NCBI GenBank assembly: GCA_017745175.1
Contig: JAGHZY010000003.1
Span: 62,001 to 126,000, forward strand
Source of the DNA: Sphingopyxis sp.
Lineage (GTDB): Bacteria; Pseudomonadota; Alphaproteobacteria; Sphingomonadales; Sphingomonadaceae
DNA: 64,000 nucleotides
Direction of reading: 5' to 3'
Below the pieces are notes generated by a model. That model saw only the letters and a list, made by a program, of their open reading frames with translations, ran no database searches and was not told the DNA's origin. Both the position numbers and the translations under genes were made by a program. Positions 1 through 64,000 of the stretch are shown here, piece by piece (within the stretch, counting starts at the first letter, position 1; each line of letters begins with the position of its first letter).

Positions 1-3000
1 TCGTGGCGGCCTGTTTGTAGGCACCACTGCCCTGATTGTCGCGCGCGATCACCGTGTAATTACGGCTCTGTGACCCGGCTTCATAGTCGAAGACCTGGTT
101 GGTCGTGATGACGCCCGTCGTCACGTTGATCTGATATCGACCATCCCAGCTCAGGCTGCTGGCCGATGAGCCATCCCAGAAATAGTAGCGCTGCTCGGCA
201 AAAGCACCCGAGACGCCGACGATGTCGGGATCACTCGCCGTGATCGTCCCGACATAGGCTCCGGCGCCCTGATTTTCGGCAACGCTGAAGCTGTAGGAAG
301 ACGGCAGGCTGTTCTGCTCGTTCACATTGTTGAGATATATATAGACCGTCGTCTCGACCTGATTGAACCCGGCTCCGCCCGCATTGTCGCGCGCGATCAC
401 ACGGTGGTTCGTGTGCGGGTCGGCCTCCCAGTTGAAAGCCGTATTCGAGGTGATCGCCCCGGTGACGGCATCGATGGTGAAGCGCCCGTCGAACGAAGTC
501 GACTGCGCCGTCGTCCCGTTCCAGAAATAATAGCGCTGCTGACCGAAGGCGTTCGACGCACTGTCGATATCGCTCGCCGCGACCGATCCGACATAAGTGC
601 CCGCGCTGCGATTTTCATCGAGATAGAAGCTGTATGATGCGGTTATCGCATTGGTTTCGTTAAGGTTGTTGACGCTGACGGCAATCGTCTGGTCGCGATA
701 TTCGCCGAAGCTGTCGGTGACGCGCACCGTGATGTTGTGCGATGTCGCCGCCTCGTAATCGAGGTTGGCGCCCGTGGCTGTGATCAGCCCGGTGACCGAA
801 TTGATCGCAAAACGGCCGCCCGCACTGTCGAGGAGCTGATAGCTGTAATCGAGCCTCTCGATCGTCGGCTGATACCATTGCGCGCTATAGCCGGCATTGG
901 TCTGGTTATAGAAGCTGAAGAAGCGCGCCCCGGTGTCGGACGCCCCCGCGCCGAAGCGATAGGTATAGGTGTCCGCGACCTTCTGACCGGTGACGGTGTC
1001 GAAGACGCCGCCAAAGGTTTCATTACCGATCAGCGCGGTGCCCGATGGCAGGACATAGCCTTCGACGCGATACCAGCGATCCTGGACGAACCCGCTGGAG
1101 TTTCCATAGTAGAAGTAGGGATTGCCATTGGCCTGGCCGTCCCAGGCGTTCTCGATATTGCCATAGGTCCCGAAATAGAGGCTGTGCCCCATATTGTTTT
1201 CGGGCTTGAAGTAGATGGTGAACTTGTAGGCCTTGCTCGTGTCCGCGGCTCCGACGCCGAGCCACGGCAGCCCGCCTCCATGAGGGTCAGCCTCGGTACC
1301 ATTTTGCCCGGTCTCGACAACCTGCACCTGCGTCCCCGACGGCCCCGTAGCCGTGACGATGCGCTCCTCGCCGATACCGCGCAGCGGAAGCTGCGACAGA
1401 TCGGCTGGCAGCAGGTTGCGTTCGATCGAATCCGGGTCGACGACGGCCGCGGTCCCGACCGCCCTCCCCGCCGGATTGTTCGATGGCGTATATTCATTGA
1501 CCGAGAGCGATGCGCTCGAACCGAGGCCGCGGATGGCAATACCGGTAGGCGCCGTATTGATCACGAGCTTCAGGTTCACCGGCGCACTCGCCGCCGTCTG
1601 GCCATTTTCGGTGGCGCGCGCGGTGGCGATCAGGTTCAGATCCTGACTCCAGCCCGCCGGCGCATGCACCTTGAGGCTCGCCAGCTGTGCCTGGCTCAGC
1701 TTCCATGTCGCGGTCGCGCTGTCGTAGCTTCCCGCGCTCAGCGACACGCCGGCCGGAACGCCGGTGATCCAGATCTGCTGGGTTTCCGATCCGTCGGCGT
1801 CGGGGAAGCTCGCGCCAAGGTTGAGCGCAATGCCGCCCGCATAACCCGAAGTGCCTCCGGCGCTCGAGAACTGCGTGATCGTCGGCGCATCGGCGACACC
1901 GCTGACGGTGATATCGAATTCTTGCGTCGAGGACACGCCGCCCGCATCGACCGCGGTGACGCGAATGCGCGCGGTTCCGCTGGCATTGGCGACCGGATTG
2001 ATCGTCATCGCGCGCACGCCGTTGACGTCGGCCGCGCCGAAGCTGATCCCGGCATTGGTGACGACGTTCGTGCCCGAAATCACCTGCGCCGACAGCTGAA
2101 TCTGGGCATTGGGCGTGATGTCGTCGGTTGCGGTCACCCAGATGAGCTTCCCGCTATCCTCGTTCGTCGACTGCACCGCGATCGCCGCTAGCGCGGGAGC
2201 AGCGTTGGTGCCCCAATGCGTCGCCCAGTTCGCGCGATAGGTGAGATCGGCCATCAGCGTGTCGCGCTCTGCCGTCGTCGTCGGCTTCGTCTTCGTCGCC
2301 ATCAGGCTCGCCAGCGCCTCGATGTTGATCGTCCGGCTGAAGCGCTCGCCAGCAACGATGAAATCGATCTTGTGATTGGCGCGGCTGGTGGCGTCGGCCA
2401 CGACGTACCAGCCCACGATCTGCACGCTCGACGTCGTGCCGATCACCGAAATCTTGAGATCGTTTCCGATGCGCTCGAACCACAGATCCTGATCGTTGAT
2501 CGCGCCCATCGCGTCCTGGAAGCCGATCACATCGACATCATCGCCCGACGGATCGTAGTTCTGAATGAGGTCGGCGCCCGACATGCGATTGACGATGTAG
2601 GTATCGTTGTCGATGCCCCCATTGAGGATGTCATTCCCCTCACCGCCATCGAGCAGGTCGTCGCCCGCCTCGGCAAAAAGCTGATCATCGCCGGTGCCGC
2701 CGAGCAGCACGTCATTGCCCGCCCCGCCATAGATGATGTCGTCACCGGCACCGCCAATCAGCGTATCGGCGCCATCGCCACCGTGGAGCGTGTCACTGCC
2801 CTGACCGCCATCGAGTGTGTCGTTGCCTTCGCGCCCATCGAGGGTGTCATTTCCACTCAGACCGCGAAGAACATTGCTTCCTTCATCGCCGTAGACGGTA
2901 TCGGTATGCTGCGAGCCAGTGATATTCTCGATCGACACATAACCGTCGCCGTAGGTCTGGGCGGCGTAACCACCACCGCGTCCGGTCATCAGGTCGAAGC

Positions 3001-6000
3001 CGATGCCGCCTGAGAAGTGCTCGAACGAGATCGTGTCCGAGCCATCGCCGCCGTTAATATAGTCCCAGGTGGCGCCATCGTCTTCGTCGACAAGAAGCGT
3101 ATCATCGCCGCCCTCGCCGAACAGCGCATCGACCCCGCCGCCGCCCACAAGTACGTCATTGCCATCGCCGCCGAAAAGGCCACCGCGAGCGGGGCCGCCG
3201 ATCCAGTTCTGAATATAGTCGTTGCCGTCGCCGCCAACGAGGTAGTCGTCCCCGGCACCGCCGAGCAACTCGTCGACGCCTGCGCCGCCGGACAGCGTAT
3301 CGTTGCCATCGCCGCCATCGATCAGGTCATGGCCGTCGTTGCCCGAGAGATTGTCACTCCCGCCAAAACCGTAGATCAGGTCGCGACCCGACTGGCCCGT
3401 CAGCGTATCGCCGCCCGATGTCCCTTCCAGCACATCGTCGCGGTCGGCCACTGCGATGGCGATCGTCCGGCTGATCGTGAAAGGCGTCCCGGTCTGGTCG
3501 GTCGCAAGGATGTCGACCGCAACACTTGCACCCGCCTCGAAGTCGAACGACGCGCCTTCCTTCAGTCGCAGCGTATTTCCGATGAGTTCGAACCGCGTGT
3601 CCGCCACCGCGAAACTGTAGATTGCGCTCGGAAGACCCGCCGTGTCGGGATCGGTCACCGTCAGCATCCCGAGCGCAATCGCCGGCTTTGCCTCGCCAGG
3701 GCCGACGCGGTCGCGCTCGGCGACGTCGGCGACGAGAGGCGACCAATTGAGGCTGATCGGCGCTTCGTTGAGATCACTGATCGCGATCGTGACCGCTGAC
3801 TGGACCTGATGATATCCCGGCGCCCCGGCGTTGTCGCGCGCAATCACCTGATAGATTTTGGACGGAGTCCCGACTTCATAGTCGAGCACGCCATTGACGC
3901 TGATCTGCCCGGTGGTCGCATCGATCGCATAGCGGCCATCACCGGACGTTGCCGAGGCATTCGAACCATCCCAGAAATAGTAACGCTGCGATGCGAAGGC
4001 TCCGGTCTGGTCAAGATCGGTGGCAGCGACGGTCCCCACGACCGTTCCCGCTGCGACATTCTCGTTCACCGCCATGCTGTATGCGGCGGGCAGGCTGTTC
4101 GCCTCGTTCAGATTGGCGATCTCGATCGAGACGGCGGTCTGCGCCTGGAAATAGCCCGAGCCGCCCTCATTGTCCCGGGCGACGACTTGGTAGGTGGCCG
4201 ATGTCGTGCCCGCCTCGAAGTCGAGCGCCGCATTGGCAGTGATCTGACCGGTCAGCGCATCGATCGCATAGCGGCCGTCGCTGCTCACGCTGCTCACGGC
4301 GCTACCGTTCCAGAAATAGTAGCGCTGCTGCGCGAAGATCGAACCGGCCATGTCAGTATCGGCGGCAGCGACGGTTCCCACGACAGTGCCGACTGCGACA
4401 TTCTCGTTGACCGTCATGCCGTAGCTGGCCGGCAGGCTGTTTGCTTCGTTCACATCGGCGATACCGATCGTGACCGTTGTCACTGCCTGATTATAGCCGG
4501 AAGCCCCGGCATTATCCCGCGCGATCACCTGATAGGCTTTCGAGGGCGATGCGGCTTCGAAGTTCAGCGCACCTTCGACCCTGATCTGCCCGGTGGTCGC
4601 ATTGATCACATAGCGTCCATCGCCGGAGGTGGCCGAGGCGTTCGAACCATCCCAGAAATAATAACGTTGCGATGCGAACGCCCCGGCCCGATCGAGATCG
4701 CTCGCCGCGACCGAACCGACGACCGTGCCGACCGCGACATTCTCGGCGACCGACATGGCATAGCTTGCAGGGAGGCTGTTGGTCTCATTGCGGTTTTCGA
4801 CCGCAACCGTGAAGTCCTGTTCACTATGGGCGCCGTTGCCATCCGTGACACGAACACGCACGATATGTGACGCCGCCGCTTCGAAGTCGATGCCCGACGG
4901 GTTGGCAACGCTGAGCTTGCCGTCCGCTGTCATCGCGAAACGCCCGCCGGCATCGTTCACCAGCGAATAACTGATGCCATCACCCTCGACGTCGAAGCTC
5001 TCGAACTCACCGATGATCGTCCCCGCCGCGACAATGCTGCCCGGAGTGGATTCGGCTACCGCGAGCGAACCGCCACCCTTGATCGCCAGCGCGCGCGGCG
5101 CATCGTTCACGGACGCGATACTGACATTGACCGGAAGTTCGACCGTATGACCATCGCTGTCGGCGACGACAACGATAAAGCTGTCGCTGCCGCTGGCATC
5201 GGCGTTCGGCGTATAGGTCAGCGCGCCGGTTGCCGGATTGAAGTTCGAGATCACGCCCTTCGCCGGACCTGCGCCATCCTTGATCTGATAGCCGGTGATG
5301 TTGCTGTCGTGATCGATGACGCCGTAATTGCCGTCGATCGCGATCGCGCTGTCCTCGCTCGTCGAGACCGCACGTGGTGCCGACGGGACGATTGGCGCCG
5401 CCTTGCCGCCCTTGTGCCAATAGCGATCGAGCATATCGGCGATAGCGGCCGGAACCGACGTCGGGATCGCCGCCGAGACGGCGGTCATCGCCGTTATCAG
5501 ATTGAGCGTATCGGGATGGTCGAGGAAGATCGCATGTGTCGTTGTCTGGATCGACCGGACCTTGCCCGGCGAGGCGACGGCGAAGAAGTCCGCGACCGTC
5601 ACAACCGTATCGTCGCCGATGACGCCGATTTTCAGGTCCGAACCAACGCGGGTCAGCCAGAGCCGATCATAGCTGACATCCTTGTCGAAGCTGATGATGT
5701 TCGTGCCCGCGGTATCCACGATCCGGTCGGCGCCGTCGTGCGCCTGGACGAGGTAGAGATCATCTCCCGCACCGCCGTGAAGCAGGTCATCGCCGCCACC
5801 GCCGACCAGCACATCATTGCCGTCGCCCCCGGTCAACGTGTCATTGCCGCGCTCGCCGTAAATCTCATCGTCGCCGGCTCCGCCATCAAGCACGCTGTCG
5901 TTGCCGTCGCCGCCGAGCAGTGTGTCGTTGCCACCCTCGCCGCGCAGCTGGTCGATGCCCGCCCCGCCGACGAGAATGTCATCCTCGGTTCCGCCCCAGA

Positions 6001-9000
6001 GTTGGTCATCGCCGTCCCCTGCGGTCAGATTGTCCTCGCCAGCGCCGCCATAAAGGATATCATTGCCCGATCCGGCGATCAGGACGTCATCGCCGCCCTT
6101 GCCGTCGACAATATTGTCGCCATCGAGCGCATCGATGATATTCGCATTGCCATCGCCGGTGATCGTGTCGCCGCCCGTTCGCGAACCGACGACATTCTCG
6201 ATCCCGAACAGCGTGTCGCCTTGGGCATCGCCGCCTGACTGTGCCATCGTAACGCCGAGATTGATTGTGACCGCCGCTGAGTTGACGTAGCGGACAGTAT
6301 CGCCTCTGCCGTCAGTGGCATTGGCGCCGCCATCGAGGCGATCGGCACCAGCACCGCCTTCGAGGACATCATCGCCAGCTTCACCGTAGAGCAGGTCGTC
6401 GCCTTCAAGGCCGCTCAGCACATCATCGCCTGCCCCGCCATAAAGCAAATCGGCCGCAACGCCGGTCTGACCCATGACGAGATCCGCCTCGGCGGTGCCA
6501 TTCAGCGCCGCGCCGCTGGTTGCCGAGAAGATGCTTGCAAGCGATACCACGAGGCCATCGTTGAACTGCAGCGCCTCGACGCGGCCATAAACGGTGAAAT
6601 GATCCTTGACCGTCAACTGCATGGCAGCCGACCCGCCGTAGCGGATAACCAGGTCCGGCCCGCTAGCGCTCGGAACCCCGCCACTGGCGCGGATGAAGGT
6701 CAGATCGGTGAGACTGATGCCCGCCGCAAACTCAATCGCGTCCTGGTCGCCGCCGCTGATCGTCGTGTCGAACTTGTCGCGCGTGACCTGCTGGCCGTTG
6801 ATCTTGGCAAAGCCGCCGAGCCATCCCGCGCTGTTCCAGGCCGCCGGCGCCGGCATCGCCGTGCCCGCCGCATAGCTGTACTGTGCATAATCATAGACGA
6901 GCTCATTGCCCGGTCCGCGAATTTCCAGACGCCAGTAATATTTGCCGCTGCCAGACGGAGTCCCAGTGTTAGTCCAGGTCGCGGAATAGCCATCGGCGAG
7001 CACGCCGGCCGTCGTCACCGCTTCCTCGACTGTGAAATCTCCTTCACGGATCGTGTCCGCGCCGCTCGTCGGCGACCAGATATAGGTATCGTTGCCAGCG
7101 CCGCCCATCAGCACGTCGGCACCGCTGCCGCCATCGAGTTCGTTGTCGCCCTCGTCGCCGCCGATGTCGTCAGCAGCGCCGCCGCCGATCACATTCTCGA
7201 TCGAGTCATATTCATCGCCGGCGGCATCGCCAAGATTGTTCGACTGAGCGGACAGGCGCACGCGAACCGCCGACGCGGCCGACGCGTAGGAGGCCGTGTC
7301 TATCCCTGAGCCGCCGACAAGGACATCCTTGCCCGAGCCGCCATCGAGAACATCGTTCCCGGTGCCGCCATAGAGCACATCATCGCCGCCCTCACCGCGC
7401 AGCGCGTCCGAACCGGCATTGCCCGCAATGATGTCGTTGCCCGAGCCGCCCGCGACGACATCGTCGCCCGCGCCCGCGGTGATCCAGTCGGCCACAACCG
7501 TCCCAGCGAGCGGCGTTGTCAGCGTGCCATCGGCGCCATCTGTGCCGGCAACGAGATTGGTCATACCCGGCGCGATGTCCAGAATGCCGGTCGCATAGAA
7601 AGCAAGCTTCTCGATCTGGCCCGGCAACTTGTACCAGTCCTTGATCGTGACGCTGTCGGCAACCGCGCTGAGATTGGCCACCTCGAGATCGTCGCGGGAC
7701 ACCGCCAGAACCAGATCATCGCCGTTGCGACGCAGGATGACGTCCTGCAGATTGATCCCCGGTGCGAACTCGATTGTATCGACGCCCGCATTCGCGGTGA
7801 TCGTGGCTCCTGCGGGCGGATTGAAGACCTTGAGGGTCCCGGTCGCGGCATCATAGTCGAAGCGTCCGACCCACTGGAAATCAGGCTTCTCTGCCGTTCC
7901 GAAATTCTGGCGCAGGATCGTACCACCAGGCCCGGTGACGACACCGGTCGCCGGATCATAATTGAAGCCCGCCGCCGTGTTCCAGTCGCCAGCCGACGAC
8001 CAGACCACCGACCAATAATTTGCATATTCGTCGAAATAGATATCGCGGCCATCGCCGCGCGCGAATTTGAAGGTGTCGTCGCCGGCTCCGCCTGCAACAA
8101 TGTCACCATCACCGCGTCCGCCCGACAATATGTCGCGATCCGCCCCGCCATAGAGGTCGTCGGCTCCGGCATCACCGGAGATTGCATCGGCTCCCGCGCC
8201 GCCAATCAGGGTGTCGGAGCCCATTCCGCCGATGAGCAGATCGCGGCCCGTATCGCCCGCCACCATGTCGTTGCCCGACGCGCCATTGCCGATATCATCG
8301 CCGCCAAGGAGGAAAAGCCGGTCGTTTCCGGCGCCGCCATAGACGAAGTCATTGCCGTTGGTACCAATCAGCACATCATCGCCCGAGCCGCCGACGATGA
8401 AGCTGGTCAGGTCGCCGATGCGAATTTCATTGCCGTCGGCGAACTTCAGCCATTCGACACGCTTGAATGGATTCGAGAACCAGTCCTTGACGGTCAGCTG
8501 CGTGCCGCTGAAGCTTTCAACGCCCGTATCCCGGTCGGTCTGCATCACCTGGATGATGAGATCATTGCCCGGTGCGCCACTTGTCCCTGAGCGCTGCATC
8601 CGGACGTCGCCGATGCCGATGCCGGCGCCGAACACGACGGCATCGTCACCGCCAGACACGGAACCCTGCTGAATCCCGGCAGGTGCGCCAAGCCAATCGG
8701 GACGGATCACGCCCGCAGCGAAGGGGTTACTCTTCCACGCCTCGATCTTCGCCATGCGCTGTGTGATTGCGTCGCCGGCACCCGAAGACACCGGAGCTCC
8801 AGTTGCATCCTCTTCGGCGGAATCGGCACCGTCGCCGAACCGGAGCAAATACTGGTCGGAGCCCGTCCCGCCTTTGAGGTCGTCGCCGTCACCCTTGCCG
8901 CCGGTCAGGATATCATCGCCCGCGCCGCCGATCAGAATGTCGATGCCAGCCCCACCCTCGAGCCAATCCGAACCTTCGCGCCCGCGAAGAACGTCGTTGC

Positions 9001-12000
9001 CGTCGCCGCCGTCAAGATAATTGCCATCGCCGCCGAGCGCCCATGCATCCGCAGTACCGGCGTCCAGCGTGTCGTTGCCTTCGCCACCGAGCAGCCAGTC
9101 ATCGAGACGCCCCCCATAGAGCGTATCATCGCCAGCTCCGCCGAAGACGTTGTCGCCAAGGTTCGATGCGTAAATGATATCATTGCCCGCGCCACCGTCG
9201 ACGGTCGCGGAAATACCGACGTCAAGAACACGACGATCCGACGTTTTGAAATCGACCGATGCCTCAGTCGCAAGCGCGCGCGAGCGGGAAATCGTAAAAC
9301 GTGCTTCGCCTGTCGCTTCGTCGACGACGACATCGTCGATCCAGACGAGCGGCTCGCCGCTCTCACCATCGACGATGGTACCCGAGCCGGCAACAGTTTG
9401 CGTTCCATTGGCGAGTGCGGCGGCGCCAGACGTCACCGTCGCGGTCAGCGCGAAACTCTCGTTGCCCTCGACGTTCAGATATTCGGGCTCGTTACCGCCG
9501 ACCACGTAGTCGGGATTGCTATTGTTGTCAGCGATAACGGCCGTGCGAACGAACAATTCCGTCGAACCCTCGGCGAAGGTTGCGACGGTTGAATTGATCC
9601 AGTTGACACCATCCAGCGAGACTTGGATATTGCCGGCGCCAGCAGCGCCATAGTCGATGCCCGCCCCGTTCGCCTGCGCGTCAGCGAGAGACAAGGCAAC
9701 GGTGATGGCTTGCGAGGCCGCCTTCGACAGCGACAGGCGGAAAACGGCAAAACCGTCACCTTCCCAGGCATAGCTGTCGCCGACAAGCAAAGTCGGCAGC
9801 GCGGCCGCGCCATCGATTACCGTCGCAACGGCGGCGTTGCCCATAACCCGCATGGAAGACGACACGCCAAGGCCCGCTATGAAATTTTCGGCTGCCTCAG
9901 CAAGACCATCGCTTGCCACCGACACGTTGACCGTCGTGCGCCGCGCGCCGGCGGCGAAAACCGCCGCCGATGCCAAGCCCGTAAAGTCGGTACCGCTCAC
10001 CGCAATGTCGTCGTTCAGGCGGTTATTGACCCTGTATCCGCTTTGATCGGCAAGCTTTCCGGTCCGCAGGTCGATCACATCTGCGGCGCCGGTTGCCGAG
10101 ATGGCAGTCTGCCCACCGACGTCGATCTCGTCCGTCGGATCATAGGGACCATATCCAAGGTTGTAGACGCGACGAAGCTTGCGTGACTGCAGATCGATAG
10201 CAAAGTTGAAGGACAAGTCGGCGGCACTTGAGTAAGTCGATTCCAGCAGATAACCAAACCCGCCGAACCAGTCGGATGCAGCTCGCTTGTCGAGACCTAA
10301 CGCGTTGGCGTGCGACAGGGTGAGCGCCAGTTCGCTAACCATCTCGCTATTCCTCGCAGTATCACTGACATTGAGCAGCGTCGTGAAGAATGCCCTGTTG
10401 CTCAGGAAGCTCGTATAGCTGATCGCCGTCGAAATCGCGCCGAGGATGCTGACGGTGCTGAGATCTTCCTGGCCTGTCGCCTGCAAACTATTGTAAAGTG
10501 CCCGCTTGACCAGCTTGTTACCGCCCAGGATCGTGATATCCTGTCCTTTGAGCGTTTTCAGGACGCCGAAGTCGACCACGTCGTAAAGCGCGGTTTTCTT
10601 TGAGAATTTGGCGACGACATGATCCTTGTTCGCCGAACTGTCCTGACGGAACACGAACTTGTCAGAGCGCATGCCATAGTTGCCGAAATCGATCGACGCG
10701 GCATTCACCAACTGGCCGCCGGTAGCGCCGATGATCGAATTGATCGTGTTGGCGGCCATTTCGGCCATGCTCTTGGCTACCTGCTTCGATCCACCCTTCT
10801 TGCTGTAGACATTCGCAACCTGGACCTGAGCTGACGCCTCGTCCCAGACGAGATCGGCGCCGGACCGAGGCGTGCCGCCGAACAGCGATCCGATGGTCCC
10901 GCCGATCAGATTGCCCAAGAACGAGAAAATCGGCGTTAGCACCGGATTCCCGGCCGCGATGATCGCGCCGATCTTCGAGCCGATGCTAGCCCCGATCTGC
11001 CCGCCGACCGACTTGAAGGTGTAAACGAGTGCCGCCAGCTTGTTTCCGATGACCGCGCCGACGGCAGCGACCGCGTCCGGTCCCGCGGCCGTTTCGCCCA
11101 GGCCGAAGGCGTTCACTAGCGTCGAGTTGAGATATTCGCCGAGCGCGGTCGAACCTATGTCGCCGAGGAAGCCATCGATGCCCAGTACGTCGAAAAGTTC
11201 TTCGGCGACGAAATCGCTGACGAGACGCGTCGCTTTGAGGCCCAGATTACGTCCAAGTTCGATGTCGAAAGACGCAAGGATGGCACCGCTTTTCTCCGTC
11301 CCCGCAATCTGGTCATTGAGCAGCGATCCCAAGGTGCTGCCAATGGTCTTCAGGACCGCACTGGAAGCAGCGCGGAGGACCGGGTTATCGCCGGCGAGTT
11401 CCTTACCGAGCAAATTGCCGATGATCGCGCCCGCGTCACGGAAATCGAGACCGAGCGGTGCACCCGCCAGATCAACTCGGGTTATGCCCTTGAGCGGGCC
11501 GTCGGTATATTCCTTGATGACCCCACCGCCCGTAGGCGTCTTCTTGCCGACGACTTTGACCTTGCCATTTTCGTCGAGAACCGGGCGACCGATGGAATCG
11601 CGCAGGATGATATCGTTTTCGCCCGCCCCGGTCCGAACACGGGCGTCGTTGATCCGCGCAACCGTTTCACGTAGATTCTCGTCATTCGTCTTAAAACGTC
11701 CTTCGACGCCAATAATATTGTTATCAGCATCATAGATAAACGATGTGGTCGCGATCTGGATGAGCTTCTCTCGGGTATAATCTTCGTCACTGAAGAAAAA
11801 GTTGGTCTGCTGACCCAATCCCCGTCGCTTGTATTCCTCATTCGCGAGCAAAAATTTTCTAGTATCACTGGAATATAATTGATTATACACTTGGTCTGGA
11901 CTGAAATCCCTCCCAGAGTGAACATTTTCAGATGAAATATCAGGCAAGAAAGGAGCAGGGATATTACTATTATCCGGTTCCAGAATTCCGAGCGCATTGC

Positions 12001-13744
12001 TGTAAATTAAAACACGCTCCTGTCTTATATTTTCAAGTATCTTATTTCTACTGGCCTCCGTTGTCTCATCATGGGTGCCTTGATCGAGTTGATCGAGAGC
12101 CTTCTTATTGAGGAGTTCTCGATCGGCACCGCGACCCAATGCTTTCATTCTCTGCGCGTCAAGGAGTCCTGCAGAAGTAACTGTACCATCAATTTTTACT
12201 CTTCTAACGTATTCTTGGCCGTCAATAACTATGTATACGAGCTTCTCTCCGTTACTTTTAGAAACTTCCGTATGCCCGACAGATGGCTGAATAATTTCGA
12301 GCTTGTCCGAGCCAACGATATTTCCAATAGAAAACCGCCTGGGTCCACCGTTTCCGGGGGCAGAAATCACATCAAAATCCACAGCCGGAGTATATGATGT
12401 ATTTACAGTATAAAGAACCCCATCAAGGGGAGATCTTTTCAAAGAGTACTCTAGAGTTGTACTGGAATTCGGTCCGGTTTCCTTTACGTATATCAATTCT
12501 ACATTATCTCTATCCCGAATAACGAGATAAACATACGTTTTGAATCCAAATTCATCCACGGGACCAATCTTAAACGGGACAACTGCGGCAGTGGAGTTCA
12601 GGTCCCTCATGAAGCTATCGATATCGTCTGACATCGTCTTGGCATCGACAATATCCCGTGCGATCGCCGAGTTACCGACAAATGTCCGCCGGACCGTTTC
12701 AAGGAGGACACCCCCACTGATCCGGAGATACCCATGAGAAGACATGGCTTTGAACTGCGATTCAAGACCAAGACTTCTTGCTTGATCTGAATCGATATAA
12801 TAATCTTCTCCCGACTTCTTAAATACTATATCCCTTCTTTGCCCATCTTGATTTATATATATTATTTTCTCTTCATAGTATGTTTTAGTCGGTTGAAAAA
12901 TAATCTTTTCTTCAGCAGATATCTTTATCCCAACTTCCGTAATTTGGGTTCCAATGATCATGACGGAATGATCAATTGTATTATAATACACTCTTGATTT
13001 ATCGAGATTCCAGTTATTCAACCCCAACGCGCCAGCGCCGAAATTATTGAGCCCGATATCGGCTAGCGCGAATTCCTTGAATCCGGGGTCGATACCTTCG
13101 GTCACCGGAAGCATATTCCGTGCCACGCGCTCGAACAGCCACTCAGTTGTTGTGAAGCTTTTTGCCCCATAAACAGCCGCCTCGAAGTCCGCCCTCCAAC
13201 CAGCCTCGAAAGCAGCGAGATTGATGAGCCCAGCCGAACCGGAAGCATTCAGGACGCGATTGATCAGGGGCTCCATGCTATCAGCAAATGCATCCATCCG
13301 ACCTATGATAAGGCCTTTAGATATGCCCAGCTTCGCGAATCTAGGACCAATCTTGCTATCGCCACTGACATAATAGTTGAGGTCGTTATCAACCGCGAAA
13401 CTCACCGATCCGCTGACGATACCAAGATCGAGCCCCAGCTCACGGCCTAACTTGAAACTCCATTTACCTCCTTCGAGTTCGACAGAGAGAGTATTCCCCC
13501 CCAAGCCCGCTTCACCATAAACTGTAGTAATCCCGAATTCATCAGCACTTATATCTCGCACGGTGGTCGAATTACCGACTAAAAGTGATGCTTCATCGCC
13601 ATCATATCCAACCGATACCTTGATCGATCTCTCGACGTTCACAAAATAGCCGAGAGCCTTCAGGCCGTTGACGAAGTTATTCCAGGTGCCGTCGTTTATG
13701 AATTGCTGCAGCAACGCTTTTATTTGGCTTTCGGTCCCGCTCAT
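1..13744 (-). CDS. Giant RTX / cadherin-repeat type I secreted surface protein (C-terminus beyond window)
   Basis: One uninterrupted reading frame from ATG at 13744 to base 1, more than 4,580 codons. I checked the frame at eight points and it never shifts. Rough map in residues: 1-700, an AT-rich segment with no domain I recognise; 890-962, a Gly/Ile/Leu-rich hydrophobic stretch; 1270-1460, Calx-beta-like; RTX nonapeptide blocks (GGxGxDxLx) near 1515-1635, 1780-1895, 2080-2225, 2415-2660 and 3435-3740. Between the RTX blocks are segments resembling the hemolysin-type calcium-binding-related domain. Cadherin-like repeats lie at 2885-3430 and from 4290 to the edge, and a lectin/jelly-roll-like segment near 4120-4290. 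Such proteins are exported in one step by type I systems and fold on calcium outside the cell. The exporter genes are directly upstream in the same operon, and the start overlaps the previous stop by ATGA. The C-terminal secretion signal is outside the window. Adhesin or toxin cannot be decided. Confidence 0.95.
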   Translation of the reverse strand, partial: MSGTESQIKALLQQFINDGTWNNFVNGLKALGYFVNVERSIKVSVGYDGDEASLLVGNSTTVRDISADEFGITTVYGEAGLGGNTLSVELEGGKWSFKLGRELGLDLGIVSGSVSFAVDNDLNYYVSGDSKIGPRFAKLGISKGLIIGRMDAFADSMEPLINRVLNASGSAGLINLAAFEAGWRADFEAAVYGAKSFTTTEWLFERVARNMLPVTEGIDPGFKEFALADIGLNNFGAGALGLNNWNLDKSRVYYNTIDHSVMIIGTQITEVGIKISAEEKIIFQPTKTYYEEKIIYINQDGQRRDIVFKKSGEDYYIDSDQARSLGLESQFKAMSSHGYLRISGGVLLETVRRTFVGNSAIARDIVDAKTMSDDIDSFMRDLNSTAAVVPFKIGPVDEFGFKTYVYLVIRDRDNVELIYVKETGPNSSTTLEYSLKRSPLDGVLYTVNTSYTPAVDFDVISAPGNGGPRRFSIGNIVGSDKLEIIQPSVGHTEVSKSNGEKLVYIVIDGQEYVRRVKIDGTVTSAGLLDAQRMKALGRGADRELLNKKALDQLDQGTHDETTEASRNKILENIRQERVLIYSNALGILEPDNSNIPAPFLPDISSENVHSGRDFSPDQVYNQLYSSDTRKFLLANEEYKRRGLGQQTNFFFSDEDYTREKLIQIATTSFIYDADNNIIGVEGRFKTNDENLRETVARINDARVRTGAGENDIILRDSIGRPVLDENGKVKVVGKKTPTGGGVIKEYTDGPLKGITRVDLAGAPLGLDFRDAGAIIGNLLGKELAGDNPVLRAASSAVLKTIGSTLGSLLNDQIAGTEKSGAILASFDIELGRNLGLKATRLVSDFVAEELFDVLGIDGFLGDIGSTALGEYLNSTLVNAFGLGETAAGPDAVAAVGAVIGNKLAALVYTFKSVGGQIGASIGSKIGAIIAAGNPVLTPIFSFLGNLIGGTIGSLFGGTPRSGADLVWDEASAQVQVANVYSKKGGSKQVAKSMAEMAANTINSIIGATGGQLVNAASIDFGNYGMRSDKFVFRQDSSANKDHVVAKFSKKTALYDVVDFGVLKTLKGQDITILGGNKLVKRALYNSLQATGQEDLSTVSILGAISTAISYTSFLSNRAFFTTLLNVSDTARNSEMVSELALTLSHANALGLDKRAASDWFGGFGYLLESTYSSAADLSFNFAIDLQSRKLRRVYNLGYGPYDPTDEIDVGGQTAISATGAADVIDLRTGKLADQSGYRVNNRLNDDIAVSGTDFTGLASAAVFAAGARRTTVNVSVASDGLAEAAENFIAGLGVSSSMRVMGNAAVATVIDGAAALPTLLVGDSYAWEGDGFAVFRLSLSKAASQAITVALSLADAQANGAGIDYGAAGAGNIQVSLDGVNWINSTVATFAEGSTELFVRTAVIADNNSNPDYVVGGNEPEYLNVEGNESFALTATVTSGAAALANGTQTVAGSGTIVDGESGEPLVWIDDVVVDEATGEARFTISRSRALATEASVDFKTSDRRVLDVGISATVDGGAGNDIIYASNLGDNVFGGAGDDTLYGGRLDDWLLGGEGNDTLDAGTADAWALGGDGNYLDGGDGNDVLRGREGSDWLEGGAGIDILIGGAGDDILTGGKGDGDDLKGGTGSDQYLLRFGDGADSAEEDATGAPVSSGAGDAITQRMAKIEAWKSNPFAAGVIRPDWLGAPAGIQQGSVSGGDDAVVFGAGIGIGDVRMQRSGTSGAPGNDLIIQVMQTDRDTGVESFSGTQLTVKDWFSNPFKRVEWLKFADGNEIRIGDLTSFIVGGSGDDVLIGTNGNDFVYGGAGNDRLFLLGGDDIGNGASGNDMVAGDTGRDLLIGGMGSDTLIGGAGADAISGDAGADDLYGGADRDILSGGRGDGDIVAGGAGDDTFKFARGDGRDIYFDEYANYWSVVWSSAGDWNTAAGFNYDPATGVVTGPGGTILRQNFGTAEKPDFQWVGRFDYDAATGTLKVFNPPAGATITANAGVDTIEFAPGINLQDVILRRNGDDLVLAVSRDDLEVANLSAVADSVTIKDWYKLPGQIEKLAFYATGILDIAPGMTNLVAGTDGADGTLTTPLAGTVVADWITAGAGDDVVAGGSGNDIIAGNAGSDALRGEGGDDVLYGGTGNDVLDGGSGKDVLVGGSGIDTASYASAASAVRVRLSAQSNNLGDAAGDEYDSIENVIGGGAADDIGGDEGDNELDGGSGADVLMGGAGNDTYIWSPTSGADTIREGDFTVEEAVTTAGVLADGYSATWTNTGTPSGSGKYYWRLEIRGPGNELVYDYAQYSYAAGTAMPAPAAWNSAGWLGGFAKINGQQVTRDKFDTTISGGDQDAIEFAAGISLTDLTFIRASGGVPSASGPDLVIRYGGSAAMQLTVKDHFTVYGRVEALQFNDGLVVSLASIFSATSGAALNGTAEADLVMGQTGVAADLLYGGAGDDVLSGLEGDDLLYGEAGDDVLEGGAGADRLDGGANATDGRGDTVRYVNSAAVTINLGVTMAQSGGDAQGDTLFGIENVVGSRTGGDTITGDGNANIIDALDGDNIVDGKGGDDVLIAGSGNDILYGGAGEDNLTAGDGDDQLWGGTEDDILVGGAGIDQLRGEGGNDTLLGGDGNDSVLDGGAGDDEIYGERGNDTLTGGDGNDVLVGGGGDDLLHGGAGDDLYLVQAHDGADRIVDTAGTNIISFDKDVSYDRLWLTRVGSDLKIGVIGDDTVVTVADFFAVASPGKVRSIQTTTHAIFLDHPDTLNLITAMTAVSAAIPTSVPAAIADMLDRYWHKGGKAAPIVPSAPRAVSTSEDSAIAIDGNYGVIDHDSNITGYQIKDGAGPAKGVISNFNPATGALTYTPNADASGSDSFIVVVADSDGHTVELPVNVSIASVNDAPRALAIKGGGSLAVAESTPGSIVAAGTIIGEFESFDVEGDGISYSLVNDAGGRFAMTADGKLSVANPSGIDFEAAASHIVRVRVTDGNGAHSEQDFTVAVENRNETNSLPASYAMSVAENVAVGTVVGSVAASDLDRAGAFASQRYYFWDGSNASATSGDGRYVINATTGQIRVEGALNFEAASPSKAYQVIARDNAGASGYNQAVTTVTIGIADVNEANSLPASYGMTVNENVAVGTVVGTVAAADTDMAGSIFAQQRYYFWNGSAVSSVSSDGRYAIDALTGQITANAALDFEAGTTSATYQVVARDNEGGSGYFQAQTAVSIEIANLNEANSLPAAYSMAVNENVAAGTVVGTVAATDLDQTGAFASQRYYFWDGSNASATSGDGRYAIDATTGQISVNGVLDYEVGTPSKIYQVIARDNAGAPGYHQVQSAVTIAISDLNEAPISLNWSPLVADVAERDRVGPGEAKPAIALGMLTVTDPDTAGLPSAIYSFAVADTRFELIGNTLRLKEGASFDFEAGASVAVDILATDQTGTPFTISRTIAIAVADRDDVLEGTSGGDTLTGQSGRDLIYGFGGSDNLSGNDGHDLIDGGDGNDTLSGGAGVDELLGGAGDDYLVGGDGNDYIQNWIGGPARGGLFGGDGNDVLVGGGGVDALFGEGGDDTLLVDEDDGATWDYINGGDGSDTISFEHFSGGIGFDLMTGRGGGYAAQTYGDGYVSIENITGSQHTDTVYGDEGSNVLRGLSGNDTLDGREGNDTLDGGQGSDTLHGGDGADTLIGGAGDDIIYGGAGNDVLLGGTGDDQLFAEAGDDLLDGGEGNDILNGGIDNDTYIVNRMSGADLIQNYDPSGDDVDVIGFQDAMGAINDQDLWFERIGNDLKISVIGTTSSVQIVGWYVVADATSRANHKIDFIVAGERFSRTINIEALASLMATKTKPTTTAERDTLMADLTYRANWATHWGTNAAPALAAIAVQSTNEDSGKLIWVTATDDITPNAQIQLSAQVISGTNVVTNAGISFGAADVNGVRAMTINPVANASGTARIRVTAVDAGGVSSTQEFDITVSGVADAPTITQFSSAGGTSGYAGGIALNLGASFPDADGSETQQIWITGVPAGVSLSAGSYDSATATWKLSQAQLASLKVHAPAGWSQDLNLIATARATENGQTAASAPVNLKLVINTAPTGIAIRGLGSSASLSVNEYTPSNNPAGRAVGTAAVVDPDSIERNLLPADLSQLPLRGIGEERIVTATGPSGTQVQVVETGQNGTEADPHGGGLPWLGVGAADTSKAYKFTIYFKPENNMGHSLYFGTYGNIENAWDGQANGNPYFYYGNSSGFVQDRWYRVEGYVLPSGTALIGNETFGGVFDTVTGQKVADTYTYRFGAGASDTGARFFSFYNQTNAGYSAQWYQPTIERLDYSYQLLDSAGGRFAINSVTGLITATGANLDYEAATSHNITVRVTDSFGEYRDQTIAVSVNNLNETNAITASYSFYLDENRSAGTYVGSVAASDIDSASNAFGQQRYYFWNGTTAQSTSFDGRFTIDAVTGAITSNTAFNWEADPHTNHRVIARDNAGGAGFNQVETTVYIYLNNVNEQNSLPSSYSFSVAENQGAGAYVGTITASDPDIVGVSGAFAEQRYYFWDGSSASSLSWDGRYQINVTTGVITTNQVFDYEAGSQSRNYTVIARDNQGSGAYKQAAT
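3790..4790 (-). repeat. Three tandem cadherin-like modules of about 340 bp
   Basis: Inside the giant gene, three consecutive modules of 113-114 codons start near 4790, 4450 and 4110. Each begins NExNSLPASY, carries an aromatic QRYYFWDGS-type motif, and ends with a VIARDNxG motif. The first and third copies are close to identical over long DNA stretches (compare around 3955-4020 with 4625-4690). This suggests recent duplication or gene conversion. More diverged copies lie between 1 and 660. The modules are part of the coding sequence and not a separate element. Confidence 0.85.
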
Positions 13745-14796
13745 TTCATACGCCCTTCATTAGCCCATTGCTCAACGCCATTTGGCCAGCGCTTGCGATA
13801 AATATTCATGGTGACCCCGCAAACGCCCTCAAAGTCGCTCGCCCCGTCAAGCGCAATGATCTTCATGGCGTCCTCGCTCTTCTGCACCTCCCAAGCGAGA
13901 AACGCCGGCAGCATTGGAGAGTTTTCGTCCAGCCTGCCCCCCCGCACACCGCTCGATAGCGGGGCGCGGCTGTCGCCTGGAGCCGTCGGCTTCGAAGCCG
14001 GAATGTGCGGAACCGCAACCGAACCGCCGAAACCATAATCAGGCGCAGGTATCATATCGACGCTGCTGGAATAGGCGCTCACGCTGGGCCAATATCGAAG
14101 CCCCAGATAGCGCGCGTCATGCCTGTCACGACACTGAAGAAAGTCCTTTTGACGACGATTTTTATCGGACGTTTCGGAGCCGTCGTAGATCGTCAAAAGC
14201 GCGGTCAGTCGATCCCCATCGGTCTGGGTAACGATAAGACAGGCATCCCCGGCCCTTTCGAACTTGTATTCTCCCGCTCGAAACAAACGGGGATTCTGCT
14301 TGATGATTGCCGCCGCTTGCGCATCTCGCGACGAATAGTGGAGCGAGTTGAAACCGACAAAGCTTACCGGTCCCAAGCCCGAAAAGTCCGCACCGTCATA
14401 TTTTACCAACCGATAATTCGAGATCGCATGGTTGGCCCTCCGATATCCCGAAAAGAGCGAGTATGACCCCGCCTCCATTTGCAGAAATGAAGGAGGAAAG
14501 GACGAATTAGACTGATAGAGCGAATATGGTCTGCTCTTGTCGATGTCTGTGAAAAGCTCAACTCGCCGCGATACATAGCCTGGGGACAGCTTCAAATATT
14601 GCCCGACCGGCGAGCGATACGGCCGATACCGATCATCAGGATTTTGAAAAATATAGGAAAGATAGCGCTGCACCGGCGCGGGCAGCGCTGCGCGCTTTTC
14701 CCATGCACATTCGTCCTGCGCCATAACCGCACTGCAACCTGTCGACGAGAGCAGAAGGGCCGTCATCAATAGGCGGCCCGCGTATTTTACTATCAT
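13741..14796 (-). CDS. Putative lipoprotein of unknown function in the type I secretion operon
   Basis: 351 residues. The N-terminus is a short lipoprotein-type signal: MIVK, a hydrophobic stretch, then SSTGC with the candidate lipidated Cys at residue 21. I chose the ATG at 14796 because it follows the signal-peptide pattern and overlaps the upstream stop by ATGA; a longer frame reaches 14844. The mature part is soluble-looking, with several Cys, and no known domain is recognised. Its stop overlaps the start of the giant RTX gene by ATGA, so translation of the two is probably coupled. Position suggests a periplasmic or outer-membrane accessory to secretion or anchoring of the giant protein; that role is inference only. 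Confidence 0.75.
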   Translation of the reverse strand: MIVKYAGRLLMTALLLSSTGCSAVMAQDECAWEKRAALPAPVQRYLSYIFQNPDDRYRPYRSPVGQYLKLSPGYVSRRVELFTDIDKSRPYSLYQSNSSFPPSFLQMEAGSYSLFSGYRRANHAISNYRLVKYDGADFSGLGPVSFVGFNSLHYSSRDAQAAAIIKQNPRLFRAGEYKFERAGDACLIVTQTDGDRLTALLTIYDGSETSDKNRRQKDFLQCRDRHDARYLGLRYWPSVSAYSSSVDMIPAPDYGFGGSVAVPHIPASKPTAPGDSRAPLSSGVRGGRLDENSPMLPAFLAWEVQKSEDAMKIIALDGASDFEGVCGVTMNIYRKRWPNGVEQWANEGRMK

Positions 14797-15146
14797 GTCA
14801 TGTCCCGTCCGACCGGAGCCGCCGACCTGGCCTTTTCCAGGCATCGCTTCCGGATGCTGCCCCTGACCCGTGCCTCGTTGATACCGGCACCGACCGCGAC
14901 CCCGATCTCGTCGGCGCCGTCGCCCGAAAAACTATCGGTGTAGCTGTCCGCGATTCCGTCGCTCAGAGTTCGGGCCAGCCGAGTGCATTCAGTCGTCGCA
15001 ATTGCCCGATCATACACCGGGATCAGCGACTCGTAGCGCGTGAGGTCGACGGACGCGCAGGCGCCAAGCATCAGGCAAGCCAATACCGGCGCCGAACGCC
15101 GCCAGATACCTGGCAATATGGAGCGGCGACCACTCGAATCACTCAT
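14793..15146 (-). CDS. Small putative lipoprotein in the type I secretion operon
   Basis: 117 residues. The chosen ATG at 15146 gives a charged N-terminus, a hydrophobic core and an LGAC lipobox with Cys at residue 30; the frame is open upstream to 15242. The mature portion has a Gly/Ala-rich stretch (GVAVGAGIN) and paired Cys. No family is recognised. It lies 126 bp downstream of the HlyD-type gene and overlaps the next lipoprotein by ATGA. Presence of two lipoproteins between adaptor and substrate hints at a dedicated accessory role. Confidence 0.7.
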   Translation of the reverse strand: MSDSSGRRSILPGIWRRSAPVLACLMLGACASVDLTRYESLIPVYDRAIATTECTRLARTLSDGIADSYTDSFSGDGADEIGVAVGAGINEARVRGSIRKRCLEKARSAAPVGRDMT

Positions 15147-15272
15147 CAGACAGATGCCCCCATCTACCTCAATATCCAGTGAAAATCCGATTTCTGGGGC
15201 GCCGTCAACTATTGATCGACGCCATTTCGACCAAACCTCCAAAATTTCGCAAAAAAGTCGTAACGGGCCAAG

Positions 15273-16667
15273 TTATCGCTCGCGCCCAGCTTGAGAAATA
15301 CTTGTCTGGAGCGGACTGATTAAATAGCTAACTATCCGGCGTGTGCCCGTCTTCACATCGACCGTCGCGGCCAATCCCGGCGCCAGCGCGTACCGCCGCC
15401 CGTCGGCGTCGACGAAGCTGCGGTCGAGCGTGACCGTCACAATGTACACGAGCCCCAGATCCTTGTCCTGCACTGCGTCGCGGCTGATCCGGGCGACGCG
15501 ACCGGGGACCGCGCCGTAGCGGGTGAACGAAAAGGCCTCGAGCTTCACCGCGGCTTCCTGTCCGGTGCGGATGAACCCGATGTCCTTGTTGAGCACCTTT
15601 GCCTGCACCTCAAGCGCGCCGCGCGCGGGAACGACAGTCATCAGCGGCTTCGCCGCCTCGACGACGCCGCCGACGGTATGCACTTCGAGATTCTGCACCG
15701 TGCCGTCGACCGGTGCGACGAGACGCTGGAAGCGGTTCATCTGGCGCGCCTTGGTGACCTCCTCGCGGCGCAGGATCGCCTCGCCTTCGGCCTTGGCGAG
15801 GTCGGCGAGCGCGGTGCGGAGCGCGGTCTCGCGCGTCTCGCGGATCTGTTCGCCCGCCTTGCGAGCCTCGGCCTCGCCGCGCGCGATCTGCGTGAGCGCA
15901 ACTTCGCGTTCGCCCGCTTCGGCGCGACGCTGGCGCTGCATTTCGAGCAGGCGCTGCCCCGGCGCATAGCCCTTGGCATCGAGGCGGTTCATCCGCTCGA
16001 TCTGGCGGTCGAGGATCGGCACCGTGTCGGAGAGCCGCGCGGCGTTGGCGCGCGCGGCATTGGCGTCCGACAGCGCCGTGGTGCGCGCCGACGCGAGGCT
16101 CGCGGCGGAGGCCTCGATCTCGCCAAGCTGCGCCGCGATCAGCCGGCGCTGGGTATCGGCGATTTCGGGAGGCGTGCCCGCGGGCGCAACGAAGCGGAGC
16201 CCCTTGCCCGCAAGCGCATCGGCGATCGCACGGCTGCGCGCGATATCGAGTTCGGCGGTGGCGAGCGCTTTTTCGGCGGCAGCAAGGTCGGCACCGACGA
16301 TCGTCGGATCGAGATCGAGCAACGCCTGCCCCTTGCGGACGGCATCGCCGTTGCGCACGTAGATCGCGCGCACCACGCCCGCGCCGGGCGACTGGACAAG
16401 CTTGATGTTGCCGGTCGGGATCAGCGTCCCCGGTGCCGAGGCGACGACGTCGACGCGGCCGAACACCGTCCAGACGATCGCAATGGCGAGCCCGATCATC
16501 AGCGTCCATGCGACGACCCGGCCGGTCGGCGATACCGGTCGCTCGGCGACCTCGAGCGCGGCGGGAAGGAAATCGGCTTCCTCGGTCGGGATGAAACCCT
16601 TCCGGCGCTCGCGGTCGGCGCGAAGCGCTTCCTTCAATACATCCCAATGATGCCGCCAGCCGCTCAT
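15273..16667 (-). CDS. HlyD-family type I secretion periplasmic adaptor
   Basis: 464 residues, usual for the family. A single membrane segment lies at about residues 50-70 (VAWTLMIGLAIAIVWTVFG), preceded by a cytoplasmic N-terminus of the kind that contacts the ABC exporter. A barrel/lipoyl half follows (APGTLIPTGNIKLVQSP), then a long Ala/Arg/Glu-rich coiled-coil hairpin, the second lipoyl half (RLVAPVDGTVQNLEVHTVG), and the C-terminal beta-barrel region. The adaptor links the inner-membrane exporter to the TolC-like channel. Its start overlaps the exporter stop by 4 bases. Confidence 0.93.
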   Translation of the reverse strand: MSGWRHHWDVLKEALRADRERRKGFIPTEEADFLPAALEVAERPVSPTGRVVAWTLMIGLAIAIVWTVFGRVDVVASAPGTLIPTGNIKLVQSPGAGVVRAIYVRNGDAVRKGQALLDLDPTIVGADLAAAEKALATAELDIARSRAIADALAGKGLRFVAPAGTPPEIADTQRRLIAAQLGEIEASAASLASARTTALSDANAARANAARLSDTVPILDRQIERMNRLDAKGYAPGQRLLEMQRQRRAEAGEREVALTQIARGEAEARKAGEQIRETRETALRTALADLAKAEGEAILRREEVTKARQMNRFQRLVAPVDGTVQNLEVHTVGGVVEAAKPLMTVVPARGALEVQAKVLNKDIGFIRTGQEAAVKLEAFSFTRYGAVPGRVARISRDAVQDKDLGLVYIVTVTLDRSFVDADGRRYALAPGLAATVDVKTGTRRIVSYLISPLQTSISQAGRER

Positions 16668-18832
16668 GCCGGAACACTTCCGCTCTGGCGGCGATGGAGA
16701 TCGGCGTAGCGCCCCCCAGCCCGCAGCAATTCCTCATGCGTGCCGCGTTCGACGATCCGCCCCTGCTCGAGCGCGATCAGATTGTCGCACTGCCGCACCG
16801 CCGACAGCCGGTGCGCGATGATGATCACGGTGCGTCCCGCCGAAATCGCTTTCAGGTTGCGCTGGATGATTTCCTCGCTCTCGGCATCGAGCGCGCTCGT
16901 CGCCTCGTCGAGGATCAGGATGCGCGGCTGCGTCACCAGCGCCCGCGCGATCGCGAGCCGCTGGCGCTGTCCGCCCGACAGGTTGGTGCCGCGCTCCTCG
17001 ACCGGCGTGTCATAGCCCTGCGGCAGCTTGACGATGAATTCATGCGCCCCGGCCAGTTCGGCGGCCGCCATCACCTGCTCGAGCGGCATCGCGGGATTGG
17101 CCAGCGCAATATTTTCGCGGATCGAGCGGTTGAAGAGCAGATTTTCCTGGAGCACCACGCCGATCTGCCGGCGGAGCCACGCCGGGTCGATCTGTGCGAT
17201 ATCGACACCATCGATCAGCACGCGTCCGCCAGCGGGCACATACATGCGCTGGAGCAGCTTCGTCAGGGTCGACTTGCCCGATCCCGACGAGCCGACGATG
17301 CCCAGCGTCGTGCCGGCGGGCACGTCGAGGTTGATGTCGTCCAGCGTCCACGGCCCCTCGAGCCCGTAGCGGAACTTGACCCCGTCGAAGCGGACTTCGC
17401 CCTTGAGCGCGGGCAATGCGACGCGGCTTCCCGTACCCGGCTCGACCGGCTGGTTGAGCACATCGCCGAGCCGCTCTATCGCGATGCGCACTTGCTGGAA
17501 ATCCTGCCAGAGCTGCGCCATGCGGATGACCGGACCCGATACGCGCTGAGCGAACATGTTGAATGCGACGAGCGCCCCCACCGTCATATCCTTGTCGATC
17601 ACCGCCTTGGCACCGAAATAGAGGATCAGCACCATGTTGATCTTCGAAATGAGCTGGATCAGCTGGCTGCCGGTATTGCCGAGGTTGATGACCTTTTGCG
17701 ACGCAAAGCTGTAGCCCGCGAGCTGGCGTTCCCAGCGGTCCTGCCACTGCGGCTCGACCGCCCCGGCCTTCACCGTCTGGATGCCGCCGATGCTTTCGAT
17801 GAGCAGCGCATTGTTCGCAGCCGATCGCTCGAACTTTTCCTCGATCCGTGCACGCAAGGGGCCGGTGATGAAGACTGCGACGGCGACGTAGCACGGGATC
17901 GCAAGCACCGCGATGATGAAGAGCTTCACCGAATAGAACCACATCACGACGAGGAACACGATCGTGAACAGCGGGTCGACAAGGACGCTCAGGGACGCGT
18001 TGGTCAGAAATTCGCGGATCGTCTCCAGCTGCCGTACGCGCATCGCGACGTCACCGACGCGGCGCGCCTCGAAATAGGAGAGGTTGAGCCCGAGCAAATG
18101 ACGAAAGAGCTTCGCCCCGAGCTCGACGTCGATCTTCTGGCTCGTTTCCGAATAGAGCCGCGTCCGCAGCCAGCCGAACAGCGTTTCCCAGATCGACACT
18201 ACGCCAAATCCGATCACGAGAATCGTAAGCGTATCGAGCGTATTGTGCACGAGCACCTTGTCGATGACGTTCTGGAAGAAGAGCGGCGATGCGAGGCCGA
18301 GGAGATTGATGCAGAGCGTGACCAGCAGCACCTCGCCGATCAGCCTGCGATATTTGACGATCTGCGGAATGAACCAGCTGACGTCGAATGCCCGGGTTAT
18401 TCCACCGATACCTTCGCGTGTCGTCACCAGCAGCAATTCGCCCGACCACATAGCTTCGAGCGCCGCGCGTTCAATCTTGATCACTTGCGGCTGCACGCCG
18501 TCGCTGCTCTTGCACGGCGGCTGGATCAGCGCCTCGTCGTCGCCGACGCGCGCAATGATGAACCAGCCGGCCGGGCCGTTCGCCATCGCGGGCAGCGGCG
18601 TTTGTCCGAGCTTTTCCCACGTCGAGCGAACCGACTTCGCCCTCACCTCGTCCTGGCGCTTGGCGATGCGCTTCAGATCGTCGGCGTCGATCGCCCGGTC
18701 GTGGCCGACTCCATGTCGCAGCTGGCTCGGGTCGACCGCAATGCGATGGAGTGCGAGAATGGTCGCATAAGCGATCAGTCCGCTGTCGTCGTGCTCGACA
18801 CCCGTCATATCTGGCGCCGTTTCCGAGTTCAC
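16664..18832 (-). CDS. Type I secretion ABC exporter (HlyB-like permease/ATPase)
   Basis: 722 residues. The N-terminal ~140 residues look like a C39-peptidase-like domain. I see no catalytic Cys motif at its start, so it should be the non-cleaving, substrate-binding form typical of RTX exporters. A six-helix membrane domain (about 160-440) follows, then an ATPase domain with Walker A GSSGSGKST, signature LSGGQRQRLAIARAL, Walker B ILILDEATSALD and an H-loop (IIIAHRLS). It powers export of the unfolded giant RTX protein across both membranes. It overlaps both the outer-membrane factor gene and the adaptor gene by 4 bases. Confidence 0.95.
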   Translation of the reverse strand: MNSETAPDMTGVEHDDSGLIAYATILALHRIAVDPSQLRHGVGHDRAIDADDLKRIAKRQDEVRAKSVRSTWEKLGQTPLPAMANGPAGWFIIARVGDDEALIQPPCKSSDGVQPQVIKIERAALEAMWSGELLLVTTREGIGGITRAFDVSWFIPQIVKYRRLIGEVLLVTLCINLLGLASPLFFQNVIDKVLVHNTLDTLTILVIGFGVVSIWETLFGWLRTRLYSETSQKIDVELGAKLFRHLLGLNLSYFEARRVGDVAMRVRQLETIREFLTNASLSVLVDPLFTIVFLVVMWFYSVKLFIIAVLAIPCYVAVAVFITGPLRARIEEKFERSAANNALLIESIGGIQTVKAGAVEPQWQDRWERQLAGYSFASQKVINLGNTGSQLIQLISKINMVLILYFGAKAVIDKDMTVGALVAFNMFAQRVSGPVIRMAQLWQDFQQVRIAIERLGDVLNQPVEPGTGSRVALPALKGEVRFDGVKFRYGLEGPWTLDDINLDVPAGTTLGIVGSSGSGKSTLTKLLQRMYVPAGGRVLIDGVDIAQIDPAWLRRQIGVVLQENLLFNRSIRENIALANPAMPLEQVMAAAELAGAHEFIVKLPQGYDTPVEERGTNLSGGQRQRLAIARALVTQPRILILDEATSALDAESEEIIQRNLKAISAGRTVIIIAHRLSAVRQCDNLIALEQGRIVERGTHEELLRAGGRYADLHRRQSGSVPA

Positions 18833-20493
18833 TTTGTACCCTCCGGCGAGATATTGGCATCATGTCTGATCAAACCCCGCGGCTGTCCGGTACCGCTCGC
18901 GGGTGGCAGCAGCGTTGGATCAGCCCCCGCCACCGGGCCCTCGACTTGCTGGGGACGCGCGGCCGGCGCGCCCACCGCATCGATGGCACGAAAGACGGCG
19001 TCGCTCGGCAAGCCGCCGCGCCGCGCCGCATGCTTCGTATATTCGGCCGGGTCGTAACCGGGCGGGCCGGCAAGCAGATGCCGGGCCTCGAGTTGGCCCA
19101 GGTGGCGGAGCAATATGGCCTGCGCGACATAGCGGTCGCGCTTGTTCGCGAGCAGCGCCACTTCGGTTTCGCGAAGCGAATTCTGGGCATAGAGAACATC
19201 GAAGGTCGACCGCAGCCCCTCGCGATATTCCTCGAATGTGCCTTCGTAATAGATACGCGCGGCCTTGAGCTGGAGCGCCTGAGCTTCGAGGTTGCGCTCC
19301 GCGACCACCCACTGGTTCCAGGCGTTAAGGACAGCCTGAACCACTTGCCGATGCGCCGCCTCGACGCGCAGCGCGTCGGCGCTCTGCTTATTTCTAGCCT
19401 GCGCGACAAGCGAACGCACGCGGCCGCCCGAAGAGATCGGGATGGTCAGCGTGGCGCGGCCGGTGAAAGTGACATCGTGTTCGCTCTTGTCGAAGGGCGC
19501 GGCCGGGCCGCTCGTTCCGGCGACTCCCTGGATCGACAGTTGCGGATTGCCTTCGGCGCGCGCTGCGGCAATGCGCGCCCGCGATGCGCGCTCGGTCGCG
19601 ATCGCGGCCGCAAGATCGGGATTGGCGATCTCGGCGATGGCGAAGGCTTCGTCCGCATCGCGGGGCAATCCGGGAAGGTCGGGTTCCTGCGCGAGGTTGC
19701 CGGGCCTCCGACCCACAATCCGGGTAAAGGCAGCGGCGCTCGCTTCGAGTTGCCCTTCAGCGGCATTGCGCTGGACCCGCGCGGCCTGAAGCTGCGTCTC
19801 GGCCTGCGCAATGTCGGTTCGTGTCAACTCGCCAGCGTCGCGCCGTGCGACGATTTCGTCGAGCGTCGCCTCCAGCACACGCACATTCTTCGTCCGGATC
19901 GCCAGCGACTGGCGGTCACGGCGAACGTCGCTGTAGGCGGCGACAAGCTCCACCAGCAGGTCGCCCTCCGCACCGCGGAGCATCTCACGGCCGGCTGCAC
20001 TTGAGGCGGTAGCGGCGAGGACAGCACCCCGAACCCGACCGCCGGTCGTGATCGGCTGATCGATCACGAGTTGTGTTGCGACATTGTCCCGCTGGATATG
20101 CGGATCGTTCAGGCGGTCGGAAAGCGGCCGCCCCGCCTGCGTGATCGAACCCGGAAAGATATAGTCGTAATTGCCTGACACCTGCATCTGGGCGGTCGGC
20201 CGTATCCCCGACAGCGCGATGCCAATTTCATCATCGGTCGCACGAAGATCATAGCGACGCGCGGCAAGTTCCGGATTGGAGATGAACGTCTCGGCGACGG
20301 CCGCAGCCAGGCTGTCGTTCGCCGGGGGCTCCGGCGGTTCGTCGTCGAAGGGAAGGCGCGGCTCGGGATAGCTTTCGTGAACGCCGCTCAGCCGCCCCTC
20401 CTGACCCGTCACAGGATGGATCGGTATGACTGCCGCGACCAGTATCATGCCGTACAATCGCCGCGCCCGTCGGCGGCCGGGAATCGGCGTCAT
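18829..20493 (-). CDS. TolC-like outer membrane efflux/secretion factor
   Basis: 554 residues with an N-terminal signal peptide (MILVAAVIPIHPVTG after an Arg-rich start; an internal Met at 20448 is an alternative start). Two repeats of the outer-membrane efflux protein fold are visible: long Ala/Arg/Glu-rich helices with ESYPEP, NPELAARR and NPDLAAAIATERA-type segments. It supplies the outer-membrane channel for the type I system. First gene of the operon; its last bases overlap the ABC exporter start (ATGA). Confidence 0.9.
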   Translation of the reverse strand: MTPIPGRRRARRLYGMILVAAVIPIHPVTGQEGRLSGVHESYPEPRLPFDDEPPEPPANDSLAAAVAETFISNPELAARRYDLRATDDEIGIALSGIRPTAQMQVSGNYDYIFPGSITQAGRPLSDRLNDPHIQRDNVATQLVIDQPITTGGRVRGAVLAATASSAAGREMLRGAEGDLLVELVAAYSDVRRDRQSLAIRTKNVRVLEATLDEIVARRDAGELTRTDIAQAETQLQAARVQRNAAEGQLEASAAAFTRIVGRRPGNLAQEPDLPGLPRDADEAFAIAEIANPDLAAAIATERASRARIAAARAEGNPQLSIQGVAGTSGPAAPFDKSEHDVTFTGRATLTIPISSGGRVRSLVAQARNKQSADALRVEAAHRQVVQAVLNAWNQWVVAERNLEAQALQLKAARIYYEGTFEEYREGLRSTFDVLYAQNSLRETEVALLANKRDRYVAQAILLRHLGQLEARHLLAGPPGYDPAEYTKHAARRGGLPSDAVFRAIDAVGAPAARPQQVEGPVAGADPTLLPPASGTGQPRGLIRHDANISPEGTK

Positions 20494-20542
20494 TTTCCGC
20501 GACGATCATCCGGAATGGAAACAAGAAATACAGCTACCCGTT

Positions 20543-20560
20543 TTCCGGCAAACGCCGGAA
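20543..20560. promoter_or_regulatory. Inverted repeat in the leader of the type I secretion operon
   Basis: TTCCGGC-AAAC-GCCGGAA is a perfect 7-bp-arm inverted repeat, 50 bp upstream of the operon's first start codon. The 250-bp region around it is more AT-rich than the genes and must hold the operon promoter, but no clear -35/-10 pair stands out. The repeat could be an operator or a leader hairpin. Confidence 0.35.
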
Positions 20561-20738
20561 CGCCTTTATTCGATAACATAGTGCCCGCCCACGAATCACC
20601 CGGCAAATCATCGGGTTAATTCAAGTATCAAGGCATTGGGGACAATTTTCGATAAGTCAATCGATAGATTGCCAAGTCGAAAACTGGCCACCAAGAAGCA
20701 TAGCTTACGAAGTCTGGTTCCGCAGCGCAGTGTGACAG

Positions 20739-21235
20739 TCAACCGCGCCTAATCCTCGCGAACCTTCGCCGGGTAGCCTTGCCACCCGCCGCCAGTTCAT
20801 CAAGCCGCCCGGACCAATAGTTCATCATCCGGACGCGCTCTTTCCAATGCTCGCCGCGCACGCTGATTTCCGACATCAGTCGCCGTCCATTCCGACCCTT
20901 GAGACGCAAGCGCTCGATATATTCGTCGGCCACCCGGTCGAGGCTACCCTGCTGCCGAACCTGCAGCACAACAGCGCTGCGACGCTTGACCTCGCGGGGG
21001 TCTTTGCCGAGCGCGACGATCTTTCGGGCCTCATCGCGCTTGTCCGCGCAACAGCGAGACCGACATCGGGAAAAATTCCCAGTGAGATGGTCTTCGCCTT
21101 GCCGGCGAGCCGATAATTGAGACACCAATAGCGCCGACCGTTCGGTATCACGAGCAGATAGAGGCCACGTTCATCCCACAGCTTGTATTGCCGGGGTTGA
21201 GGACGGGCTTGGGCGACTGCGGTGGCGCTGAGCAT
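20739..21235 (-). pseudogene. Remnant of a P4-type tyrosine integrase
   Basis: The frame starting at 21235 encodes the N-terminal DUF4102-type arm-binding domain (KLWDERGLYLLVIPNG, YRLAGKAKTISLGIFPDVGLA). Near 21055 the homology jumps to another frame (ADKRDEARKIVALGKDP, then VADEYIERLRLKG), consistent with a 1-base frameshift. The catalytic core with its Arg/His/Tyr residues is missing; the last 40 residues resemble the C-terminal tail of such integrases. Total length is about 165 codons against about 400 normally. It lies 160 bp beyond the 3' end of tRNA-Phe, the usual place for such an integrase. Confidence 0.75.
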
Positions 21236-21395
21236 ATTTGGATAACTCCTTTCGCTAGCTTGGATAGTTACCCCAAAACTGTGCAAAAAGAGGCTGGGAT
21301 GCAAAGCGACGGCCCGAGACGGCGCAAACCATCAAGTGCCTGTACTGGATGTCAGTGATTTCCTGGAACGCTCTGAAACGTCCTGAAAAGGCTAG

Positions 21396-21471
21396 TGGTG
21401 CCTGGGGACGGGATCGAACCGCCGACACTGCGATTTTCAGTCGCATGCTCTACCAACTGAGCTACCCAGGC
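21396..21471 (-). tRNA. tRNA-Phe (GAA)
   Basis: A 76-nt cloverleaf on the minus strand: acceptor GCCTGGG pairing with CCCAGGC, D-loop AGCTCAGTTGGTAGAGC, anticodon arm with loop CTGAAAA (anticodon GAA), T-arm GGTTCGATCCC, and an encoded CCA end. The integrase remnant downstream suggests it served as an attachment site. Confidence 0.97.
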
Positions 21472-21480
21472 GCGCCGCTT

Positions 21481-21496
21481 GCGGCCGGTCGGCCGC
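21481..21496. terminator. GC-rich perfect palindrome between tRNA-Phe and yacG
   Basis: GCGGCCGGTCGGCCGC is a perfect inverted repeat. It lies between the end of the yacG-side operon and the tRNA. There is no clear T-tract, so it is only a weak candidate for a transcript end. Confidence 0.3.
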
Positions 21497-21567
21497 GCTG
21501 GCGAGCGGCGGCTATAGGCAGGGCTTTGCATCCTGTCCAGTGACTTTGTTACGCTGTTTTGACGGGC

Positions 21568-21750
21568 TCATCCCTCGTCGAAACGATCGTCTTCGGCGGT
21601 GCCGTCGGGCGCCTGATGGGCGAGCACGCGATAATCCTCGCCGAACCAGTTCAGGAGGTCGCGGTCGCGGCAACCGCGGCTGCAAAACGGTTTGAATTCT
21701 GCGTCGCGCGGCTTGCCGCAGAGCGGGCAGCGCGGGGATTTACTGGGCAT
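21568..21750 (-). CDS. yacG: YacG zinc-binding DNA gyrase inhibitor
   Basis: 60 residues with the four-Cys zinc motif CPLCGKP...PFCSRGCRDRDL followed by LNWF, the hallmark of YacG. Members bind and inhibit DNA gyrase. Last gene of the infA-maf-RNase-yacG block; its start overlaps the RNase gene end by 11 bases. Confidence 0.95.
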   Translation of the reverse strand: MPSKSPRCPLCGKPRDAEFKPFCSRGCRDRDLLNWFGEDYRVLAHQAPDGTAEDDRFDEG

Positions 21751-22732
21751 GACCCGCTCCTTTCATGGCCGGGTCCACCGTCAGGCGGATCGGCCGGCCG
21801 GTACCGTTCTGTAGCGCTTCAATCCAGTGCGGATGCGCGGCAATACGATCGATCACGCCGCTGCGCGCCGTCAGCGTCAAAGCGCCCGTCCCGCGCGCAC
21901 GCCCGGCCTGCCGCAACAACAGCGCCGCATCGGTTGCGACGGGATCGAGGCGGATCTGCTCGATCAGCGAAGGGCGATCGCGGCGGCGGATGATCTGCAT
22001 GAAACCGAAGCCATTGACGGCGGTGCGCTCGAACGGCTGCGGCAGCGCTGCGTCGATCGCCGCGTCGATCGCCTGCCGCCCCGCGCGGTCGGCGACCGAA
22101 GGAAAATCGATGCCGATCGATCCGCCGATGTCGCAGCGGCGGATAACTGCCGCGGCGGCGCGTGCGCCTGCCAGGGCCAGCGCCAGCGCGTCGCCTTCGC
22201 CGTCGATATCGATCAGCACCATCGCGGGGGTCGCGTCGACCCACAGCGCGCCGCCGTCGAAGGGCCAGTGGCCGATGCGGACACCGTCGATCAGTTCGGA
22301 CCAGCCCGCCGCCTCGAGCGGGTCGGCGCCGGTCGGCTGCATCTCGATGACGGGATCGCCGCCGGCCGCGATGCGGGCGCGAAGGTCGGGGCCGTCGGCG
22401 ATATCCGCTCCCGCCTCCGCGATGCGCGCCCGCGCGGCCTTGTCGCGGCCGCGCTCGCGCAGCGCCATGCGGGTGATTTCGACGGTCAGCCTCGCGCCGG
22501 TCGAGGTCAAGGGCGGCAATCCGGCGAGCGTTGCCGGCGGGCTGTCCGGCCAGTCGAGCGTCACCAGCGCGCCCCTGCCGCCCTTGCCCGCCTCGATCAG
22601 CCTGGCTCCGACGACCGCGCCGACACGCGGGCCCTCGCCCTCGCGCTCGATCCGTGCCTCGATGATTTCGCCGTCCTCGACCAGCGCCGCGCGCGCCTCG
22701 CCGATCCCGGCTTCGTAGAGCCACTCAGCCAA
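21740..22732 (-). CDS. Short RNase E/G-family ribonuclease
   Basis: 330 residues, well short of RNase G (about 490). An S1-like start (RVGAVVGARLIEAGKGGRGALVTL) is followed by the catalytic fold: VLIDIDGEG and GSIGIDFPS retain the two acidic metal-binding positions. The zinc-link Cys pair and the C-terminal part of larger homologues are absent. Probably an rRNA/mRNA-processing endonuclease. It overlaps maf by 8 bases. Confidence 0.85.
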   Translation of the reverse strand: MAEWLYEAGIGEARAALVEDGEIIEARIEREGEGPRVGAVVGARLIEAGKGGRGALVTLDWPDSPPATLAGLPPLTSTGARLTVEITRMALRERGRDKAARARIAEAGADIADGPDLRARIAAGGDPVIEMQPTGADPLEAAGWSELIDGVRIGHWPFDGGALWVDATPAMVLIDIDGEGDALALALAGARAAAAVIRRCDIGGSIGIDFPSVADRAGRQAIDAAIDAALPQPFERTAVNGFGFMQIIRRRDRPSLIEQIRLDPVATDAALLLRQAGRARGTGALTLTARSGVIDRIAAHPHWIEALQNGTGRPIRLTVDPAMKGAGHAQ

Positions 22733-23315
22733 GCGGGATTCCCGCGCTCGTCAAAAGCGCGCGCGTTTCGAACAGCGGCAAACCGACAACATTGGAATGA
22801 CTGCCCGACAGGAAACGGACGAAGGTTTCGGCGCGACCCTGGATCGCATAGCCGCCCGCCTTGCCCATGCCTTCGCCCGATTCGACATAGCTGTCGATCT
22901 CGGCGGCGCTCAGCGCCTTGAATGCGACGATCGTATCGACGACGCGCGTGCGCGTCCTGCCGTCGGCACCGACGACGCAGACCCCCGACCAGACATGGTG
23001 CCGCCGCCCCGAAAGCAGACCGAGCATACGACGGAGATCGGCTTCGTCGGCGGGTTTTTCGAGAATGCGGCGTCCGACGGCAACCGTCGTGTCGCCCGCG
23101 AGGACGACCTCGTCCGGCGCGCGCGCGACCGCGAGCGCCTTGCCCGTCGCGAGCCGGGCGACATAGTCGCGCGGCAGTTCGCCCTTCAGCGGCGTCTCGT
23201 CGATTTCAGGCGCCGCGATGCGCGCGGGCACCAGACCGATGCGCGCCAGCAATTCGCGCCGGCGCGGGGAGGTCGAGGCGAGAACCAGCGCGGGAATGGT
23301 CGCCGCGCCGCTCAC
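22725..23315 (-). CDS. maf: Maf-family nucleoside triphosphate pyrophosphatase
   Basis: 196 residues. Starts with the Maf signature [49 protein letters not shown] and the C-terminal [11 protein letters not shown] all match the family. Hydrolyses non-canonical or modified nucleoside triphosphates. Its start overlaps the infA stop by 4 bases. Confidence 0.95.
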
Positions 23316-23530
23316 TTGAAGCGATAGGTGATCCGACCCTTGGTCAGGTCATAGGGGGTGAGTTCGACGAGCACCTCGTCGCCCACGAGAACGCGGATGC
23401 GGTTCTTGCGCATCTTGCCGGCCGTGTGGCCCAGAATCTCGTGATCATTTTCCAGTTTGACGCGGAACATCGCGTTGGGCAGCAGTTCGACCACCTGGCC
23501 GCGCATTTCCAGAAGTTCTTCTTTCGCCAT
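23312..23530 (-). CDS. infA: Translation initiation factor IF-1
   Basis: 72 residues, standard length. A single S1/OB fold with [36 protein letters not shown] and ITYRFK at the end is textbook IF-1. First gene of the infA-maf-RNase-yacG block; its promoter must lie in the 80 bp up to the neighbouring gene end at 23614 or further upstream. Confidence 0.98.
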
Positions 23531-23613
23531 CTATCCTCTATGGGCTCGAAATATCGGGATGCGGGCCCATAACCGCAATTTGCGCCAATTGAAAGCAATC
23601 TGTCACAGGCGGT

Positions 23614-24480
23614 TCAGGACACCAGCCTGAGTCGGCGCGCGACGCGCCAGCCGATGGTCTTCGCCCACGCATAGCTCGGCCAGCGCGGCGGCATCGCGGG
23701 GTCGAGCCCGACGCGGCGCAGCGTCGCATTGGCGGCGTGTGCCTCGGACTCGCGATAGCTCCACTCGCTGCGCCAGGTGATCGACAGCGAAACCGAGGGG
23801 GCATCGCCGTTGGCGACGAAATGCGGCGCCATCACGGGCATCAACACCGCGTCGCCGGGGCCGAGCGGCACCTGCTGCGCATCATCCTTGTATGCTTCTT
23901 CCCATGGCAGATTGCGATGCCCGCCCGTGTGATAGCGTTCATGCTCGCGGCGGTGGGCGAAACGCTCGTCGCCCGCGGGCCAGACGTTCATCACCTTGTT
24001 GCCCCTGAGCTGGAGCAGGATGTTGTGCTCGGGATCGAAATGATAGGGGGTGATCGATCCCGGCGACGAGATGAAGATGAAGCCCTGCGGCGTCAGCATC
24101 GCGCCGGTGCGCGGGGCCACGACCGGTTCGAGCTCGCCGAGCAGGTCCATCAGCAAGGTACGATAGGCGGGCACATTCTCGATATTCTTGAGCACCGCCC
24201 AGCTGCCGTTGCTGTCGATCGTGCGGATCGTCTCGCCGATCGAGAGGCCGTTGGAAGGGACATCCTCGGGCCGGATTCCGATCGGGATATCGCCCGGATT
24301 ATATTCGACCTCGCTCGCGGGCAGGCTTTCGCCGAGTTTCGCCAGCGCCTCCAGCGACAGGAGGGGATGGTCGGGAAGACGATGATGCAGCAATCCCGCC
24401 CGCAGCGGATAGAACGCCGCCATCCGTTCGAGCGTTTCGGCCGGAAAGACCGGCGGGGCGAAGGTCTGGTGCAGGGTCAT
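23614..24480 (-). CDS. Cupin-8/JmjC-like putative Fe(II) oxygenase
   Basis: 288 residues from ATG at 24480, which overlaps the upstream acetyltransferase stop (ATGA). The double-stranded beta-helix core shows HFDPEHN (an HxD-type iron site), LQLRGNKVMNVWP, and a later His in PVMAPHFVANG. This resembles JmjC/cupin-8 hydroxylases. Substrate unknown. Its coupling to a GNAT gene beside the XrtA locus suggests an envelope or polysaccharide role, which is inference. Confidence 0.75.
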   Translation of the reverse strand: MTLHQTFAPPVFPAETLERMAAFYPLRAGLLHHRLPDHPLLSLEALAKLGESLPASEVEYNPGDIPIGIRPEDVPSNGLSIGETIRTIDSNGSWAVLKNIENVPAYRTLLMDLLGELEPVVAPRTGAMLTPQGFIFISSPGSITPYHFDPEHNILLQLRGNKVMNVWPAGDERFAHRREHERYHTGGHRNLPWEEAYKDDAQQVPLGPGDAVLMPVMAPHFVANGDAPSVSLSITWRSEWSYRESEAHAANATLRRVGLDPAMPPRWPSYAWAKTIGWRVARRLRLVS

Positions 24481-25661
24481 GACGGATCCCGATCTTCGGT
24501 AGCGGCGGGTGCGGCGCGTTTCCAGCGCCGCCAGAGAGTTTCGGCGCGGGTGAGCGCGGCATAGCGTAGGCGGTCGGCGGAGCCCGACAGCGGCGCGTTC
24601 ACCCAGACGAGGCTGCGGCGCTCGCGCCACACGCTGTCGATCATCGGATGACCGGGCGCGGCGCAACTGTCGACCCATGCAATCCGCCCGTCGTCCAGCA
24701 GGTCGAGATTCGCCTGCTGGAGAAGCACCCCCGGCGAGAAGCGCGCATAATCCTCGTCGAACGCGGTCTTGAACGAAAAGCCGCCAGGCGGGCAGAGGAA
24801 GTTCACGAGCATCGCAAGCGGCCGGCCATCGAGGTCGAGCGCACGCATGTCGAGCCTTCCCGCCTCGGCCGCGGCCACCAGCACCGCGCGGAACCAGGCT
24901 TCGGTGTCACCGTGACTCGCGAGGGCGGATCCGGCGCGCCCTTTCCAGCCGCGCGCCTCGAGCTCGAGAAAGGCCGCGATCCATGGCTCCACCGGTTCGC
25001 CCGCCTGCCAGCGGCGGAAACCGACCTGCCCTTCGTCGGCGAGACGGTTCGCTTGCCGGCGCAGCTCCTTGCGCTTCTTCGCGCGCACCGCGGCCTCCCA
25101 ATAGGCTTCGGGCGACAGCGGACTGTCGAGCAGCGCGCGCTCCTCGCGGTGCACCTCCCGGGCTTCGCCGCCGCGCGTCCGCGCGACATCGACCAGCGCG
25201 CGGTGGAGCGGGCCGTCCGCGGTCAGTCGCTGGAGGTGCAGCATCGTTTGCGCCCACGGCGCCGCGTCGCACCAGCCGAGCAGGATCGACCAGAACAGGC
25301 GTTCGAAACCGGCGCGGACCAGCGGGCTCCCGAGAAAGTGATTGGGGTGCGCCCAGCCGGTGACGTGGCGGAGCGGCACGCGGCCGTAGCGCGTGGCGGG
25401 CGCGACCGGCATGACGCCGATCACCGGGCCGTCGCTCCCGTCGCGGACAAGCACGAGCCGCGCGTGCCGCGCGGGATCAAGCAGGTGCAACGCCGATTGC
25501 AGACACCAGCGTTCGGTGAAGGGATTGGGTTCGCTCGCCTCCTCGGCCAGCCTGTCCCACGCGGCCGCGAGCTCGTCCGACAGCGCGAGGGGATCGACGA
25601 CGCGCACCGTGAGCGGCGTGGCTTCGACGTCGCCGGTCGGAAAGGCAGGATGCACCGTCAT
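24477..25661 (-). CDS. GNAT / BioF2-like acyltransferase
   Basis: 394 residues from ATG at 25661. C-terminal half matches the BioF2-like/FemAB-related acetyltransferase fold: KKRKELRRQANRLADEG, MLVNFLCPPGGFSFKTAFDEDYARFSPG. A longer frame up to 25745 exists, but the first 28 residues lack family features. It is separated from the XrtA amidotransferase gene by a palindromic repeat, and it is translationally coupled to the cupin gene downstream. Confidence 0.75.
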   Translation of the reverse strand: MTVHPAFPTGDVEATPLTVRVVDPLALSDELAAAWDRLAEEASEPNPFTERWCLQSALHLLDPARHARLVLVRDGSDGPVIGVMPVAPATRYGRVPLRHVTGWAHPNHFLGSPLVRAGFERLFWSILLGWCDAAPWAQTMLHLQRLTADGPLHRALVDVARTRGGEAREVHREERALLDSPLSPEAYWEAAVRAKKRKELRRQANRLADEGQVGFRRWQAGEPVEPWIAAFLELEARGWKGRAGSALASHGDTEAWFRAVLVAAAEAGRLDMRALDLDGRPLAMLVNFLCPPGGFSFKTAFDEDYARFSPGVLLQQANLDLLDDGRIAWVDSCAAPGHPMIDSVWRERRSLVWVNAPLSGSADRLRYAALTRAETLWRRWKRAAPAATEDRDPS

Positions 25662-25777
25662 TACGAGCGAGCCTAGCAGCGAAGCGTTAAAAACGCGTGG
25701 CGATTCCGATAGTGGTTTTCCGCCATTGTCGGGTCGAAGCGGCAAGGTTCCGACCGGAAGCGGCCACTCTCTTTCGT

Positions 25778-25850
25778 CGTCACCCCGGACTTGATCCGGG
25801 GTCCATGACTTCAGCGCTGCGATGGATCCCGGATCAAGTCCGGGATGACG
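25778..25850. repeat. REP-like palindrome, family A
   Basis: A 73-bp element beginning CGTCA and ending TGACG. Its outer arms contain CCCCGGACTTGATCCGGGG and the matching CCCGGATCAAGTCCGGG, around an ATGACTTCAGCGCTGCGATGG core. Near-identical copies lie at 44605-44677 (inverted) and 47786-47858. Confidence 0.9.
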
Positions 25851-25891
25851 AATGTCTGGAATCCACCCCGAAGCGGTCGATCACGACAGTC

Positions 25892-27787
25892 CTAAATCCC
25901 GAAGAGCTTTGCGAGCGATTTTTCGAGCATGAAGAATTGCCAGATCAGGCGGCCGTAGTCGCGGCGGCCCGACTGGTGCGCGGCGACGACGCGCTCGATC
26001 TCGGCCATGTCGAACCAGCCCGAGCGCGCAAGCGTCGACGAGGTCGCGAGCGCTTTCGCCTGCGGCGCAAGCGCGCCGCGGAACCAGGCCGACACCGGCG
26101 TCACGAACCCCATTTTGGGGCGATAGAGGATGTCGTGCGGCAGATAGCGCTCCATCGCCTGCTTCATGATCGCCTTGCCCGTCCCGCCTTTGACGCGCAT
26201 CGACGCGGGCAGACTCGCGGCGAATTCGATCAGCCGGTAGTCGAGCAGCGGCTCGCGCGCCTCGAGGCTGACCGCCATGCTCATCCGGTCGGTCTTGGTC
26301 AGGATGTCGCCGGGCAGCCAGATCATCAGGTCGGCATATTGCGCGCGGTCGAGCGGCTCGCGCGCGGGCGCATCCTTCATCGCCTGCCAGTAGCGCGTCT
26401 CTGCGACATGGTCGCCGAGCGCATGGACCGCGGCGTCGTTGAACAGCCTCGCGCGCTGCGCGGCGCCCGTCACGCCGACGGCTTCGGCATAGCCTTCGGC
26501 GCCGCTTTTCGACAGGCTGGCAAGCGTTGCGCGAGCGCGCAGCGGACGCGGCGCCCAGTCCATTTGCGGCCAGACATGCGACAGCGGGCCGAGTATGCCG
26601 CGACGGAGGAAGCCCGGGATCAGCGCGCGCAGCTTCTCCTCCTGATGCTGGAAGACCAGACGGCGATAGCCGGCAAAGGCCTCGTCCGCACCGTCGCCCG
26701 AGAGCGCGACCGTCACCTCTTCGCGCGCGAGTTCGCAGACGCGGTATGTCGGTAGCGCGCTTGCATCGGCGAAAGGCTCGTCGAACATGTCGGCGATCCG
26801 GTCGACGAGCGCGAAGTCGCCCGAAGAGACGGTGCGCGTGCGGTGATCGGTGGCGAAGCGTTCGGCAACCTGCTGCGCATAGGCCGTCTCGTCGAGCGCC
26901 GCCTGATCGAAACCGATCGTACAGGTCCTGACCGCCTTCGCGCTCGCTTCCGCCATCAGCGCGACAACTGCGCTGCTGTCGACGCCCCCCGAGAGAAAGG
27001 CACCGAGCGGCACGTCGGCGACCATGCGATCGGTCACCGCCGCGCGCATCAGGTGGACGAGATGTTCGGCCGCCTCGCCTTCGGACGCCCGGATGCGCCT
27101 CGAGAAATCGGGCGCCCACCAGCGCGTCGGTGCGGGCACCGGCTTGCCGCGTTCGAGCATCAGATAATGGCCGGCGGGCAGCTTCTCGACCCCCGCGACG
27201 ATGCAATTGTCGTCGGGCACATAACCGAAGGCGAGGAAATCCTCGATCGCGGTGAGGTTCGCTTCCTGCCGCAGCAACGGGTTACGGAGCAGCCCCTTCA
27301 GCTCCGACGCGAAAGCGACCGACCCGTCGGAAAGGCGCGCGAAGTGCAGCGGCTTCACCCCGAGCCGGTCGCGTGCGAGAAAGAGGCAGCCGCGCCGGTG
27401 GTCGTGGAGCGCGAAGGCGAACATGCCGTTGAGGCGCGACAGGCAGTCGGGACCCCATTGGCGCCATGCGGCGACGATCACCTCGGTATCGCCCGAGGTG
27501 CGGAAGCGATATCCGCGATCCTCGAGTTCGGCGCGCAGCTCGTGGAAATTGTAGATTTCGCCGTTATAGGTGAGCGTCACCGCCTCGTCGTCGCTCGCCA
27601 TCGGCTGCGGGCTGCCCTCGATGTCGATGATCGAGAGACGCAGGTGGGCAAGGCCGACGCCGGGGGCGGTCCATTCGCCCGAGCCGTCGGGGCCGCGGTG
27701 CGCCATCGGATGGAGCATCGCACGCAGGCGCGCCGGGTCGACCGGCTTCGCGGTTTCGAGATGATAGATGCCCGCGATGCCGCACAT
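25892..27787 (-). CDS. XrtA-system amidotransferase (asparagine synthase-like)
   Basis: 631 residues. Class II glutaminase domain with catalytic Cys2 (MCGIAGIY), HRGPDGSG and YNGEIYNF; then an AsnB-type ATP-pyrophosphatase domain with the PP-loop LSGGVDSSAVV near residue 265 and VALSGDGADEAFAGY. The family accompanies exosortase A loci. It probably amidates a sugar or polysaccharide intermediate, not free aspartate; that substrate is inferred from context. Starts 11 bp after the xrtA stop. Confidence 0.9.
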   Translation of the reverse strand: MCGIAGIYHLETAKPVDPARLRAMLHPMAHRGPDGSGEWTAPGVGLAHLRLSIIDIEGSPQPMASDDEAVTLTYNGEIYNFHELRAELEDRGYRFRTSGDTEVIVAAWRQWGPDCLSRLNGMFAFALHDHRRGCLFLARDRLGVKPLHFARLSDGSVAFASELKGLLRNPLLRQEANLTAIEDFLAFGYVPDDNCIVAGVEKLPAGHYLMLERGKPVPAPTRWWAPDFSRRIRASEGEAAEHLVHLMRAAVTDRMVADVPLGAFLSGGVDSSAVVALMAEASAKAVRTCTIGFDQAALDETAYAQQVAERFATDHRTRTVSSGDFALVDRIADMFDEPFADASALPTYRVCELAREEVTVALSGDGADEAFAGYRRLVFQHQEEKLRALIPGFLRRGILGPLSHVWPQMDWAPRPLRARATLASLSKSGAEGYAEAVGVTGAAQRARLFNDAAVHALGDHVAETRYWQAMKDAPAREPLDRAQYADLMIWLPGDILTKTDRMSMAVSLEAREPLLDYRLIEFAASLPASMRVKGGTGKAIMKQAMERYLPHDILYRPKMGFVTPVSAWFRGALAPQAKALATSSTLARSGWFDMAEIERVVAAHQSGRRDYGRLIWQFFMLEKSLAKLFGI

Positions 27788-27798
27788 ATATCCGACGC

Positions 27799-29277
27799 TT
27801 AGCGCAGTTTCACGGCGCGGTCAGCCATCGCCGCGACTCCGCCCGACGCGGAAAGGAAATCCCCTATCGCATTCACACCGCCCTGCCGCTCCTCGCTCGA
27901 TATGATGATCGACAGTGCGCGCGGGTCGCCGCCGAGGAGCCGCGCCCGCAGTCCCGCGAGTTTGGCGCGGCGCGGACTGCCCGTGACCGAACCGCCGACG
28001 ACATACCAGGTCGCCGCGTCGCGCAGCACGGGCCCCGGATGCAGCAGGCGTTCGGTCTTCGCGCCGTCGATGGCCGGCAGCGAGGCGCTCCACGCCCATT
28101 TGCTGTCGGGATCGATCGCGCCCTGCCCGAAAGCGACGACCTCGCGTCCCTCGGCCTGCCGCTTGTAACCGCCGATCGCAACGGTGACGCCGCGCCCCGC
28201 GGCATCGGCGAAATGGCGCACCTCGACCCGGTCGGCGCCGTCGAAACGCGGCGTCCACGGTGCTTGCTCGACGATGCGCTCTTGCCAGCCCGCAGGCGAG
28301 GCAATCGGCATGGATTCGGGGAGCGGTGCGGCGCGGCCGCCGACCAGCATGGCCCAGCCGGCGAAGCCGAGCGGGATCGCGAGCGCCGCCGGCAGCAACC
28401 AGCGACCGCGCCCGGCGAAGCGCGGCGGGCCGCCCAGTCCGCTCACATCGACCGCGGCGTCGTTCGCCGGCCGGTCGAACCAGCGGCGCGCGACGAGCAT
28501 GACGAGCAGGATCACGGCGCCAAAAAAGAACCAGCCGTAGAAGATATGGTCGATCCCGCCCGCTGCCTCTATCCCCCAGATTTCGGCGGCGACCATCGTT
28601 CCCCAGGCGCGCAGCGCATTGGCGAGGATCGTCGTCGCGAGCGCCGCAACCACAAAGACGATCCGCCGCGTCCAGCTTCTGAAGCAAAGGTGCGCCGCGA
28701 ACACCGAATAGGCGAGCATCGCGATCAGGAAATTGACCCCCGAACAGGCTTCGGCGACCTCGAAGAAGCCCGCGGGCGTGGTGATGAACACCCCCTCCAT
28801 CTTCGCGGGGATACCCGAGAGGTGGAGCAGGACCATACTGATATGCGCTGTGAGCGTCTGGAGCAGCGGGACCAGTTCCTCGCCGAACGGCACGAGCAGC
28901 AGCGCATAAAAGAGCGGAAAGAGCAGCGCACGCACCAGCTTCTCGCCAAGCGTCGCGGCGACCGCCCCCTGTAGCATCAGGACCAGGCCGAGCTGGCGGA
29001 AAAGGCCGACGCCCGCCGCCTCGCCGACGAGCCACACGAGCCCCGCGCCAGTCACCCATAGCAGCGCCGGCCACCAATAGACCGGTGTCAGCGGCCGCAG
29101 CAGCGCCACGCGCTGCGACACCAGCCATCCGATCATCGGTACGATCAGCAGGCAATGGGTGAAGGTCGAACTGTTCCACCATATCCCCGCCACATCGGCC
29201 GCTTCGCGCCAGAAGATCGCGAAGATCGCCCCCGACAGCAGGGCCAGCGCCGCAAGGTGGCGTTGCCAGACCGTCAT
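27799..29277 (-). CDS. xrtA: Exosortase A with C-terminal EpsI domain
   Basis: 492 residues. About eight membrane helices carry the exosortase triad: Cys178 in EACSGVNFL, Arg223 in NALRAWG and His244 in GIDHIFYGWFFF. After residue 290 comes another membrane anchor and an extracytoplasmic EpsI-type domain (WTPRFDGADRVEVRHF, ATWYVVGG). Exosortase A is the transpeptidase-like enzyme thought to process PEP-CTERM proteins and attach them to the surface. Its start overlaps the glycosyltransferase stop by 4 bases. No PEP-CTERM substrate was seen in this window. Confidence 0.93.
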   Translation of the reverse strand: MTVWQRHLAALALLSGAIFAIFWREAADVAGIWWNSSTFTHCLLIVPMIGWLVSQRVALLRPLTPVYWWPALLWVTGAGLVWLVGEAAGVGLFRQLGLVLMLQGAVAATLGEKLVRALLFPLFYALLLVPFGEELVPLLQTLTAHISMVLLHLSGIPAKMEGVFITTPAGFFEVAEACSGVNFLIAMLAYSVFAAHLCFRSWTRRIVFVVAALATTILANALRAWGTMVAAEIWGIEAAGGIDHIFYGWFFFGAVILLVMLVARRWFDRPANDAAVDVSGLGGPPRFAGRGRWLLPAALAIPLGFAGWAMLVGGRAAPLPESMPIASPAGWQERIVEQAPWTPRFDGADRVEVRHFADAAGRGVTVAIGGYKRQAEGREVVAFGQGAIDPDSKWAWSASLPAIDGAKTERLLHPGPVLRDAATWYVVGGSVTGSPRRAKLAGLRARLLGGDPRALSIIISSEERQGGVNAIGDFLSASGGVAAMADRAVKLR

Positions 29278-30479
29278 GCCGGCAACCCGAGCAGCTCGCC
29301 CAGCGGCGCCATACGCGCGTCCCAGCCATAGCGCGCGATCATCCGCGCGCGCGCGGCCTGCCCCATCGCGGCAGCGGCGGCAGGGTCATCGAAGAGCGCG
29401 CAAACCGCCCCGGCCACCGCGCCCGCCCCGTCGGCGACGAGCAAATGCTCGCCCGGCATTGCGTCGATCCCCGTCGCGGCGGCGGCGCTCGCGACGACCG
29501 GCCGCGCCATCGCCATCGCCTCGAGCAGCTTGTTCTGGACCCCGCGCGCGAGCAGCAGCGGCGCGACGACCGCGTCGGCCGCAGCGAGCCACGGCCGCAC
29601 ATCGGGCACCTCGCCGGTGACCGTCACCCCGGGCAAGGTTCCGAGCGCACGCACCTCGTCGGTCGGCGCACGGCCGACGATCGCGAAGCGGGCAAGGCTG
29701 TGGCGCCGGCGGATCAATGGCAGGATGTCCCTTGCGAACCAGCGCACCGCATCGATGTTCGGGCGATAATCCATCTGGCCGGTGAACACGGTAAGCGGCG
29801 CCGTCCCCTGCCCGACCGGCTCGAACGCGACTGCCGGATCGAAGCGATCGGTGTCGATGCCGTTTTCAATCGCACGCACCTTGTCGGCATCGAGACCGCT
29901 ACGACTGCGAAACAATGCCGCTTCGGCCTCGCTGACAAACAGGCTGGTGTCGACTCGGCGCGCCACTTCGGCTTCATAAGTGCCCAGCACGCGCGCTTCG
30001 CGTTGATGCACCCAGTTCAACGGCTGACTTTTTTCCTGTTCGGCATAGGTCGCAAATTTGGCGGAATCGACGTCGACGAAGTCCATCAGCACCGGGCCGC
30101 CGAACCGCGTCGGCAGATATTGCGCCATCTGGCCGGAAAAAGCGACGATATGGGTGATGTTTCCTCCGCGCAGCAGGTTATCGACTTGACGCGCCAACGG
30201 GGTGCTGCGGAACAGGCGGTTCGACACCGGCTCGCCATGGAGGATCGCCTGCGCGAGTGCCAGCGGGCGCGACGCGTTGCGCACCTCGACAACCAGACTC
30301 TTGCAAAGCGGGGCCATTTTATCGCGAGCGAGCGCGGCATCGGCTTCATTGTCGGCGAGCGCCGCGACATGCACCGGCGCAAGTTTCGCCAGCGCCTCGA
30401 ACATATGCCAGCTGCGAATCCGGTCGCCGCGGTCGGGGGGCCACGGCGCGCGGTGGACGAGAAACAGGATTTGCGGCAC
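29274..30479 (-). CDS. XrtA-system glycosyltransferase, group 1 (GT4-like)
   Basis: 401 residues from a GTG start at 30479, 11 bp after the FemAB-like gene. The N-terminus ILFLVHRAPWPPDRGDRIRS fits PEP-CTERM-associated sugar transferases. The C-terminal Rossmann half shows VFTGQMDYRPNID, FAIVGRAPTDEVRAL and the donor-binding region VVAPLLLARGVQNKLLEAMA. Predicted to add a sugar to the exopolysaccharide repeat unit on the cytoplasmic side. Earlier in-frame starts would give a Pro/Arg-rich leader unlike the family. Confidence 0.88.
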   Translation of the reverse strand: MPQILFLVHRAPWPPDRGDRIRSWHMFEALAKLAPVHVAALADNEADAALARDKMAPLCKSLVVEVRNASRPLALAQAILHGEPVSNRLFRSTPLARQVDNLLRGGNITHIVAFSGQMAQYLPTRFGGPVLMDFVDVDSAKFATYAEQEKSQPLNWVHQREARVLGTYEAEVARRVDTSLFVSEAEAALFRSRSGLDADKVRAIENGIDTDRFDPAVAFEPVGQGTAPLTVFTGQMDYRPNIDAVRWFARDILPLIRRRHSLARFAIVGRAPTDEVRALGTLPGVTVTGEVPDVRPWLAAADAVVAPLLLARGVQNKLLEAMAMARPVVASAAAATGIDAMPGEHLLVADGAGAVAGAVCALFDDPAAAAAMGQAARARMIARYGWDARMAPLGELLGLPA

Positions 30480-30490
30480 TGGTTCGGAGC

Positions 30491-31558
30491 CTATCCGAGC
30501 CCGCGTGCGATCAGCGGCCCGATCCGGTTCGCGGCCCACAGCGGCAGCTTTTTCCAGAGATCGACCTGCAGCCGGTACCGGGCGCTGTTCGGGTTGGTGT
30601 CGCGCGGCGCCTCGCCGGGTGCGAGCCAGCGGGCATAGACGAGCGGCCGCGGCTCGAAACCCCAGTTTTTCTTGTAGGCGAACGGCCCCGTGCCGAGCTT
30701 CGAGCGACCGAAGTCGAAACGCGTGCCTCCCTTCGCCCGCGCGTGGCGCATCAGCGCGAAATACATGAGTTCGTTCGCACGCAACCGTCGTGCGTCGGCG
30801 GTACCGCCGCCCCAATAGGGCATCACCGTGCCGCGCCAGTAAAGGCTGAGCACGCTTGCCACCGGCCGGCCGGCATCGCGCACGGTCAGGATATCGGCGG
30901 CGTCGCCGAACGCGTCGAGCACGGCGTCGAACAACGCCTTCGGGAACACCGGCGTCCCGAGATTGCGGACGCTGGTTGCGTAGATGCGATAGTGATCACG
31001 ACGCTCGGTGGCGTCGCGGCCGGTCGTGACGGTCAGCGCGCTTTCGAGGACCTTGCGCACCTCGGCGCGCTGCTTGCGCGGGATGGCGAGGAGCTCCGCA
31101 TCGTCGTCCGCGGCCAGGTCGCGCGCGAAACCGGCATAGACCCCCTCCTCGCGGTTCCACCCCTCGCCCTCCGGCAACGGCCCCCCGCGCAATTCGACCG
31201 ACGGCACGCCGAGCGATTTCGCCATCGCCGCCGCACCCTCGGCAAGGCTCGCGGCGATCGCCGGATCGTCGGCGAGAATGCCGCCATCGACCGCAAAGCC
31301 GCTCCCGACGAGCGCCTGCCCGAAGAGCGGCGAACGGATATGGTGGAGCGGGAGAAGGCCGGTCAGCGCCCCGGCGGCATCGCGCGCGGTGACGAGATGG
31401 CAGCGATGGCCGGTTGCCCGCGTGATCGCTTCGCACCACGCACGGCTGTGGAACGGTGTCGCTTGCGGGTGCGCGGCGACATGGGCGTCCCATTCGGCCG
31501 CATCGGAGAACGGCGTTCCGGAAAACCCCTCGTTCAAGGCAAGCACCGGCGCGTTCAC
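30491..31558 (-). CDS. FemAB-like protein of the XrtA/PEP-CTERM system
   Basis: 355 residues from a GTG start at 31558 that overlaps the deacetylase stop as GTGA. GNAT/FemAB-type fold: TPFHSRAWCEAITRATG, IPRKQRAEVRKVLE, PYWGGGTADARRLRANELMYF and FDFGRSKLGTGPFAYKKNWG match PEP-CTERM-linked FemAB proteins. Probably transfers an amino-acyl or acyl group to the polysaccharide or a lipid-linked intermediate. The donor is unknown. Confidence 0.85.
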   Translation of the reverse strand: MNAPVLALNEGFSGTPFSDAAEWDAHVAAHPQATPFHSRAWCEAITRATGHRCHLVTARDAAGALTGLLPLHHIRSPLFGQALVGSGFAVDGGILADDPAIAASLAEGAAAMAKSLGVPSVELRGGPLPEGEGWNREEGVYAGFARDLAADDDAELLAIPRKQRAEVRKVLESALTVTTGRDATERRDHYRIYATSVRNLGTPVFPKALFDAVLDAFGDAADILTVRDAGRPVASVLSLYWRGTVMPYWGGGTADARRLRANELMYFALMRHARAKGGTRFDFGRSKLGTGPFAYKKNWGFEPRPLVYARWLAPGEAPRDTNPNSARYRLQVDLWKKLPLWAANRIGPLIARGLG

Positions 31559-32415
31559 GCCGCCCCGCGCCACGGCTGCGCGCGTTCCAGCTGCGCGGGG
31601 AGCAGCGCGTCGGCGCGCGTCCATTCGAAATCGGCGAGCAGTTTCCGGAGTTTGTCCGCCATCGCCGACAAGCCGCTGTAGTGGCGGATCTTCGACTTGA
31701 TCGGCGCGCCGGCGACGCGCGGCTGGCTGGGATCGATTTCCCAAGGATGGAAATAGAGGATGGCAGGATGCCCCTCGGCGTTCATTCGCGCGATCGCCCA
31801 GCGCGTGAAGCCATAGGGCAGCATCCGCATGAAGCCGCCGCCGCCTGCCGCGAGCGTGCGTCCGGCAAACCGCGCGGTCGTGACCGGCCATTCGATGAGG
31901 TCGCTGTCGGGAAGCGGCTGCCACGCATGGCGCGGGCTTTCGGGCCAGCCGTAGTGATCGTGGACGACCGGCGCGACGCTCGATGAATAGACATAGCCCT
32001 GTTCGGCGAGCACCGTGTGCGCCCACGGTGCGCGCGTATCGACCGAGAAGCTCGGCGCGCGATAACCCCGGATCGCGACGCCACCGATATCCTCGAGGAT
32101 CGTGCGCGCTTTCCTGAGATCGGCTGCGAATTCACCGGCGGTCATGTTGAAAACGCGCTTGTGATCGTAACCGTGGCTGGCAAGCTCGTGCCCCGCCGCG
32201 ACGACGCGCCGGATCAGCGCGGGATAGCGTTCGGCGACCCAGCCGAGGGTGAAGAAAGTGCCCTTGGCGCCGGCATCGGCGAAAATCTGCAGCACCGCGT
32301 CGCAATTCGCCTCGACCCGGCATTCGAGGCCGTCCCAGTCGGCGCGGTCGATCGTGCGCTCAAACGCGCCGACCTGGAACCAGTCCTCGACATCGACCGA
32401 GAGGCCGTTCTGCAT
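31555..32415 (-). CDS. XrtA-system polysaccharide deacetylase
   Basis: 286 residues. NodB-type fold: LSVDVEDWFQ with the catalytic Asp, GTFFTLGWVAERYP, HELASHGYDHKRVF with metal-binding His residues, GYRAPSFSVD and ILYFHPWEIDP. A DUF3473-type C-terminus follows. Removes N-acetyl groups from the exopolysaccharide, presumably in the periplasm or cytoplasm as no signal peptide is visible. Followed directly by the FemAB-like gene. Confidence 0.92.
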   Translation of the reverse strand: MQNGLSVDVEDWFQVGAFERTIDRADWDGLECRVEANCDAVLQIFADAGAKGTFFTLGWVAERYPALIRRVVAAGHELASHGYDHKRVFNMTAGEFAADLRKARTILEDIGGVAIRGYRAPSFSVDTRAPWAHTVLAEQGYVYSSSVAPVVHDHYGWPESPRHAWQPLPDSDLIEWPVTTARFAGRTLAAGGGGFMRMLPYGFTRWAIARMNAEGHPAILYFHPWEIDPSQPRVAGAPIKSKIRHYSGLSAMADKLRKLLADFEWTRADALLPAQLERAQPWRGAA

Positions 32416-32460
32416 TTTTCCTCACCTTCATCAGCGGGCTAGCCGATTTTGGCCGGGTTG

Positions 32461-33732
32461 TCAGGCGGCCCAGGTCCGCGACGTTGCCGGATTGGGTGCA
32501 TTGTCGGGATCGCGCTCGACCCACTCGATCAGGAGGTCGAGTACGCGGCGCAGCGCCGCATCCTGTTCGACGAGGCGCTCCTCGAGCGACGCGATCTGCT
32601 TTTCGAGCGCGGCGAGATGCTCGGGATCGATCGCCGGAGCGGCCGGCGCCGGCGTTGCGATTGCCTCGGGAGCGAGCTCGAACACGCCGTCATTCGCTTC
32701 GGGCGACGGCGGCAGGGCGGTCGCTGCCGGTTCGGCCGGCGCGGCGAAGGGGGCAGGCCCGTCCACGACGGGTTCGACCGCGCGCTGCGGCCATTCGGGC
32801 AATGCTTCGTTCGCGGGTGCCGGGACGGCGAAGGGCGCGGGGGTCGGCGCGACCGCGGTCGCGGCCGCCGCGACGACCTCCGCGACCGGGAGCGGCGCGA
32901 GCGTCGAGGCGTCGATGCCGCGATCGGCCTCGATCTCCGCCACGACCGAGCGGACGTTCTGCGCCGTGATGCGATGCATCTGCTCGACCGCACCGTAGAG
33001 CAGCAGGCGGCTCACCAGCACGTTCAATTTGCGCGGCACGCCTTCGCTGTAATCGAAGATTTCCTCGAACGCGTCGGGGCTGAAGCTGGGGCTGCCGGTC
33101 CAGCCGACCTTGCCGAGACGGTGGAGGATATAGGGCTCGACCTCCTCGGGCTCCATCGGGTCGAGATGGTGCGTTGCGATCACACGCTGGCGCAGTTGCT
33201 CGAGCGTCGGCGAGTGGAACAGCGTCTGGCGGAATTCGGGCTGGCCGAGCAGGAAGATCTGCAGCAGCGAATGGCCGCCAAGCTGGAAGTTCGAGAGCAT
33301 GCGCAGCTCTTCGAGCGCCGAGATGGCGAGATTCTGCCCCTCGTCGACGATCAGCAGCGTGCGGCGGCCCGCGCGCGCCTGTTCGCGCAGATATTGCTCC
33401 ATCGAACGCAGCAGTTCGGCCTTGCTCTGCCCTTCCCACTCGATGCCGAACTGTTCGGCGACGAGACGGAGGAGATCATCGCCCTCGACCTGCGTCGACA
33501 CCAGCTTGACGGCAGTCAGCCGGCTGGGGTCGATCGTGTTCATCAGATGGCCGACGAGCGTCGTCTTGCCCGCACCGACGTCGCCGGTGATGACGATGAA
33601 CCCTTCGCCCTGCGCAAGGCCGTAGCCCAGATAGGACATCGCCTTCCGGTGGGTACCGCTTTCGAAATAGAAATGCGGGTCAGGCGTCAGCTGGAACGGA
33701 CGGCCGGTGAAACCATAGAACTGATCGTACAT
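32461..33732 (-). CDS. XrtA-system-associated ATPase (ExeA/AAA-like) with long C-terminal extension
   Basis: 423 residues from ATG at 33732 (MYDQFYGFTGRPFQLTPDP). AAA domain with Walker A GDVGAGKTT, Walker B LLIVDEGQNL, and sensor/arginine region LLGQPEF...LRQRVIATHHL, typical of the PEP-CTERM-associated ATPase. After about residue 280 come an Ala/Pro-rich linker of about 100 residues and a predicted coiled coil (EHLAALEKQIASLEERLVEQ). The family core is near 270 residues, so this tail is extra. Likely couples polysaccharide assembly to envelope machinery. Confidence 0.88.
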   Translation of the reverse strand: MYDQFYGFTGRPFQLTPDPHFYFESGTHRKAMSYLGYGLAQGEGFIVITGDVGAGKTTLVGHLMNTIDPSRLTAVKLVSTQVEGDDLLRLVAEQFGIEWEGQSKAELLRSMEQYLREQARAGRRTLLIVDEGQNLAISALEELRMLSNFQLGGHSLLQIFLLGQPEFRQTLFHSPTLEQLRQRVIATHHLDPMEPEEVEPYILHRLGKVGWTGSPSFSPDAFEEIFDYSEGVPRKLNVLVSRLLLYGAVEQMHRITAQNVRSVVAEIEADRGIDASTLAPLPVAEVVAAAATAVAPTPAPFAVPAPANEALPEWPQRAVEPVVDGPAPFAAPAEPAATALPPSPEANDGVFELAPEAIATPAPAAPAIDPEHLAALEKQIASLEERLVEQDAALRRVLDLLIEWVERDPDNAPNPATSRTWAA

Positions 33733-33764
33733 CGCAATATTCCCGTTGCCCGAGGGACCAGCCC

Positions 33765-35480
33765 TCAGAAGTTGTAGCGCAGTCCCACCAAAGCTGAACC
33801 TATGAGCTGGCTGTTGAAGCCTTCCTGATCGAAAGCGTTGACGCTGGCCGCTGCGGTCCCGGTCAGACCGCGCCAGAAGCGGCGCGAATAGGCCGTGGTC
33901 AGGCCTGCCGACTGGACGTCGCTGGCACCCGGCGCGCCATTCTCGAAATGGTTGACGTACCCCGAAACGGTCAGGTCCGAATCGGCGTCGAGCTGGCGCC
34001 CCGCCGAGACGAAGAGATAATAATTCTCGTCCTTGATGCCGTTGAGATTGCCGATCGGCGACAGCAGGGGCGCGAGCAGCTTGCGCTGGTCGTAGCCGAC
34101 GCCGACGCCATAGCTCCACCGGCCGTAACGCGACGACAGGGTCGCCTGGACGCCGCGGCTGCGATATTGCGCCGAGGTCGCATTGCCGAGCTGGTTGCTG
34201 AGACAGCCGCCTCCCTGCTGCCCGAAGACGCAGGGGTTGATATCGCCGCTGATCGGGTTGCGGATCGGATCGAACTGCGTCGGCAGCGCGGCGAGCCCGC
34301 CCGACAACCCGCGGCCGAGGCTCGACAGCCCGTCGTAGACGCCGACCTGGATCGTCGTCGCATGATCGGCGCGATAGGTGAAGCTGCCGGTATAGATGGT
34401 GTCGCCATAGCGGCGGCCGACTCGTGCTGTAAGCGACGTGCGGCGGCTCGGCTGCCACATCACGCCGGCGTCCCAGATCAGCCCGTCGGTGTCGAACGAC
34501 AGCTGGCGCGGGCTCGATTTGTCGGTGATGAAGCGCCCGCCCGCGTCGCGGACCGGGACGCCATTGGCATCGACGACCGGATTGCGCTGGCCGATCTCGA
34601 TATCCTCATAACCGACACCGCCCAAAAGTGCGACGGTCGGCCCGATCGGCACGGTCACATCGGCGCGGGCATATTTGCCTTCATACCGCTGGTCGAGCTG
34701 GCTCGCATCCTCGCGCTCATAGCCGCCCGACACCTGCCAGCCGAACGGCAGGTCGCCGGGGCGTGCGCCGACGCTGGCCCAGGCGACATGGTTGGTCGAG
34801 CTGTCGAAAATATCCTGCGGCTGGCTGCCCGGCGACAGGACCGCGGGTTCGTCGATATCGACCTTGGTGTAGCCGAAACGATAGCCGGCCCCGACATCGA
34901 GCCCGCCGATACGCCGCGCGAAAGTCGGGCCGGCATAGACCGAATAGAGGTTGGCGACGTTGCTGGCATCGCCGATGAGCAGGCCGCTCGCGGCGCCCTG
35001 TCTGTCGGCGCGCGTGCGCGTCGCGAGCGCGCCGCCTTCGAGATTGAGCCCGCGCGCAGCCTCGATCCGGCCGCGGAGAAGGCCGCTGACCGTGTCCGAA
35101 TCGCCGAGGTCGCGATTCCAGCCGATGCGATGCTCGTAACGCACGGTTCCGGCCAGCTCGGCCCGGTTCGTCACGATCGCGGCATCGACGCCGACCGCAA
35201 GGTTTGTATAGGTGAGGACATCGCCGCCGTTCTTGAGGTCGGCGGTCAGCACCTGATCGACCTCGAGATAGGGGCTGACGGCGATCTGCCGCTGCGTGCG
35301 GCGGCGCTCGGAGCGCTTTTCCGAACGGCCCTGTTCCGGCGCGGGGCCACCGGCCGAAGCCGCGCTGCCGCCGCCCGAGCCGGGATCGCCCGAAAATTGG
35401 GCGTGCGCGCCCGTCGCCGTCCCGGCGAGCAGCAGGACCGCCAGCGTGCCCGCGCAACGCATGGTGGTAACGGTGCGCAT
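33765..35480 (-). CDS. XrtA/PEP-CTERM-associated outer-membrane beta-barrel protein
   Basis: 571 residues from ATG at 35480 with signal peptide MRTVTTMRCAGTLAVLLLAG...AHAQ. A low-complexity Gly/Ser/Arg stretch follows, then repeated amphipathic strands (GAGYRFGYTKVD, SVGARPGDLPFGWQVSGGY), ending in ...GLRYNF with the C-terminal Phe of a beta barrel. Matches the PEP-CTERM-associated outer-membrane family. Probable role is export or surface retention of the polysaccharide. The start shares one base with the kinase stop (TGATG). Confidence 0.87.
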   Translation of the reverse strand: MRTVTTMRCAGTLAVLLLAGTATGAHAQFSGDPGSGGGSAASAGGPAPEQGRSEKRSERRRTQRQIAVSPYLEVDQVLTADLKNGGDVLTYTNLAVGVDAAIVTNRAELAGTVRYEHRIGWNRDLGDSDTVSGLLRGRIEAARGLNLEGGALATRTRADRQGAASGLLIGDASNVANLYSVYAGPTFARRIGGLDVGAGYRFGYTKVDIDEPAVLSPGSQPQDIFDSSTNHVAWASVGARPGDLPFGWQVSGGYEREDASQLDQRYEGKYARADVTVPIGPTVALLGGVGYEDIEIGQRNPVVDANGVPVRDAGGRFITDKSSPRQLSFDTDGLIWDAGVMWQPSRRTSLTARVGRRYGDTIYTGSFTYRADHATTIQVGVYDGLSSLGRGLSGGLAALPTQFDPIRNPISGDINPCVFGQQGGGCLSNQLGNATSAQYRSRGVQATLSSRYGRWSYGVGVGYDQRKLLAPLLSPIGNLNGIKDENYYLFVSAGRQLDADSDLTVSGYVNHFENGAPGASDVQSAGLTTAYSRRFWRGLTGTAAASVNAFDQEGFNSQLIGSALVGLRYNF

Positions 35481-36502
35481 CACGCGCCTCCCTGTCCGTA
35501 ATAGGTGCCGAAACGGCGTCCGCCCGGCGAATATTTCACACCGTTGAGGAGCAGCTGGATATGCGGGCACGCACCCATCAGGCCGATCGCATCGCGCAGC
35601 GCCGATTCAAGCGTCGCATCGGCGCGCACGACCATGATCGTCTGGCCGACATGGCCTGCGAGCACTGCGGCGGGCGATGCCGCGAGCACCGGCGGCGAAT
35701 CGAGAATGACGATGCGGCCGGGCGCGCCGGCTTCGAGCTGCGCCAGCAACGCCTCGGTGCGCGCCGAAGCGAGCAGTTCGGTGTCGTGCATATGCTGCGT
35801 ACCCGCGGGCATGACCTTCAGACCCGGAATGTCGGTCTGGATCAGGCAGTCGGCGAGCGGCAGGCGCGGGTCGGCGAGCGCGTCCATGAGGCCGGGTCCA
35901 TCCTCCAGTCCCAGCGCTTCGAGCACGCTCGGCTTGGCGATGTCGGCGTCGATCAGCAACACGTCGTGATCGGCCTCGACCGCGAGGCTCAAGGCGAGAT
36001 TGACCGCCGAAAAGGTCTTGCCCTCGCCCGGGTTGGCCGAGGCGATCAGCACGCGGTGGCCGCGCGGCAGGATCGGGCGGTTGCCGACGCCCCCGAAATT
36101 GCGGATCAGCTCGCGCTTCACGATACGATATTCTTCGGAAATGCCCGTGACCGGCGTGCCGGGCACGATCATACCCCGCGCCGCGAGGCGTTCGCGGTCG
36201 ATCGTTCCCTGCCGCGCCGGCACGATCGCAGGCGCGGCCTTGGCCACATCCTTGCGCGGCGAAGCCTTCGGCGCGGCCGCGGGTTCGACCGCGGGCGCCG
36301 CTTCGACGACGGGATCGAGAATTTCGGGCTGCGGGATTTCCGCGACCGCCTCGCCCATGACCTTCTTCGCCTTCTTCTCCGGTTCGGGCGGCAGGCTCGA
36401 CACGTCGATCGTCGGCGCATTGGCGGCGGGATCGAGGCCGAACATGTCGGCAGCGCGTTCGAGGAGCGAGGGCGGGCGCTTGACTTTGCGTTGGTCGTTC
36501 AT
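35480..36502 (-). CDS. XrtA-associated tyrosine autokinase (BY-kinase)
   Basis: 340 residues from ATG at 36502. An Ala/Pro-rich N-terminal linker of about 100 residues precedes the kinase domain with Walker A ASANPGEGKTFSAVNLA, Walker A' LLIDADIAKPS and Walker B IVILDSPPV. The tail GGRRFGTYYGQGGA keeps only a short Tyr pair, not a long tyrosine cluster. In Wzy-type systems this kinase pairs with the chain-length protein encoded immediately upstream to control polymer length. Confidence 0.9.
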   Translation of the reverse strand: MNDQRKVKRPPSLLERAADMFGLDPAANAPTIDVSSLPPEPEKKAKKVMGEAVAEIPQPEILDPVVEAAPAVEPAAAPKASPRKDVAKAAPAIVPARQGTIDRERLAARGMIVPGTPVTGISEEYRIVKRELIRNFGGVGNRPILPRGHRVLIASANPGEGKTFSAVNLALSLAVEADHDVLLIDADIAKPSVLEALGLEDGPGLMDALADPRLPLADCLIQTDIPGLKVMPAGTQHMHDTELLASARTEALLAQLEAGAPGRIVILDSPPVLAASPAAVLAGHVGQTIMVVRADATLESALRDAIGLMGACPHIQLLLNGVKYSPGGRRFGTYYGQGGA

Positions 36503-36516
36503 GTCATCGTCCCCCG

Positions 36517-38049
36517 TCACGCAACCATGCCGCGCTGGATGAATTCGGCGACCAGCAGCAGCGCGTAGAGGCCGACGAGCGCGCCACCGCCGCCGGCGAG
36601 CCATACGAGCTTCTTGCGGCGGTCGAGGTGGCGTTCGGGCGTCACGACTTCGGTAATCGATCCGATCACGGGCAGCCCGCTCGCACGCTCGAGCTTGGCC
36701 GCCGTGGCATAGCTGGTCCGCACCTGCGCGAGGCCGAAGGCGGCGCCGATGCCGCCGCCGATGCCGGCGAGCAGCACGAGCGTCAGGAACAGCGGCCGGT
36801 TGGGCGCCGCGGGGCTCGTCGGTTTCGACGGCGGATCGAGCAGTTCGATCTTGATCGCGTCGGTTTCGGTCTGCACCTCGCCGCGCAGGCGAACCTGCTC
36901 GCGTTGCGCGAGCAGCTTGTCGTACTGCGCCTTGAACGCGGTATATTCACCGTTGATCCGGTCGTACTCGGCGGCGATGCCGGGGTTCTGGATCTGCTGG
37001 GTGGTGATCTTCGCTATGTCGCCCGTCAGCTGGCTCTTGCGCGCCGACAGCGCGCTGACGGTCGCCTGACGCTCGGCGCGCATCGCGGCGAGCGAGGCAT
37101 AAGCCGGATTCTGCATCCCGCCGCCGCCGCCCGTTCCTTCGCGATCGGCCATGGCCTTCAGCGAGGCGATCTGGCTTTTCAGCGCGATCACGTCGGGGTG
37201 CGCATCGGTCAGGCCGCGCGCGCGCATCGACGACAATTCGTTCTGTGCACCGGCGAGTTGCTGGCGCGCAACGCCGCCGCCGACACCGCCGCCGGCGCCG
37301 GGGATCGACTGCGGGGTCGAGGCGAGCTGGCCGTTCGCGGCGGCAAGCTGCGCCTGCGCCGAAACGAGCTGCGAATCGATCTGGTTCAGTTCGGCGCGCG
37401 CGGCGTCGACGCGCTGCGCCGGCGACCCGGCGCCGCCCGGGATGAGTCCGATATTCTGCGCTTCGAACGCCGCGCGCCGCGCTTCGACCTCGCGCAGCGC
37501 CTTTTCGCGGTCGGCGATCTGCGCATCGAGGAACTTCAGCCCCTCGCGCGCATTCATCCGGCCACCGCGCAGCTGGTCGTCGCGGAACACTGTGATCAGG
37601 CTGTCGAGCACGCCCGAGGCGAGCTTGGCATTGTCGGCGTCCGACAGGCTGCCGACCGCGACGCTCGAGGTGATCTCGAAGATATTATCCTGCTGCGGAA
37701 CGACCTTGATGCTCTTTTGCAGCATCGCGACCGCACCGGCCTTGTCGCGCTCGCCTGCGCCTGCGGGGAGCAGGCCGGTGGTCGCCGCAACCTTTTCCAT
37801 GTTGCGCGCGCTGGTCAGCGTCTCGCGGATCTGGTCGATCTGCGGACGCCCGCCCCCGACCTGCGCATCGTCGGGCAATATCTCGTTGATATCGACGAGC
37901 AGACGCGCGCGGCTGTCGTAGCGGTTCGGGATCGAGGCGATCGCGAGCCAGCCGAGGATGCAGATGCCCCATGCCACGGCGAGCACCAGCCACCGGCGCG
38001 TCCAGACGCTGTGTACTGCCACCCGGAATTCGTCGTAGAGGCTGGTCAT
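36517..38049 (-). CDS. XrtA-system polysaccharide chain-length determinant (Wzz-like)
   Basis: 510 residues. Wzz topology: membrane segment near residues 20-38 (WLVLAVAWGICILGWLAIA), a large periplasmic coiled-coil region with a Gly-rich linker around 245-260, the PxxP motif region near TSPAAPNRPLFL, and a second membrane segment (LTLVLLAGIGGGIGAAFG). An extra hydrophobic segment lies at the extreme C-terminus. Sets exopolysaccharide length together with the tyrosine kinase encoded next. Confidence 0.92.
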   Translation of the reverse strand: MTSLYDEFRVAVHSVWTRRWLVLAVAWGICILGWLAIASIPNRYDSRARLLVDINEILPDDAQVGGGRPQIDQIRETLTSARNMEKVAATTGLLPAGAGERDKAGAVAMLQKSIKVVPQQDNIFEITSSVAVGSLSDADNAKLASGVLDSLITVFRDDQLRGGRMNAREGLKFLDAQIADREKALREVEARRAAFEAQNIGLIPGGAGSPAQRVDAARAELNQIDSQLVSAQAQLAAANGQLASTPQSIPGAGGGVGGGVARQQLAGAQNELSSMRARGLTDAHPDVIALKSQIASLKAMADREGTGGGGGMQNPAYASLAAMRAERQATVSALSARKSQLTGDIAKITTQQIQNPGIAAEYDRINGEYTAFKAQYDKLLAQREQVRLRGEVQTETDAIKIELLDPPSKPTSPAAPNRPLFLTLVLLAGIGGGIGAAFGLAQVRTSYATAAKLERASGLPVIGSITEVVTPERHLDRRKKLVWLAGGGGALVGLYALLLVAEFIQRGMVA

Positions 38050-38095
38050 CGCTCGAAATCAGTCCTTGGGAAGGGTTGGTGGGCCGTCGCTGGCG

Positions 38096-38752
38096 TCAGA
38101 ACATGCTTTCGGGGATGATGATCACATCGCCGGGCTGCAGCCGCACATTCGCCTTGATATCGCCCCGCTTGATCAGGTCGTTGAGCCGCAGGCCGAACTC
38201 CTGCTGCTTCCCGCTACCCTTGTCGAAACGGACGAGTCGCGCTTTGTTTCCAGCGGCATATTCGCCGAGCCCGCCGACTGCAATCATTGCATCGAGCACA
38301 GTCATGTTGGCGCGAAAGGGGATCGACGCCGGCTTTTCGGTCGCACCGACGACGCGCACCTGCTGCGAAAAGGTGCTGTTGAAGCTGGTGACGATCACGC
38401 TGACGATCGGGTCGTTGATGTATTGGCTGAGCTGGAGCTTGATGTCCTGCTGCAGCATCGTCGGGGTTTTCCCCACCGCGGGCATGTCGGTGATCAACGG
38501 CGTCGTGATCCGGCCGTCGGGACGCACCTGCACCTTGCCGCCGAGTTCGGGGTTGCGCCACACGAAGATCTGGAGCTCGTCGAGCGGGCCGATGATATAT
38601 TCCTCGCCCGGCCCCTCCTGGTTCGCGACGAAGTTCGCGCTGGGGAGCTGCGGCGCGCTGCCGCCGGCGCCCATGCACCCCGTCAGCGCGGTCGCGGCGA
38701 TGCCCGAGGCGAGCGCGGCGCGCGCGATACGGAGCGAGGGGAACGAAGCCAT
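38096..38752 (-). CDS. XrtA-system exopolysaccharide export lipoprotein (Wza-like)
   Basis: 218 residues from ATG at 38752. Lipoprotein signal with LTGC, Cys26. Polysaccharide export domain (YIIGPLDELQIFVWRNPEL, VRPDGRITTPLITDMPAVG) and a SLBB-like segment (VRVVGATEKPASIPFRANMTVLDAM) end with RLQPGDVIIIPE. First gene of the exopolysaccharide operon. The 170 bp between it and the decarboxylase gene end at 38925 is AT-richer and should contain the operon promoter, but I cannot assign boxes. Confidence 0.92.
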   Translation of the reverse strand: MASFPSLRIARAALASGIAATALTGCMGAGGSAPQLPSANFVANQEGPGEEYIIGPLDELQIFVWRNPELGGKVQVRPDGRITTPLITDMPAVGKTPTMLQQDIKLQLSQYINDPIVSVIVTSFNSTFSQQVRVVGATEKPASIPFRANMTVLDAMIAVGGLGEYAAGNKARLVRFDKGSGKQQEFGLRLNDLIKRGDIKANVRLQPGDVIIIPESMF

Positions 38753-38924
38753 AATTCCATCAACCTTTCGAGCCGCAGGGAGAGCCGCGGTGCGGAAACC
38801 CGCGGCAACAGCCATTGCGTCGGCCTAGCCATTGCTCGAAAAGGGTGAACATAATGTTAGTATTGAACGAGGTTTGGCCCGTAGCATTCCCGACATGTCC
38901 CGATAAGGAACAGATTTTACGGCA

Positions 38925-40154
38925 TCAGACGAGCATTTCGCGCGCGGCGCCCTGCCCCAGGAAGGTCGCCGGGCTCGCACTTGCGCCATAGGCGCCCGCC
39001 TGAAAGATCGCGATGAGGTCGCCGACGTCGGCGCGCGGCAGCGCAACCTGATCGCCAAGCCGGTCAAGCGGAGTGCACAGGCAGCCGACGACCGATACCG
39101 TTTCGACAGGCTCGCGGCCGAAGGCGCCCGCCACCGCGATCGGATAGTTACGGCGGATCACGGTGCCGAAATTGCCGCTCGCGGCGAGTTGATGATGGAG
39201 GCCGCCGTCGGTGACGAGGAAGGTTTCGCCGTGGCTGGTCTTCCGGTCAACGATGCGGGTCAGATAGACCCCGGCTTCGGCGACGAGCCAGCGGCCGAGT
39301 TCCATTGCGAAATGACTCTTGCCGAGCACCGGGTCGCGCGCCGCCAGCGTTTCGGCGAGAGCCGCGCCGACGGCGGTGACATCGACCGGCTTGTCGCCGG
39401 GAAAATAGGGCACGCCCATGCCGCCGCCGAGGTTGACGAGCGGCGGGGCCTCCCCGATTTCGTTCGCGAGCCGCGCGGCGAGCGCGACGGTCTGCGCCTG
39501 CGTTTCGGCGATGGCCGCGGCGTCGAGCGCCTGCGATCCCGCGAAAATATGGAAGCCCTGCCAGTCGGCACCGGCCTCGATCAGGCGGCGGACAAGGGCC
39601 GGAACGCCGACGGCATCGACGCCGAAGGGCTTGGCGCCGCCGCCCATCTTCATACCTGACCCCTTGAGGTCGAAGTCGGGGTTGACGCGCACCGCGAGGC
39701 TGGGCGTGAGACCGAGATGGTCGGCGATCGACAGCGCGCGTTCGGCTTCGCCCGCGGATTCGAGATTGAGCGTCGTGCCGGCGGTGATCGCGGCTTCGAG
39801 CTCGCGGTCGCGCTTGCCGGGGCCCGCGAAGCTGATGTCGCCCGCCGGCATCCCGCTGGCGAGCGCGGCCTTGAGCTCGCCCCCCGACGCGACGTCGAAC
39901 CCGTCGACGAGCCGCGCCATGAAGGCGAGCAAAGGCGCATAGGGGTTCGCCTTCATCGCATAGTGAAGCTGCACCTCGCGGGGCATAGCGGCGCGCCATT
40001 CGGCGACGCGCGCGGTGAGCATCGCACTGTCATAGACGAACAGCGGCGTGTCGCCGGCGACATCGGCGAGCGCCTCGGCGCGGTCACCGCCGATCAGCAG
40101 CATGCCGCTTGCGTCCGCGCGAAAGCCGGGCGGGATCGGGCCGTGCGGCTTCAT
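38925..40154 (-). CDS. PLP-dependent decarboxylase, exosortase A-associated
   Basis: 409 residues from ATG at 40154, overlapping the ligase stop by ATGA. Fold type III alanine-racemase/DAP-decarboxylase family: PLP Lys in YAMKANPY, FDVASGGEL, FAGPGKRDREL, GGGMGVPYF, and the second-domain Cys in VVGCLCTPLDRLG. The exosortase A-linked family has an unknown amino-acid substrate. The ligase partner suggests that it acts on an activated or carrier-bound amino acid; that is inference. Confidence 0.9.
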   Translation of the reverse strand: MKPHGPIPPGFRADASGMLLIGGDRAEALADVAGDTPLFVYDSAMLTARVAEWRAAMPREVQLHYAMKANPYAPLLAFMARLVDGFDVASGGELKAALASGMPAGDISFAGPGKRDRELEAAITAGTTLNLESAGEAERALSIADHLGLTPSLAVRVNPDFDLKGSGMKMGGGAKPFGVDAVGVPALVRRLIEAGADWQGFHIFAGSQALDAAAIAETQAQTVALAARLANEIGEAPPLVNLGGGMGVPYFPGDKPVDVTAVGAALAETLAARDPVLGKSHFAMELGRWLVAEAGVYLTRIVDRKTSHGETFLVTDGGLHHQLAASGNFGTVIRRNYPIAVAGAFGREPVETVSVVGCLCTPLDRLGDQVALPRADVGDLIAIFQAGAYGASASPATFLGQGAAREMLV

Positions 40155-41683
40155 GCCGCTACCTTCGCTGCCCATTCGGCGGCGATCGCAACGCGGTCGA
40201 GCTTGCCGTTCGGGTTGCGCGGCAGTTCGTCCCGCCATTCGATCGCCTGCGGCTGCATGAAATTGGGGAGGTTCCGGCGGAGATAGGCGGCGAGTTCCCC
40301 GTCGTCGCGGGCGCCGCCCTTCCCGCGCACGATCAGTACGATCGCGGCGCCGAGGCGCTCGTCGGGAACCCCGAACGCGACCGCTTCGTAGATCAGCCCC
40401 GACGCCACCGCGACATCCTCGACCTCGGTCGGACTGACACGGTTGCCCGCGGTCTTGATCATCGCATCGTCACGTCCGACGAAATAGAGGAGATGATTGG
40501 CGTCGCGGCGCACCGTGTCGCCCGACCACACCGCCATGCCGCCATATTCGGACGCGCGCGGCGCGGGTTTGAAACGCTGCGCGGTGCGTTCCTCGTCGCG
40601 CCAATAGCCCTTGGCGACGAGTGGGCCGCAATGGACGAGTTCGCCCGGTTCCTCGTCGGCGGTGATCGTGCCGTCGGTCCGGCACACAAGAATCTCGGCA
40701 TGCGGGATCGCGCGGCCCATCGAGGTCGGATGATCGGCGACGAGTTTCGGGTCGAGAAAGGTCGAACGGAAGGCCTCGGTCAGCCCGTACATCGGATAGA
40801 TATCGGCGTTCGGGAAGGTGGCGCGCATCGCGCCGATCAGCGAGGGGGTAAGCGCGCCGCCGCTGTTGGTCAGCCGCTTGAGGAGCGCCGCCGTTTCGGC
40901 CGGCCATTCGGCCTCGACGAGCTGCACCCAGAGCGGCGGCACGCCCGCGAGCGTCGTGACCCCATGCCGCGCGACGGCCTTCACGACGTCGCGCGCGGTA
41001 AGATAGTCGAGCGGCACGACCGCGGCGCCGGCGAACCAGCTCGAAAGCAGCTGGTTCTGGCCATAGTCGAAGCTCAACGGCAGCACGCCGAGCACCCGGT
41101 CGCCGGGCACGACCTTGAGGTAGGAAGCGACGCTTTCGGCGCCGAGCCACAGATTTGCGTGGCTGAGCATCACACCCTTCGGCCGCCCGGTCGAGCCGCT
41201 GGTATAGAGAATGGCCGCCAGATCGTCAGGTTCGGCGATCGACGGCGGTAACCCCTGCCCTCCCGAATCAATGACTTCCTCGCCGATCTTGATATCCTGC
41301 ACCGCGCATTCGACCGGCAGGCCGGCGCCGAGCATGTCGGCGCGCGAGCCGTTTGTGACGAGCAGCTTCGCGCCGCTGTCGGCGAGGATATGCAGGGCCT
41401 GAGGCCCCTTGAGCAACGGATTGACCGGGACGTGGATCAACCCCGCGCGCGCCGCGGCGAGTGGCATCAGGCACGCGAGGCGCGTCTTGGCGCTCCAGCT
41501 CGCAACGCGCTCGCCGGGGCCGCCCGCCTGATCGAGCAGCCATGACGCCAGCCGTCCGACGCCGGCATCGAGTTCGGCGAAGGTCGTGACCCGGTCACCG
41601 GTCAGCAGCGCAGCCGCATCCGGCGCTCCGCAGCGGGCAAGATGGTCGATCGGCCTTGAAGATGGGTTTTCGGCTTTGGTCAT
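40151..41683 (-). CDS. AMP-forming acyl/aminoacyl ligase, exosortase A-associated
   Basis: 510 residues. ANL superfamily: P-loop ILYTSGSTGRPKGVMLSH, MYGLTEAF, GYWRDEERTAQRF, hinge GRDDAMIKTAGNRVSPTEVE and catalytic Lys in RNPNGKLDR. Activates a carboxylate as an adenylate and loads CoA or an acyl carrier protein. An acyl carrier protein gene lies in the divergent operon 1 kb away, making it the likely acceptor (inference). Coupled to the decarboxylase gene. Confidence 0.9.
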   Translation of the reverse strand: MTKAENPSSRPIDHLARCGAPDAAALLTGDRVTTFAELDAGVGRLASWLLDQAGGPGERVASWSAKTRLACLMPLAAARAGLIHVPVNPLLKGPQALHILADSGAKLLVTNGSRADMLGAGLPVECAVQDIKIGEEVIDSGGQGLPPSIAEPDDLAAILYTSGSTGRPKGVMLSHANLWLGAESVASYLKVVPGDRVLGVLPLSFDYGQNQLLSSWFAGAAVVPLDYLTARDVVKAVARHGVTTLAGVPPLWVQLVEAEWPAETAALLKRLTNSGGALTPSLIGAMRATFPNADIYPMYGLTEAFRSTFLDPKLVADHPTSMGRAIPHAEILVCRTDGTITADEEPGELVHCGPLVAKGYWRDEERTAQRFKPAPRASEYGGMAVWSGDTVRRDANHLLYFVGRDDAMIKTAGNRVSPTEVEDVAVASGLIYEAVAFGVPDERLGAAIVLIVRGKGGARDDGELAAYLRRNLPNFMQPQAIEWRDELPRNPNGKLDRVAIAAEWAAKVAA

Positions 41684-41718
41684 CGGCTGTTAGGAGTGGA
41701 GTGATAGAGGGCGGCACC

Positions 41719-42714
41719 ATGCAAGGGAACGGTGAACATCACGCTAATGATATGCGGTTGCCCGCCACGGCGCGCGCGGCCGGCTTTGCGTCGCCGTTCG
41801 ACCGCGGATGCTGGTTCGATTTGTTGGAGGCACATGGCTTTGCGGGCCGGGGGCGTTTCGATGCTCATGGCAGCGCCGGCCCGACGACGGCATGGCTGCC
41901 GCTACGGATCGAGAAGCCGGGCGACTTCGCGGGGCTGACCAACTGGTACAGCTTTTCGATCCGTCCGCTCTTCATCGGCGAGGAAAAGTGCAGCGACGCC
42001 TTGCGCGCACTCTTTGCCGACCTCCGCCGAAACGCTGCGCGCCTGACGCTCTACCCTGTCGCCGAAACCGCGGAACTTAACGCCGCGCTGCACGCCGCAG
42101 GCTGGTGGGTGAAAGCGGCCCCGGCCGGCGATCGCCACTGGCTCGACCTTGGCGAGATGGACCATGACGCCTGGTGGGCAAGCCGCCCCGGCGCGTTGCG
42201 GAATACCGTCCAGCGCAAGGCGAAGAAAGGCGTCGTCGATATCCAGCTGCTCACCGAATTCGATCCGGGAAGCTGGACCGCCTATGAAACAATCTATGCC
42301 GCGAGCTGGAAACCCGAAGAGGGGCATCCCGCCCTGCTCCGCGCCTTTGCCGAGACCGAGGGCACGGGCGGACGCCTGCGCATGGGGATCGCGCGCATCG
42401 ACGGCATCCCCGTCGCCGCGCAGTTCTGGACCGTCGAGGGCAGCACGGCCTTCATCCACAAGCTCGCGCATGTCGAGGACAGTTTGAAAGCCTCGCCGGG
42501 CACCTTGCTTTCGGCCGCATTGTTCCGCCATGTGATTGAGGTCGATGGCGTCAAGCGCGTCGATTTCGGGACCGGCAACGACGGCTACAAGCGCGACTGG
42601 ATGAACCGGCACGACCCGTTGTGGCGCATCGAGGCTTTCAATCCGTCGCGCGTCGCGGCATGGGGTCCGGCATTGAAGACATTCGCCCGTTCGCTGCTCA
42701 GGAAAGACTCATGA
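41719..42714 (+). CDS. GNAT / BioF2-like acyltransferase, exosortase A-associated
   Basis: 331 residues. I chose the ATG at 41719, which has an AGAGGG ribosome site 7 bases upstream; the frame opens earlier at 41656 inside the divergent ligase gene start. BioF2-type motifs: WWASRPGALRNTVQRKAKKG, YAASWKPEEGHPALLRAF, FIHKLAHVEDSLKASPGTLLSAAL and VDFGTGNDGYKRDWM. It ends ATGA into the acyl carrier protein, so it may use the carrier-bound acyl group as donor (inference). Confidence 0.85.
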   Translation: MQGNGEHHANDMRLPATARAAGFASPFDRGCWFDLLEAHGFAGRGRFDAHGSAGPTTAWLPLRIEKPGDFAGLTNWYSFSIRPLFIGEEKCSDALRALFADLRRNAARLTLYPVAETAELNAALHAAGWWVKAAPAGDRHWLDLGEMDHDAWWASRPGALRNTVQRKAKKGVVDIQLLTEFDPGSWTAYETIYAASWKPEEGHPALLRAFAETEGTGGRLRMGIARIDGIPVAAQFWTVEGSTAFIHKLAHVEDSLKASPGTLLSAALFRHVIEVDGVKRVDFGTGNDGYKRDWMNRHDPLWRIEAFNPSRVAAWGPALKTFARSLLRKDS

Positions 42715-42977
42715 CCGAAGCCAACACCGTCGACGCCACTCTTCGCGCCCTGCTCGCCGACGTGCTTGGCCTCGGCGAAGCCCGCGCCGCCGCGCTGACC
42801 GGGGATAGCGGCCTGTTCGGCGAACTCCCCGAGTTCGATTCGATGGCGGTCGCCACGGTGCTGACCGAGATGGAAGACCGGCTGGGCATCCTGATCGACG
42901 ATGACGAGATCGACGGCGAGATCTTTGAAACCTATGGCAATTTGCTCGCCTTTTCGCAGCGTAAAGTGACCGGTTGA
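42711..42977 (+). CDS. Acyl carrier protein, exosortase A-associated
   Basis: 88 residues from ATG at 42711 (ATGA overlap with the GNAT gene). Four-helix carrier fold with the phosphopantetheine Ser in EFDSMAVATVL, then DRLGILIDDDEIDGEIFETYGNL. The motif is DSM rather than the DSL of fatty-acid ACPs, as in stand-alone specialised carriers. Presumably loaded by the nearby AMP ligase. Confidence 0.9.
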   Translation: MTEANTVDATLRALLADVLGLGEARAAALTGDSGLFGELPEFDSMAVATVLTEMEDRLGILIDDDEIDGEIFETYGNLLAFSQRKVTG

Positions 42978-43000
42978 AGGTGTTGCCTTCCCTTCCTTAC

Positions 43001-43076
43001 CGTCATCCCGGCGGAGGCCGGGATCTCGCCATCGCGTTTTCAGCAGCGACGAGATCCCGGCCTTCGCCGGGATGAC
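43001..43076. repeat. REP-like palindrome, family B
   Basis: A 76-bp element starting CGTCATCCCGGCGGAGGCCGG and ending in the inverted form CCGGCCTTCGCCGGGATGAC. It shares the outer CGTCATCCCGG ends with family A but has a different core. A second copy is at 48696-48772. It lies between the acyl carrier protein and hydrolase genes of one operon. Confidence 0.88.
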
Positions 43077-43092
43077 AGCATGGGGAATGCGG

Positions 43093-43773
43093 ATGACTAC
43101 GCCGAACCCGGAACATGTCCTGCGCATCGCCCCCGCGGGCTTGCCCCGCGCCACGATCCTGATCGTCCCGCCGCTGTTCGAGGAAGCGAACCGGACGCGC
43201 CGCACATTGGTGCTCGCGATGCGCGCGCTGGCGGCCGAGAGGTTTGCGGCGGTGCTGCCCGACCTGCCTGGGCAGAATGAGAGCGTTGTTCCGCTGGAAC
43301 AAGTCGATCTGGTGTGCTGGCAGGATGCGCTGGCCGAATTGGTATCCGGAATCGATGGCCCGACGATCATCGCTTCGTTTCGCGGTGGCGCGCTGATCGA
43401 TCAAAAGGCGAAAGCTAAAGCGTGGTGGCGCCTTGCGCCCGTCGGCGGCGCGTCGCTGCTCCGCACGCTGATGCGCGCGCGCGTGAGCGCCGACCGTGAG
43501 GCCGGAGTCATGTCGTCGCTCGAAGGTCTTCAGGATGAAGCGAAAACCGCGCCACTGTTGCTCGCCGGCAATCGTCTGTCGTCCGCCATGATCGCGCAGC
43601 TTGGCGCGAGCGAGGCGCAAGTGGTCGAGCCTTTGCGCAGCGCCGGCCTCGGCGCCGATGGCATCGCCGGCACGCCGCTGTGGCTGCGCGCCGAACCCGG
43701 CGAGGACGCGGCAATGGCGGAAGCGATCGCCGCCGATATTTCCGTATGGAGCAAGACATGCGGCATCAGCTGA
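43093..43773 (+). CDS. Hydrolase 2, exosortase A-associated (alpha/beta-hydrolase-like)
   Basis: 226 residues from ATG at 43093, preceded by GGGGAA; alternative ATGs at 43072 and 43087 overlap or abut the REP element. Alpha/beta-hydrolase-like: ILIVPPLFEEANRTRR (oxyanion region) and LPDLPGQNES. At the nucleophile elbow the sequence is ASFRGGA, residues 94-100, with Arg97 where Ser or Cys would be expected. It may therefore be non-catalytic or a partner of hydrolase 1. Overlaps the next gene by 16 bases. Confidence 0.82.
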   Translation: MTTPNPEHVLRIAPAGLPRATILIVPPLFEEANRTRRTLVLAMRALAAERFAAVLPDLPGQNESVVPLEQVDLVCWQDALAELVSGIDGPTIIASFRGGALIDQKAKAKAWWRLAPVGGASLLRTLMRARVSADREAGVMSSLEGLQDEAKTAPLLLAGNRLSSAMIAQLGASEAQVVEPLRSAGLGADGIAGTPLWLRAEPGEDAAMAEAIAADISVWSKTCGIS

Positions 43774-44621
43774 GCTTCGAATGCGAAGACGTCACGCTCG
43801 CCGCGAGCCTCGACGAGGCGCCGGGCAGCACGGGCCTGCTGATCGTGTCGGGCGGCAATGAAATCCGCAGCGGCGCACATCGCGGAATGGCGATGCTGGC
43901 GGCGCGGATTGCTGAAGCGGGCCATCCGGTGTTTCGTTTCGACCGGCGCGGGATCGGTGACAGCGAGGGCGCGAATGGCGGCTTCGAGAGCAGCGGACCC
44001 GATATTGCCGCAGCGATTGCGGCGTTTCGCGCAGCGGCGCCGCAGATCACGCGCATTATCGCCTTCGGCAATTGCGATGCGGCGAGCGCGCTGCTGCTCC
44101 ACCAGCCGCTTGCGCTCGATGCGCTGATCGTCGCCAATCCGTGGACATACGACGGCGAGCCAGAGGAAGCCGACGAGCCCGCGCTCCCCCCGGCTTCCGC
44201 CATCCGCGCACGTTATCTGGCGCGGCTGAAGGATCCGAAAAGCCTGCTCAGACTGATCAGGGGCGAGGTCGATTTCCGCAAATTGGTCCGCGGTCTGTCA
44301 GCGCTCAAGGTGCCGGCCGGCAGCGCTGCGCCCGACAGTCTCGCGGCGCAAGTCGACCGCGCGATCGCGGGGCTCGACATCCCCGCGAAGATCCTGCTCG
44401 CGACCGGCGACCGGACCGCGCAGGCGTTCATCGAAAACTGCCCGTCGGCATTGAAACGCGTTCCGGTCGAGCGCCTCGCCAGCCCGTCGCACAGCTTTAT
44501 GGGGGATGATGGCGCGTGGTTGGCTGAACGGATTTTGGATATATTGGGGCCGATAACGCCCCGCCCCGATGCCCATGTCAGGTTCGGGGTGGATTCCGGA
44601 CATTCGTCATCCCGGACTTGA
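43758..44621 (+). CDS. Hydrolase 1, exosortase A-associated (Cys-nucleophile type)
   Basis: 287 residues from ATG at 43758, which has GGAG 6 bases upstream; an ATG at 43746 is an alternative. Alpha/beta-hydrolase fold with FDRRGIGDSEG, nucleophile elbow FGNCDAAS (Cys106), and a late His in SPSHSFMGDDG. A Cys nucleophile suggests thioesterase- or acyltransferase-like chemistry, fitting a carrier-protein pathway (inference). The last residues are encoded by the start of a REP element, which supplies the stop codon. Confidence 0.85.
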   Translation: MRHQLSFECEDVTLAASLDEAPGSTGLLIVSGGNEIRSGAHRGMAMLAARIAEAGHPVFRFDRRGIGDSEGANGGFESSGPDIAAAIAAFRAAAPQITRIIAFGNCDAASALLLHQPLALDALIVANPWTYDGEPEEADEPALPPASAIRARYLARLKDPKSLLRLIRGEVDFRKLVRGLSALKVPAGSAAPDSLAAQVDRAIAGLDIPAKILLATGDRTAQAFIENCPSALKRVPVERLASPSHSFMGDDGAWLAERILDILGPITPRPDAHVRFGVDSGHSSSRT

Positions 44622-44677
44622 TCCGGGATCCATCGCAGCGCTGAAGTCATGGACCCCGGATCAAGTCCGGGGTGACG
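44605..44677. repeat. REP-like palindrome, family A (inverted copy)
   Basis: 73 bp, CGTCA to TGACG, the reverse-orientation counterpart of the copy at 25778-25850. It overlaps the 3' end of the hydrolase 1 gene and sits between that gene and convergent trxB, where it could act as a bidirectional transcript end. Confidence 0.9.
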
Positions 44678-44723
44678 ATAAAAGAGAGGGCAACTTCCGG
44701 TCGTTAGCGGTCGCCGCGCCGCC

Positions 44724-45689
44724 TCAGGCCGTTGCCATCGCGTGATATTCGGCCTCGGCCAGGAAGCGCTCGGCGTCGAGCGCGGCCATGCAGCCCATGC
44801 CCGCCGCGGTCACCGCCTGGCGATACACCTTGTCGGCGACGTCGCCCGCCGCGAACACGCCGGGGATCGTGGTCAGCGACGTGCCCGGCGTGATCTGCAG
44901 ATAGCCATCGTCGTCGAGCGGCAGCTTGCCCTTGAACAATTCGGTCGACGGGCTGTGACCGATCGCGACGAAGCCGCCATCGGTGGGCTCGTGACTCGCC
45001 TCGCCGCTGACGGTGTCGATCAGGTCGACGCCGACGAGCCCCGAAACGCCCTCGCCCGCAACGAAACGCTCGACGCGCTTGTTCCACAGTATCTTGATCT
45101 TCGGATTGACCAGCAACCGGTCCTGCAGGATCTTTTCGGCGCGGAGGTGATCGCGGCGGTGGATCAGCGTGACATCGTCGCTATGGTTGGTGAGGTACAG
45201 CGCCTCCTCGACCGCGGTGTTGCCGCCGCCGATCACGACGACCTTCTTGCCGCGATAGAAGAAGCCGTCGCAGGTCGCACAGGCCGAGACGCCCTTGCCG
45301 CCGAGTTCCTGCTCGCCCGGAACGCCCAGCCATTTTGCCTGCGCTCCGGTCGCGATGACGAGCGTTTCGGCCACATAGACGTCACCGCCGTCACCGGTCA
45401 GCCTGAACGGGCGGCGTGACAGGTCGACGTCGACGATCGTGTCCCAGATCATGCTGGTGCCCACATGCATCGCCTGCGCGGTCATCTGTTCCATCAGCCA
45501 CGGACCCTGCACGACTTCGGCAAAGCCCGGATAATTTTCGACGTCGGTGGTGATCGTCAGCTGGCCGCCGGGTTGCAGCCCCTGCACCACGATCGGCATC
45601 ATGCCGGCACGCGCCGCGTAAATGGCAGCCGACAGGCCGGCGGGGCCGGAGCCGAGAATGAGCATCTTGGTGTGGTGGACGGCGGGCAT
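44724..45689 (-). CDS. trxB: Thioredoxin reductase
   Basis: 321 residues. FAD-binding GSGPAGLSAAIYAARAG, redox-active CATC at residues 137-140, NADPH-binding VVIGGGNTAVEEALYL, and the C-terminal FAD motif GVFAAGDVADKVYRQAVTAAG. Transfers electrons from NADPH to thioredoxin in the cytoplasm. Divergent from the methyltransferase gene at 45783, with which it shares a 93-bp promoter region. Confidence 0.97.
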   Translation of the reverse strand: MPAVHHTKMLILGSGPAGLSAAIYAARAGMMPIVVQGLQPGGQLTITTDVENYPGFAEVVQGPWLMEQMTAQAMHVGTSMIWDTIVDVDLSRRPFRLTGDGGDVYVAETLVIATGAQAKWLGVPGEQELGGKGVSACATCDGFFYRGKKVVVIGGGNTAVEEALYLTNHSDDVTLIHRRDHLRAEKILQDRLLVNPKIKILWNKRVERFVAGEGVSGLVGVDLIDTVSGEASHEPTDGGFVAIGHSPSTELFKGKLPLDDDGYLQITPGTSLTTIPGVFAAGDVADKVYRQAVTAAGMGCMAALDAERFLAEAEYHAMATA

Positions 45690-45782
45690 GGCGATCTTTC
45701 ATTGGCTGTGCGGGCAAGCACAGATGGGTGTTGCCAACAGCGCTAGCAAGGGTCACCTTCCGCGCCAAGGGGAGACTGGCGA

Positions 45783-46409
45783 ATGGCAAGCTGGTGGGAA
45801 CGTCACGGGGTACCGCGCCTCATAAAATGCGCCTGTTCGCAGGGACAGATCATGAAGCTGCGCAGCAAGGTCGTGCCGCATGCGCGCGGGCATGTGCTCG
45901 AGCTCGGCTGCGGCGGCGGGATCAACATGGAATTCTACCGGCCGGGACAGATCGAGAGCTTCAGCGGGCTCGATCCCTCGCCCGAACTGCTCGCAATGAG
46001 CGTCGCGGCCGCGGCCGCGCGCGGGATTGAGGCCGACATCCGCGAAGGCGTCGGCGAAGCGATGCCGTTCGAAAGCGCGAAGTTCGATACGGTCGTCACG
46101 ACATTCACGCTGTGTTCGGTTGGCGATCAGGCGGCGGTGCTCAGCGAAATCCGCCGCGTGCTGAAGCCCGGCGGGACCGCGCTGTTCCTCGAACATGGCG
46201 CCGCGCCCGATGCCGGCGTCGCGAAATGGCAGCGGCGGATCGAGCCGGTGTGGAAGCGCATCGGCGGCAATTGTCACCTCACCCGGCCGATCGGCGACGC
46301 CTATGGAAAGGCGGGCTTTGCCGTCGACCGGCAGGCGGCCGCCTATATTCCCAAGACGCCCCGCCCGTTCGGCTGGTACGAATATGGAGCCGCCCGCCCG
46401 CTTTCCTGA
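45783..46409 (+). CDS. Class I SAM-dependent methyltransferase
   Basis: 208 residues. Motif I VLELGCGGGINMEFY (residues 38-52), then GLDPSPELLAMS, EAMPFESAKFDTVVTTFTLCSV and IRRVLKPGGTALFLEHG. Resembles methyltransferase-11/UbiE-like small-molecule or phospholipid methyltransferases; the substrate is not evident. Followed 15 bp later by the caspase-like gene, possibly co-transcribed. Confidence 0.88.
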   Translation: MASWWERHGVPRLIKCACSQGQIMKLRSKVVPHARGHVLELGCGGGINMEFYRPGQIESFSGLDPSPELLAMSVAAAAARGIEADIREGVGEAMPFESAKFDTVVTTFTLCSVGDQAAVLSEIRRVLKPGGTALFLEHGAAPDAGVAKWQRRIEPVWKRIGGNCHLTRPIGDAYGKAGFAVDRQAAAYIPKTPRPFGWYEYGAARPLS

Positions 46410-46424
46410 CCAGAGGTTACCGAG

Positions 46425-47759
46425 ATGACGAGATACTGGCTTATCATGCTCACCGCCCTCTCCCTGCTGGCACCAACCGGGGCCGAGGCGCGCAAGGTCG
46501 CGCTGGTGATCGGCAACGGCGATTATGCGAACACCAGCCGGCTGAACAACCCCGCGAACGACATCAGGATCATCGCCGCGTCGGCGAAGCAGGCGGGGTT
46601 CGACGATGTGACGGTCGCCGCCGACCTCGCCGTCAACGACTTCCAGAAAGCGATGCGCGATTTCCGCGCGAAGGCCGACGGGGCCGAGGTCGCGATGGTC
46701 TATTATGCCGGCCACGGGATCGAGGCGCAGGGCAAGAACTGGCTGATCCCGACCGACGCGCAGCTCAAATCCGACCTCGACCTGCCCTATGAGGCGATCA
46801 ACCTCGACCGGCTGATGGAATCGGTGTCGGGGGCGCAGATCCGCATGGTCGTGCTCGATTCGTGCCGCAACAATCCCTTCGGTCGCTCGTGGCGGTCGGG
46901 GACGCGCGCGGTGGTGAATGGCCTTGCGGGGGTCGAGGCAGACGACGTGCTCGTGATCTTTGCCGCCGCGCCGGGGCAGACCGCCGCCGACGGGACGAGC
47001 GGAAACTCACCCTTTGCGGTATCGCTGGCAAAGCGGTTGCCGCAGCCCGACATGCCGGTGCAACTGCTCGGCGGCCTCATCCGCGACGATGTACTCAAGG
47101 CGACGGGCGGCAGCCAGCGTCCGTTCGTCAGCGCAAGCATCACCGGGACGCCCGTCTATCTGGTACCGCGCACGGCACCGGCGAATGCGCCGGCGCTCGG
47201 AGACCGCAGCGGGCTGGAGGAACTGTTGTGGAAGGGCGCATTGGCCGAAAACGACGTCCGCGCCTTCAGCGCCTATCTCGCCGAATTCCCGGCGGGCAAA
47301 TATGCCGTACAGGCGAACGAGAATATCAGCCGCCTGTCGAAGGAACCCGGGACGGTCATCCCGCCGGTGACGATGGTCGCCATGAAGGAGCCGCCCCCCG
47401 CGGCGCGGCCGCCGACACGGAAATTCGCGCTGTCGAACATACGCATCGAATGCGTGAAGCTGACCGGACGCCTCGGTCTCGGGCTGCCCGACCAGCTGTT
47501 CCTGCGCTTCAACACCGGGCAGCGCTTTCCCGAAGGCAAGAGCGAGATTTATTCGATCAGGAAAGGGGAGAGCTGGGTCGTTCCCGAGCGTTTCGAATTC
47601 GACCAGCCGGTGAGTTTCCAGCTCCGCGAGTTCGACGATATCGGCGGGAGCGACAATATCGGCACGATCGATATCGGCGATGCGCCGGGGATGTTCACGA
47701 AGACGCTCGACGGCGATGCGAGTGATTACAAGGTGACCTATACGCTGACGGTCAGCTGA
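46425..47759 (+). CDS. Secreted caspase-family (C14) protease-like protein
   Basis: 444 residues. Signal peptide (MTRYWLIMLTALSLLAPTGAEA), then a caspase p20 fold: KVALVIGNGDYANTSRLNNPANDI, His98 in YYAGHGIE and Cys147 in VVLDSCRNNPF form the catalytic dyad. After about residue 270 come a short helical region and a C-terminal domain of roughly 110 residues with no recognised family. Bacterial homologues cleave after basic residues or act as regulators. Probably periplasmic. Confidence 0.9.
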   Translation: MTRYWLIMLTALSLLAPTGAEARKVALVIGNGDYANTSRLNNPANDIRIIAASAKQAGFDDVTVAADLAVNDFQKAMRDFRAKADGAEVAMVYYAGHGIEAQGKNWLIPTDAQLKSDLDLPYEAINLDRLMESVSGAQIRMVVLDSCRNNPFGRSWRSGTRAVVNGLAGVEADDVLVIFAAAPGQTAADGTSGNSPFAVSLAKRLPQPDMPVQLLGGLIRDDVLKATGGSQRPFVSASITGTPVYLVPRTAPANAPALGDRSGLEELLWKGALAENDVRAFSAYLAEFPAGKYAVQANENISRLSKEPGTVIPPVTMVAMKEPPPAARPPTRKFALSNIRIECVKLTGRLGLGLPDQLFLRFNTGQRFPEGKSEIYSIRKGESWVVPERFEFDQPVSFQLREFDDIGGSDNIGTIDIGDAPGMFTKTLDGDASDYKVTYTLTVS

Positions 47760-47785
47760 CGGCCGGGAACGGACCTTTCCTTCAT

Positions 47786-47858
47786 CGTCATCCCGGACTT
47801 GATCCGGGATCCATGACTTCAGCGCTGCGATGGATCCCGGATCAAGTCCGGGATGACG
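47786..47858. repeat. REP-like palindrome, family A
   Basis: 73 bp, same orientation and core as the copy at 25778-25850, with arms CCCGGACTTGATCCGGG and CCCGGATCAAGTCCGGG. Located between the convergent caspase-like gene and trhO. Confidence 0.9.
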
Positions 47859-47906
47859 AAAAAGAGTAAACAAACGACCGCTTCCCACCCCAAGGCCGCC
47901 ACAGAC

Positions 47907-48635
47907 CTATTCCTTCTCGCCGACCTCGACCAGCCCGTGCCCCACGCTCACCCGCTCGTCGAACACGAAGCAGCTGCCGTGCCAGCGGCTTTCGGCTTCG
48001 GGCACCTGTTCGAGATAGGCGAGAATGCCGCCTTTCAGATGAACGACGTCCTCGATGCCTTCGTGGCGGAGGAAGGCGGTGGATTTTTCGCAGCGGATGC
48101 CGCCAGTGCAGAACATTGCGACGCGCTTGCCCGCGAAACGTCCGGCGTTGGCGCGCCACCAGCCAGGGAAGTCGCCGAAGCTTTTCGTTTCGGGATCGAT
48201 CGCGCCCGCGAAGCTGCCATAGCCGACCTCGAACCCGTTGCGGGTGTCGATGAGCACCGTATCGGGATCATCGACGAGCGCGTTCCAGTCGGCGGGGTCG
48301 ACATAGGGCGCCGCGTCGCGCGCGGGGTCTAGCCCCGGCACCTTCATCGTGACGATCTCTTTCTTCAGCCGCACTTTCATTCGCCCGAACGGCATGTCGG
48401 CGGCGGTCGAATATTTGACGTCGAGCGCGGTACAGTCGGGCATGGTGCGGATATGGTCGAGAACCGCCGCGATGCCCGCGTCGGTTCCCGCGATCGTGCC
48501 GTTGACCCCTTCGCGCGCAAGCAGCAGCGTCCCCTTGACGCCTTCGGCCACGCACAGCTCGATCAGCGGCGGACGCAAGGCGGCGGGATCGTCGAACGAC
48601 GCGAAACGATAAAGGGCGGCAACGGTGAAGGTCAT
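47907..48635 (-). CDS. trhO: tRNA uridine(34) hydroxylase, rhodanese-like
   Basis: 242 residues. N-terminal acylphosphatase-like domain ([23 protein letters not shown]) and rhodanese domain with [22 protein letters not shown] and active-site loop [16 protein letters not shown]. Members hydroxylate U34 of tRNAs. The protein lacks the C-terminal Cys-rich extension of the longer E. coli homologue. Confidence 0.9.
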
Positions 48636-48695
48636 GGCCGAGGCCCCTTACCCGTTTGCCCCGGGCTTGTCGAAGCCTGGTACATCTCTCGGTCG

Positions 48696-48772
48696 GTCAT
48701 CCCGGCGAAGGCCGGGATCTCGCCCTCGCGTTATAGTGAACCTCCGGGATTCCGGCCTTCGCCGGGATGACG
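48696..48772. repeat. REP-like palindrome, family B
   Basis: GTCATCCCGGCGAAGGCCGGGA at one end and TCCGGCCTTCGCCGGGATGAC at the other, around a short AT-richer core. Same family as 43001-43076. Lies between trhO and the GMC oxidoreductase gene end. Confidence 0.87.
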
Positions 48773-48792
48773 ACAAGGATAGCATCGAGCGA

Positions 48793-50805
48793 TCACCCGA
48801 ACGGATCGTGCCGCCCGGTCGCATAATGCGCCATCGCCATTGTCGTCCATTGCGCGTTGACGCGGATGCAGCTCGGGAAGACGCTCGCGTCGGTGACGAA
48901 GACGTTGGTCGTGCCGTGAACGCGGCATTCGGGATCGACGACGCCATATTGCGGATCCTCGTTGATCGCATTGCCGCCGTGCGGATGGCTGCTCGACAGG
49001 GTCACGTCGTCCTGCTCGCGGATCGCCGTCTTGAAGAAGGCGTCGACGTCCATGTCGGGGGTCACCTTCTGCCCCTTGGCGAGCGCCGGATAGCATTCAA
49101 GCGCGCCGGCGGCGAAATGCACCTTGGTCAGCGTCGCCATGGCGCGGCGCAGCATCGGCAGATCGTCGTCGACGTCGAGGCGGAATTTGAGCTTGCCGTC
49201 GACGATCTGCCCGCGCCGGTCGGCGGGAAAGAGGATGCCCGCCGAATGGACGCGACCGAAATTCCTCATCCGCGCCGAATGGTCGGCGAACCAGCCGGGC
49301 ATCAGCGAGGCCATCGACATCGGCGGCTGGAAATGGCTTTCGAGCAGGAAGTCGCCGCAGTCGACATAGCTCGACATCTGGTCCTCGTCCCATGCGTCGC
49401 CGCCCGCTCCCGCCGGCATCAGCGCGACCACGGGCGAGGCGACGTTCAATGAGACCTGATAGCCGGTGCCGTCGATGTCGCTGCGGTCGAGCAGCTTCGA
49501 CGACGCGATCGTTCCCGCCGCGACGACCACACCGACGCGTGCGCGGACGAGGCGGTTCGAGCCGTCGGGCAGGATCAGCTTCACCGCCTCCGCCTCGCGC
49601 CGGCCGTCGGCGGCGGTCTGCCACATGATCTGCTGGACCTTCGTGCCGGGCAGGATGCGCGCGTGGCGATCGCGGCACGCCTTGGGCAGATAGGTTTGCG
49701 CGACCCCCATGCGGCGCCCATAGGCGCAGCCCGAATTGCAATAGCCGCAATAGGCGCAGGCATTGGGGGTGCCCGGCGGGCCGAAATTCTTGTCGAACCA
49801 GTCGGTGACCGCGCGCTTGTCCTTCGGATCCGGCGAGGCGTCGGCATAGGCGTGCCAGCCATTAATCAGGTGCGGGCCGTTGTGCCGCCCGCTGCGCGGT
49901 TCGATGCGGCCGATGCCGAGCATGTCCTTCACCGCGTCATAGCTCGCATGAAAGGCTGCCGCATCGACCGGCGCGCCGATGCTCGCCCATTTCGCGAGCA
50001 CGTCCCTGGCGTCGGGGTGCGTGCGCCCGGGCTCGTTGACGCGAAGGCATATCCCGTTGTTGATCGTCGACGAGCCGCCGACGCATCGCCCCTGGAACAC
50101 CACGAAATCGCGATTGGTCGTCGTCTGCACCGCGCCGTGCTTGTAGAGGTTCGCGACCATGTCCAGTTCGTGATGGGTGATATGGTGCGAGGGGTAGAAG
50201 GGACCCGCCTCGACGATCAGGACCTTGTAGCCCCAGCCCGCGATATTATAGGCTGCGACCGCGCCGCCGGCGCCCGACCCGACGACGATCACGTCATATT
50301 CGTCCTCAAGGCCGCCTGCATCGAGGATGTGCGCGGGATCGATCTCGCGCCCCGTGACGGGCCCGAGCGGCATCTCCCCCGCGCCGCGCGCGCGGAATTT
50401 GGGCAGCGTGAAGCCGATCTGGCGATGAACCGGATTGGCGACGTTCGCGTCCTGATCGCCGGGTTCGATCCCCGGCTGCCAATGGCCATAATAGCAGGCG
50501 TAGATGATCCCGCGTAGCCGGCCCATGTCCTGGAACAGGTCGATCTGGCTGTTCTTCATCCGGTCCTCGATGCGCTCGACGCGCGTCTCGACATCGGCCT
50601 CGGCGAACATCGGACCGAGCACGGGTTCGGTCAGCGTCAGCGACAGCTGGATTTCGCCGAGCTTGGTGCCGCCGACCTTGCCGAACAGTTCGGCAATGTT
50701 GGCGACGACCTGATCGGGCGTGATCGCCATTTCGGCGCCGTGAAACAGCGCCTCGGTCAGTGCCTTCAGAAATTTGAGTTGCCCGAAATTGAACGGTGCC
50801 GTCAT
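48793..50805 (-). CDS. GMC-family FAD oxidoreductase (long-chain alcohol oxidase-like)
   Basis: 670 residues. An N-terminal region of about 170 residues precedes the FAD site VIVVGSGAGGAVAAYNIAGWG; then RCVGGSSTINNGICLR (GMC signature 1), a Cys-rich loop CAYCGYCNSGCAYG, and a C-terminal SSSHPHGGNAINEDP...VTDASVFPSCIRVN with catalytic His. The N-terminal extension and Cys loop resemble fatty-alcohol oxidase-type GMC proteins. Substrate uncertain; probably an alcohol or sterol. Confidence 0.87.
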   Translation of the reverse strand: MTAPFNFGQLKFLKALTEALFHGAEMAITPDQVVANIAELFGKVGGTKLGEIQLSLTLTEPVLGPMFAEADVETRVERIEDRMKNSQIDLFQDMGRLRGIIYACYYGHWQPGIEPGDQDANVANPVHRQIGFTLPKFRARGAGEMPLGPVTGREIDPAHILDAGGLEDEYDVIVVGSGAGGAVAAYNIAGWGYKVLIVEAGPFYPSHHITHHELDMVANLYKHGAVQTTTNRDFVVFQGRCVGGSSTINNGICLRVNEPGRTHPDARDVLAKWASIGAPVDAAAFHASYDAVKDMLGIGRIEPRSGRHNGPHLINGWHAYADASPDPKDKRAVTDWFDKNFGPPGTPNACAYCGYCNSGCAYGRRMGVAQTYLPKACRDRHARILPGTKVQQIMWQTAADGRREAEAVKLILPDGSNRLVRARVGVVVAAGTIASSKLLDRSDIDGTGYQVSLNVASPVVALMPAGAGGDAWDEDQMSSYVDCGDFLLESHFQPPMSMASLMPGWFADHSARMRNFGRVHSAGILFPADRRGQIVDGKLKFRLDVDDDLPMLRRAMATLTKVHFAAGALECYPALAKGQKVTPDMDVDAFFKTAIREQDDVTLSSSHPHGGNAINEDPQYGVVDPECRVHGTTNVFVTDASVFPSCIRVNAQWTTMAMAHYATGRHDPFG

Positions 50806-50886
50806 CTTGCCTGCCCCTGTCTACCCCGCATCGCAAATGCCGGGTCATAGACGGCGAAGGCAAGATGTATTGTACCGGACCGCCAG

Positions 50887-51510
50887 TTATGCGCTCCGCG
50901 CCATCGCCTCCACCGGCAGGAACGGCCGCACCGCCCCCATCGCCTGATCGATATAGCGCTGCTTCTCGCCGACCGGCGCGACATAGTGCAGCGCCTCTTC
51001 GGCAGCCGTCGTCCCGGCGAGGCGCGCGATGATCCATGCAGCGAGATATTGCGAGGCGAGACAGCCGCCCGCGGTCGCGACATTGCCGTGCGCAACGAAT
51101 GGCGCGTCGAGAACCTCGACCCCCGCCTCGATCACCCACGGCTTGGTCGTGAGGTCGGTACAGGCCGGAAGGTTGCCGATCAGCCCGAGTTTCGCGAGCA
51201 ACAGCGTTCCCGAACATTGCGCCCCGATCAATTGCCGCGCGGGGTCGAGCCGGATGCGGCCGAGCATCAGCGGGTCGGCGGCGATCTCGCGCGTCCTGAT
51301 CCCGCTGCCGATGATCACCGCGTCGGCCTTGGCCGCGAAGTCGAGCGGCTGCTGGCGCTCGACTGTCACACCGTTCATCGAGGTCACCTGCGGCGTCGGC
51401 GACGTGATATGCGCCTCCCAGCCCTGCCCGCGCAGGCGGTTCAGGATGGCGGCGGCGACAAACGAATCGAGTTCGTTGAAGCCGTCGAAGGTGAGCACCG
51501 CGATCTGCAC
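50887..51510 (-). CDS. DJ-1/PfpI-family protein (GATase1-like)
   Basis: 207 residues from a GTG start at 51510 with AGGAG 7 bases upstream; extending the frame further gives sequence unlike the family. QIAVLTFDGFNELDSFVAA opens the flavodoxin-like fold, and IGAQCSGTLLLAKLGLIG carries the nucleophile Cys at the elbow. HGNVATAGGCLASQYLAAW and the C-terminus match DJ-1/PfpI proteins related to isonitrile hydratase or transcriptional-regulator domains. Enzymatic role not determined. Confidence 0.85.
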   Translation of the reverse strand: MQIAVLTFDGFNELDSFVAAAILNRLRGQGWEAHITSPTPQVTSMNGVTVERQQPLDFAAKADAVIIGSGIRTREIAADPLMLGRIRLDPARQLIGAQCSGTLLLAKLGLIGNLPACTDLTTKPWVIEAGVEVLDAPFVAHGNVATAGGCLASQYLAAWIIARLAGTTAAEEALHYVAPVGEKQRYIDQAMGAVRPFLPVEAMARSA

Positions 51511-51538
51511 GTCAAAACTCCTGCGAAAAGGAGCGCCC

Positions 51539-52033
51539 CTATACAGCGCCTTCGAAGATATCCTCAACCCAGCACGCGCGCGCCGTGCCGTCGCGCGGCG
51601 ATGCGAGATAGCGTCCCCAGGCGCCGCTTTCGTGCGCGACGATGCCGAGTTCCCACACGCAGAAGGTCGGGCGTACCACGCCCGCCTCGCCGGGATAGGC
51701 CGGATCGAAGCGCGCAAAGGCGGGCATGTCGCCGTGCCGGTACCACACCGCTTCCCACAGCTCGTTCGAACCGCGCCACACCGAGACGAGCAGGAAATGG
51801 AAATCGGCGCCGCAGCGATGGAGAATGACGAAACCGCAGTCGTCCGGCTGGAGTATCGCGTCTGCCTGTTCGTCGAACCAGCCGCGGCACAGCGCCGCGA
51901 CGTCATCGGGAACCGGCGCGTCGGCGGCCGTCAGGTGGTAAAGTTTGACCATCGCCCCGCCCGCTTCGACGCGCGCCTCGAATCGCGCCTCTTTCGGATA
52001 GTGGCGATAGGCGGGATCGACGGCGGCGGGCAT
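51539..52033 (-). CDS. Conserved-looking hypothetical protein
   Basis: 164 residues from ATG at 52033 with GGAG 9 bases upstream. Soluble, rich in Trp, His and Cys (VWRGSNELWEAVWYRHGDMP, VRPTFCVWELGIVAHE). No signal peptide or membrane segment and no family recognised. It lies 28 bp upstream of the DJ-1-like gene and is probably co-transcribed with it. Confidence 0.7.
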   Translation of the reverse strand: MPAAVDPAYRHYPKEARFEARVEAGGAMVKLYHLTAADAPVPDDVAALCRGWFDEQADAILQPDDCGFVILHRCGADFHFLLVSVWRGSNELWEAVWYRHGDMPAFARFDPAYPGEAGVVRPTFCVWELGIVAHESGAWGRYLASPRDGTARACWVEDIFEGAV

Positions 52034-52101
52034 GGCGGGAACTCCGGATTGTTCCCTCTATGTTCTAGACATTTCTTCGGGCTTGGCAACCCGGCCGTCA
52101 C

Positions 52102-53019
52102 TCAGCGAAGCGCGATTGTCAGGTGCGCGACCGTCACAATATCCTTCAGGCGGTCGCGCAGCTCCTCGCACGACACGTCGCCCCTGACCTCGACGATCGC
52201 CGCGCGCGCTTCCGGGCCGACGCGCCAGACATGAAGGTCGGTAACTACTGCCCCAGCGGCCTCGACACGCGTGCGGATCGTGGCCGCCGCCTCGTCATCG
52301 TTCGTGTCGAGCAGGATCGCGGCGGTGTCGCGCATCAATCCCCACGACCAGCGCGCGATCACGAGCGCGCCGACAATACCCATCGCGGGATCCATCCAGT
52401 GGAGCCCGAGATAGCGCCCCGCGAGCAGCGCGCCGATCGCGAGCAGCGAGGTCAGCGCGTCGGCGAGGACATGGAAATAGGCCGAGCGGAGATTATTGTC
52501 GTGACCGTGGTGGCGGTGATCGTGCCCGTGATGATCGTGCGCATGTCCATGGTCGTGGCCATGATGATGCCCGCCCATCAGCAGCAGCGCGCTGACGATA
52601 TTGACCGCAAGCCCGAGCACCGCGACGAGCGTCGCGCTCGCGAAATCGACGCGCACGGGGTCGATCAGGCGCAGGAAGGATTCGGCCGCGATCCCGATTG
52701 CGAAGATGCCGAGGATCAGCGCCGAGGCGAAGCCGGTGAGATCGCCGACCTTGCCGGTGCCGAAGCTGTAGCGCGGATTATGGCGATGCTTTTTCGCATA
52801 GCGATAGGCCAGCGCGGCAAGGCCGAGCGCGCCCGCGTGCGTCGCCATGTGGAAGCCGTCGGCGAGCAGCGCCATCGATCCGGTCCAGTATCCCGCCGCG
52901 ATCTCGGCCACCATCATCACCGCGGTCAGCGCGACGACCCACAAGGTGCGTTTCGCATTCTCGTCGTGCGAGGCGCCGAGGAAATCGTGCAGATGCTGCG
53001 TGGGCGTCGATTCGGACAT
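52102..53019 (-). CDS. dmeF: CDF-family Co/Ni efflux transporter
   Basis: 305 residues. Cation diffusion facilitator with six membrane segments; metal-site motifs HMATHAG (helix 2) and YFHVLADALTS (helix 5). A long His-rich cytoplasmic loop of alternating His, Gly and Asp spans about residues 150-175. C-terminal regulatory domain follows (VVTDLHVWRVGP). Paired with an RcnR-type repressor 8 bp upstream, as in dmeRF operons, so cobalt and nickel are the likely substrates. Confidence 0.88.
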   Translation of the reverse strand: MSESTPTQHLHDFLGASHDENAKRTLWVVALTAVMMVAEIAAGYWTGSMALLADGFHMATHAGALGLAALAYRYAKKHRHNPRYSFGTGKVGDLTGFASALILGIFAIGIAAESFLRLIDPVRVDFASATLVAVLGLAVNIVSALLLMGGHHHGHDHGHAHDHHGHDHRHHGHDNNLRSAYFHVLADALTSLLAIGALLAGRYLGLHWMDPAMGIVGALVIARWSWGLMRDTAAILLDTNDDEAAATIRTRVEAAGAVVTDLHVWRVGPEARAAIVEVRGDVSCEELRDRLKDIVTVAHLTIALR

Positions 53020-53027
53020 GATCTGCC

Positions 53028-53300
53028 TTATTTCGCGTAGCGGCGGATGACCGCAAGCAACTCTTCGGCACCCGCCGCGCGCTCGTCGTCGCCGAGACCG
53101 GGCAAGGCGACATGTTCCTTGAGATGCTCGGCGATCACTTCGTCGAGCAGGCCGTTCACCGCGCCGCGTACCGCAGCGACGCGGTGGAGCACCGTCGCGC
53201 AGGGTTCGTCGGCGGCCAGCGCCTTCTCGACCGCAGCGACCTGGCCCGCGATACGGTGGACGCGCGCGACGAGATCCGGGCGGGAGGAAAGGTGGGCCAT
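53028..53300 (-). CDS. dmeR: RcnR/FrmR-family metal-responsive repressor
   Basis: 90 residues, all-helical CsoR/RcnR fold. His3, Cys34, His59 and His63 are present, matching the four Ni/Co ligands of RcnR (His3, Cys35, His60, His64), so metal rather than formaldehyde sensing is likely. It should repress itself and the CDF exporter downstream. A C-tract operator overlaps the region directly before its start. Confidence 0.87.
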   Translation of the reverse strand: MAHLSSRPDLVARVHRIAGQVAAVEKALAADEPCATVLHRVAAVRGAVNGLLDEVIAEHLKEHVALPGLGDDERAAGAEELLAVIRRYAK

Positions 53301-53325
53301 ATCATACCCCCCTATCCTATATCAT
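53299..53325 (-). promoter_or_regulatory. Predicted DmeR/RcnR-type operator overlapping the ribosome site
   Basis: AT-rich flanks around a run of six C (53307-53312), with core CATACCCCCCTATC, as in known RcnR/DmeR operators (AT-rich inverted repeats around a C/G tract). On the coding strand the G6 run sits 6 bases before the dmeR ATG, where it can also serve as the ribosome-binding site. Confidence 0.75.
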
Positions 53326-53402
53326 CGTATCGTGCAATGCCTCCGGACGCCCGGCGCTGCTTCCGCTATCGTCGCATCGACCTCGTCCGTCCCCCGCCGT
53401 CA

Positions 53403-54374
53403 TCACAGCCACCCGCGCTTGCGGAAATAGGCGAAGGGCAGGATCGACGAGAGGATCATCAGCCCGATCGCAAAGGGATATCCGTACTGCCAGCGCAGTT
53501 CGGGCATCGCATCGAAATTCATGCCATAGATCGACGCGATCAGCGTCGGCGGCAGAAAGGCGACCGCCGCAACGGTGAAGATCTTGATGATCTGGTTCTG
53601 CTCGAGGTTGATCAGCCCCAGCGTCGCGTCGAGCAGGAAATTGATCTTTCCCGACAGGAAGCTCGCATGGTCGGTCAGCGCCTGCACGTCGCGCTGGATC
53701 GTCTTGAGCCGCGCGCGGGCCTCGCCCGAATCGCGCCGGCCGCGCGTGCCGTGATAGGACAGCATCCGCGCGAGACCGACGAGGCATTCGCGAAGCTGGG
53801 TGAGCAGGTCGCCCTCGCGCCCGATCCGGCCGAGCATCGCTTCGAGATCGCGCGGCGGCCCGTCGGCGCCCCCGCCGGCCGCCTTTCGCGCGAAGACCTC
53901 GCGCGACACCGCGTCGCAGTGGAGCGCGCTGCGTTCGAGCACATCGGCAACGCGGTCGACGATCGCATCGACGAGATCGAGCATCAGCGCTTCGGCGGTC
54001 GCCCCGCCATTGATACGCAGCCGACGCGCGATCACCTGCTCGAACGGCGCGGCATCGGCATGCCGCACGGTGACGAGACTGGCCGTGCCGAGGATGAAGG
54101 TAACCGGCGCGAGACGCGGGGCGTCGCCGTCGAGCCCGACGACGATGGGCACCGTCATAAACTGCGCTCCGGCCTCCTCGTAAAGGCGCGCCGAGGGTTC
54201 GATCTCCTGCATTTCGGGCAGGGTCGGAATGTCGATGCCGAGCAGCGCCGCGACTTGTGCGGTATCGTCCGCCGTCGGATGGACGATGTCGGCCCACAGG
54301 ATTGCGGGCGGATTGGCGGCGCCGATATCGGCGCGGACGAGGCGATCGGCCTCGCGAACGAAAGCGTGGAACAC
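53403..54374 (-). CDS. corA: CorA-family Mg/Co transporter
   Basis: 323 residues. Large cytoplasmic N-domain, long stalk helix, and two C-terminal membrane helices, the first ending in the YGMNF signature and the second followed by a basic tail (YFRKRGW). Forms a pentameric inner-membrane channel for Mg2+ and Co2+. It is upstream of dmeRF on the same strand. The start is preceded by a 7-bp-arm inverted repeat at 54391-54406. Confidence 0.93.
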   Translation of the reverse strand: MFHAFVREADRLVRADIGAANPPAILWADIVHPTADDTAQVAALLGIDIPTLPEMQEIEPSARLYEEAGAQFMTVPIVVGLDGDAPRLAPVTFILGTASLVTVRHADAAPFEQVIARRLRINGGATAEALMLDLVDAIVDRVADVLERSALHCDAVSREVFARKAAGGGADGPPRDLEAMLGRIGREGDLLTQLRECLVGLARMLSYHGTRGRRDSGEARARLKTIQRDVQALTDHASFLSGKINFLLDATLGLINLEQNQIIKIFTVAAVAFLPPTLIASIYGMNFDAMPELRWQYGYPFAIGLMILSSILPFAYFRKRGWL

Positions 54375-54743
54375 GGCTTTTCTCCTGTATGCTGGCGTCC
54401 GCCAGCGTCGGGAGATGCGCCGGAGATTAACCCGGGCGGACCGCCGTGGCTGCCGGACATATGGTGCGACGTCTACTGTCGGGGTCCATTTTTCTGTCCT
54501 CGGGTTGATGCCGGAGTCGCGCTCCGGCGGGCGGCGCTATGCGCGCGCCGGTTTGCGCTGTCAATTCACGAACGGCAGCTTCGGGGTGGAGAGCGGACGT
54601 TCGGTTACCCACTCCCGTCATCCCGGGCTCGACCCGGGATCCCGCTTTTTGACGCGCTGATTGCCTTCGATCTCAAGCGGGGCCCCGGATCAAGTCCGGG
54701 GTGACGATGAGGGATGGGTCAGCTTACGCTCGGAACCTGTCGG
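54375..54743. other. Intergenic stretch between corA and malate synthase genes
   Basis: 369 bp without a convincing gene. It holds two small inverted repeats: GCTGGCG-TC-CGCCAGC at 54391-54406, directly upstream of corA, and GCCGGAG-TCGCG-CTCCGGC at 54510-54528. It also holds the REP-like element at 54617-54707. The first could be a leader hairpin for corA, the second a transcript end for the malate synthase gene. No Mg riboswitch was recognised. Confidence 0.5.
54617..54707. repeat. Degenerate REP-like palindrome with family A end
   Basis: 91 bp. It starts CGTCATCCCGGGCTCGACCC, an altered arm, and ends CCCCGGATCAAGTCCGGGG TGACG, identical to family A. The core is longer and unrelated. Located just after the malate synthase stop codon. 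Confidence 0.75.
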
Positions 54744-56837
54744 TCAGGCCGCCTTTTTCATCTGCCGGTATTTGTGCAGCAGCGGTTCGGTGTAGCCCGA
54801 CGGCTGCATCACGCCCTCGAAGATCAGCGCGCGGGCGGCTTGGAGGGCGATCCCGTCGGGCGTCAGCTTTTCATAGAGCGGGTCGCCGGCATTTTGCGCA
54901 TCGACCTTGACGGCCATCCGCGCCAGCGCGGCGTCGACCTGGTCTTCGCTGCAGACGCCATGGAGCAGCCAGTTGGCGAGCGCCTGCGACGAGATGCGCA
55001 GCGTTGCACGATCCTCCATCAGGCCGACGTCGTCGATGTCGGGCACCTTCGAACAGCCGACGCCCTGATCGATCCAGCGCACGACATAGCCAAGGATGCC
55101 CTGGCAATTATTGTCGAGCTCGCGCGTGATTTCGGCTTCGCTCCAGTTGCGCCCGGTCGCGACCGGAATGTTGAGCAGCCGGTCGAGCGACGGCACGGCC
55201 TCGCCCGCGATTTCCTTCTGCCGCGCGAAGACGTCGACCTGATGATAGTGCAGCGCGTGCAGCGTCGCGGCGGTCGGCGACGGCACCCAGGCGGTGTTCG
55301 CGCCCGACTTCGGGTGACCGATCTTCGCATCGAGCATCGCCTTCATGAGGTCGGGCATCGCCCACATGCCCTTGCCGATCTGCGCCTTGCCGCTGAGCCC
55401 GCAGGCGAGCCCGATGCGGACGTTGCGGTCCTCATAGCTGGCGATCCAGTCCGACGCCTTCATCTCGCCCTTGGGGATCATCGGCCCCGCGCGCATCGAC
55501 GTGTGGATTTCGTCGCCGGTGCGGTCGAGGAAGCCGGTGTTGATGAAAACGATGCGATCCTTCACCGCCGCGATGCACGCCGCAAGGTTCGCCGACGTGC
55601 GGCGTTCCTCGTCCATTACGCCGACCTTGATCGTATGGCGCGCGAGGCCGAGCATATCCTCGACCGCATCGAACAGCCGGTCGGTGAAGCCGCATTCCTC
55701 GGGCCCGTGCTGCTTGGGCTTCACGATGTAGATGCTGCCGGCGCGGCTGTTGGCGAGGCTGCCGAGGCCCTTCAGGTCATGCAGCGCGCAGAGACTGGTG
55801 ATGACCGCGTCGCAGAGGCCCTCGGGGGCTTCGGCACCGTTCGGCAGGCGGATCATCGGCGTCGTCATCAGATGACCGACGTTGCGAACGAACATCACGC
55901 TGCGGCCGTGGAGGGTGAAAGCCTCGCCCGACGGCGACGTCCATTCGCGGTCGGCCTCCATCGCGCGCGTCACGATCCGGCCGCCCTTGTCGAAGCGTTC
56001 GACGAGGTCGCCGCGCATCAGCCCGAGCCAGTTCGAATAACCGAGCACCTTGTCCTCGCCATCGACCGCAGCGACGCTGTCCTCGAGATCGATAATCGTC
56101 GTCAGCGCCGCTTCGAGGATGACGTCAGCGATGCCCGCAGGATCGGTCTTGCCGATCGCGCTGTCGCGATCGATCACGAGCTCGATGTGGAGGCCGTTAT
56201 GGCGGAGCAATATGCCGCCGGGCTTGCCGCCGGCCCATTGCGACGGATCCGCGAGCGTGAGCTGCCCGCCCCGCCAACCGGCCCAGCTGCCCGAGGCGAG
56301 CGGCACGGCTTCGTCGAGAAATGCCTTCGCCCGCGCGATGACCGCGGCGCCGCGCTCCGCGTCATAGCCGCCGGGTTTCGCAGCCGGCGCGTCGAGCGCG
56401 TCGGTTCCGTAGAGCGCATCGTAGAGGCTTCCCCAGCGTGCATTGGCAGCGTTGAGCGCGAAGCGCGCGTTAAGCGCGGGCACGACAAGTTGCGGTCCCG
56501 CCATCGTTGCAATTTCCGGATCGACATTTTGCGTGCCGACCTGAAATGGCGCGGGTTCGGGAACGAGATAGCCGATGTCGCGGAGGAACGCCTGATAGGC
56601 TTGCGGGTCGTGCGCCTGTCCGGCGCGCCCTTCGTGCCAAGCATCGATCTGCGCCTGCAAATCCTTGCGCTTCGCCAGCAACGCCGCATTGTCGAGCGCA
56701 AACTTGCCGAGCAACGTCGCAAAATCGCTCCAGAATCCGGCGGCATCGAGCCCCGTCCCGGGTAGCGCGCGCTGTTCGATGAAATCGGCCAGTCGTGAAT
56801 CGACGGACAGGCCGGAGCGATCGAGAAATTCGGTCAT
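54744..56837 (-). CDS. glcB: Malate synthase G
   Basis: 697 residues, close to the usual length of about 720. I chose ATG at 56837, which has an AGAGGG ribosome site upstream. Motifs include [16 protein letters not shown] (catalytic Asp/Glu region), [29 protein letters not shown], and [14 protein letters not shown]; the C-terminal [16 protein letters not shown] helix is present. Condenses glyoxylate and acetyl-CoA to malate. No isocitrate lyase gene is in the window. Confidence 0.96.
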
Positions 56838-57007
56838 GCAAGCACCCTCTGGACGGCGCGGCTGCGCCAATGGACCCGGGGAGGAAAGGGCCGGTGCCCT
56901 ATGCCGCGATTGGATTCGATTGGCAATGGGCGCTTTTCAAGCGCGTGCCCGTAGGTTACGTTGCAACGCACAACGAAAACATCCCTCTCCCCGAACGACC
57001 CGGAATC

Positions 57008-57307
57008 ATGGACGACACGCGACTGAAACTGATGGAGGCCATCGCCCGCAAACGGCTGGTGACGGCCCAATATAATGGCCAGACCCTGACGCTGGCACCG
57101 CACCTCCTGTTCGAGCGGCGCGGCGACCTGTTCATCAGCGCGCTCAACCTCAACAAAAGCTGGCGGTCGGACGAAGAGCCCCGCCTCGGCCATTTCAAGC
57201 TCGGCGGCCTTGCCGCGATCGAACTCAGCGAGGAAGGCTTCGATCCCCTGCCCGGCTTCGAGGCGGCACCGCCGCGCGAGGAAGATACGCCGCTGCTGGC
57301 GGTCTGA
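57008..57307 (+). CDS. Small WYL-like domain protein
   Basis: 99 residues from ATG at 57008; an upstream extension in frame exists but looks non-coding. LMEAIARKRLVTAQYNGQ, LAPHLLFERRGDLFISALN and RLGHFKLGGLAAIELSEEGF follow the WYL-domain pattern of ligand-sensing transcription regulators, but there is no DNA-binding helix-turn-helix. It ends 2 bp from the convergent diguanylate cyclase gene end. Function unknown. Confidence 0.65.
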   Translation: MDDTRLKLMEAIARKRLVTAQYNGQTLTLAPHLLFERRGDLFISALNLNKSWRSDEEPRLGHFKLGGLAAIELSEEGFDPLPGFEAAPPREEDTPLLAV

Positions 57308-57309
57308 CG

Positions 57310-58500
57310 TCAGGCGACCCCGGCGGCCGGAACCGACGGCAGTTCGCCGAGCGCGACGCGCACCAGGTTCCGCCCGCCGGCCTTCGCGCGATACAGCGCG
57401 GCGTCGGCGCGGCGCGACAGCTCGAAAAGCGAATCGCCCGGATTGTGCTGGGCAACGCCGAACGAGGCGGTGAATTTGCGATCGACGCCCAGCACCGGCA
57501 AACGCGCCGAAGCAAAGGCGGTACGGACGCCTTCCGCATAAAGGCGGCCGTCGGACAGCAGGGCATCGGGCAGCAATACAGCGAACTCCTCGCCGCCGAT
57601 CCGTCCCACGACCGCGCCCGCCGGTGCCGCGTCCGCCAGCATGGCCGCGAAATGCGCGATCACGCCATCGCCCGCCGCATGGCCGAAACTGTCGTTGATC
57701 TTCTTGAAATCGTCGAGGTCGGCTGCGATCAGCACCGCCGCCTCGCCGCCGCGCAGCAGCGCAAGTTCGGCGTGATGTTCGAAACCGCGCCGGTTGAGCA
57801 CGCTTGACAGCGGGTCGGTTTCCGATCGCGCGACCATCTCCGCCGTCGTGTCGCGCATCATCACGAGCAGCAGGACGAGCGCGATCGCCATGAGAGTAAC
57901 AACGCTCCCGCTTTGCGAAATCGCGGCATAGGTCGTGGCCATATAGCCTTGCGGTGCGCTTGCGGTTCCCACCAGCGCCGCGATGAACGGCTTGGCAACA
58001 TAGATCACCGCGGCGACCAGCTGCAACGCGATCAGGAGCAGGTCGAGCGCCTGACGACGACCCGACCGCCAGATCACGACGCCGAACGAGGCCTGCATCG
58101 CGAAATAGGGAAGCTGGTAGAGCATCAGCCGCGGTATCGAACCATAGGTCATGCTGAAGATCGCCGGCACCGCGAGGATGGTCAGAACCCAGATGCCCGC
58201 CATCGTCTTCCACGGCGGCGGAACGCGATAATGTTGCGCAACACCGATCAGCGCAAAGCTGAGCGCCAGCAGGAAGACGAGAAAGATACCGATGCCGACG
58301 GGGGTCGGGTCGACCTGCCGCGTCAGGAGGAATTCGAGACCGACGTTGACGATTCCCATGCCATAGCCGGCCGCAAGCCACCGCGCGCCGCGCGCGGTCC
58401 GGTTGGTCGCGGCGACCACGGCAAACGCGACGGCAAAAATGCCGGCCACGGACATGTTGATGCCAAGGACAAAGGCTGCAGTCATCGACCCACTCATCAT
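57310..58500 (-). CDS. Membrane-bound diguanylate cyclase (GGDEF)
   Basis: 396 residues. About seven membrane helices fill residues 10-215, then a GGDEF domain: DPLSSVLNRRGFEHHAE, ADLDDFKKINDSFGHAAGD, active-site GRIGGEEFAVLLP and ASFGVAQ. Makes c-di-GMP, a second messenger that promotes biofilm and exopolysaccharide. No RxxD inhibitory site is seen before GGEEF (PAGAVVGRI precedes it), so product inhibition is unlikely. Confidence 0.93.
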   Translation of the reverse strand: MMSGSMTAAFVLGINMSVAGIFAVAFAVVAATNRTARGARWLAAGYGMGIVNVGLEFLLTRQVDPTPVGIGIFLVFLLALSFALIGVAQHYRVPPPWKTMAGIWVLTILAVPAIFSMTYGSIPRLMLYQLPYFAMQASFGVVIWRSGRRQALDLLLIALQLVAAVIYVAKPFIAALVGTASAPQGYMATTYAAISQSGSVVTLMAIALVLLLVMMRDTTAEMVARSETDPLSSVLNRRGFEHHAELALLRGGEAAVLIAADLDDFKKINDSFGHAAGDGVIAHFAAMLADAAPAGAVVGRIGGEEFAVLLPDALLSDGRLYAEGVRTAFASARLPVLGVDRKFTASFGVAQHNPGDSLFELSRRADAALYRAKAGGRNLVRVALGELPSVPAAGVA

Positions 58501-58679
58501 CGGTCCGTTCAGCGTAACCGGACGGTCCCGAACTTTCGGTTAATAGTTTGCGATCCGGTGCGATTCGGCCGCTTCATTAGCCGGAGGATACGGCCCGCGG
58601 CAGTGATTTGCCGCACCGCGAAGACAAAATAGCCACCGCGGGGGTGCAAAAGCCCCGCACCGCTCGCTATAGCCGCCCG

Positions 58680-59891
58680 ATGGCCAGTCTGACCACGACC
58701 GAAAATGCTACGATCGAGCGTGCCGCCGACGCGCCGATGCTGCGCGAGGTCGAACAATGGGCTGCGGTGAACAGCGGCACCGGCAATCTCGCCGGACTCA
58801 GGATCGTCGCGGGACAGCTTGCCGACGCCTTCGCCGCGCTGCCCGGTGAGATGCGGCTCGTGACCCCCGATCCGGTCGAGAGCGTCGATGCCGCGGGCAA
58901 TATCAGGACGACGCAGCGGGGCGACCATCTGCATCTGCGCGTGCGGCCCGAAGCGCCGGTGCAATTGCTGCTGACCGGACATATGGACACGGTGTTTCCG
59001 GCCGACCATCCGTTCCAGACGCTCACATGGCTCGAGCCCGGCATCCTCAACGGCCCCGGCACCGCCGACATGAAGGCCGGCATCGCGGTGATTCTCGCCG
59101 CGCTGAAAGCACTCGAAGCCTCGCCGCTCGCTGGCCGCGTCGGCTATGACGTGATGATCAACAGCGACGAGGAAACGGGCAGCCACGCCTCCGCCGCGCT
59201 GATCGCCGAACTGGCGCAAGGCAAGACCGCCGCGCTCACCTACGAACCCGCGCTGCCCGACGGCACGCTCGCGGGCGCGCGGCCGGGGAGCGGCAATTTC
59301 TCGGTGATCGTCCACGGCCTGTCGGCGCATGCGGGGCGCAATCCCGACGATGGCCGCAACGCCCTGCTCGCCGCGGCCGACCTCGCGCTGCGGCTCGCCG
59401 CGCTCAAATCGCCGGCGCTGAAGGTCAATCCCGCGAAGATCGATGGCGGCGGCCCGAACAATGTCGTGCCCGACAGCGCGATCCTGCGCGTCAACCTGCG
59501 CCCGTCGACCCCCGAGGCGATGATCGAGGCCGAGGCGGCGCTGCGCGCGGCGGTCGCCGCGGTGTCGCGCGAGCATGACGTCCATTGCCATATTCACGGC
59601 AATTTCAATCGTCCGCCGAAACCGCTCGACGCCGCCGCGACGCGCCTGTTCGAGCTGGTGCGCGACTGCGGCGCCGCGCTCGGGCTGCCGCCGATCAGCT
59701 GGCACGCGACGGGCGGCGTCTGCGATGGCAACAATATCGCCGCGTGCGGGATTCCCGTGGTCGACACGATGGGGCCGCGCGGCGGCGCGATCCATTCGCC
59801 GGACGAATTTCTGATCGTCGACAGCCTCGCCGAACGCGCGATGTTGTCGGCACTCACCATAACCAGAATAGCGGAACGGGGGACTGTGTGA
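58680..59891 (+). CDS. M20-family metallohydrolase in the arginine succinyltransferase operon
   Basis: 403 residues from ATG at 58680; an earlier in-frame ATG at 58608 adds an Arg-rich leader. ArgE/DapE-type di-zinc hydrolase: GHMDTVF, NGPGTADMKAG, NSDEETGSHAS, dimerisation domain VHGLSAHAGRNPDDGRNA and C-terminal His in AIHSPDEF. The family removes acyl groups from amino acids. Its stop overlaps the astA start (GTGA), so a role in deacylating a succinylated intermediate is plausible but unproven. Confidence 0.87.
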   Translation: MASLTTTENATIERAADAPMLREVEQWAAVNSGTGNLAGLRIVAGQLADAFAALPGEMRLVTPDPVESVDAAGNIRTTQRGDHLHLRVRPEAPVQLLLTGHMDTVFPADHPFQTLTWLEPGILNGPGTADMKAGIAVILAALKALEASPLAGRVGYDVMINSDEETGSHASAALIAELAQGKTAALTYEPALPDGTLAGARPGSGNFSVIVHGLSAHAGRNPDDGRNALLAAADLALRLAALKSPALKVNPAKIDGGGPNNVVPDSAILRVNLRPSTPEAMIEAEAALRAAVAAVSREHDVHCHIHGNFNRPPKPLDAAATRLFELVRDCGAALGLPPISWHATGGVCDGNNIAACGIPVVDTMGPRGGAIHSPDEFLIVDSLAERAMLSALTITRIAERGTV

Positions 59892-60889
59892 ATTATGTGA
59901 TCCGGGCGGCCAAGCCGGGCGATCTTCAGAGCATTTACGAAATGGCGAAGCTGACCGGTGGCGGCTTCACCAACCTGCCCCCCGACAGGCAGGCGCTGCG
60001 CGCCAAACTCGAACGCGCCGAGGCCGGCTTCGCCTCCGAAAAGGAATATCCGGCCGACGAACTCTATCTGATGGTGCTCGAGGATCTCGACAGCGGCGAA
60101 GTCCGCGGCACCTGCCAGATCTTCGGGCAGGTCGGCCAGCGCTGGCCCTTCTATTCGTACCGCATCGGCACCGACAGCAAGCATAGCGAGCAATTGGGGC
60201 GCACCTTCCACGCGCAGGTGCTGATGCTGAGCAACGACCTCAACGGCGCATCCGAAGTCGGCGGGCTGTTCCTGCACCCCGCGGCGCGCGCCGGCGGGCT
60301 CGGACTGCTCCTCGCCCGCTCGCGCTACCTGTTCATCGCGCGCCACCGTGCGCGCTTCGGCGACCGCATTCTTGCCGAGCTGCGCGGCGTGATCGACGAG
60401 GCGGGCGGTTCGCCCTTCTGGGACGGGGTCGCGGGCAAATTTTTCGGGATGAATTTCCAGGAAGCCGACCAGTTCAACGCCGTGCACGGCAACCAGTTCA
60501 TCGCCGACCTGATGCCCAAGCATCCGGTCTATATCGCGATGCTCGGCGAACATGCGCGGAGCGTCATCGGCGTGCCCCACCCCACGGGACGCGCGGCGAT
60601 GCGAATGCTCGAAAATGAGGGCTTCGCCTTCGAAAATTATGTCGACATCTTCGACGGCGGCCCGACGATGACCGCGCGCACCGATCAGGTCGCGAGCATT
60701 CGCGATGCGAAGCATGTCGAGGTGACCGGCATCGCCGAGGGCGGCAGCGACGCGCTCATCGCAACGGGGCGGCTCGCCGATTTCCGTTGCTGTTTCGGCA
60801 AGGTCGGAGCCGACGGGACGGTCGATGCCGAAACCGCGCGCATCCTCGGCGTCGGCAAGGGCGATGAAATCAGCTGGATCGGACGCTAG
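59888..60889 (+). CDS. astA: Arginine N-succinyltransferase
   Basis: 333 residues from a GTG start at 59888 overlapping the previous stop. AstA motifs: KLTGGGFTNLPPDRQAL, PFYSYRIGTDSKHSEQLG, EVGGLFLHPAARAGGLG, PFWDGVAGKFFGMNFQEAD and ENEGFAFENYVDIFDGGP. Transfers succinyl from succinyl-CoA to arginine, the first step of ammonia-producing arginine breakdown. Followed 3 bp later by astB. Confidence 0.95.
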   Translation: MNYVIRAAKPGDLQSIYEMAKLTGGGFTNLPPDRQALRAKLERAEAGFASEKEYPADELYLMVLEDLDSGEVRGTCQIFGQVGQRWPFYSYRIGTDSKHSEQLGRTFHAQVLMLSNDLNGASEVGGLFLHPAARAGGLGLLLARSRYLFIARHRARFGDRILAELRGVIDEAGGSPFWDGVAGKFFGMNFQEADQFNAVHGNQFIADLMPKHPVYIAMLGEHARSVIGVPHPTGRAAMRMLENEGFAFENYVDIFDGGPTMTARTDQVASIRDAKHVEVTGIAEGGSDALIATGRLADFRCCFGKVGADGTVDAETARILGVGKGDEISWIGR

Positions 60890-60892
60890 GCC

Positions 60893-62143
60893 ATGCTCAC
60901 CGAAATCAACTTCGACGGGATCATCGGCCCGAGCCACAATTATGCCGGGCTCAGCCGCGGCAATATCGCGTCGGCAAGCCACGCGGGCGACGTGTCGCAG
61001 CCGCGCGCCGCGGCGCTGCAGGGCATCGACAAGATGCGCCACAACCTCGCGCTCGGTCTACCGCAGGGTTTCTTCATGCCGCTCGACCGTCCCGACGCGC
61101 CGTGGCTCGAAACGCTCGGCACGACGCTCGAAAGCGCCGAAGGCCATCTGCGTGCGCAGGCCTGGTCGGCCTCGTCGATGTGGGCGGCGAACGCCGCAAC
61201 CGTCTCGCCCGCGCCCGATAGCGCCGACGGCAAATGCCATCTCACCGTCGCCAACCTCGTTACCATGCCGCACCGCAGCCATGAATGGCCCGGAACGCTG
61301 GCGCAGCTTCGCCTCGCCTTCGCGAACCCCGCCTTTGCCGTGCACGCGCCCGTCCTCGCCCCCTTCGGCGACGAAGGCGCCGCAAACCACATGCGACTGT
61401 GCAGCGGACACGACGGCGAGGGGGTCGAAATCTTTGTCTATGGTGTCGGCGGCGGACGCTTTCCCGCGCGCCAGCATCTCGACGCGTCGAAGGCGATCGC
61501 GCGGCGGCACCGGCTCGATCCCGCGCGGACGCTTTTCATCCGCCAGTCGGACACCGCAATCCAGGGCGGCGCCTTTCATAACGATGTGGTCGCCGTCGCG
61601 AACGAGCATGTGCTGTTCACGCACGAAACGGCGTTCGAGGACCGCGAGGCGGCGCATGCCGAAATCCGCGCCGCCTTCCCCGCGGTCGAGATCGTCGAGG
61701 TGCCCGCAAGCGCGGTGAGCCTGCCCGACGCGATCCGATCCTATCTGTTCAACGCCCAGCTCGTGACCCTGCCCGACAGCGGCGGCATGGGGCTGGTGCT
61801 GCCGACCGAGGCGCAGGATACGCCCGCCGTATGGAACTGGCTCGAGGCGCATGTCGCCGGCAACGGCCCGATCCGCCGGCTGCTGCCCGTCAACGTCCGC
61901 CAGTCGATGGCGAACGGTGGCGGCCCGGCCTGCCTGCGGTTGCGCGTCGTCGCCGATCCGGCGACGGTCGATCCGCGTTTCATCGCCGACGAAGCGAAGC
62001 TCGACCGGATCGCTGATGTCGTCGCGAAATATTGGCCCGAGGCGATTGCGGCCGGCGACCTCGCGTCGGCCTCGCTTGCAGGTGACGTGCGCAAGGCCCG
62101 CGCGGCGCTGCTCGCCGAACTCGACCTGAGCGAACTCGGCTGA
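60893..62143 (+). CDS. astB: N-succinylarginine dihydrolase
   Basis: 416 residues. Opens EINFDGIIGPSHNYAGLSRGN; catalytic His229 in QGGAFHNDVVAVAN and Cys347 in NGGGPACLRLRV match the family's active site, and LHALR-type arginine-binding motifs are conserved. Converts N2-succinylarginine to N2-succinylornithine, CO2 and ammonia. The later pathway genes astC, astD and astE are not in this window. Confidence 0.96.
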   Translation: MLTEINFDGIIGPSHNYAGLSRGNIASASHAGDVSQPRAAALQGIDKMRHNLALGLPQGFFMPLDRPDAPWLETLGTTLESAEGHLRAQAWSASSMWAANAATVSPAPDSADGKCHLTVANLVTMPHRSHEWPGTLAQLRLAFANPAFAVHAPVLAPFGDEGAANHMRLCSGHDGEGVEIFVYGVGGGRFPARQHLDASKAIARRHRLDPARTLFIRQSDTAIQGGAFHNDVVAVANEHVLFTHETAFEDREAAHAEIRAAFPAVEIVEVPASAVSLPDAIRSYLFNAQLVTLPDSGGMGLVLPTEAQDTPAVWNWLEAHVAGNGPIRRLLPVNVRQSMANGGGPACLRLRVVADPATVDPRFIADEAKLDRIADVVAKYWPEAIAAGDLASASLAGDVRKARAALLAELDLSELG

Positions 62144-62149
62144 TATCGC

Positions 62150-62818
62150 TTGAAGATACGCGAACTGATCGACACCGCGCAGATTCCGGGCGGTGATGCG
62201 CTGCGCCTGTACAGGCGCGGCGACGATTTCATCATCGCGATCGGCGGCAATGAACTGATGAACAGCCGGATGAGTGGTTCCGAAGAGGCGCTCGCCGTGA
62301 TGAGCTGCGAGCGGCTGCGGAGTCCCGATACGGCGCATCTGCTGATCGGCGGCTATGGCATGGGTTTCACGCTGCGCGCCGCATTGGCCGTGCTTGGGCC
62401 CGACGCGAAGATCACCCTCGCCGAACTCGTCCCCGCGATCATCGACTGGGCACATGGGCCGATGTCGGAACTCGCCGCGGGCTGCCTCGACGATCCGCGC
62501 GTCGAGCTGGTCGTCGGCGACGTTGCCGCTATGATCGCGGCGCGACGCGGCCGCTACGACGCGATCCTGCTGGACGTCGACAATGGACCCGACGGGCTCG
62601 TCCGGCAGGCGAACGACGGCATCTATTCGGCGGCGGGGCTGGCGTCGGCGAAGGCGGCGCTCCGCCCCGGCGGCATCCTCGCGATCTGGTCTGCGGCGCC
62701 CGACGCGCAATTCACCCGGCGCCTGATCGCGTCGGGCTTCAGGGTCGAGGAAGTCGCAGTGCGTGCGCGAGCAGGCGGCAAGGGCGCGCGTCACGTCATC
62801 TGGTTTGCGCGAGTATAG
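62150..62818 (+). CDS. Spermidine synthase-like / class I SAM methyltransferase
   Basis: 222 residues. TTG start at 62150, 6 bp after astB; no in-frame ATG follows before residue 37, and the sequence before it already looks like the family. Rossmann motif LLIGGYGMGFTLRAALAVLG, acidic ELVPAIIDW, VELVVGDVAAMI and ILLDVDNGPDG resemble the spermidine-synthase fold. No clear aminopropyl-transfer residues are recognised, so activity is uncertain. Confidence 0.78.
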   Translation: MKIRELIDTAQIPGGDALRLYRRGDDFIIAIGGNELMNSRMSGSEEALAVMSCERLRSPDTAHLLIGGYGMGFTLRAALAVLGPDAKITLAELVPAIIDWAHGPMSELAAGCLDDPRVELVVGDVAAMIAARRGRYDAILLDVDNGPDGLVRQANDGIYSAAGLASAKAALRPGGILAIWSAAPDAQFTRRLIASGFRVEEVAVRARAGGKGARHVIWFARV

Positions 62819-62857
62819 GTTTTGGCGCGTTTCGGCCGGTTGCGGACATTTTCCTTT

Positions 62858-62960
62858 CGTAACCCTGAACTTGTTTCAGGGTCCATGGCCTGCCCTTTCC
62901 TTTGACACAGCGTTGAACCGGAACTCCGGCCATGGATGCTGAAACAAGTTCAGCATGACG
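62858..62960. repeat. REP-like palindrome, family C
   Basis: 103 bp. CTGAACTTGTTTCAGGGTCC near one end is mirrored by GGATGCTGAAACAAGTTCAG at the other, and CATGGCC pairs with GGCCATG inside. It ends ATGACG like the other families but has unrelated arms. Lies between the methyltransferase and DUF5996 genes. Confidence 0.85.
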
Positions 62961-63081
62961 AGGATTGAACATCGGCTCCCCTCCAAGCTGACACCGGCAA
63001 ACCCGCGGCTGGCCGATTGCACGCCGATCCGCTACGGACTGTAGCGGGGCGGGACTCACTCCTTCGATGAGGAGAGGCGAA

Positions 63082-64000
63082 ATGTCACCGGACAGGCAAG
63101 CGACGATCTGGCCGGAGCTGCGCTGGGCCGACTGGCGCGACACCGTAATCACCCTGCAACTCTGGACGCAGATCGTCGGCAAGATCCGGCTGTCACTGAC
63201 GCCATGGCTCAACCACGGCTGGCAGGTGCCGCTCTATGTCAGCGCGCGGGGCCTCACCACCTCGCCGATCCCGACGGGGCACGAACTGCTCGAGATCGAA
63301 TTCGACTTCATCGCGCATCGGCTGGTCTGTCGCTCCAGCGCAGGTCAGGTACGCGAGCTGGTGCTCGAACCGCGCAGCGTCGCCGATTTCCACAGCCGGC
63401 TGCTCGGGCTGCTCGCCGATATGGGAATCGCTGTACGCATCCATGGCGTGCCCAACGAGGTACCCGATCCGATTCCCTTCGCGCGCGACGAAAGCCACGC
63501 GAGCTATGATGCCGACGCCATCCATCGTTTCTGGCGCGCGCTCGTGCAGGTCGACCGCGTCTTCAAGCTGTTCCGCAGCGGCTTTCTCGGCAAGGCGAGC
63601 CCGGTGCATTTCTTCTGGGGCAGCTTCGACCTCGCGGTCACGCACTTCTCGGGCCGCGCCGCGCCGCCGCACCCCGGCGGAGTACCGGGCCTGCCCGACC
63701 CGGTGACGCGCGAGGCCTATTCGCACGAAGTGAGCAGCGCGGGTTTCTGGCCCGGCGGCGACAGCTTTCCCGAGCCGGCCTTCTATTCCTATGCCTATCC
63801 CGAGCCGCCGGGCTTTCGCGACGCGCCGATGCAGCCGCCCGCCCGTTCGATACGGGCCTCGGCGAATATGTCCTGCCCTATGAAGCGGTGCGGAAAGCGG
63901 CGTCGCCCGACGCATTGCTGCTCGATTTCCTTGAGGCTAGTTATGGCGCGGCAGCCGATGCAGCAGACTGGGACCGCGCCGCGCTCGAATGCACGATGGG
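63082..64000 (+). pseudogene. DUF5996-type protein with apparent frameshift, running off the right edge
   Basis: ATG at 63082 has GGAGAGG upstream. The first 252 or so residues look normal for the family (WPELRWADWRDTVITLQLW, HFFWGSFDLAVTHFSGR, EVSSAGFWPGG, AFYSYAYPEPPGF). Near 63841-63848 the sensible sequence jumps by one base to another frame, which reads FDTGLGEYVLPYEAVRKAA to the edge. The original frame stays open but becomes an unlikely Arg/Cys/Met-rich sequence. Either a real 1-base deletion or a sequencing error. Function unknown. Confidence 0.75.

Follow-up and report, generated by a model that had tools for sequence, protein, structure and literature searches.

Ligase, carrier and aminoacyl transfer to an envelope polymer are combined in Dlt (D-alanine on teichoic acid) and in Alm (glycine on lipid A), both of which differ from the pathway analysed here in having no decarboxylation and in using other transferases. 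In butirosin biosynthesis, the BtrJ-BtrI-BtrK set likewise handles a carrier-bound substrate, and BtrK is the closest solved relative of the decarboxylase described below; its substrate is glutamate and the product enters an aminoglycoside antibiotic, unlike the one proposed for our pathway. The passages of PMC11284099 on VinN-VinL-VinO (vicenistatin) describe the loading of 3-methylaspartate on a stand-alone ACP and its PLP-dependent decarboxylation there; together with VinM, VinK and VinJ this set supplies a polyketide synthase, and such partners were not identified at our locus. In the passages of PMC12186527 on AfcQ-AfcK-AfcP (AFC-BC11, Burkholderia), a stand-alone ligase with a pocket Arg and a stand-alone carrier are joined by a PLP decarboxylase, AfcP, which converts AfcK-bound Asp to beta-Ala. 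That pathway differs in leading to a lipopeptide via a beta-Ala trimer, and the same passages give it no role in polysaccharides or with exosortases.

The names of the four exosortase A-associated NCBIfam families concerned here (TIGR03098, TIGR03099, TIGR03100 and TIGR03101) state no substrate, and "hydrolase 1" and "hydrolase 2" misfit the active sites. A literature search (titles and abstract starts) gave no function for the ligase-ACP-decarboxylase set, none of the searched terms is present in the main text of Haft 2006 (PMC1569441), and the best 12 of 594 matches on beta-alanyl polysaccharides held nothing to the point.

Layout of the locus

We analysed a 64,000-nt stretch of DNA from Sphingopyxis sp. 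(the window), with gene starts chosen among in-frame codons. As an earlier note on this DNA had claimed, two divergent operons are present, ligase-decarboxylase and GNAT-ACP-hydrolase 2-hydrolase 1; all six reading frames are open, and the operons are tightly coupled and adjoin an exosortase A/exopolysaccharide locus (Table 1). Overlaps measure 4 nt (decarboxylase/ligase), 4 nt (GNAT/ACP) and 16 nt (hydrolase 2/hydrolase 1). The inverted repeat between ACP and hydrolase 2 runs into the called start of the latter. The adjoining locus holds an amidotransferase, XrtA, a glycosyltransferase, FemAB, a deacetylase, an ATPase, a kinase (under its family cut-off, 200.8 versus 230.65), and chain-length and export proteins. 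Three of the four exosortase A-associated proteins pass their NCBIfam cut-offs, namely the ligase (629.3 bits; cut-off 592.35), the decarboxylase (565.3; 478.45) and hydrolase 1 (203.8; 168.45), and hydrolase 2 falls far under that of TIGR03101 (34.8; 202.75).

Table 1. Features of the locus, in window positions.
Feature	Position	Strand	Length	Remarks
Exosortase A/exopolysaccharide locus	25892-38815	-		TIGR03108, TIGR03109, TIGR03087, TIGR03019, TIGR03006, TIGR03015, TIGR03018 (below cut-off), TIGR03007, TIGR03027
XrtA FemAB	30491-31498			within exosortase A locus
Polysaccharide deacetylase	31555-32415			within exosortase A locus
Decarboxylase	38925-40154	-	409 aa	BtrK-like type III, alanine-racemase fold, PLP; TIGR03099
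Ligase	40151-41683	-	510 aa	AMP-forming amino-acid:carrier, VinN/AfcQ-type pocket; TIGR03098
Divergent gap	41684-41718		35 nt	ligase start codon to GNAT start codon
GNAT/FemAB-like acyltransferase	41719-42714	+	331 aa	PF13480
Stand-alone ACP	42711-42977	+	88 aa	phosphopantetheine Ser
Inverted repeat	42995-43083		34 nt	88% complementary, 21 nt apart; ACP/hydrolase 2 gap
"Hydrolase 2"	43072-43773	+	233 aa	alpha/beta-hydrolase fold, Arg104 at nucleophile place; probable non-catalytic partner
"Hydrolase 1"	43758-44621	+	287 aa	alpha/beta-hydrolase fold, Cys106/His245/Asp218; probable acyltransferase; TIGR03100

Ligase, carrier and decarboxylase

All row counts include the window; a second copy of S. 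meliloti pSymB (L071) was dropped before the ACP, decarboxylase, ligase and hydrolase rows and the 51 decarboxylase loci (below) were counted. In VinN, according to the pocket description in a review (PMC11253843), the amino group is bound by D230, with F231, S299 and K330/R331 also named. The window ligase has Asp206, Tyr207, Ser274 and Arg306 at these places (VinN residues as given in the review), and the register at K330/R331 is backed by three Streptomyces relatives, which read Lys-Arg. AfcQ, the substrate of which is L-Asp, has Arg311 in the position of VinN Arg331 (PMC12186527, passages on AfcQ). Asp206, Arg306 and Lys494 are kept in 42 of 42 ligase rows, a set without five stretches in which no ligase reached the score limit (L041, L063, L066, L067, L075). 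In ten of these rows Tyr207 is replaced by Ala and Ser274 by Thr, and substrates may therefore differ. VinN (3wvn) is the best single-domain PDB chain, under multi-domain chains; by whole-chain score LgrA and 8xjz rank over it. A fatty-acyl ligase model gives 246.9 bits and an amino-acid adenylation model 240.9 bits. The pocket points to activation of aspartate at its side chain and not of a hydroxy acid. Thus, of the earlier proposal that the ligase adenylates an amino or hydroxy acid and loads the ACP, the amino acid is retained and the hydroxy acid is not. Judged from these residues, L-aspartate is the probable substrate. The ACP scores 24.9 bits against PF00550, and the motif E-[LF]-D-S, which includes the phosphopantetheine Ser, is found in 31 of 31 rows.

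In a single-sequence search of the PDB, the best solved relatives of the decarboxylase were two BtrK entries (7ru7 and 2j66, 228.8 and 228.6 bits), followed by a DAP decarboxylase at 125.9 bits; a profile search again placed BtrK first (367.9 versus 246.7 bits). A Cys-Thr motif is present in 45 of 46 decarboxylase rows, the window included, and in BtrK, whereas LysA rows have Cys-Glu; the decarboxylase of Burkholderia arboris (L076), under the score limit, is outside this set. In the tree (computed without L003, which was read in a wrong frame) the family and BtrK are split from two LysA-type rows with support of 100/100, and BtrK forms a long, weakly placed branch (86/47). The enzyme does not fit LysA: the score against TIGR01048 (224.8 bits) is under the cut-off of 297.9, and Cys-Thr replaces Cys-Glu. 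Because the enzyme is BtrK-like, it would probably act on a carrier-bound amino acid, after loading; decarboxylation of an amino acid, as the note had it, is supported, with the free amino acid an improbable substrate. Since the decarboxylase is nearest to BtrK and the ligase has the VinN/AfcQ pocket, L-Asp is likely to be turned into beta-alanyl-ACP. Three traits of the BtrIJK/VinNLO/AfcQKP kind are found together here: a decarboxylase of the BtrK group, the ligase Asp and Arg (the VinN 331 place) and the Ser of a stand-alone carrier.

Hydrolases 1 and 2 and the FemAB-like protein

The two "hydrolases" had been taken as such, a description that fails, as serine-hydrolase active sites are absent from both. 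Hydrolase 1 keeps Cys, Asp and His in 28 of 28 rows, and its AlphaFold2 model (pLDDT 86.6) has alpha/beta-hydrolase matches. Hydrolase 2 has Arg at the nucleophile elbow in 27 of 27 rows and no invariant His among 18 rows; in its model (pLDDT 91.6, again with alpha/beta-hydrolase matches) Arg104 comes directly after strand 98-103. With Arg in place of the usual nucleophile, an active hydrolase was rejected for this protein. Alignment of the two by hhalign was weak (probability 66.3, 36 columns), so that their kinship rests on fold. Fused forms of the two exist, and the pair is therefore probably one acyl-transfer unit, with hydrolase 1 the probable acyltransferase and hydrolase 2 its probable non-catalytic partner.

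The GNAT/FemAB-like protein matches PF13480 (61.4 bits), and no family was matched in an NCBIfam search. A reading as generic acetyltransferase was set aside: PF13480 is uninformative alone, and hhalign links the protein to the FemAB family (probability 87.1, E 4e-06, 261 columns), which suggests a distant relative of the XrtA FemAB of the neighbouring locus. The expectation of an acyltransferase that passes on the acyl group is supported.

Distribution of the genes

The gene arrangement recurs and is not due to chance. The ligase profile found at least 80 GTDB loci; among the matches listed, 75 titles name sphingomonads and the remaining 5 only Alphaproteobacteria or Proteobacteria. Fifty-nine of the 80 listed loci hold at least 21,000 bases, and among these long stretches ligase, ACP and decarboxylase (the trio) are together in 59/59, an XrtA-type export protein flanks 52, both hydrolases are present in 50 and neither in 9, 5 of the 9 having FemAB, GNAT and the export protein. 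Around 51 decarboxylase loci, the window included, the ligase lies within 10 kb in 46 and the ACP in 44; at one locus (L079) an annotated ACP was overlooked by the ACP model.

Among 398 genomes (E limits of 1e-120 for the decarboxylase and 1e-40 each for XrtA and hydrolase 1), the genomes with hydrolase 1 are precisely the 27 that have both decarboxylase and exosortase A, counting one hydrolase 1 at 166 bits (G126; cut-off 168.45). In another nine genomes the decarboxylase match stays under the cut-off, and all nine are without XrtA above the cut-off and without hydrolase 1 at the E limit used. XrtA FemAB and the deacetylase are found in 35 of 35 XrtA genomes, and the decarboxylase over cut-off is absent from 8 of the 35.

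In four other stretches (L073, L074, L078 and L038) a polysaccharide deacetylase and glycosyltransferases accompany the trio, and a search there for exosortase A gave nothing above 35 bits. A protein of about 290 aa, GNAT-like by eye, lies 5' of the ligase in these rhizobial-type loci; it had no match in Pfam (L073, L074, L078) or in NCBIfam (all four), hhalign linked it neither to FemAB nor to the GNAT of the window, and a PDB search yielded only two borderline GNAT hits (E 0.067 and 0.076). No single acyltransferase is shared by all the loci. The stretches from Rm41, B. arboris and B. cenocepacia came without a gene table.

Proposed pathway and alternatives

We favour a reading in which the six genes form an assembly line that would convert a carrier-bound acidic amino acid to a beta-amino acid and pass it to a polysaccharide sugar. 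The overall plan would be that of a Dlt/Alm-type decoration pathway, extended by a decarboxylation step that takes place on the carrier. The ligase would activate the side-chain carboxylate of an acidic amino acid by adenylation, L-aspartate being the most likely one, and load the ACP with it; the BtrK-like decarboxylase would then strip the alpha-carboxylate to leave beta-alanyl-ACP (GABA-ACP, if the substrate were glutamate). These two steps are likely, in view of the residues and the nearest characterised relatives. The beta-aminoacyl group would leave the ACP via hydrolase 1 (the Cys enzyme, which hydrolase 2 would hold) and/or via the FemAB-like GNAT, and would end on an exopolysaccharide sugar amino group freed by the deacetylase of the locus. 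For transfer and acceptor, which gene content suggests, we put the chances at about even; polysaccharide loci in general may often contain a deacetylase. As the trio is also found in polysaccharide loci without detected exosortase A, it probably serves the glycan. Of the two destinations in the earlier note, the polysaccharide is thus better supported and sorted proteins less so: in the window's own genome (about 92% complete) a search with PF07589 gave no PEP-CTERM match over cut-off, and TIGR02595 gave one marginal match (17.6 bits; cut-off 16).

The same pathway starting from L-glutamate would yield a GABA group, as the PDB name of BtrK, L-glutamyl-[BtrI acyl-carrier protein] decarboxylase, might suggest; this is rather improbable, as the ligase pocket follows those of VinN and AfcQ, which the cited passages link to 3-methylaspartate and Asp (VinN) and to Asp (AfcQ). 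Far less room is left for an ordinary diaminopimelate, ornithine or lysine decarboxylase that makes a free amine, with ligase and ACP serving a fatty acid. The lysA score of the decarboxylase and the fatty-acyl score of the ligase, as high as that of the amino-acid model, speak for it, but the unmet lysA cut-off, the Thr beside Cys in place of the LysA Glu, a separate LysA-like gene with Cys-Glu in the same genome (L002) and the invariant Asp206 and Arg306 make it very unlikely. A diffusible small molecule as product, and not a glycan decoration, draws on relatives of the ligase and decarboxylase in natural-product-like clusters (L077, L162, L163), among them one beside KAS III and acyl-CoA dehydrogenase genes (L077) and one with ectoine-type genes (L163), and on an afc-like cluster (L076). 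The export protein that flanks most of the listed long sphingomonad-type stretches and the glycosyltransferases around the rhizobial-type copies argue against it, and we consider it very unlikely.

A further alternative keeps the chemistry and makes the resulting amine, on a glycan or lipid, the acceptor for PEP-CTERM ends cut by exosortase A, that is, a linking sugar. The Wbp/Vim linking-sugar pathway of T9SS, in the parts of PMC7468200 that describe it, has a deacetylase, a FemAB-like amino-acid transferase (VimA) and an amidotransferase, and so, by family, has the XrtA locus: these three and a sorting enzyme are represented by TIGR03006, TIGR03019, TIGR03108 and TIGR03109 in 25892-32415, a match at family level only. 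The main text of that paper contains none of "decarboxylase", "acyl carrier" and "carrier protein". The exact co-occurrence of hydrolase 1 with decarboxylase and XrtA favours such an acceptor, yet the trio occurs where XrtA was not detected, 8 of 35 XrtA genomes are without the decarboxylase over cut-off, the own genome offers one marginal TIGR02595 match, and in G024, G223 and G283, all of which have the trio, XrtA and hydrolase 1, TIGR02595 matches nothing at E <= 0.1; it is thus unlikely. Also quite unlikely is a combined scheme, in which the Cys/Arg hydrolase pair and FemAB would set the beta-aminoacyl group on the glycan, its free amine would be the exosortase A nucleophile for PEP-CTERM, and AfcQ-like iteration could give an oligo-beta-alanine arm.

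With the glycan decoration that we favour, the exosortase A ligase, decarboxylase and hydrolase families, so far names without substrates, each gain a proposed reaction and residues. The predicted product is an exopolysaccharide sugar that carries a beta-alanyl group or a comparable amine, and the two "hydrolases" are recast, as a proposal, as a Cys acyl-transfer enzyme and a partner without catalytic role. Biofilm charge is one property that a cationic beta-aminoacyl polysaccharide could affect; if the amine were also the exosortase acceptor, the acceptor of PEP-CTERM sorting would become directly testable.

A probable Burkholderia counterpart

In B. arboris (L076), decarboxylase and ligase genes stand in a row with a frame that resembles acyl-CoA dehydrogenase and with a citrate synthase gene. 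This set fits afcP, afcQ and afcS, and we infer that the cluster is afc and use its ligase as a stand-in for AfcQ. The decarboxylase is a distant relative only (134 bits), with Cys-Ser and not Cys-Thr. The ligase contains GLTEAFRST, has an Arg-Lys spacing of 192 residues, like Arg311/Lys503 of AfcQ, and is 49.5% identical to the window ligase over 463 residues.

Organization of the six-gene set

The earlier note read the six genes as a small carrier-protein assembly line. That outline holds, and its specifics can be sharpened to a BtrK-like decarboxylase, a ligase with predicted side-chain activation of L-Asp and two "hydrolases" with Cys and Arg, respectively, at the nucleophile place. The predicted core chemistry, loading and decarboxylation on the carrier, is of a known kind; the predicted exopolysaccharide use, Cys/Arg hydrolase pair and exosortase A link are new as far as the surveyed portions of the literature show. 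The six genes are all open and form two divergent sets, within which overlaps of 4 nt and 16 nt occur; the two operons claimed in the note are borne out. Three of the six pass the NCBIfam cut-offs of exosortase A-associated families; hydrolase 2 falls below its own (34.8 vs 202.75 bits). Pfam is the basis for assigning the GNAT and the ACP. The window's own genome comprises 141 contigs (4.25 Mb), and its ligase shares 79 to 91% identity with Sphingopyxis ligases among the matches listed.

Coordinates of features in the window and in compared stretches (L-numbers)
Feature	Position	Remark
Six-gene set	window 38925-44621	
Exosortase A/exopolysaccharide locus	window 25892-38815	adjoins six-gene set
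Inverted repeat, 34 nt	window 42995-43083	between ACP and hydrolase 2; overlaps called hydrolase 2 start
Opposite-strand frames	window, near 44621 and 47850	similar WIPDQVRDD-like peptides at their ends or beginnings
Caspase-like Peptidase_C14 protein	window 46425-47759	downstream
Type I secretion set	window 15273-20493	TolC, HlyB-type, HlyD-type
Hydrolase 1 half and hydrolase 2-like half in one frame	L059:5983-7842	
Hydrolase 1 half and hydrolase 2-like half in one frame	L078:8853-10661	first half a weak match
Streptomyces plasmid trios	L163:8956-18224; L160/L161:8998-13910	beside ectoine synthase, diaminobutyrate acetyltransferase, holo-ACP synthase
Azoarcus decarboxylase relative	L075:11923-13236	43% identity; annotated alanine racemase; FolE and formylmethanofuran genes beside
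PEP-CTERM candidate	L164:231-1511 (G000:C48)	426 aa

The ligase, its carrier and the decarboxylase

The decarboxylase exceeds its cut-off in 30 of the 398 genomes of the phylum, and the ligase does so in 29 of these (in the thirtieth, G126, it is below) and in none of the 398 whose decarboxylase falls short of its cut-off. Within 10 kb of the decarboxylase, the window included, the ligase occurs in 46 of 51 loci and the ACP in 44. Could the trio on the Streptomyces plasmids build an ectoine-like product on a carrier?

Six ligase residues (Asp206, Met298, Phe305, Arg306, Ser307 and Lys494) are invariant in all 42 rows. Single-domain VinN matches the window ligase with 173.8 bits; LgrA outranks it as a chain because two of its domains match (110.4 and 140.7 bits). 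In the VinN pocket, as described in the relevant portion of a review (PMC11253843), D230 is placed on the amino group, and F231 and S299 face a shortened loop that carries K330 and R331. By reading of the sequences, the window counterparts of D230, F231, S299 and R331 would be Asp206, Tyr207, Ser274 and Arg306, a register supported by the Cys-Lys-Arg in the same loop of three Streptomyces relatives. Ala replaces Tyr207 in 10 of the 42 rows, all ten of which also have Thr for Ser274, which points to two pocket types.

Excerpts of the report on the AFC-BC11 lipopeptide pathway (PMC12186527) state that AfcQ accepts L-Asp and not beta-Ala in vitro, that its Arg311 is the counterpart of VinN Arg331, and that AfcP converts AfcK-bound Asp to beta-Ala. 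AfcQ would share the Arg at this place with the window ligase. A Burkholderia arboris stretch (L076) carries in order AurF-like, unassigned, decarboxylase, ligase, acyl-CoA dehydrogenase-like and citrate synthase frames, an arrangement consistent with afcP, afcQ and afcS, and its ligase has the Arg-Lys spacing of AfcQ (192 residues; 503 minus 311); we infer that it is an afc locus. Its ligase is close to that of the window (49.5% identity over 463 residues), whereas its decarboxylase is related only distantly (134 bits). From the pocket residues, the acceptance of L-Asp by AfcQ and the likeness of the L076 ligase, the most likely substrate of the window ligase is L-Asp, activated at its side-chain carboxylate.

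Among all PDB chains, two BtrK entries rank first for the decarboxylase (228.8 and 228.6 bits), followed by a diaminopimelate decarboxylase (125.9 bits); the family profile likewise scores BtrK at 367.9 and the next chain at 246.7. BtrK is named in the PDB as the decarboxylase of glutamyl-[acyl-carrier protein]. Cys-Thr is found in 45 of 46 family rows and in BtrK, where LysA has Cys-Glu, with a Glu that binds diaminopimelate at its distal amino group. A tree splits the family plus BtrK from two LysA-type rows with full support, BtrK itself being a long branch of weakly supported exact place (86/47). The one divergent row, with Cys-Ala, is an Azoarcus protein; neither ligase nor ACP was found near the Azoarcus relative in L075.

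Hydrolases 1 and 2

Cys at the nucleophile place, Asp and His are present in all 28 hydrolase 1 rows, one of them a Shinella fusion, and Arg occupies that place in all 27 hydrolase 2 rows. In the AlphaFold2 model of hydrolase 1 (pLDDT 86.6), Cys106 lies between strand 99-105 and helix 107-115; in that of hydrolase 2 (pLDDT 91.6), Arg104 follows strand 98-103. Foldseek matched the first model to alpha/beta-hydrolases with moderate TM-scores, and the second has such matches too. The two families align weakly by hhalign (probability 66.3, 36 columns), so their kinship rests on the fold. Among the 59 sphingomonad-type stretches in the matches listed, 50 hold both hydrolases and nine neither. A single 620-aa frame in G126 is matched by TIGR03101 (131.3 bits) and TIGR03100 (166 bits). 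The second half of a 602-aa Shinella frame matches TIGR03100 (102.6 bits) and the first half TIGR03101 weakly (40.4 bits, which may be general to the fold), with Gly replacing the hydrolase 2 Arg. Cys-type members of this fold frequently transfer acyl groups. We infer that the two proteins work as a single acyl-transfer unit in which hydrolase 1 is the Cys enzyme and hydrolase 2 its non-catalytic partner.

Co-occurrence with exosortase A

Exosortase A exceeds its cut-off in 35 of the 398 genomes, 27 of which also have the decarboxylase. The set of genomes with hydrolase 1 (E up to 1e-40) coincides with these 27; the eight with exosortase A alone and the three with the decarboxylase alone have no such match (Fisher 4e-8 among exosortase A genomes, not corrected for common descent). 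Within family f40 (nine exosortase A genomes), hydrolase 1 accompanies the decarboxylase in 3/3 and is found in 0/6 without it. In genome G318 roughly 0.5 Mb separates the two genes even on the assumption of a circular contig, so physical linkage is not needed for their co-occurrence. The XrtA FemAB protein and the deacetylase are each present in all 35 exosortase A genomes (the former over cut-off in 33) and in zero and one, respectively, of the three decarboxylase-alone genomes. Genome G155 (L044) has the trio, an XrtA-type deacetylase and 16 TIGR02595 matches but, within an E limit of 1e-40, no match to exosortase A; its PEP-CTERM-type proteins may be served by another exosortase.

Proposed destination of the aminoacyl group

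On S. meliloti pSymB and in Aureimonas, Shinella and genome G107, the ligase-decarboxylase pair lies amid glycosyltransferases and a polysaccharide deacetylase, a count of four loci uncontrolled for deacetylase frequency in polysaccharide loci. No exosortase is annotated in the first three stretches, a search with the window XrtA gave no match above 35 bits in the four stretches, and G107 lacks exosortase A matches within an E limit of 1e-40. In a Paracoccus stretch (L079), two glycosyltransferases accompany the trio, and no deacetylase is annotated.

The window GNAT and XrtA FemAB are distant relatives (hhalign E 4e-06), and VimA of the type IX secretion system (T9SS) matches the XrtA FemAB family. 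In the consulted part of PMC7468200, VimE, a putative deacetylase, and VimA are held to add an amino acid to the amino sugar that is bonded to the C termini of cargo proteins, and its authors extend the scheme to exosortase as speculation, with the six genes here outside it. As described there, the T9SS shares the deacetylase and FemAB-type transferase with the exosortase A locus at the level of families. Polysaccharide-locus context, FemAB kinship of the GNAT and this parallel lead us to propose an amino sugar as the acceptor, on which the beta-aminoacyl group would be placed.

The amine might in turn be used by exosortase A. Three genomes with the full set have no PEP-CTERM match (E up to 0.1), and others have up to 38. 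The window's own genome has one marginal match, its sole candidate exosortase target over the TIGR02595 cut-off, a Ser-rich product whose tail comprises Pro-Val-Pro-Ala-Pro, a hydrophobic stretch and an Arg-rich end.
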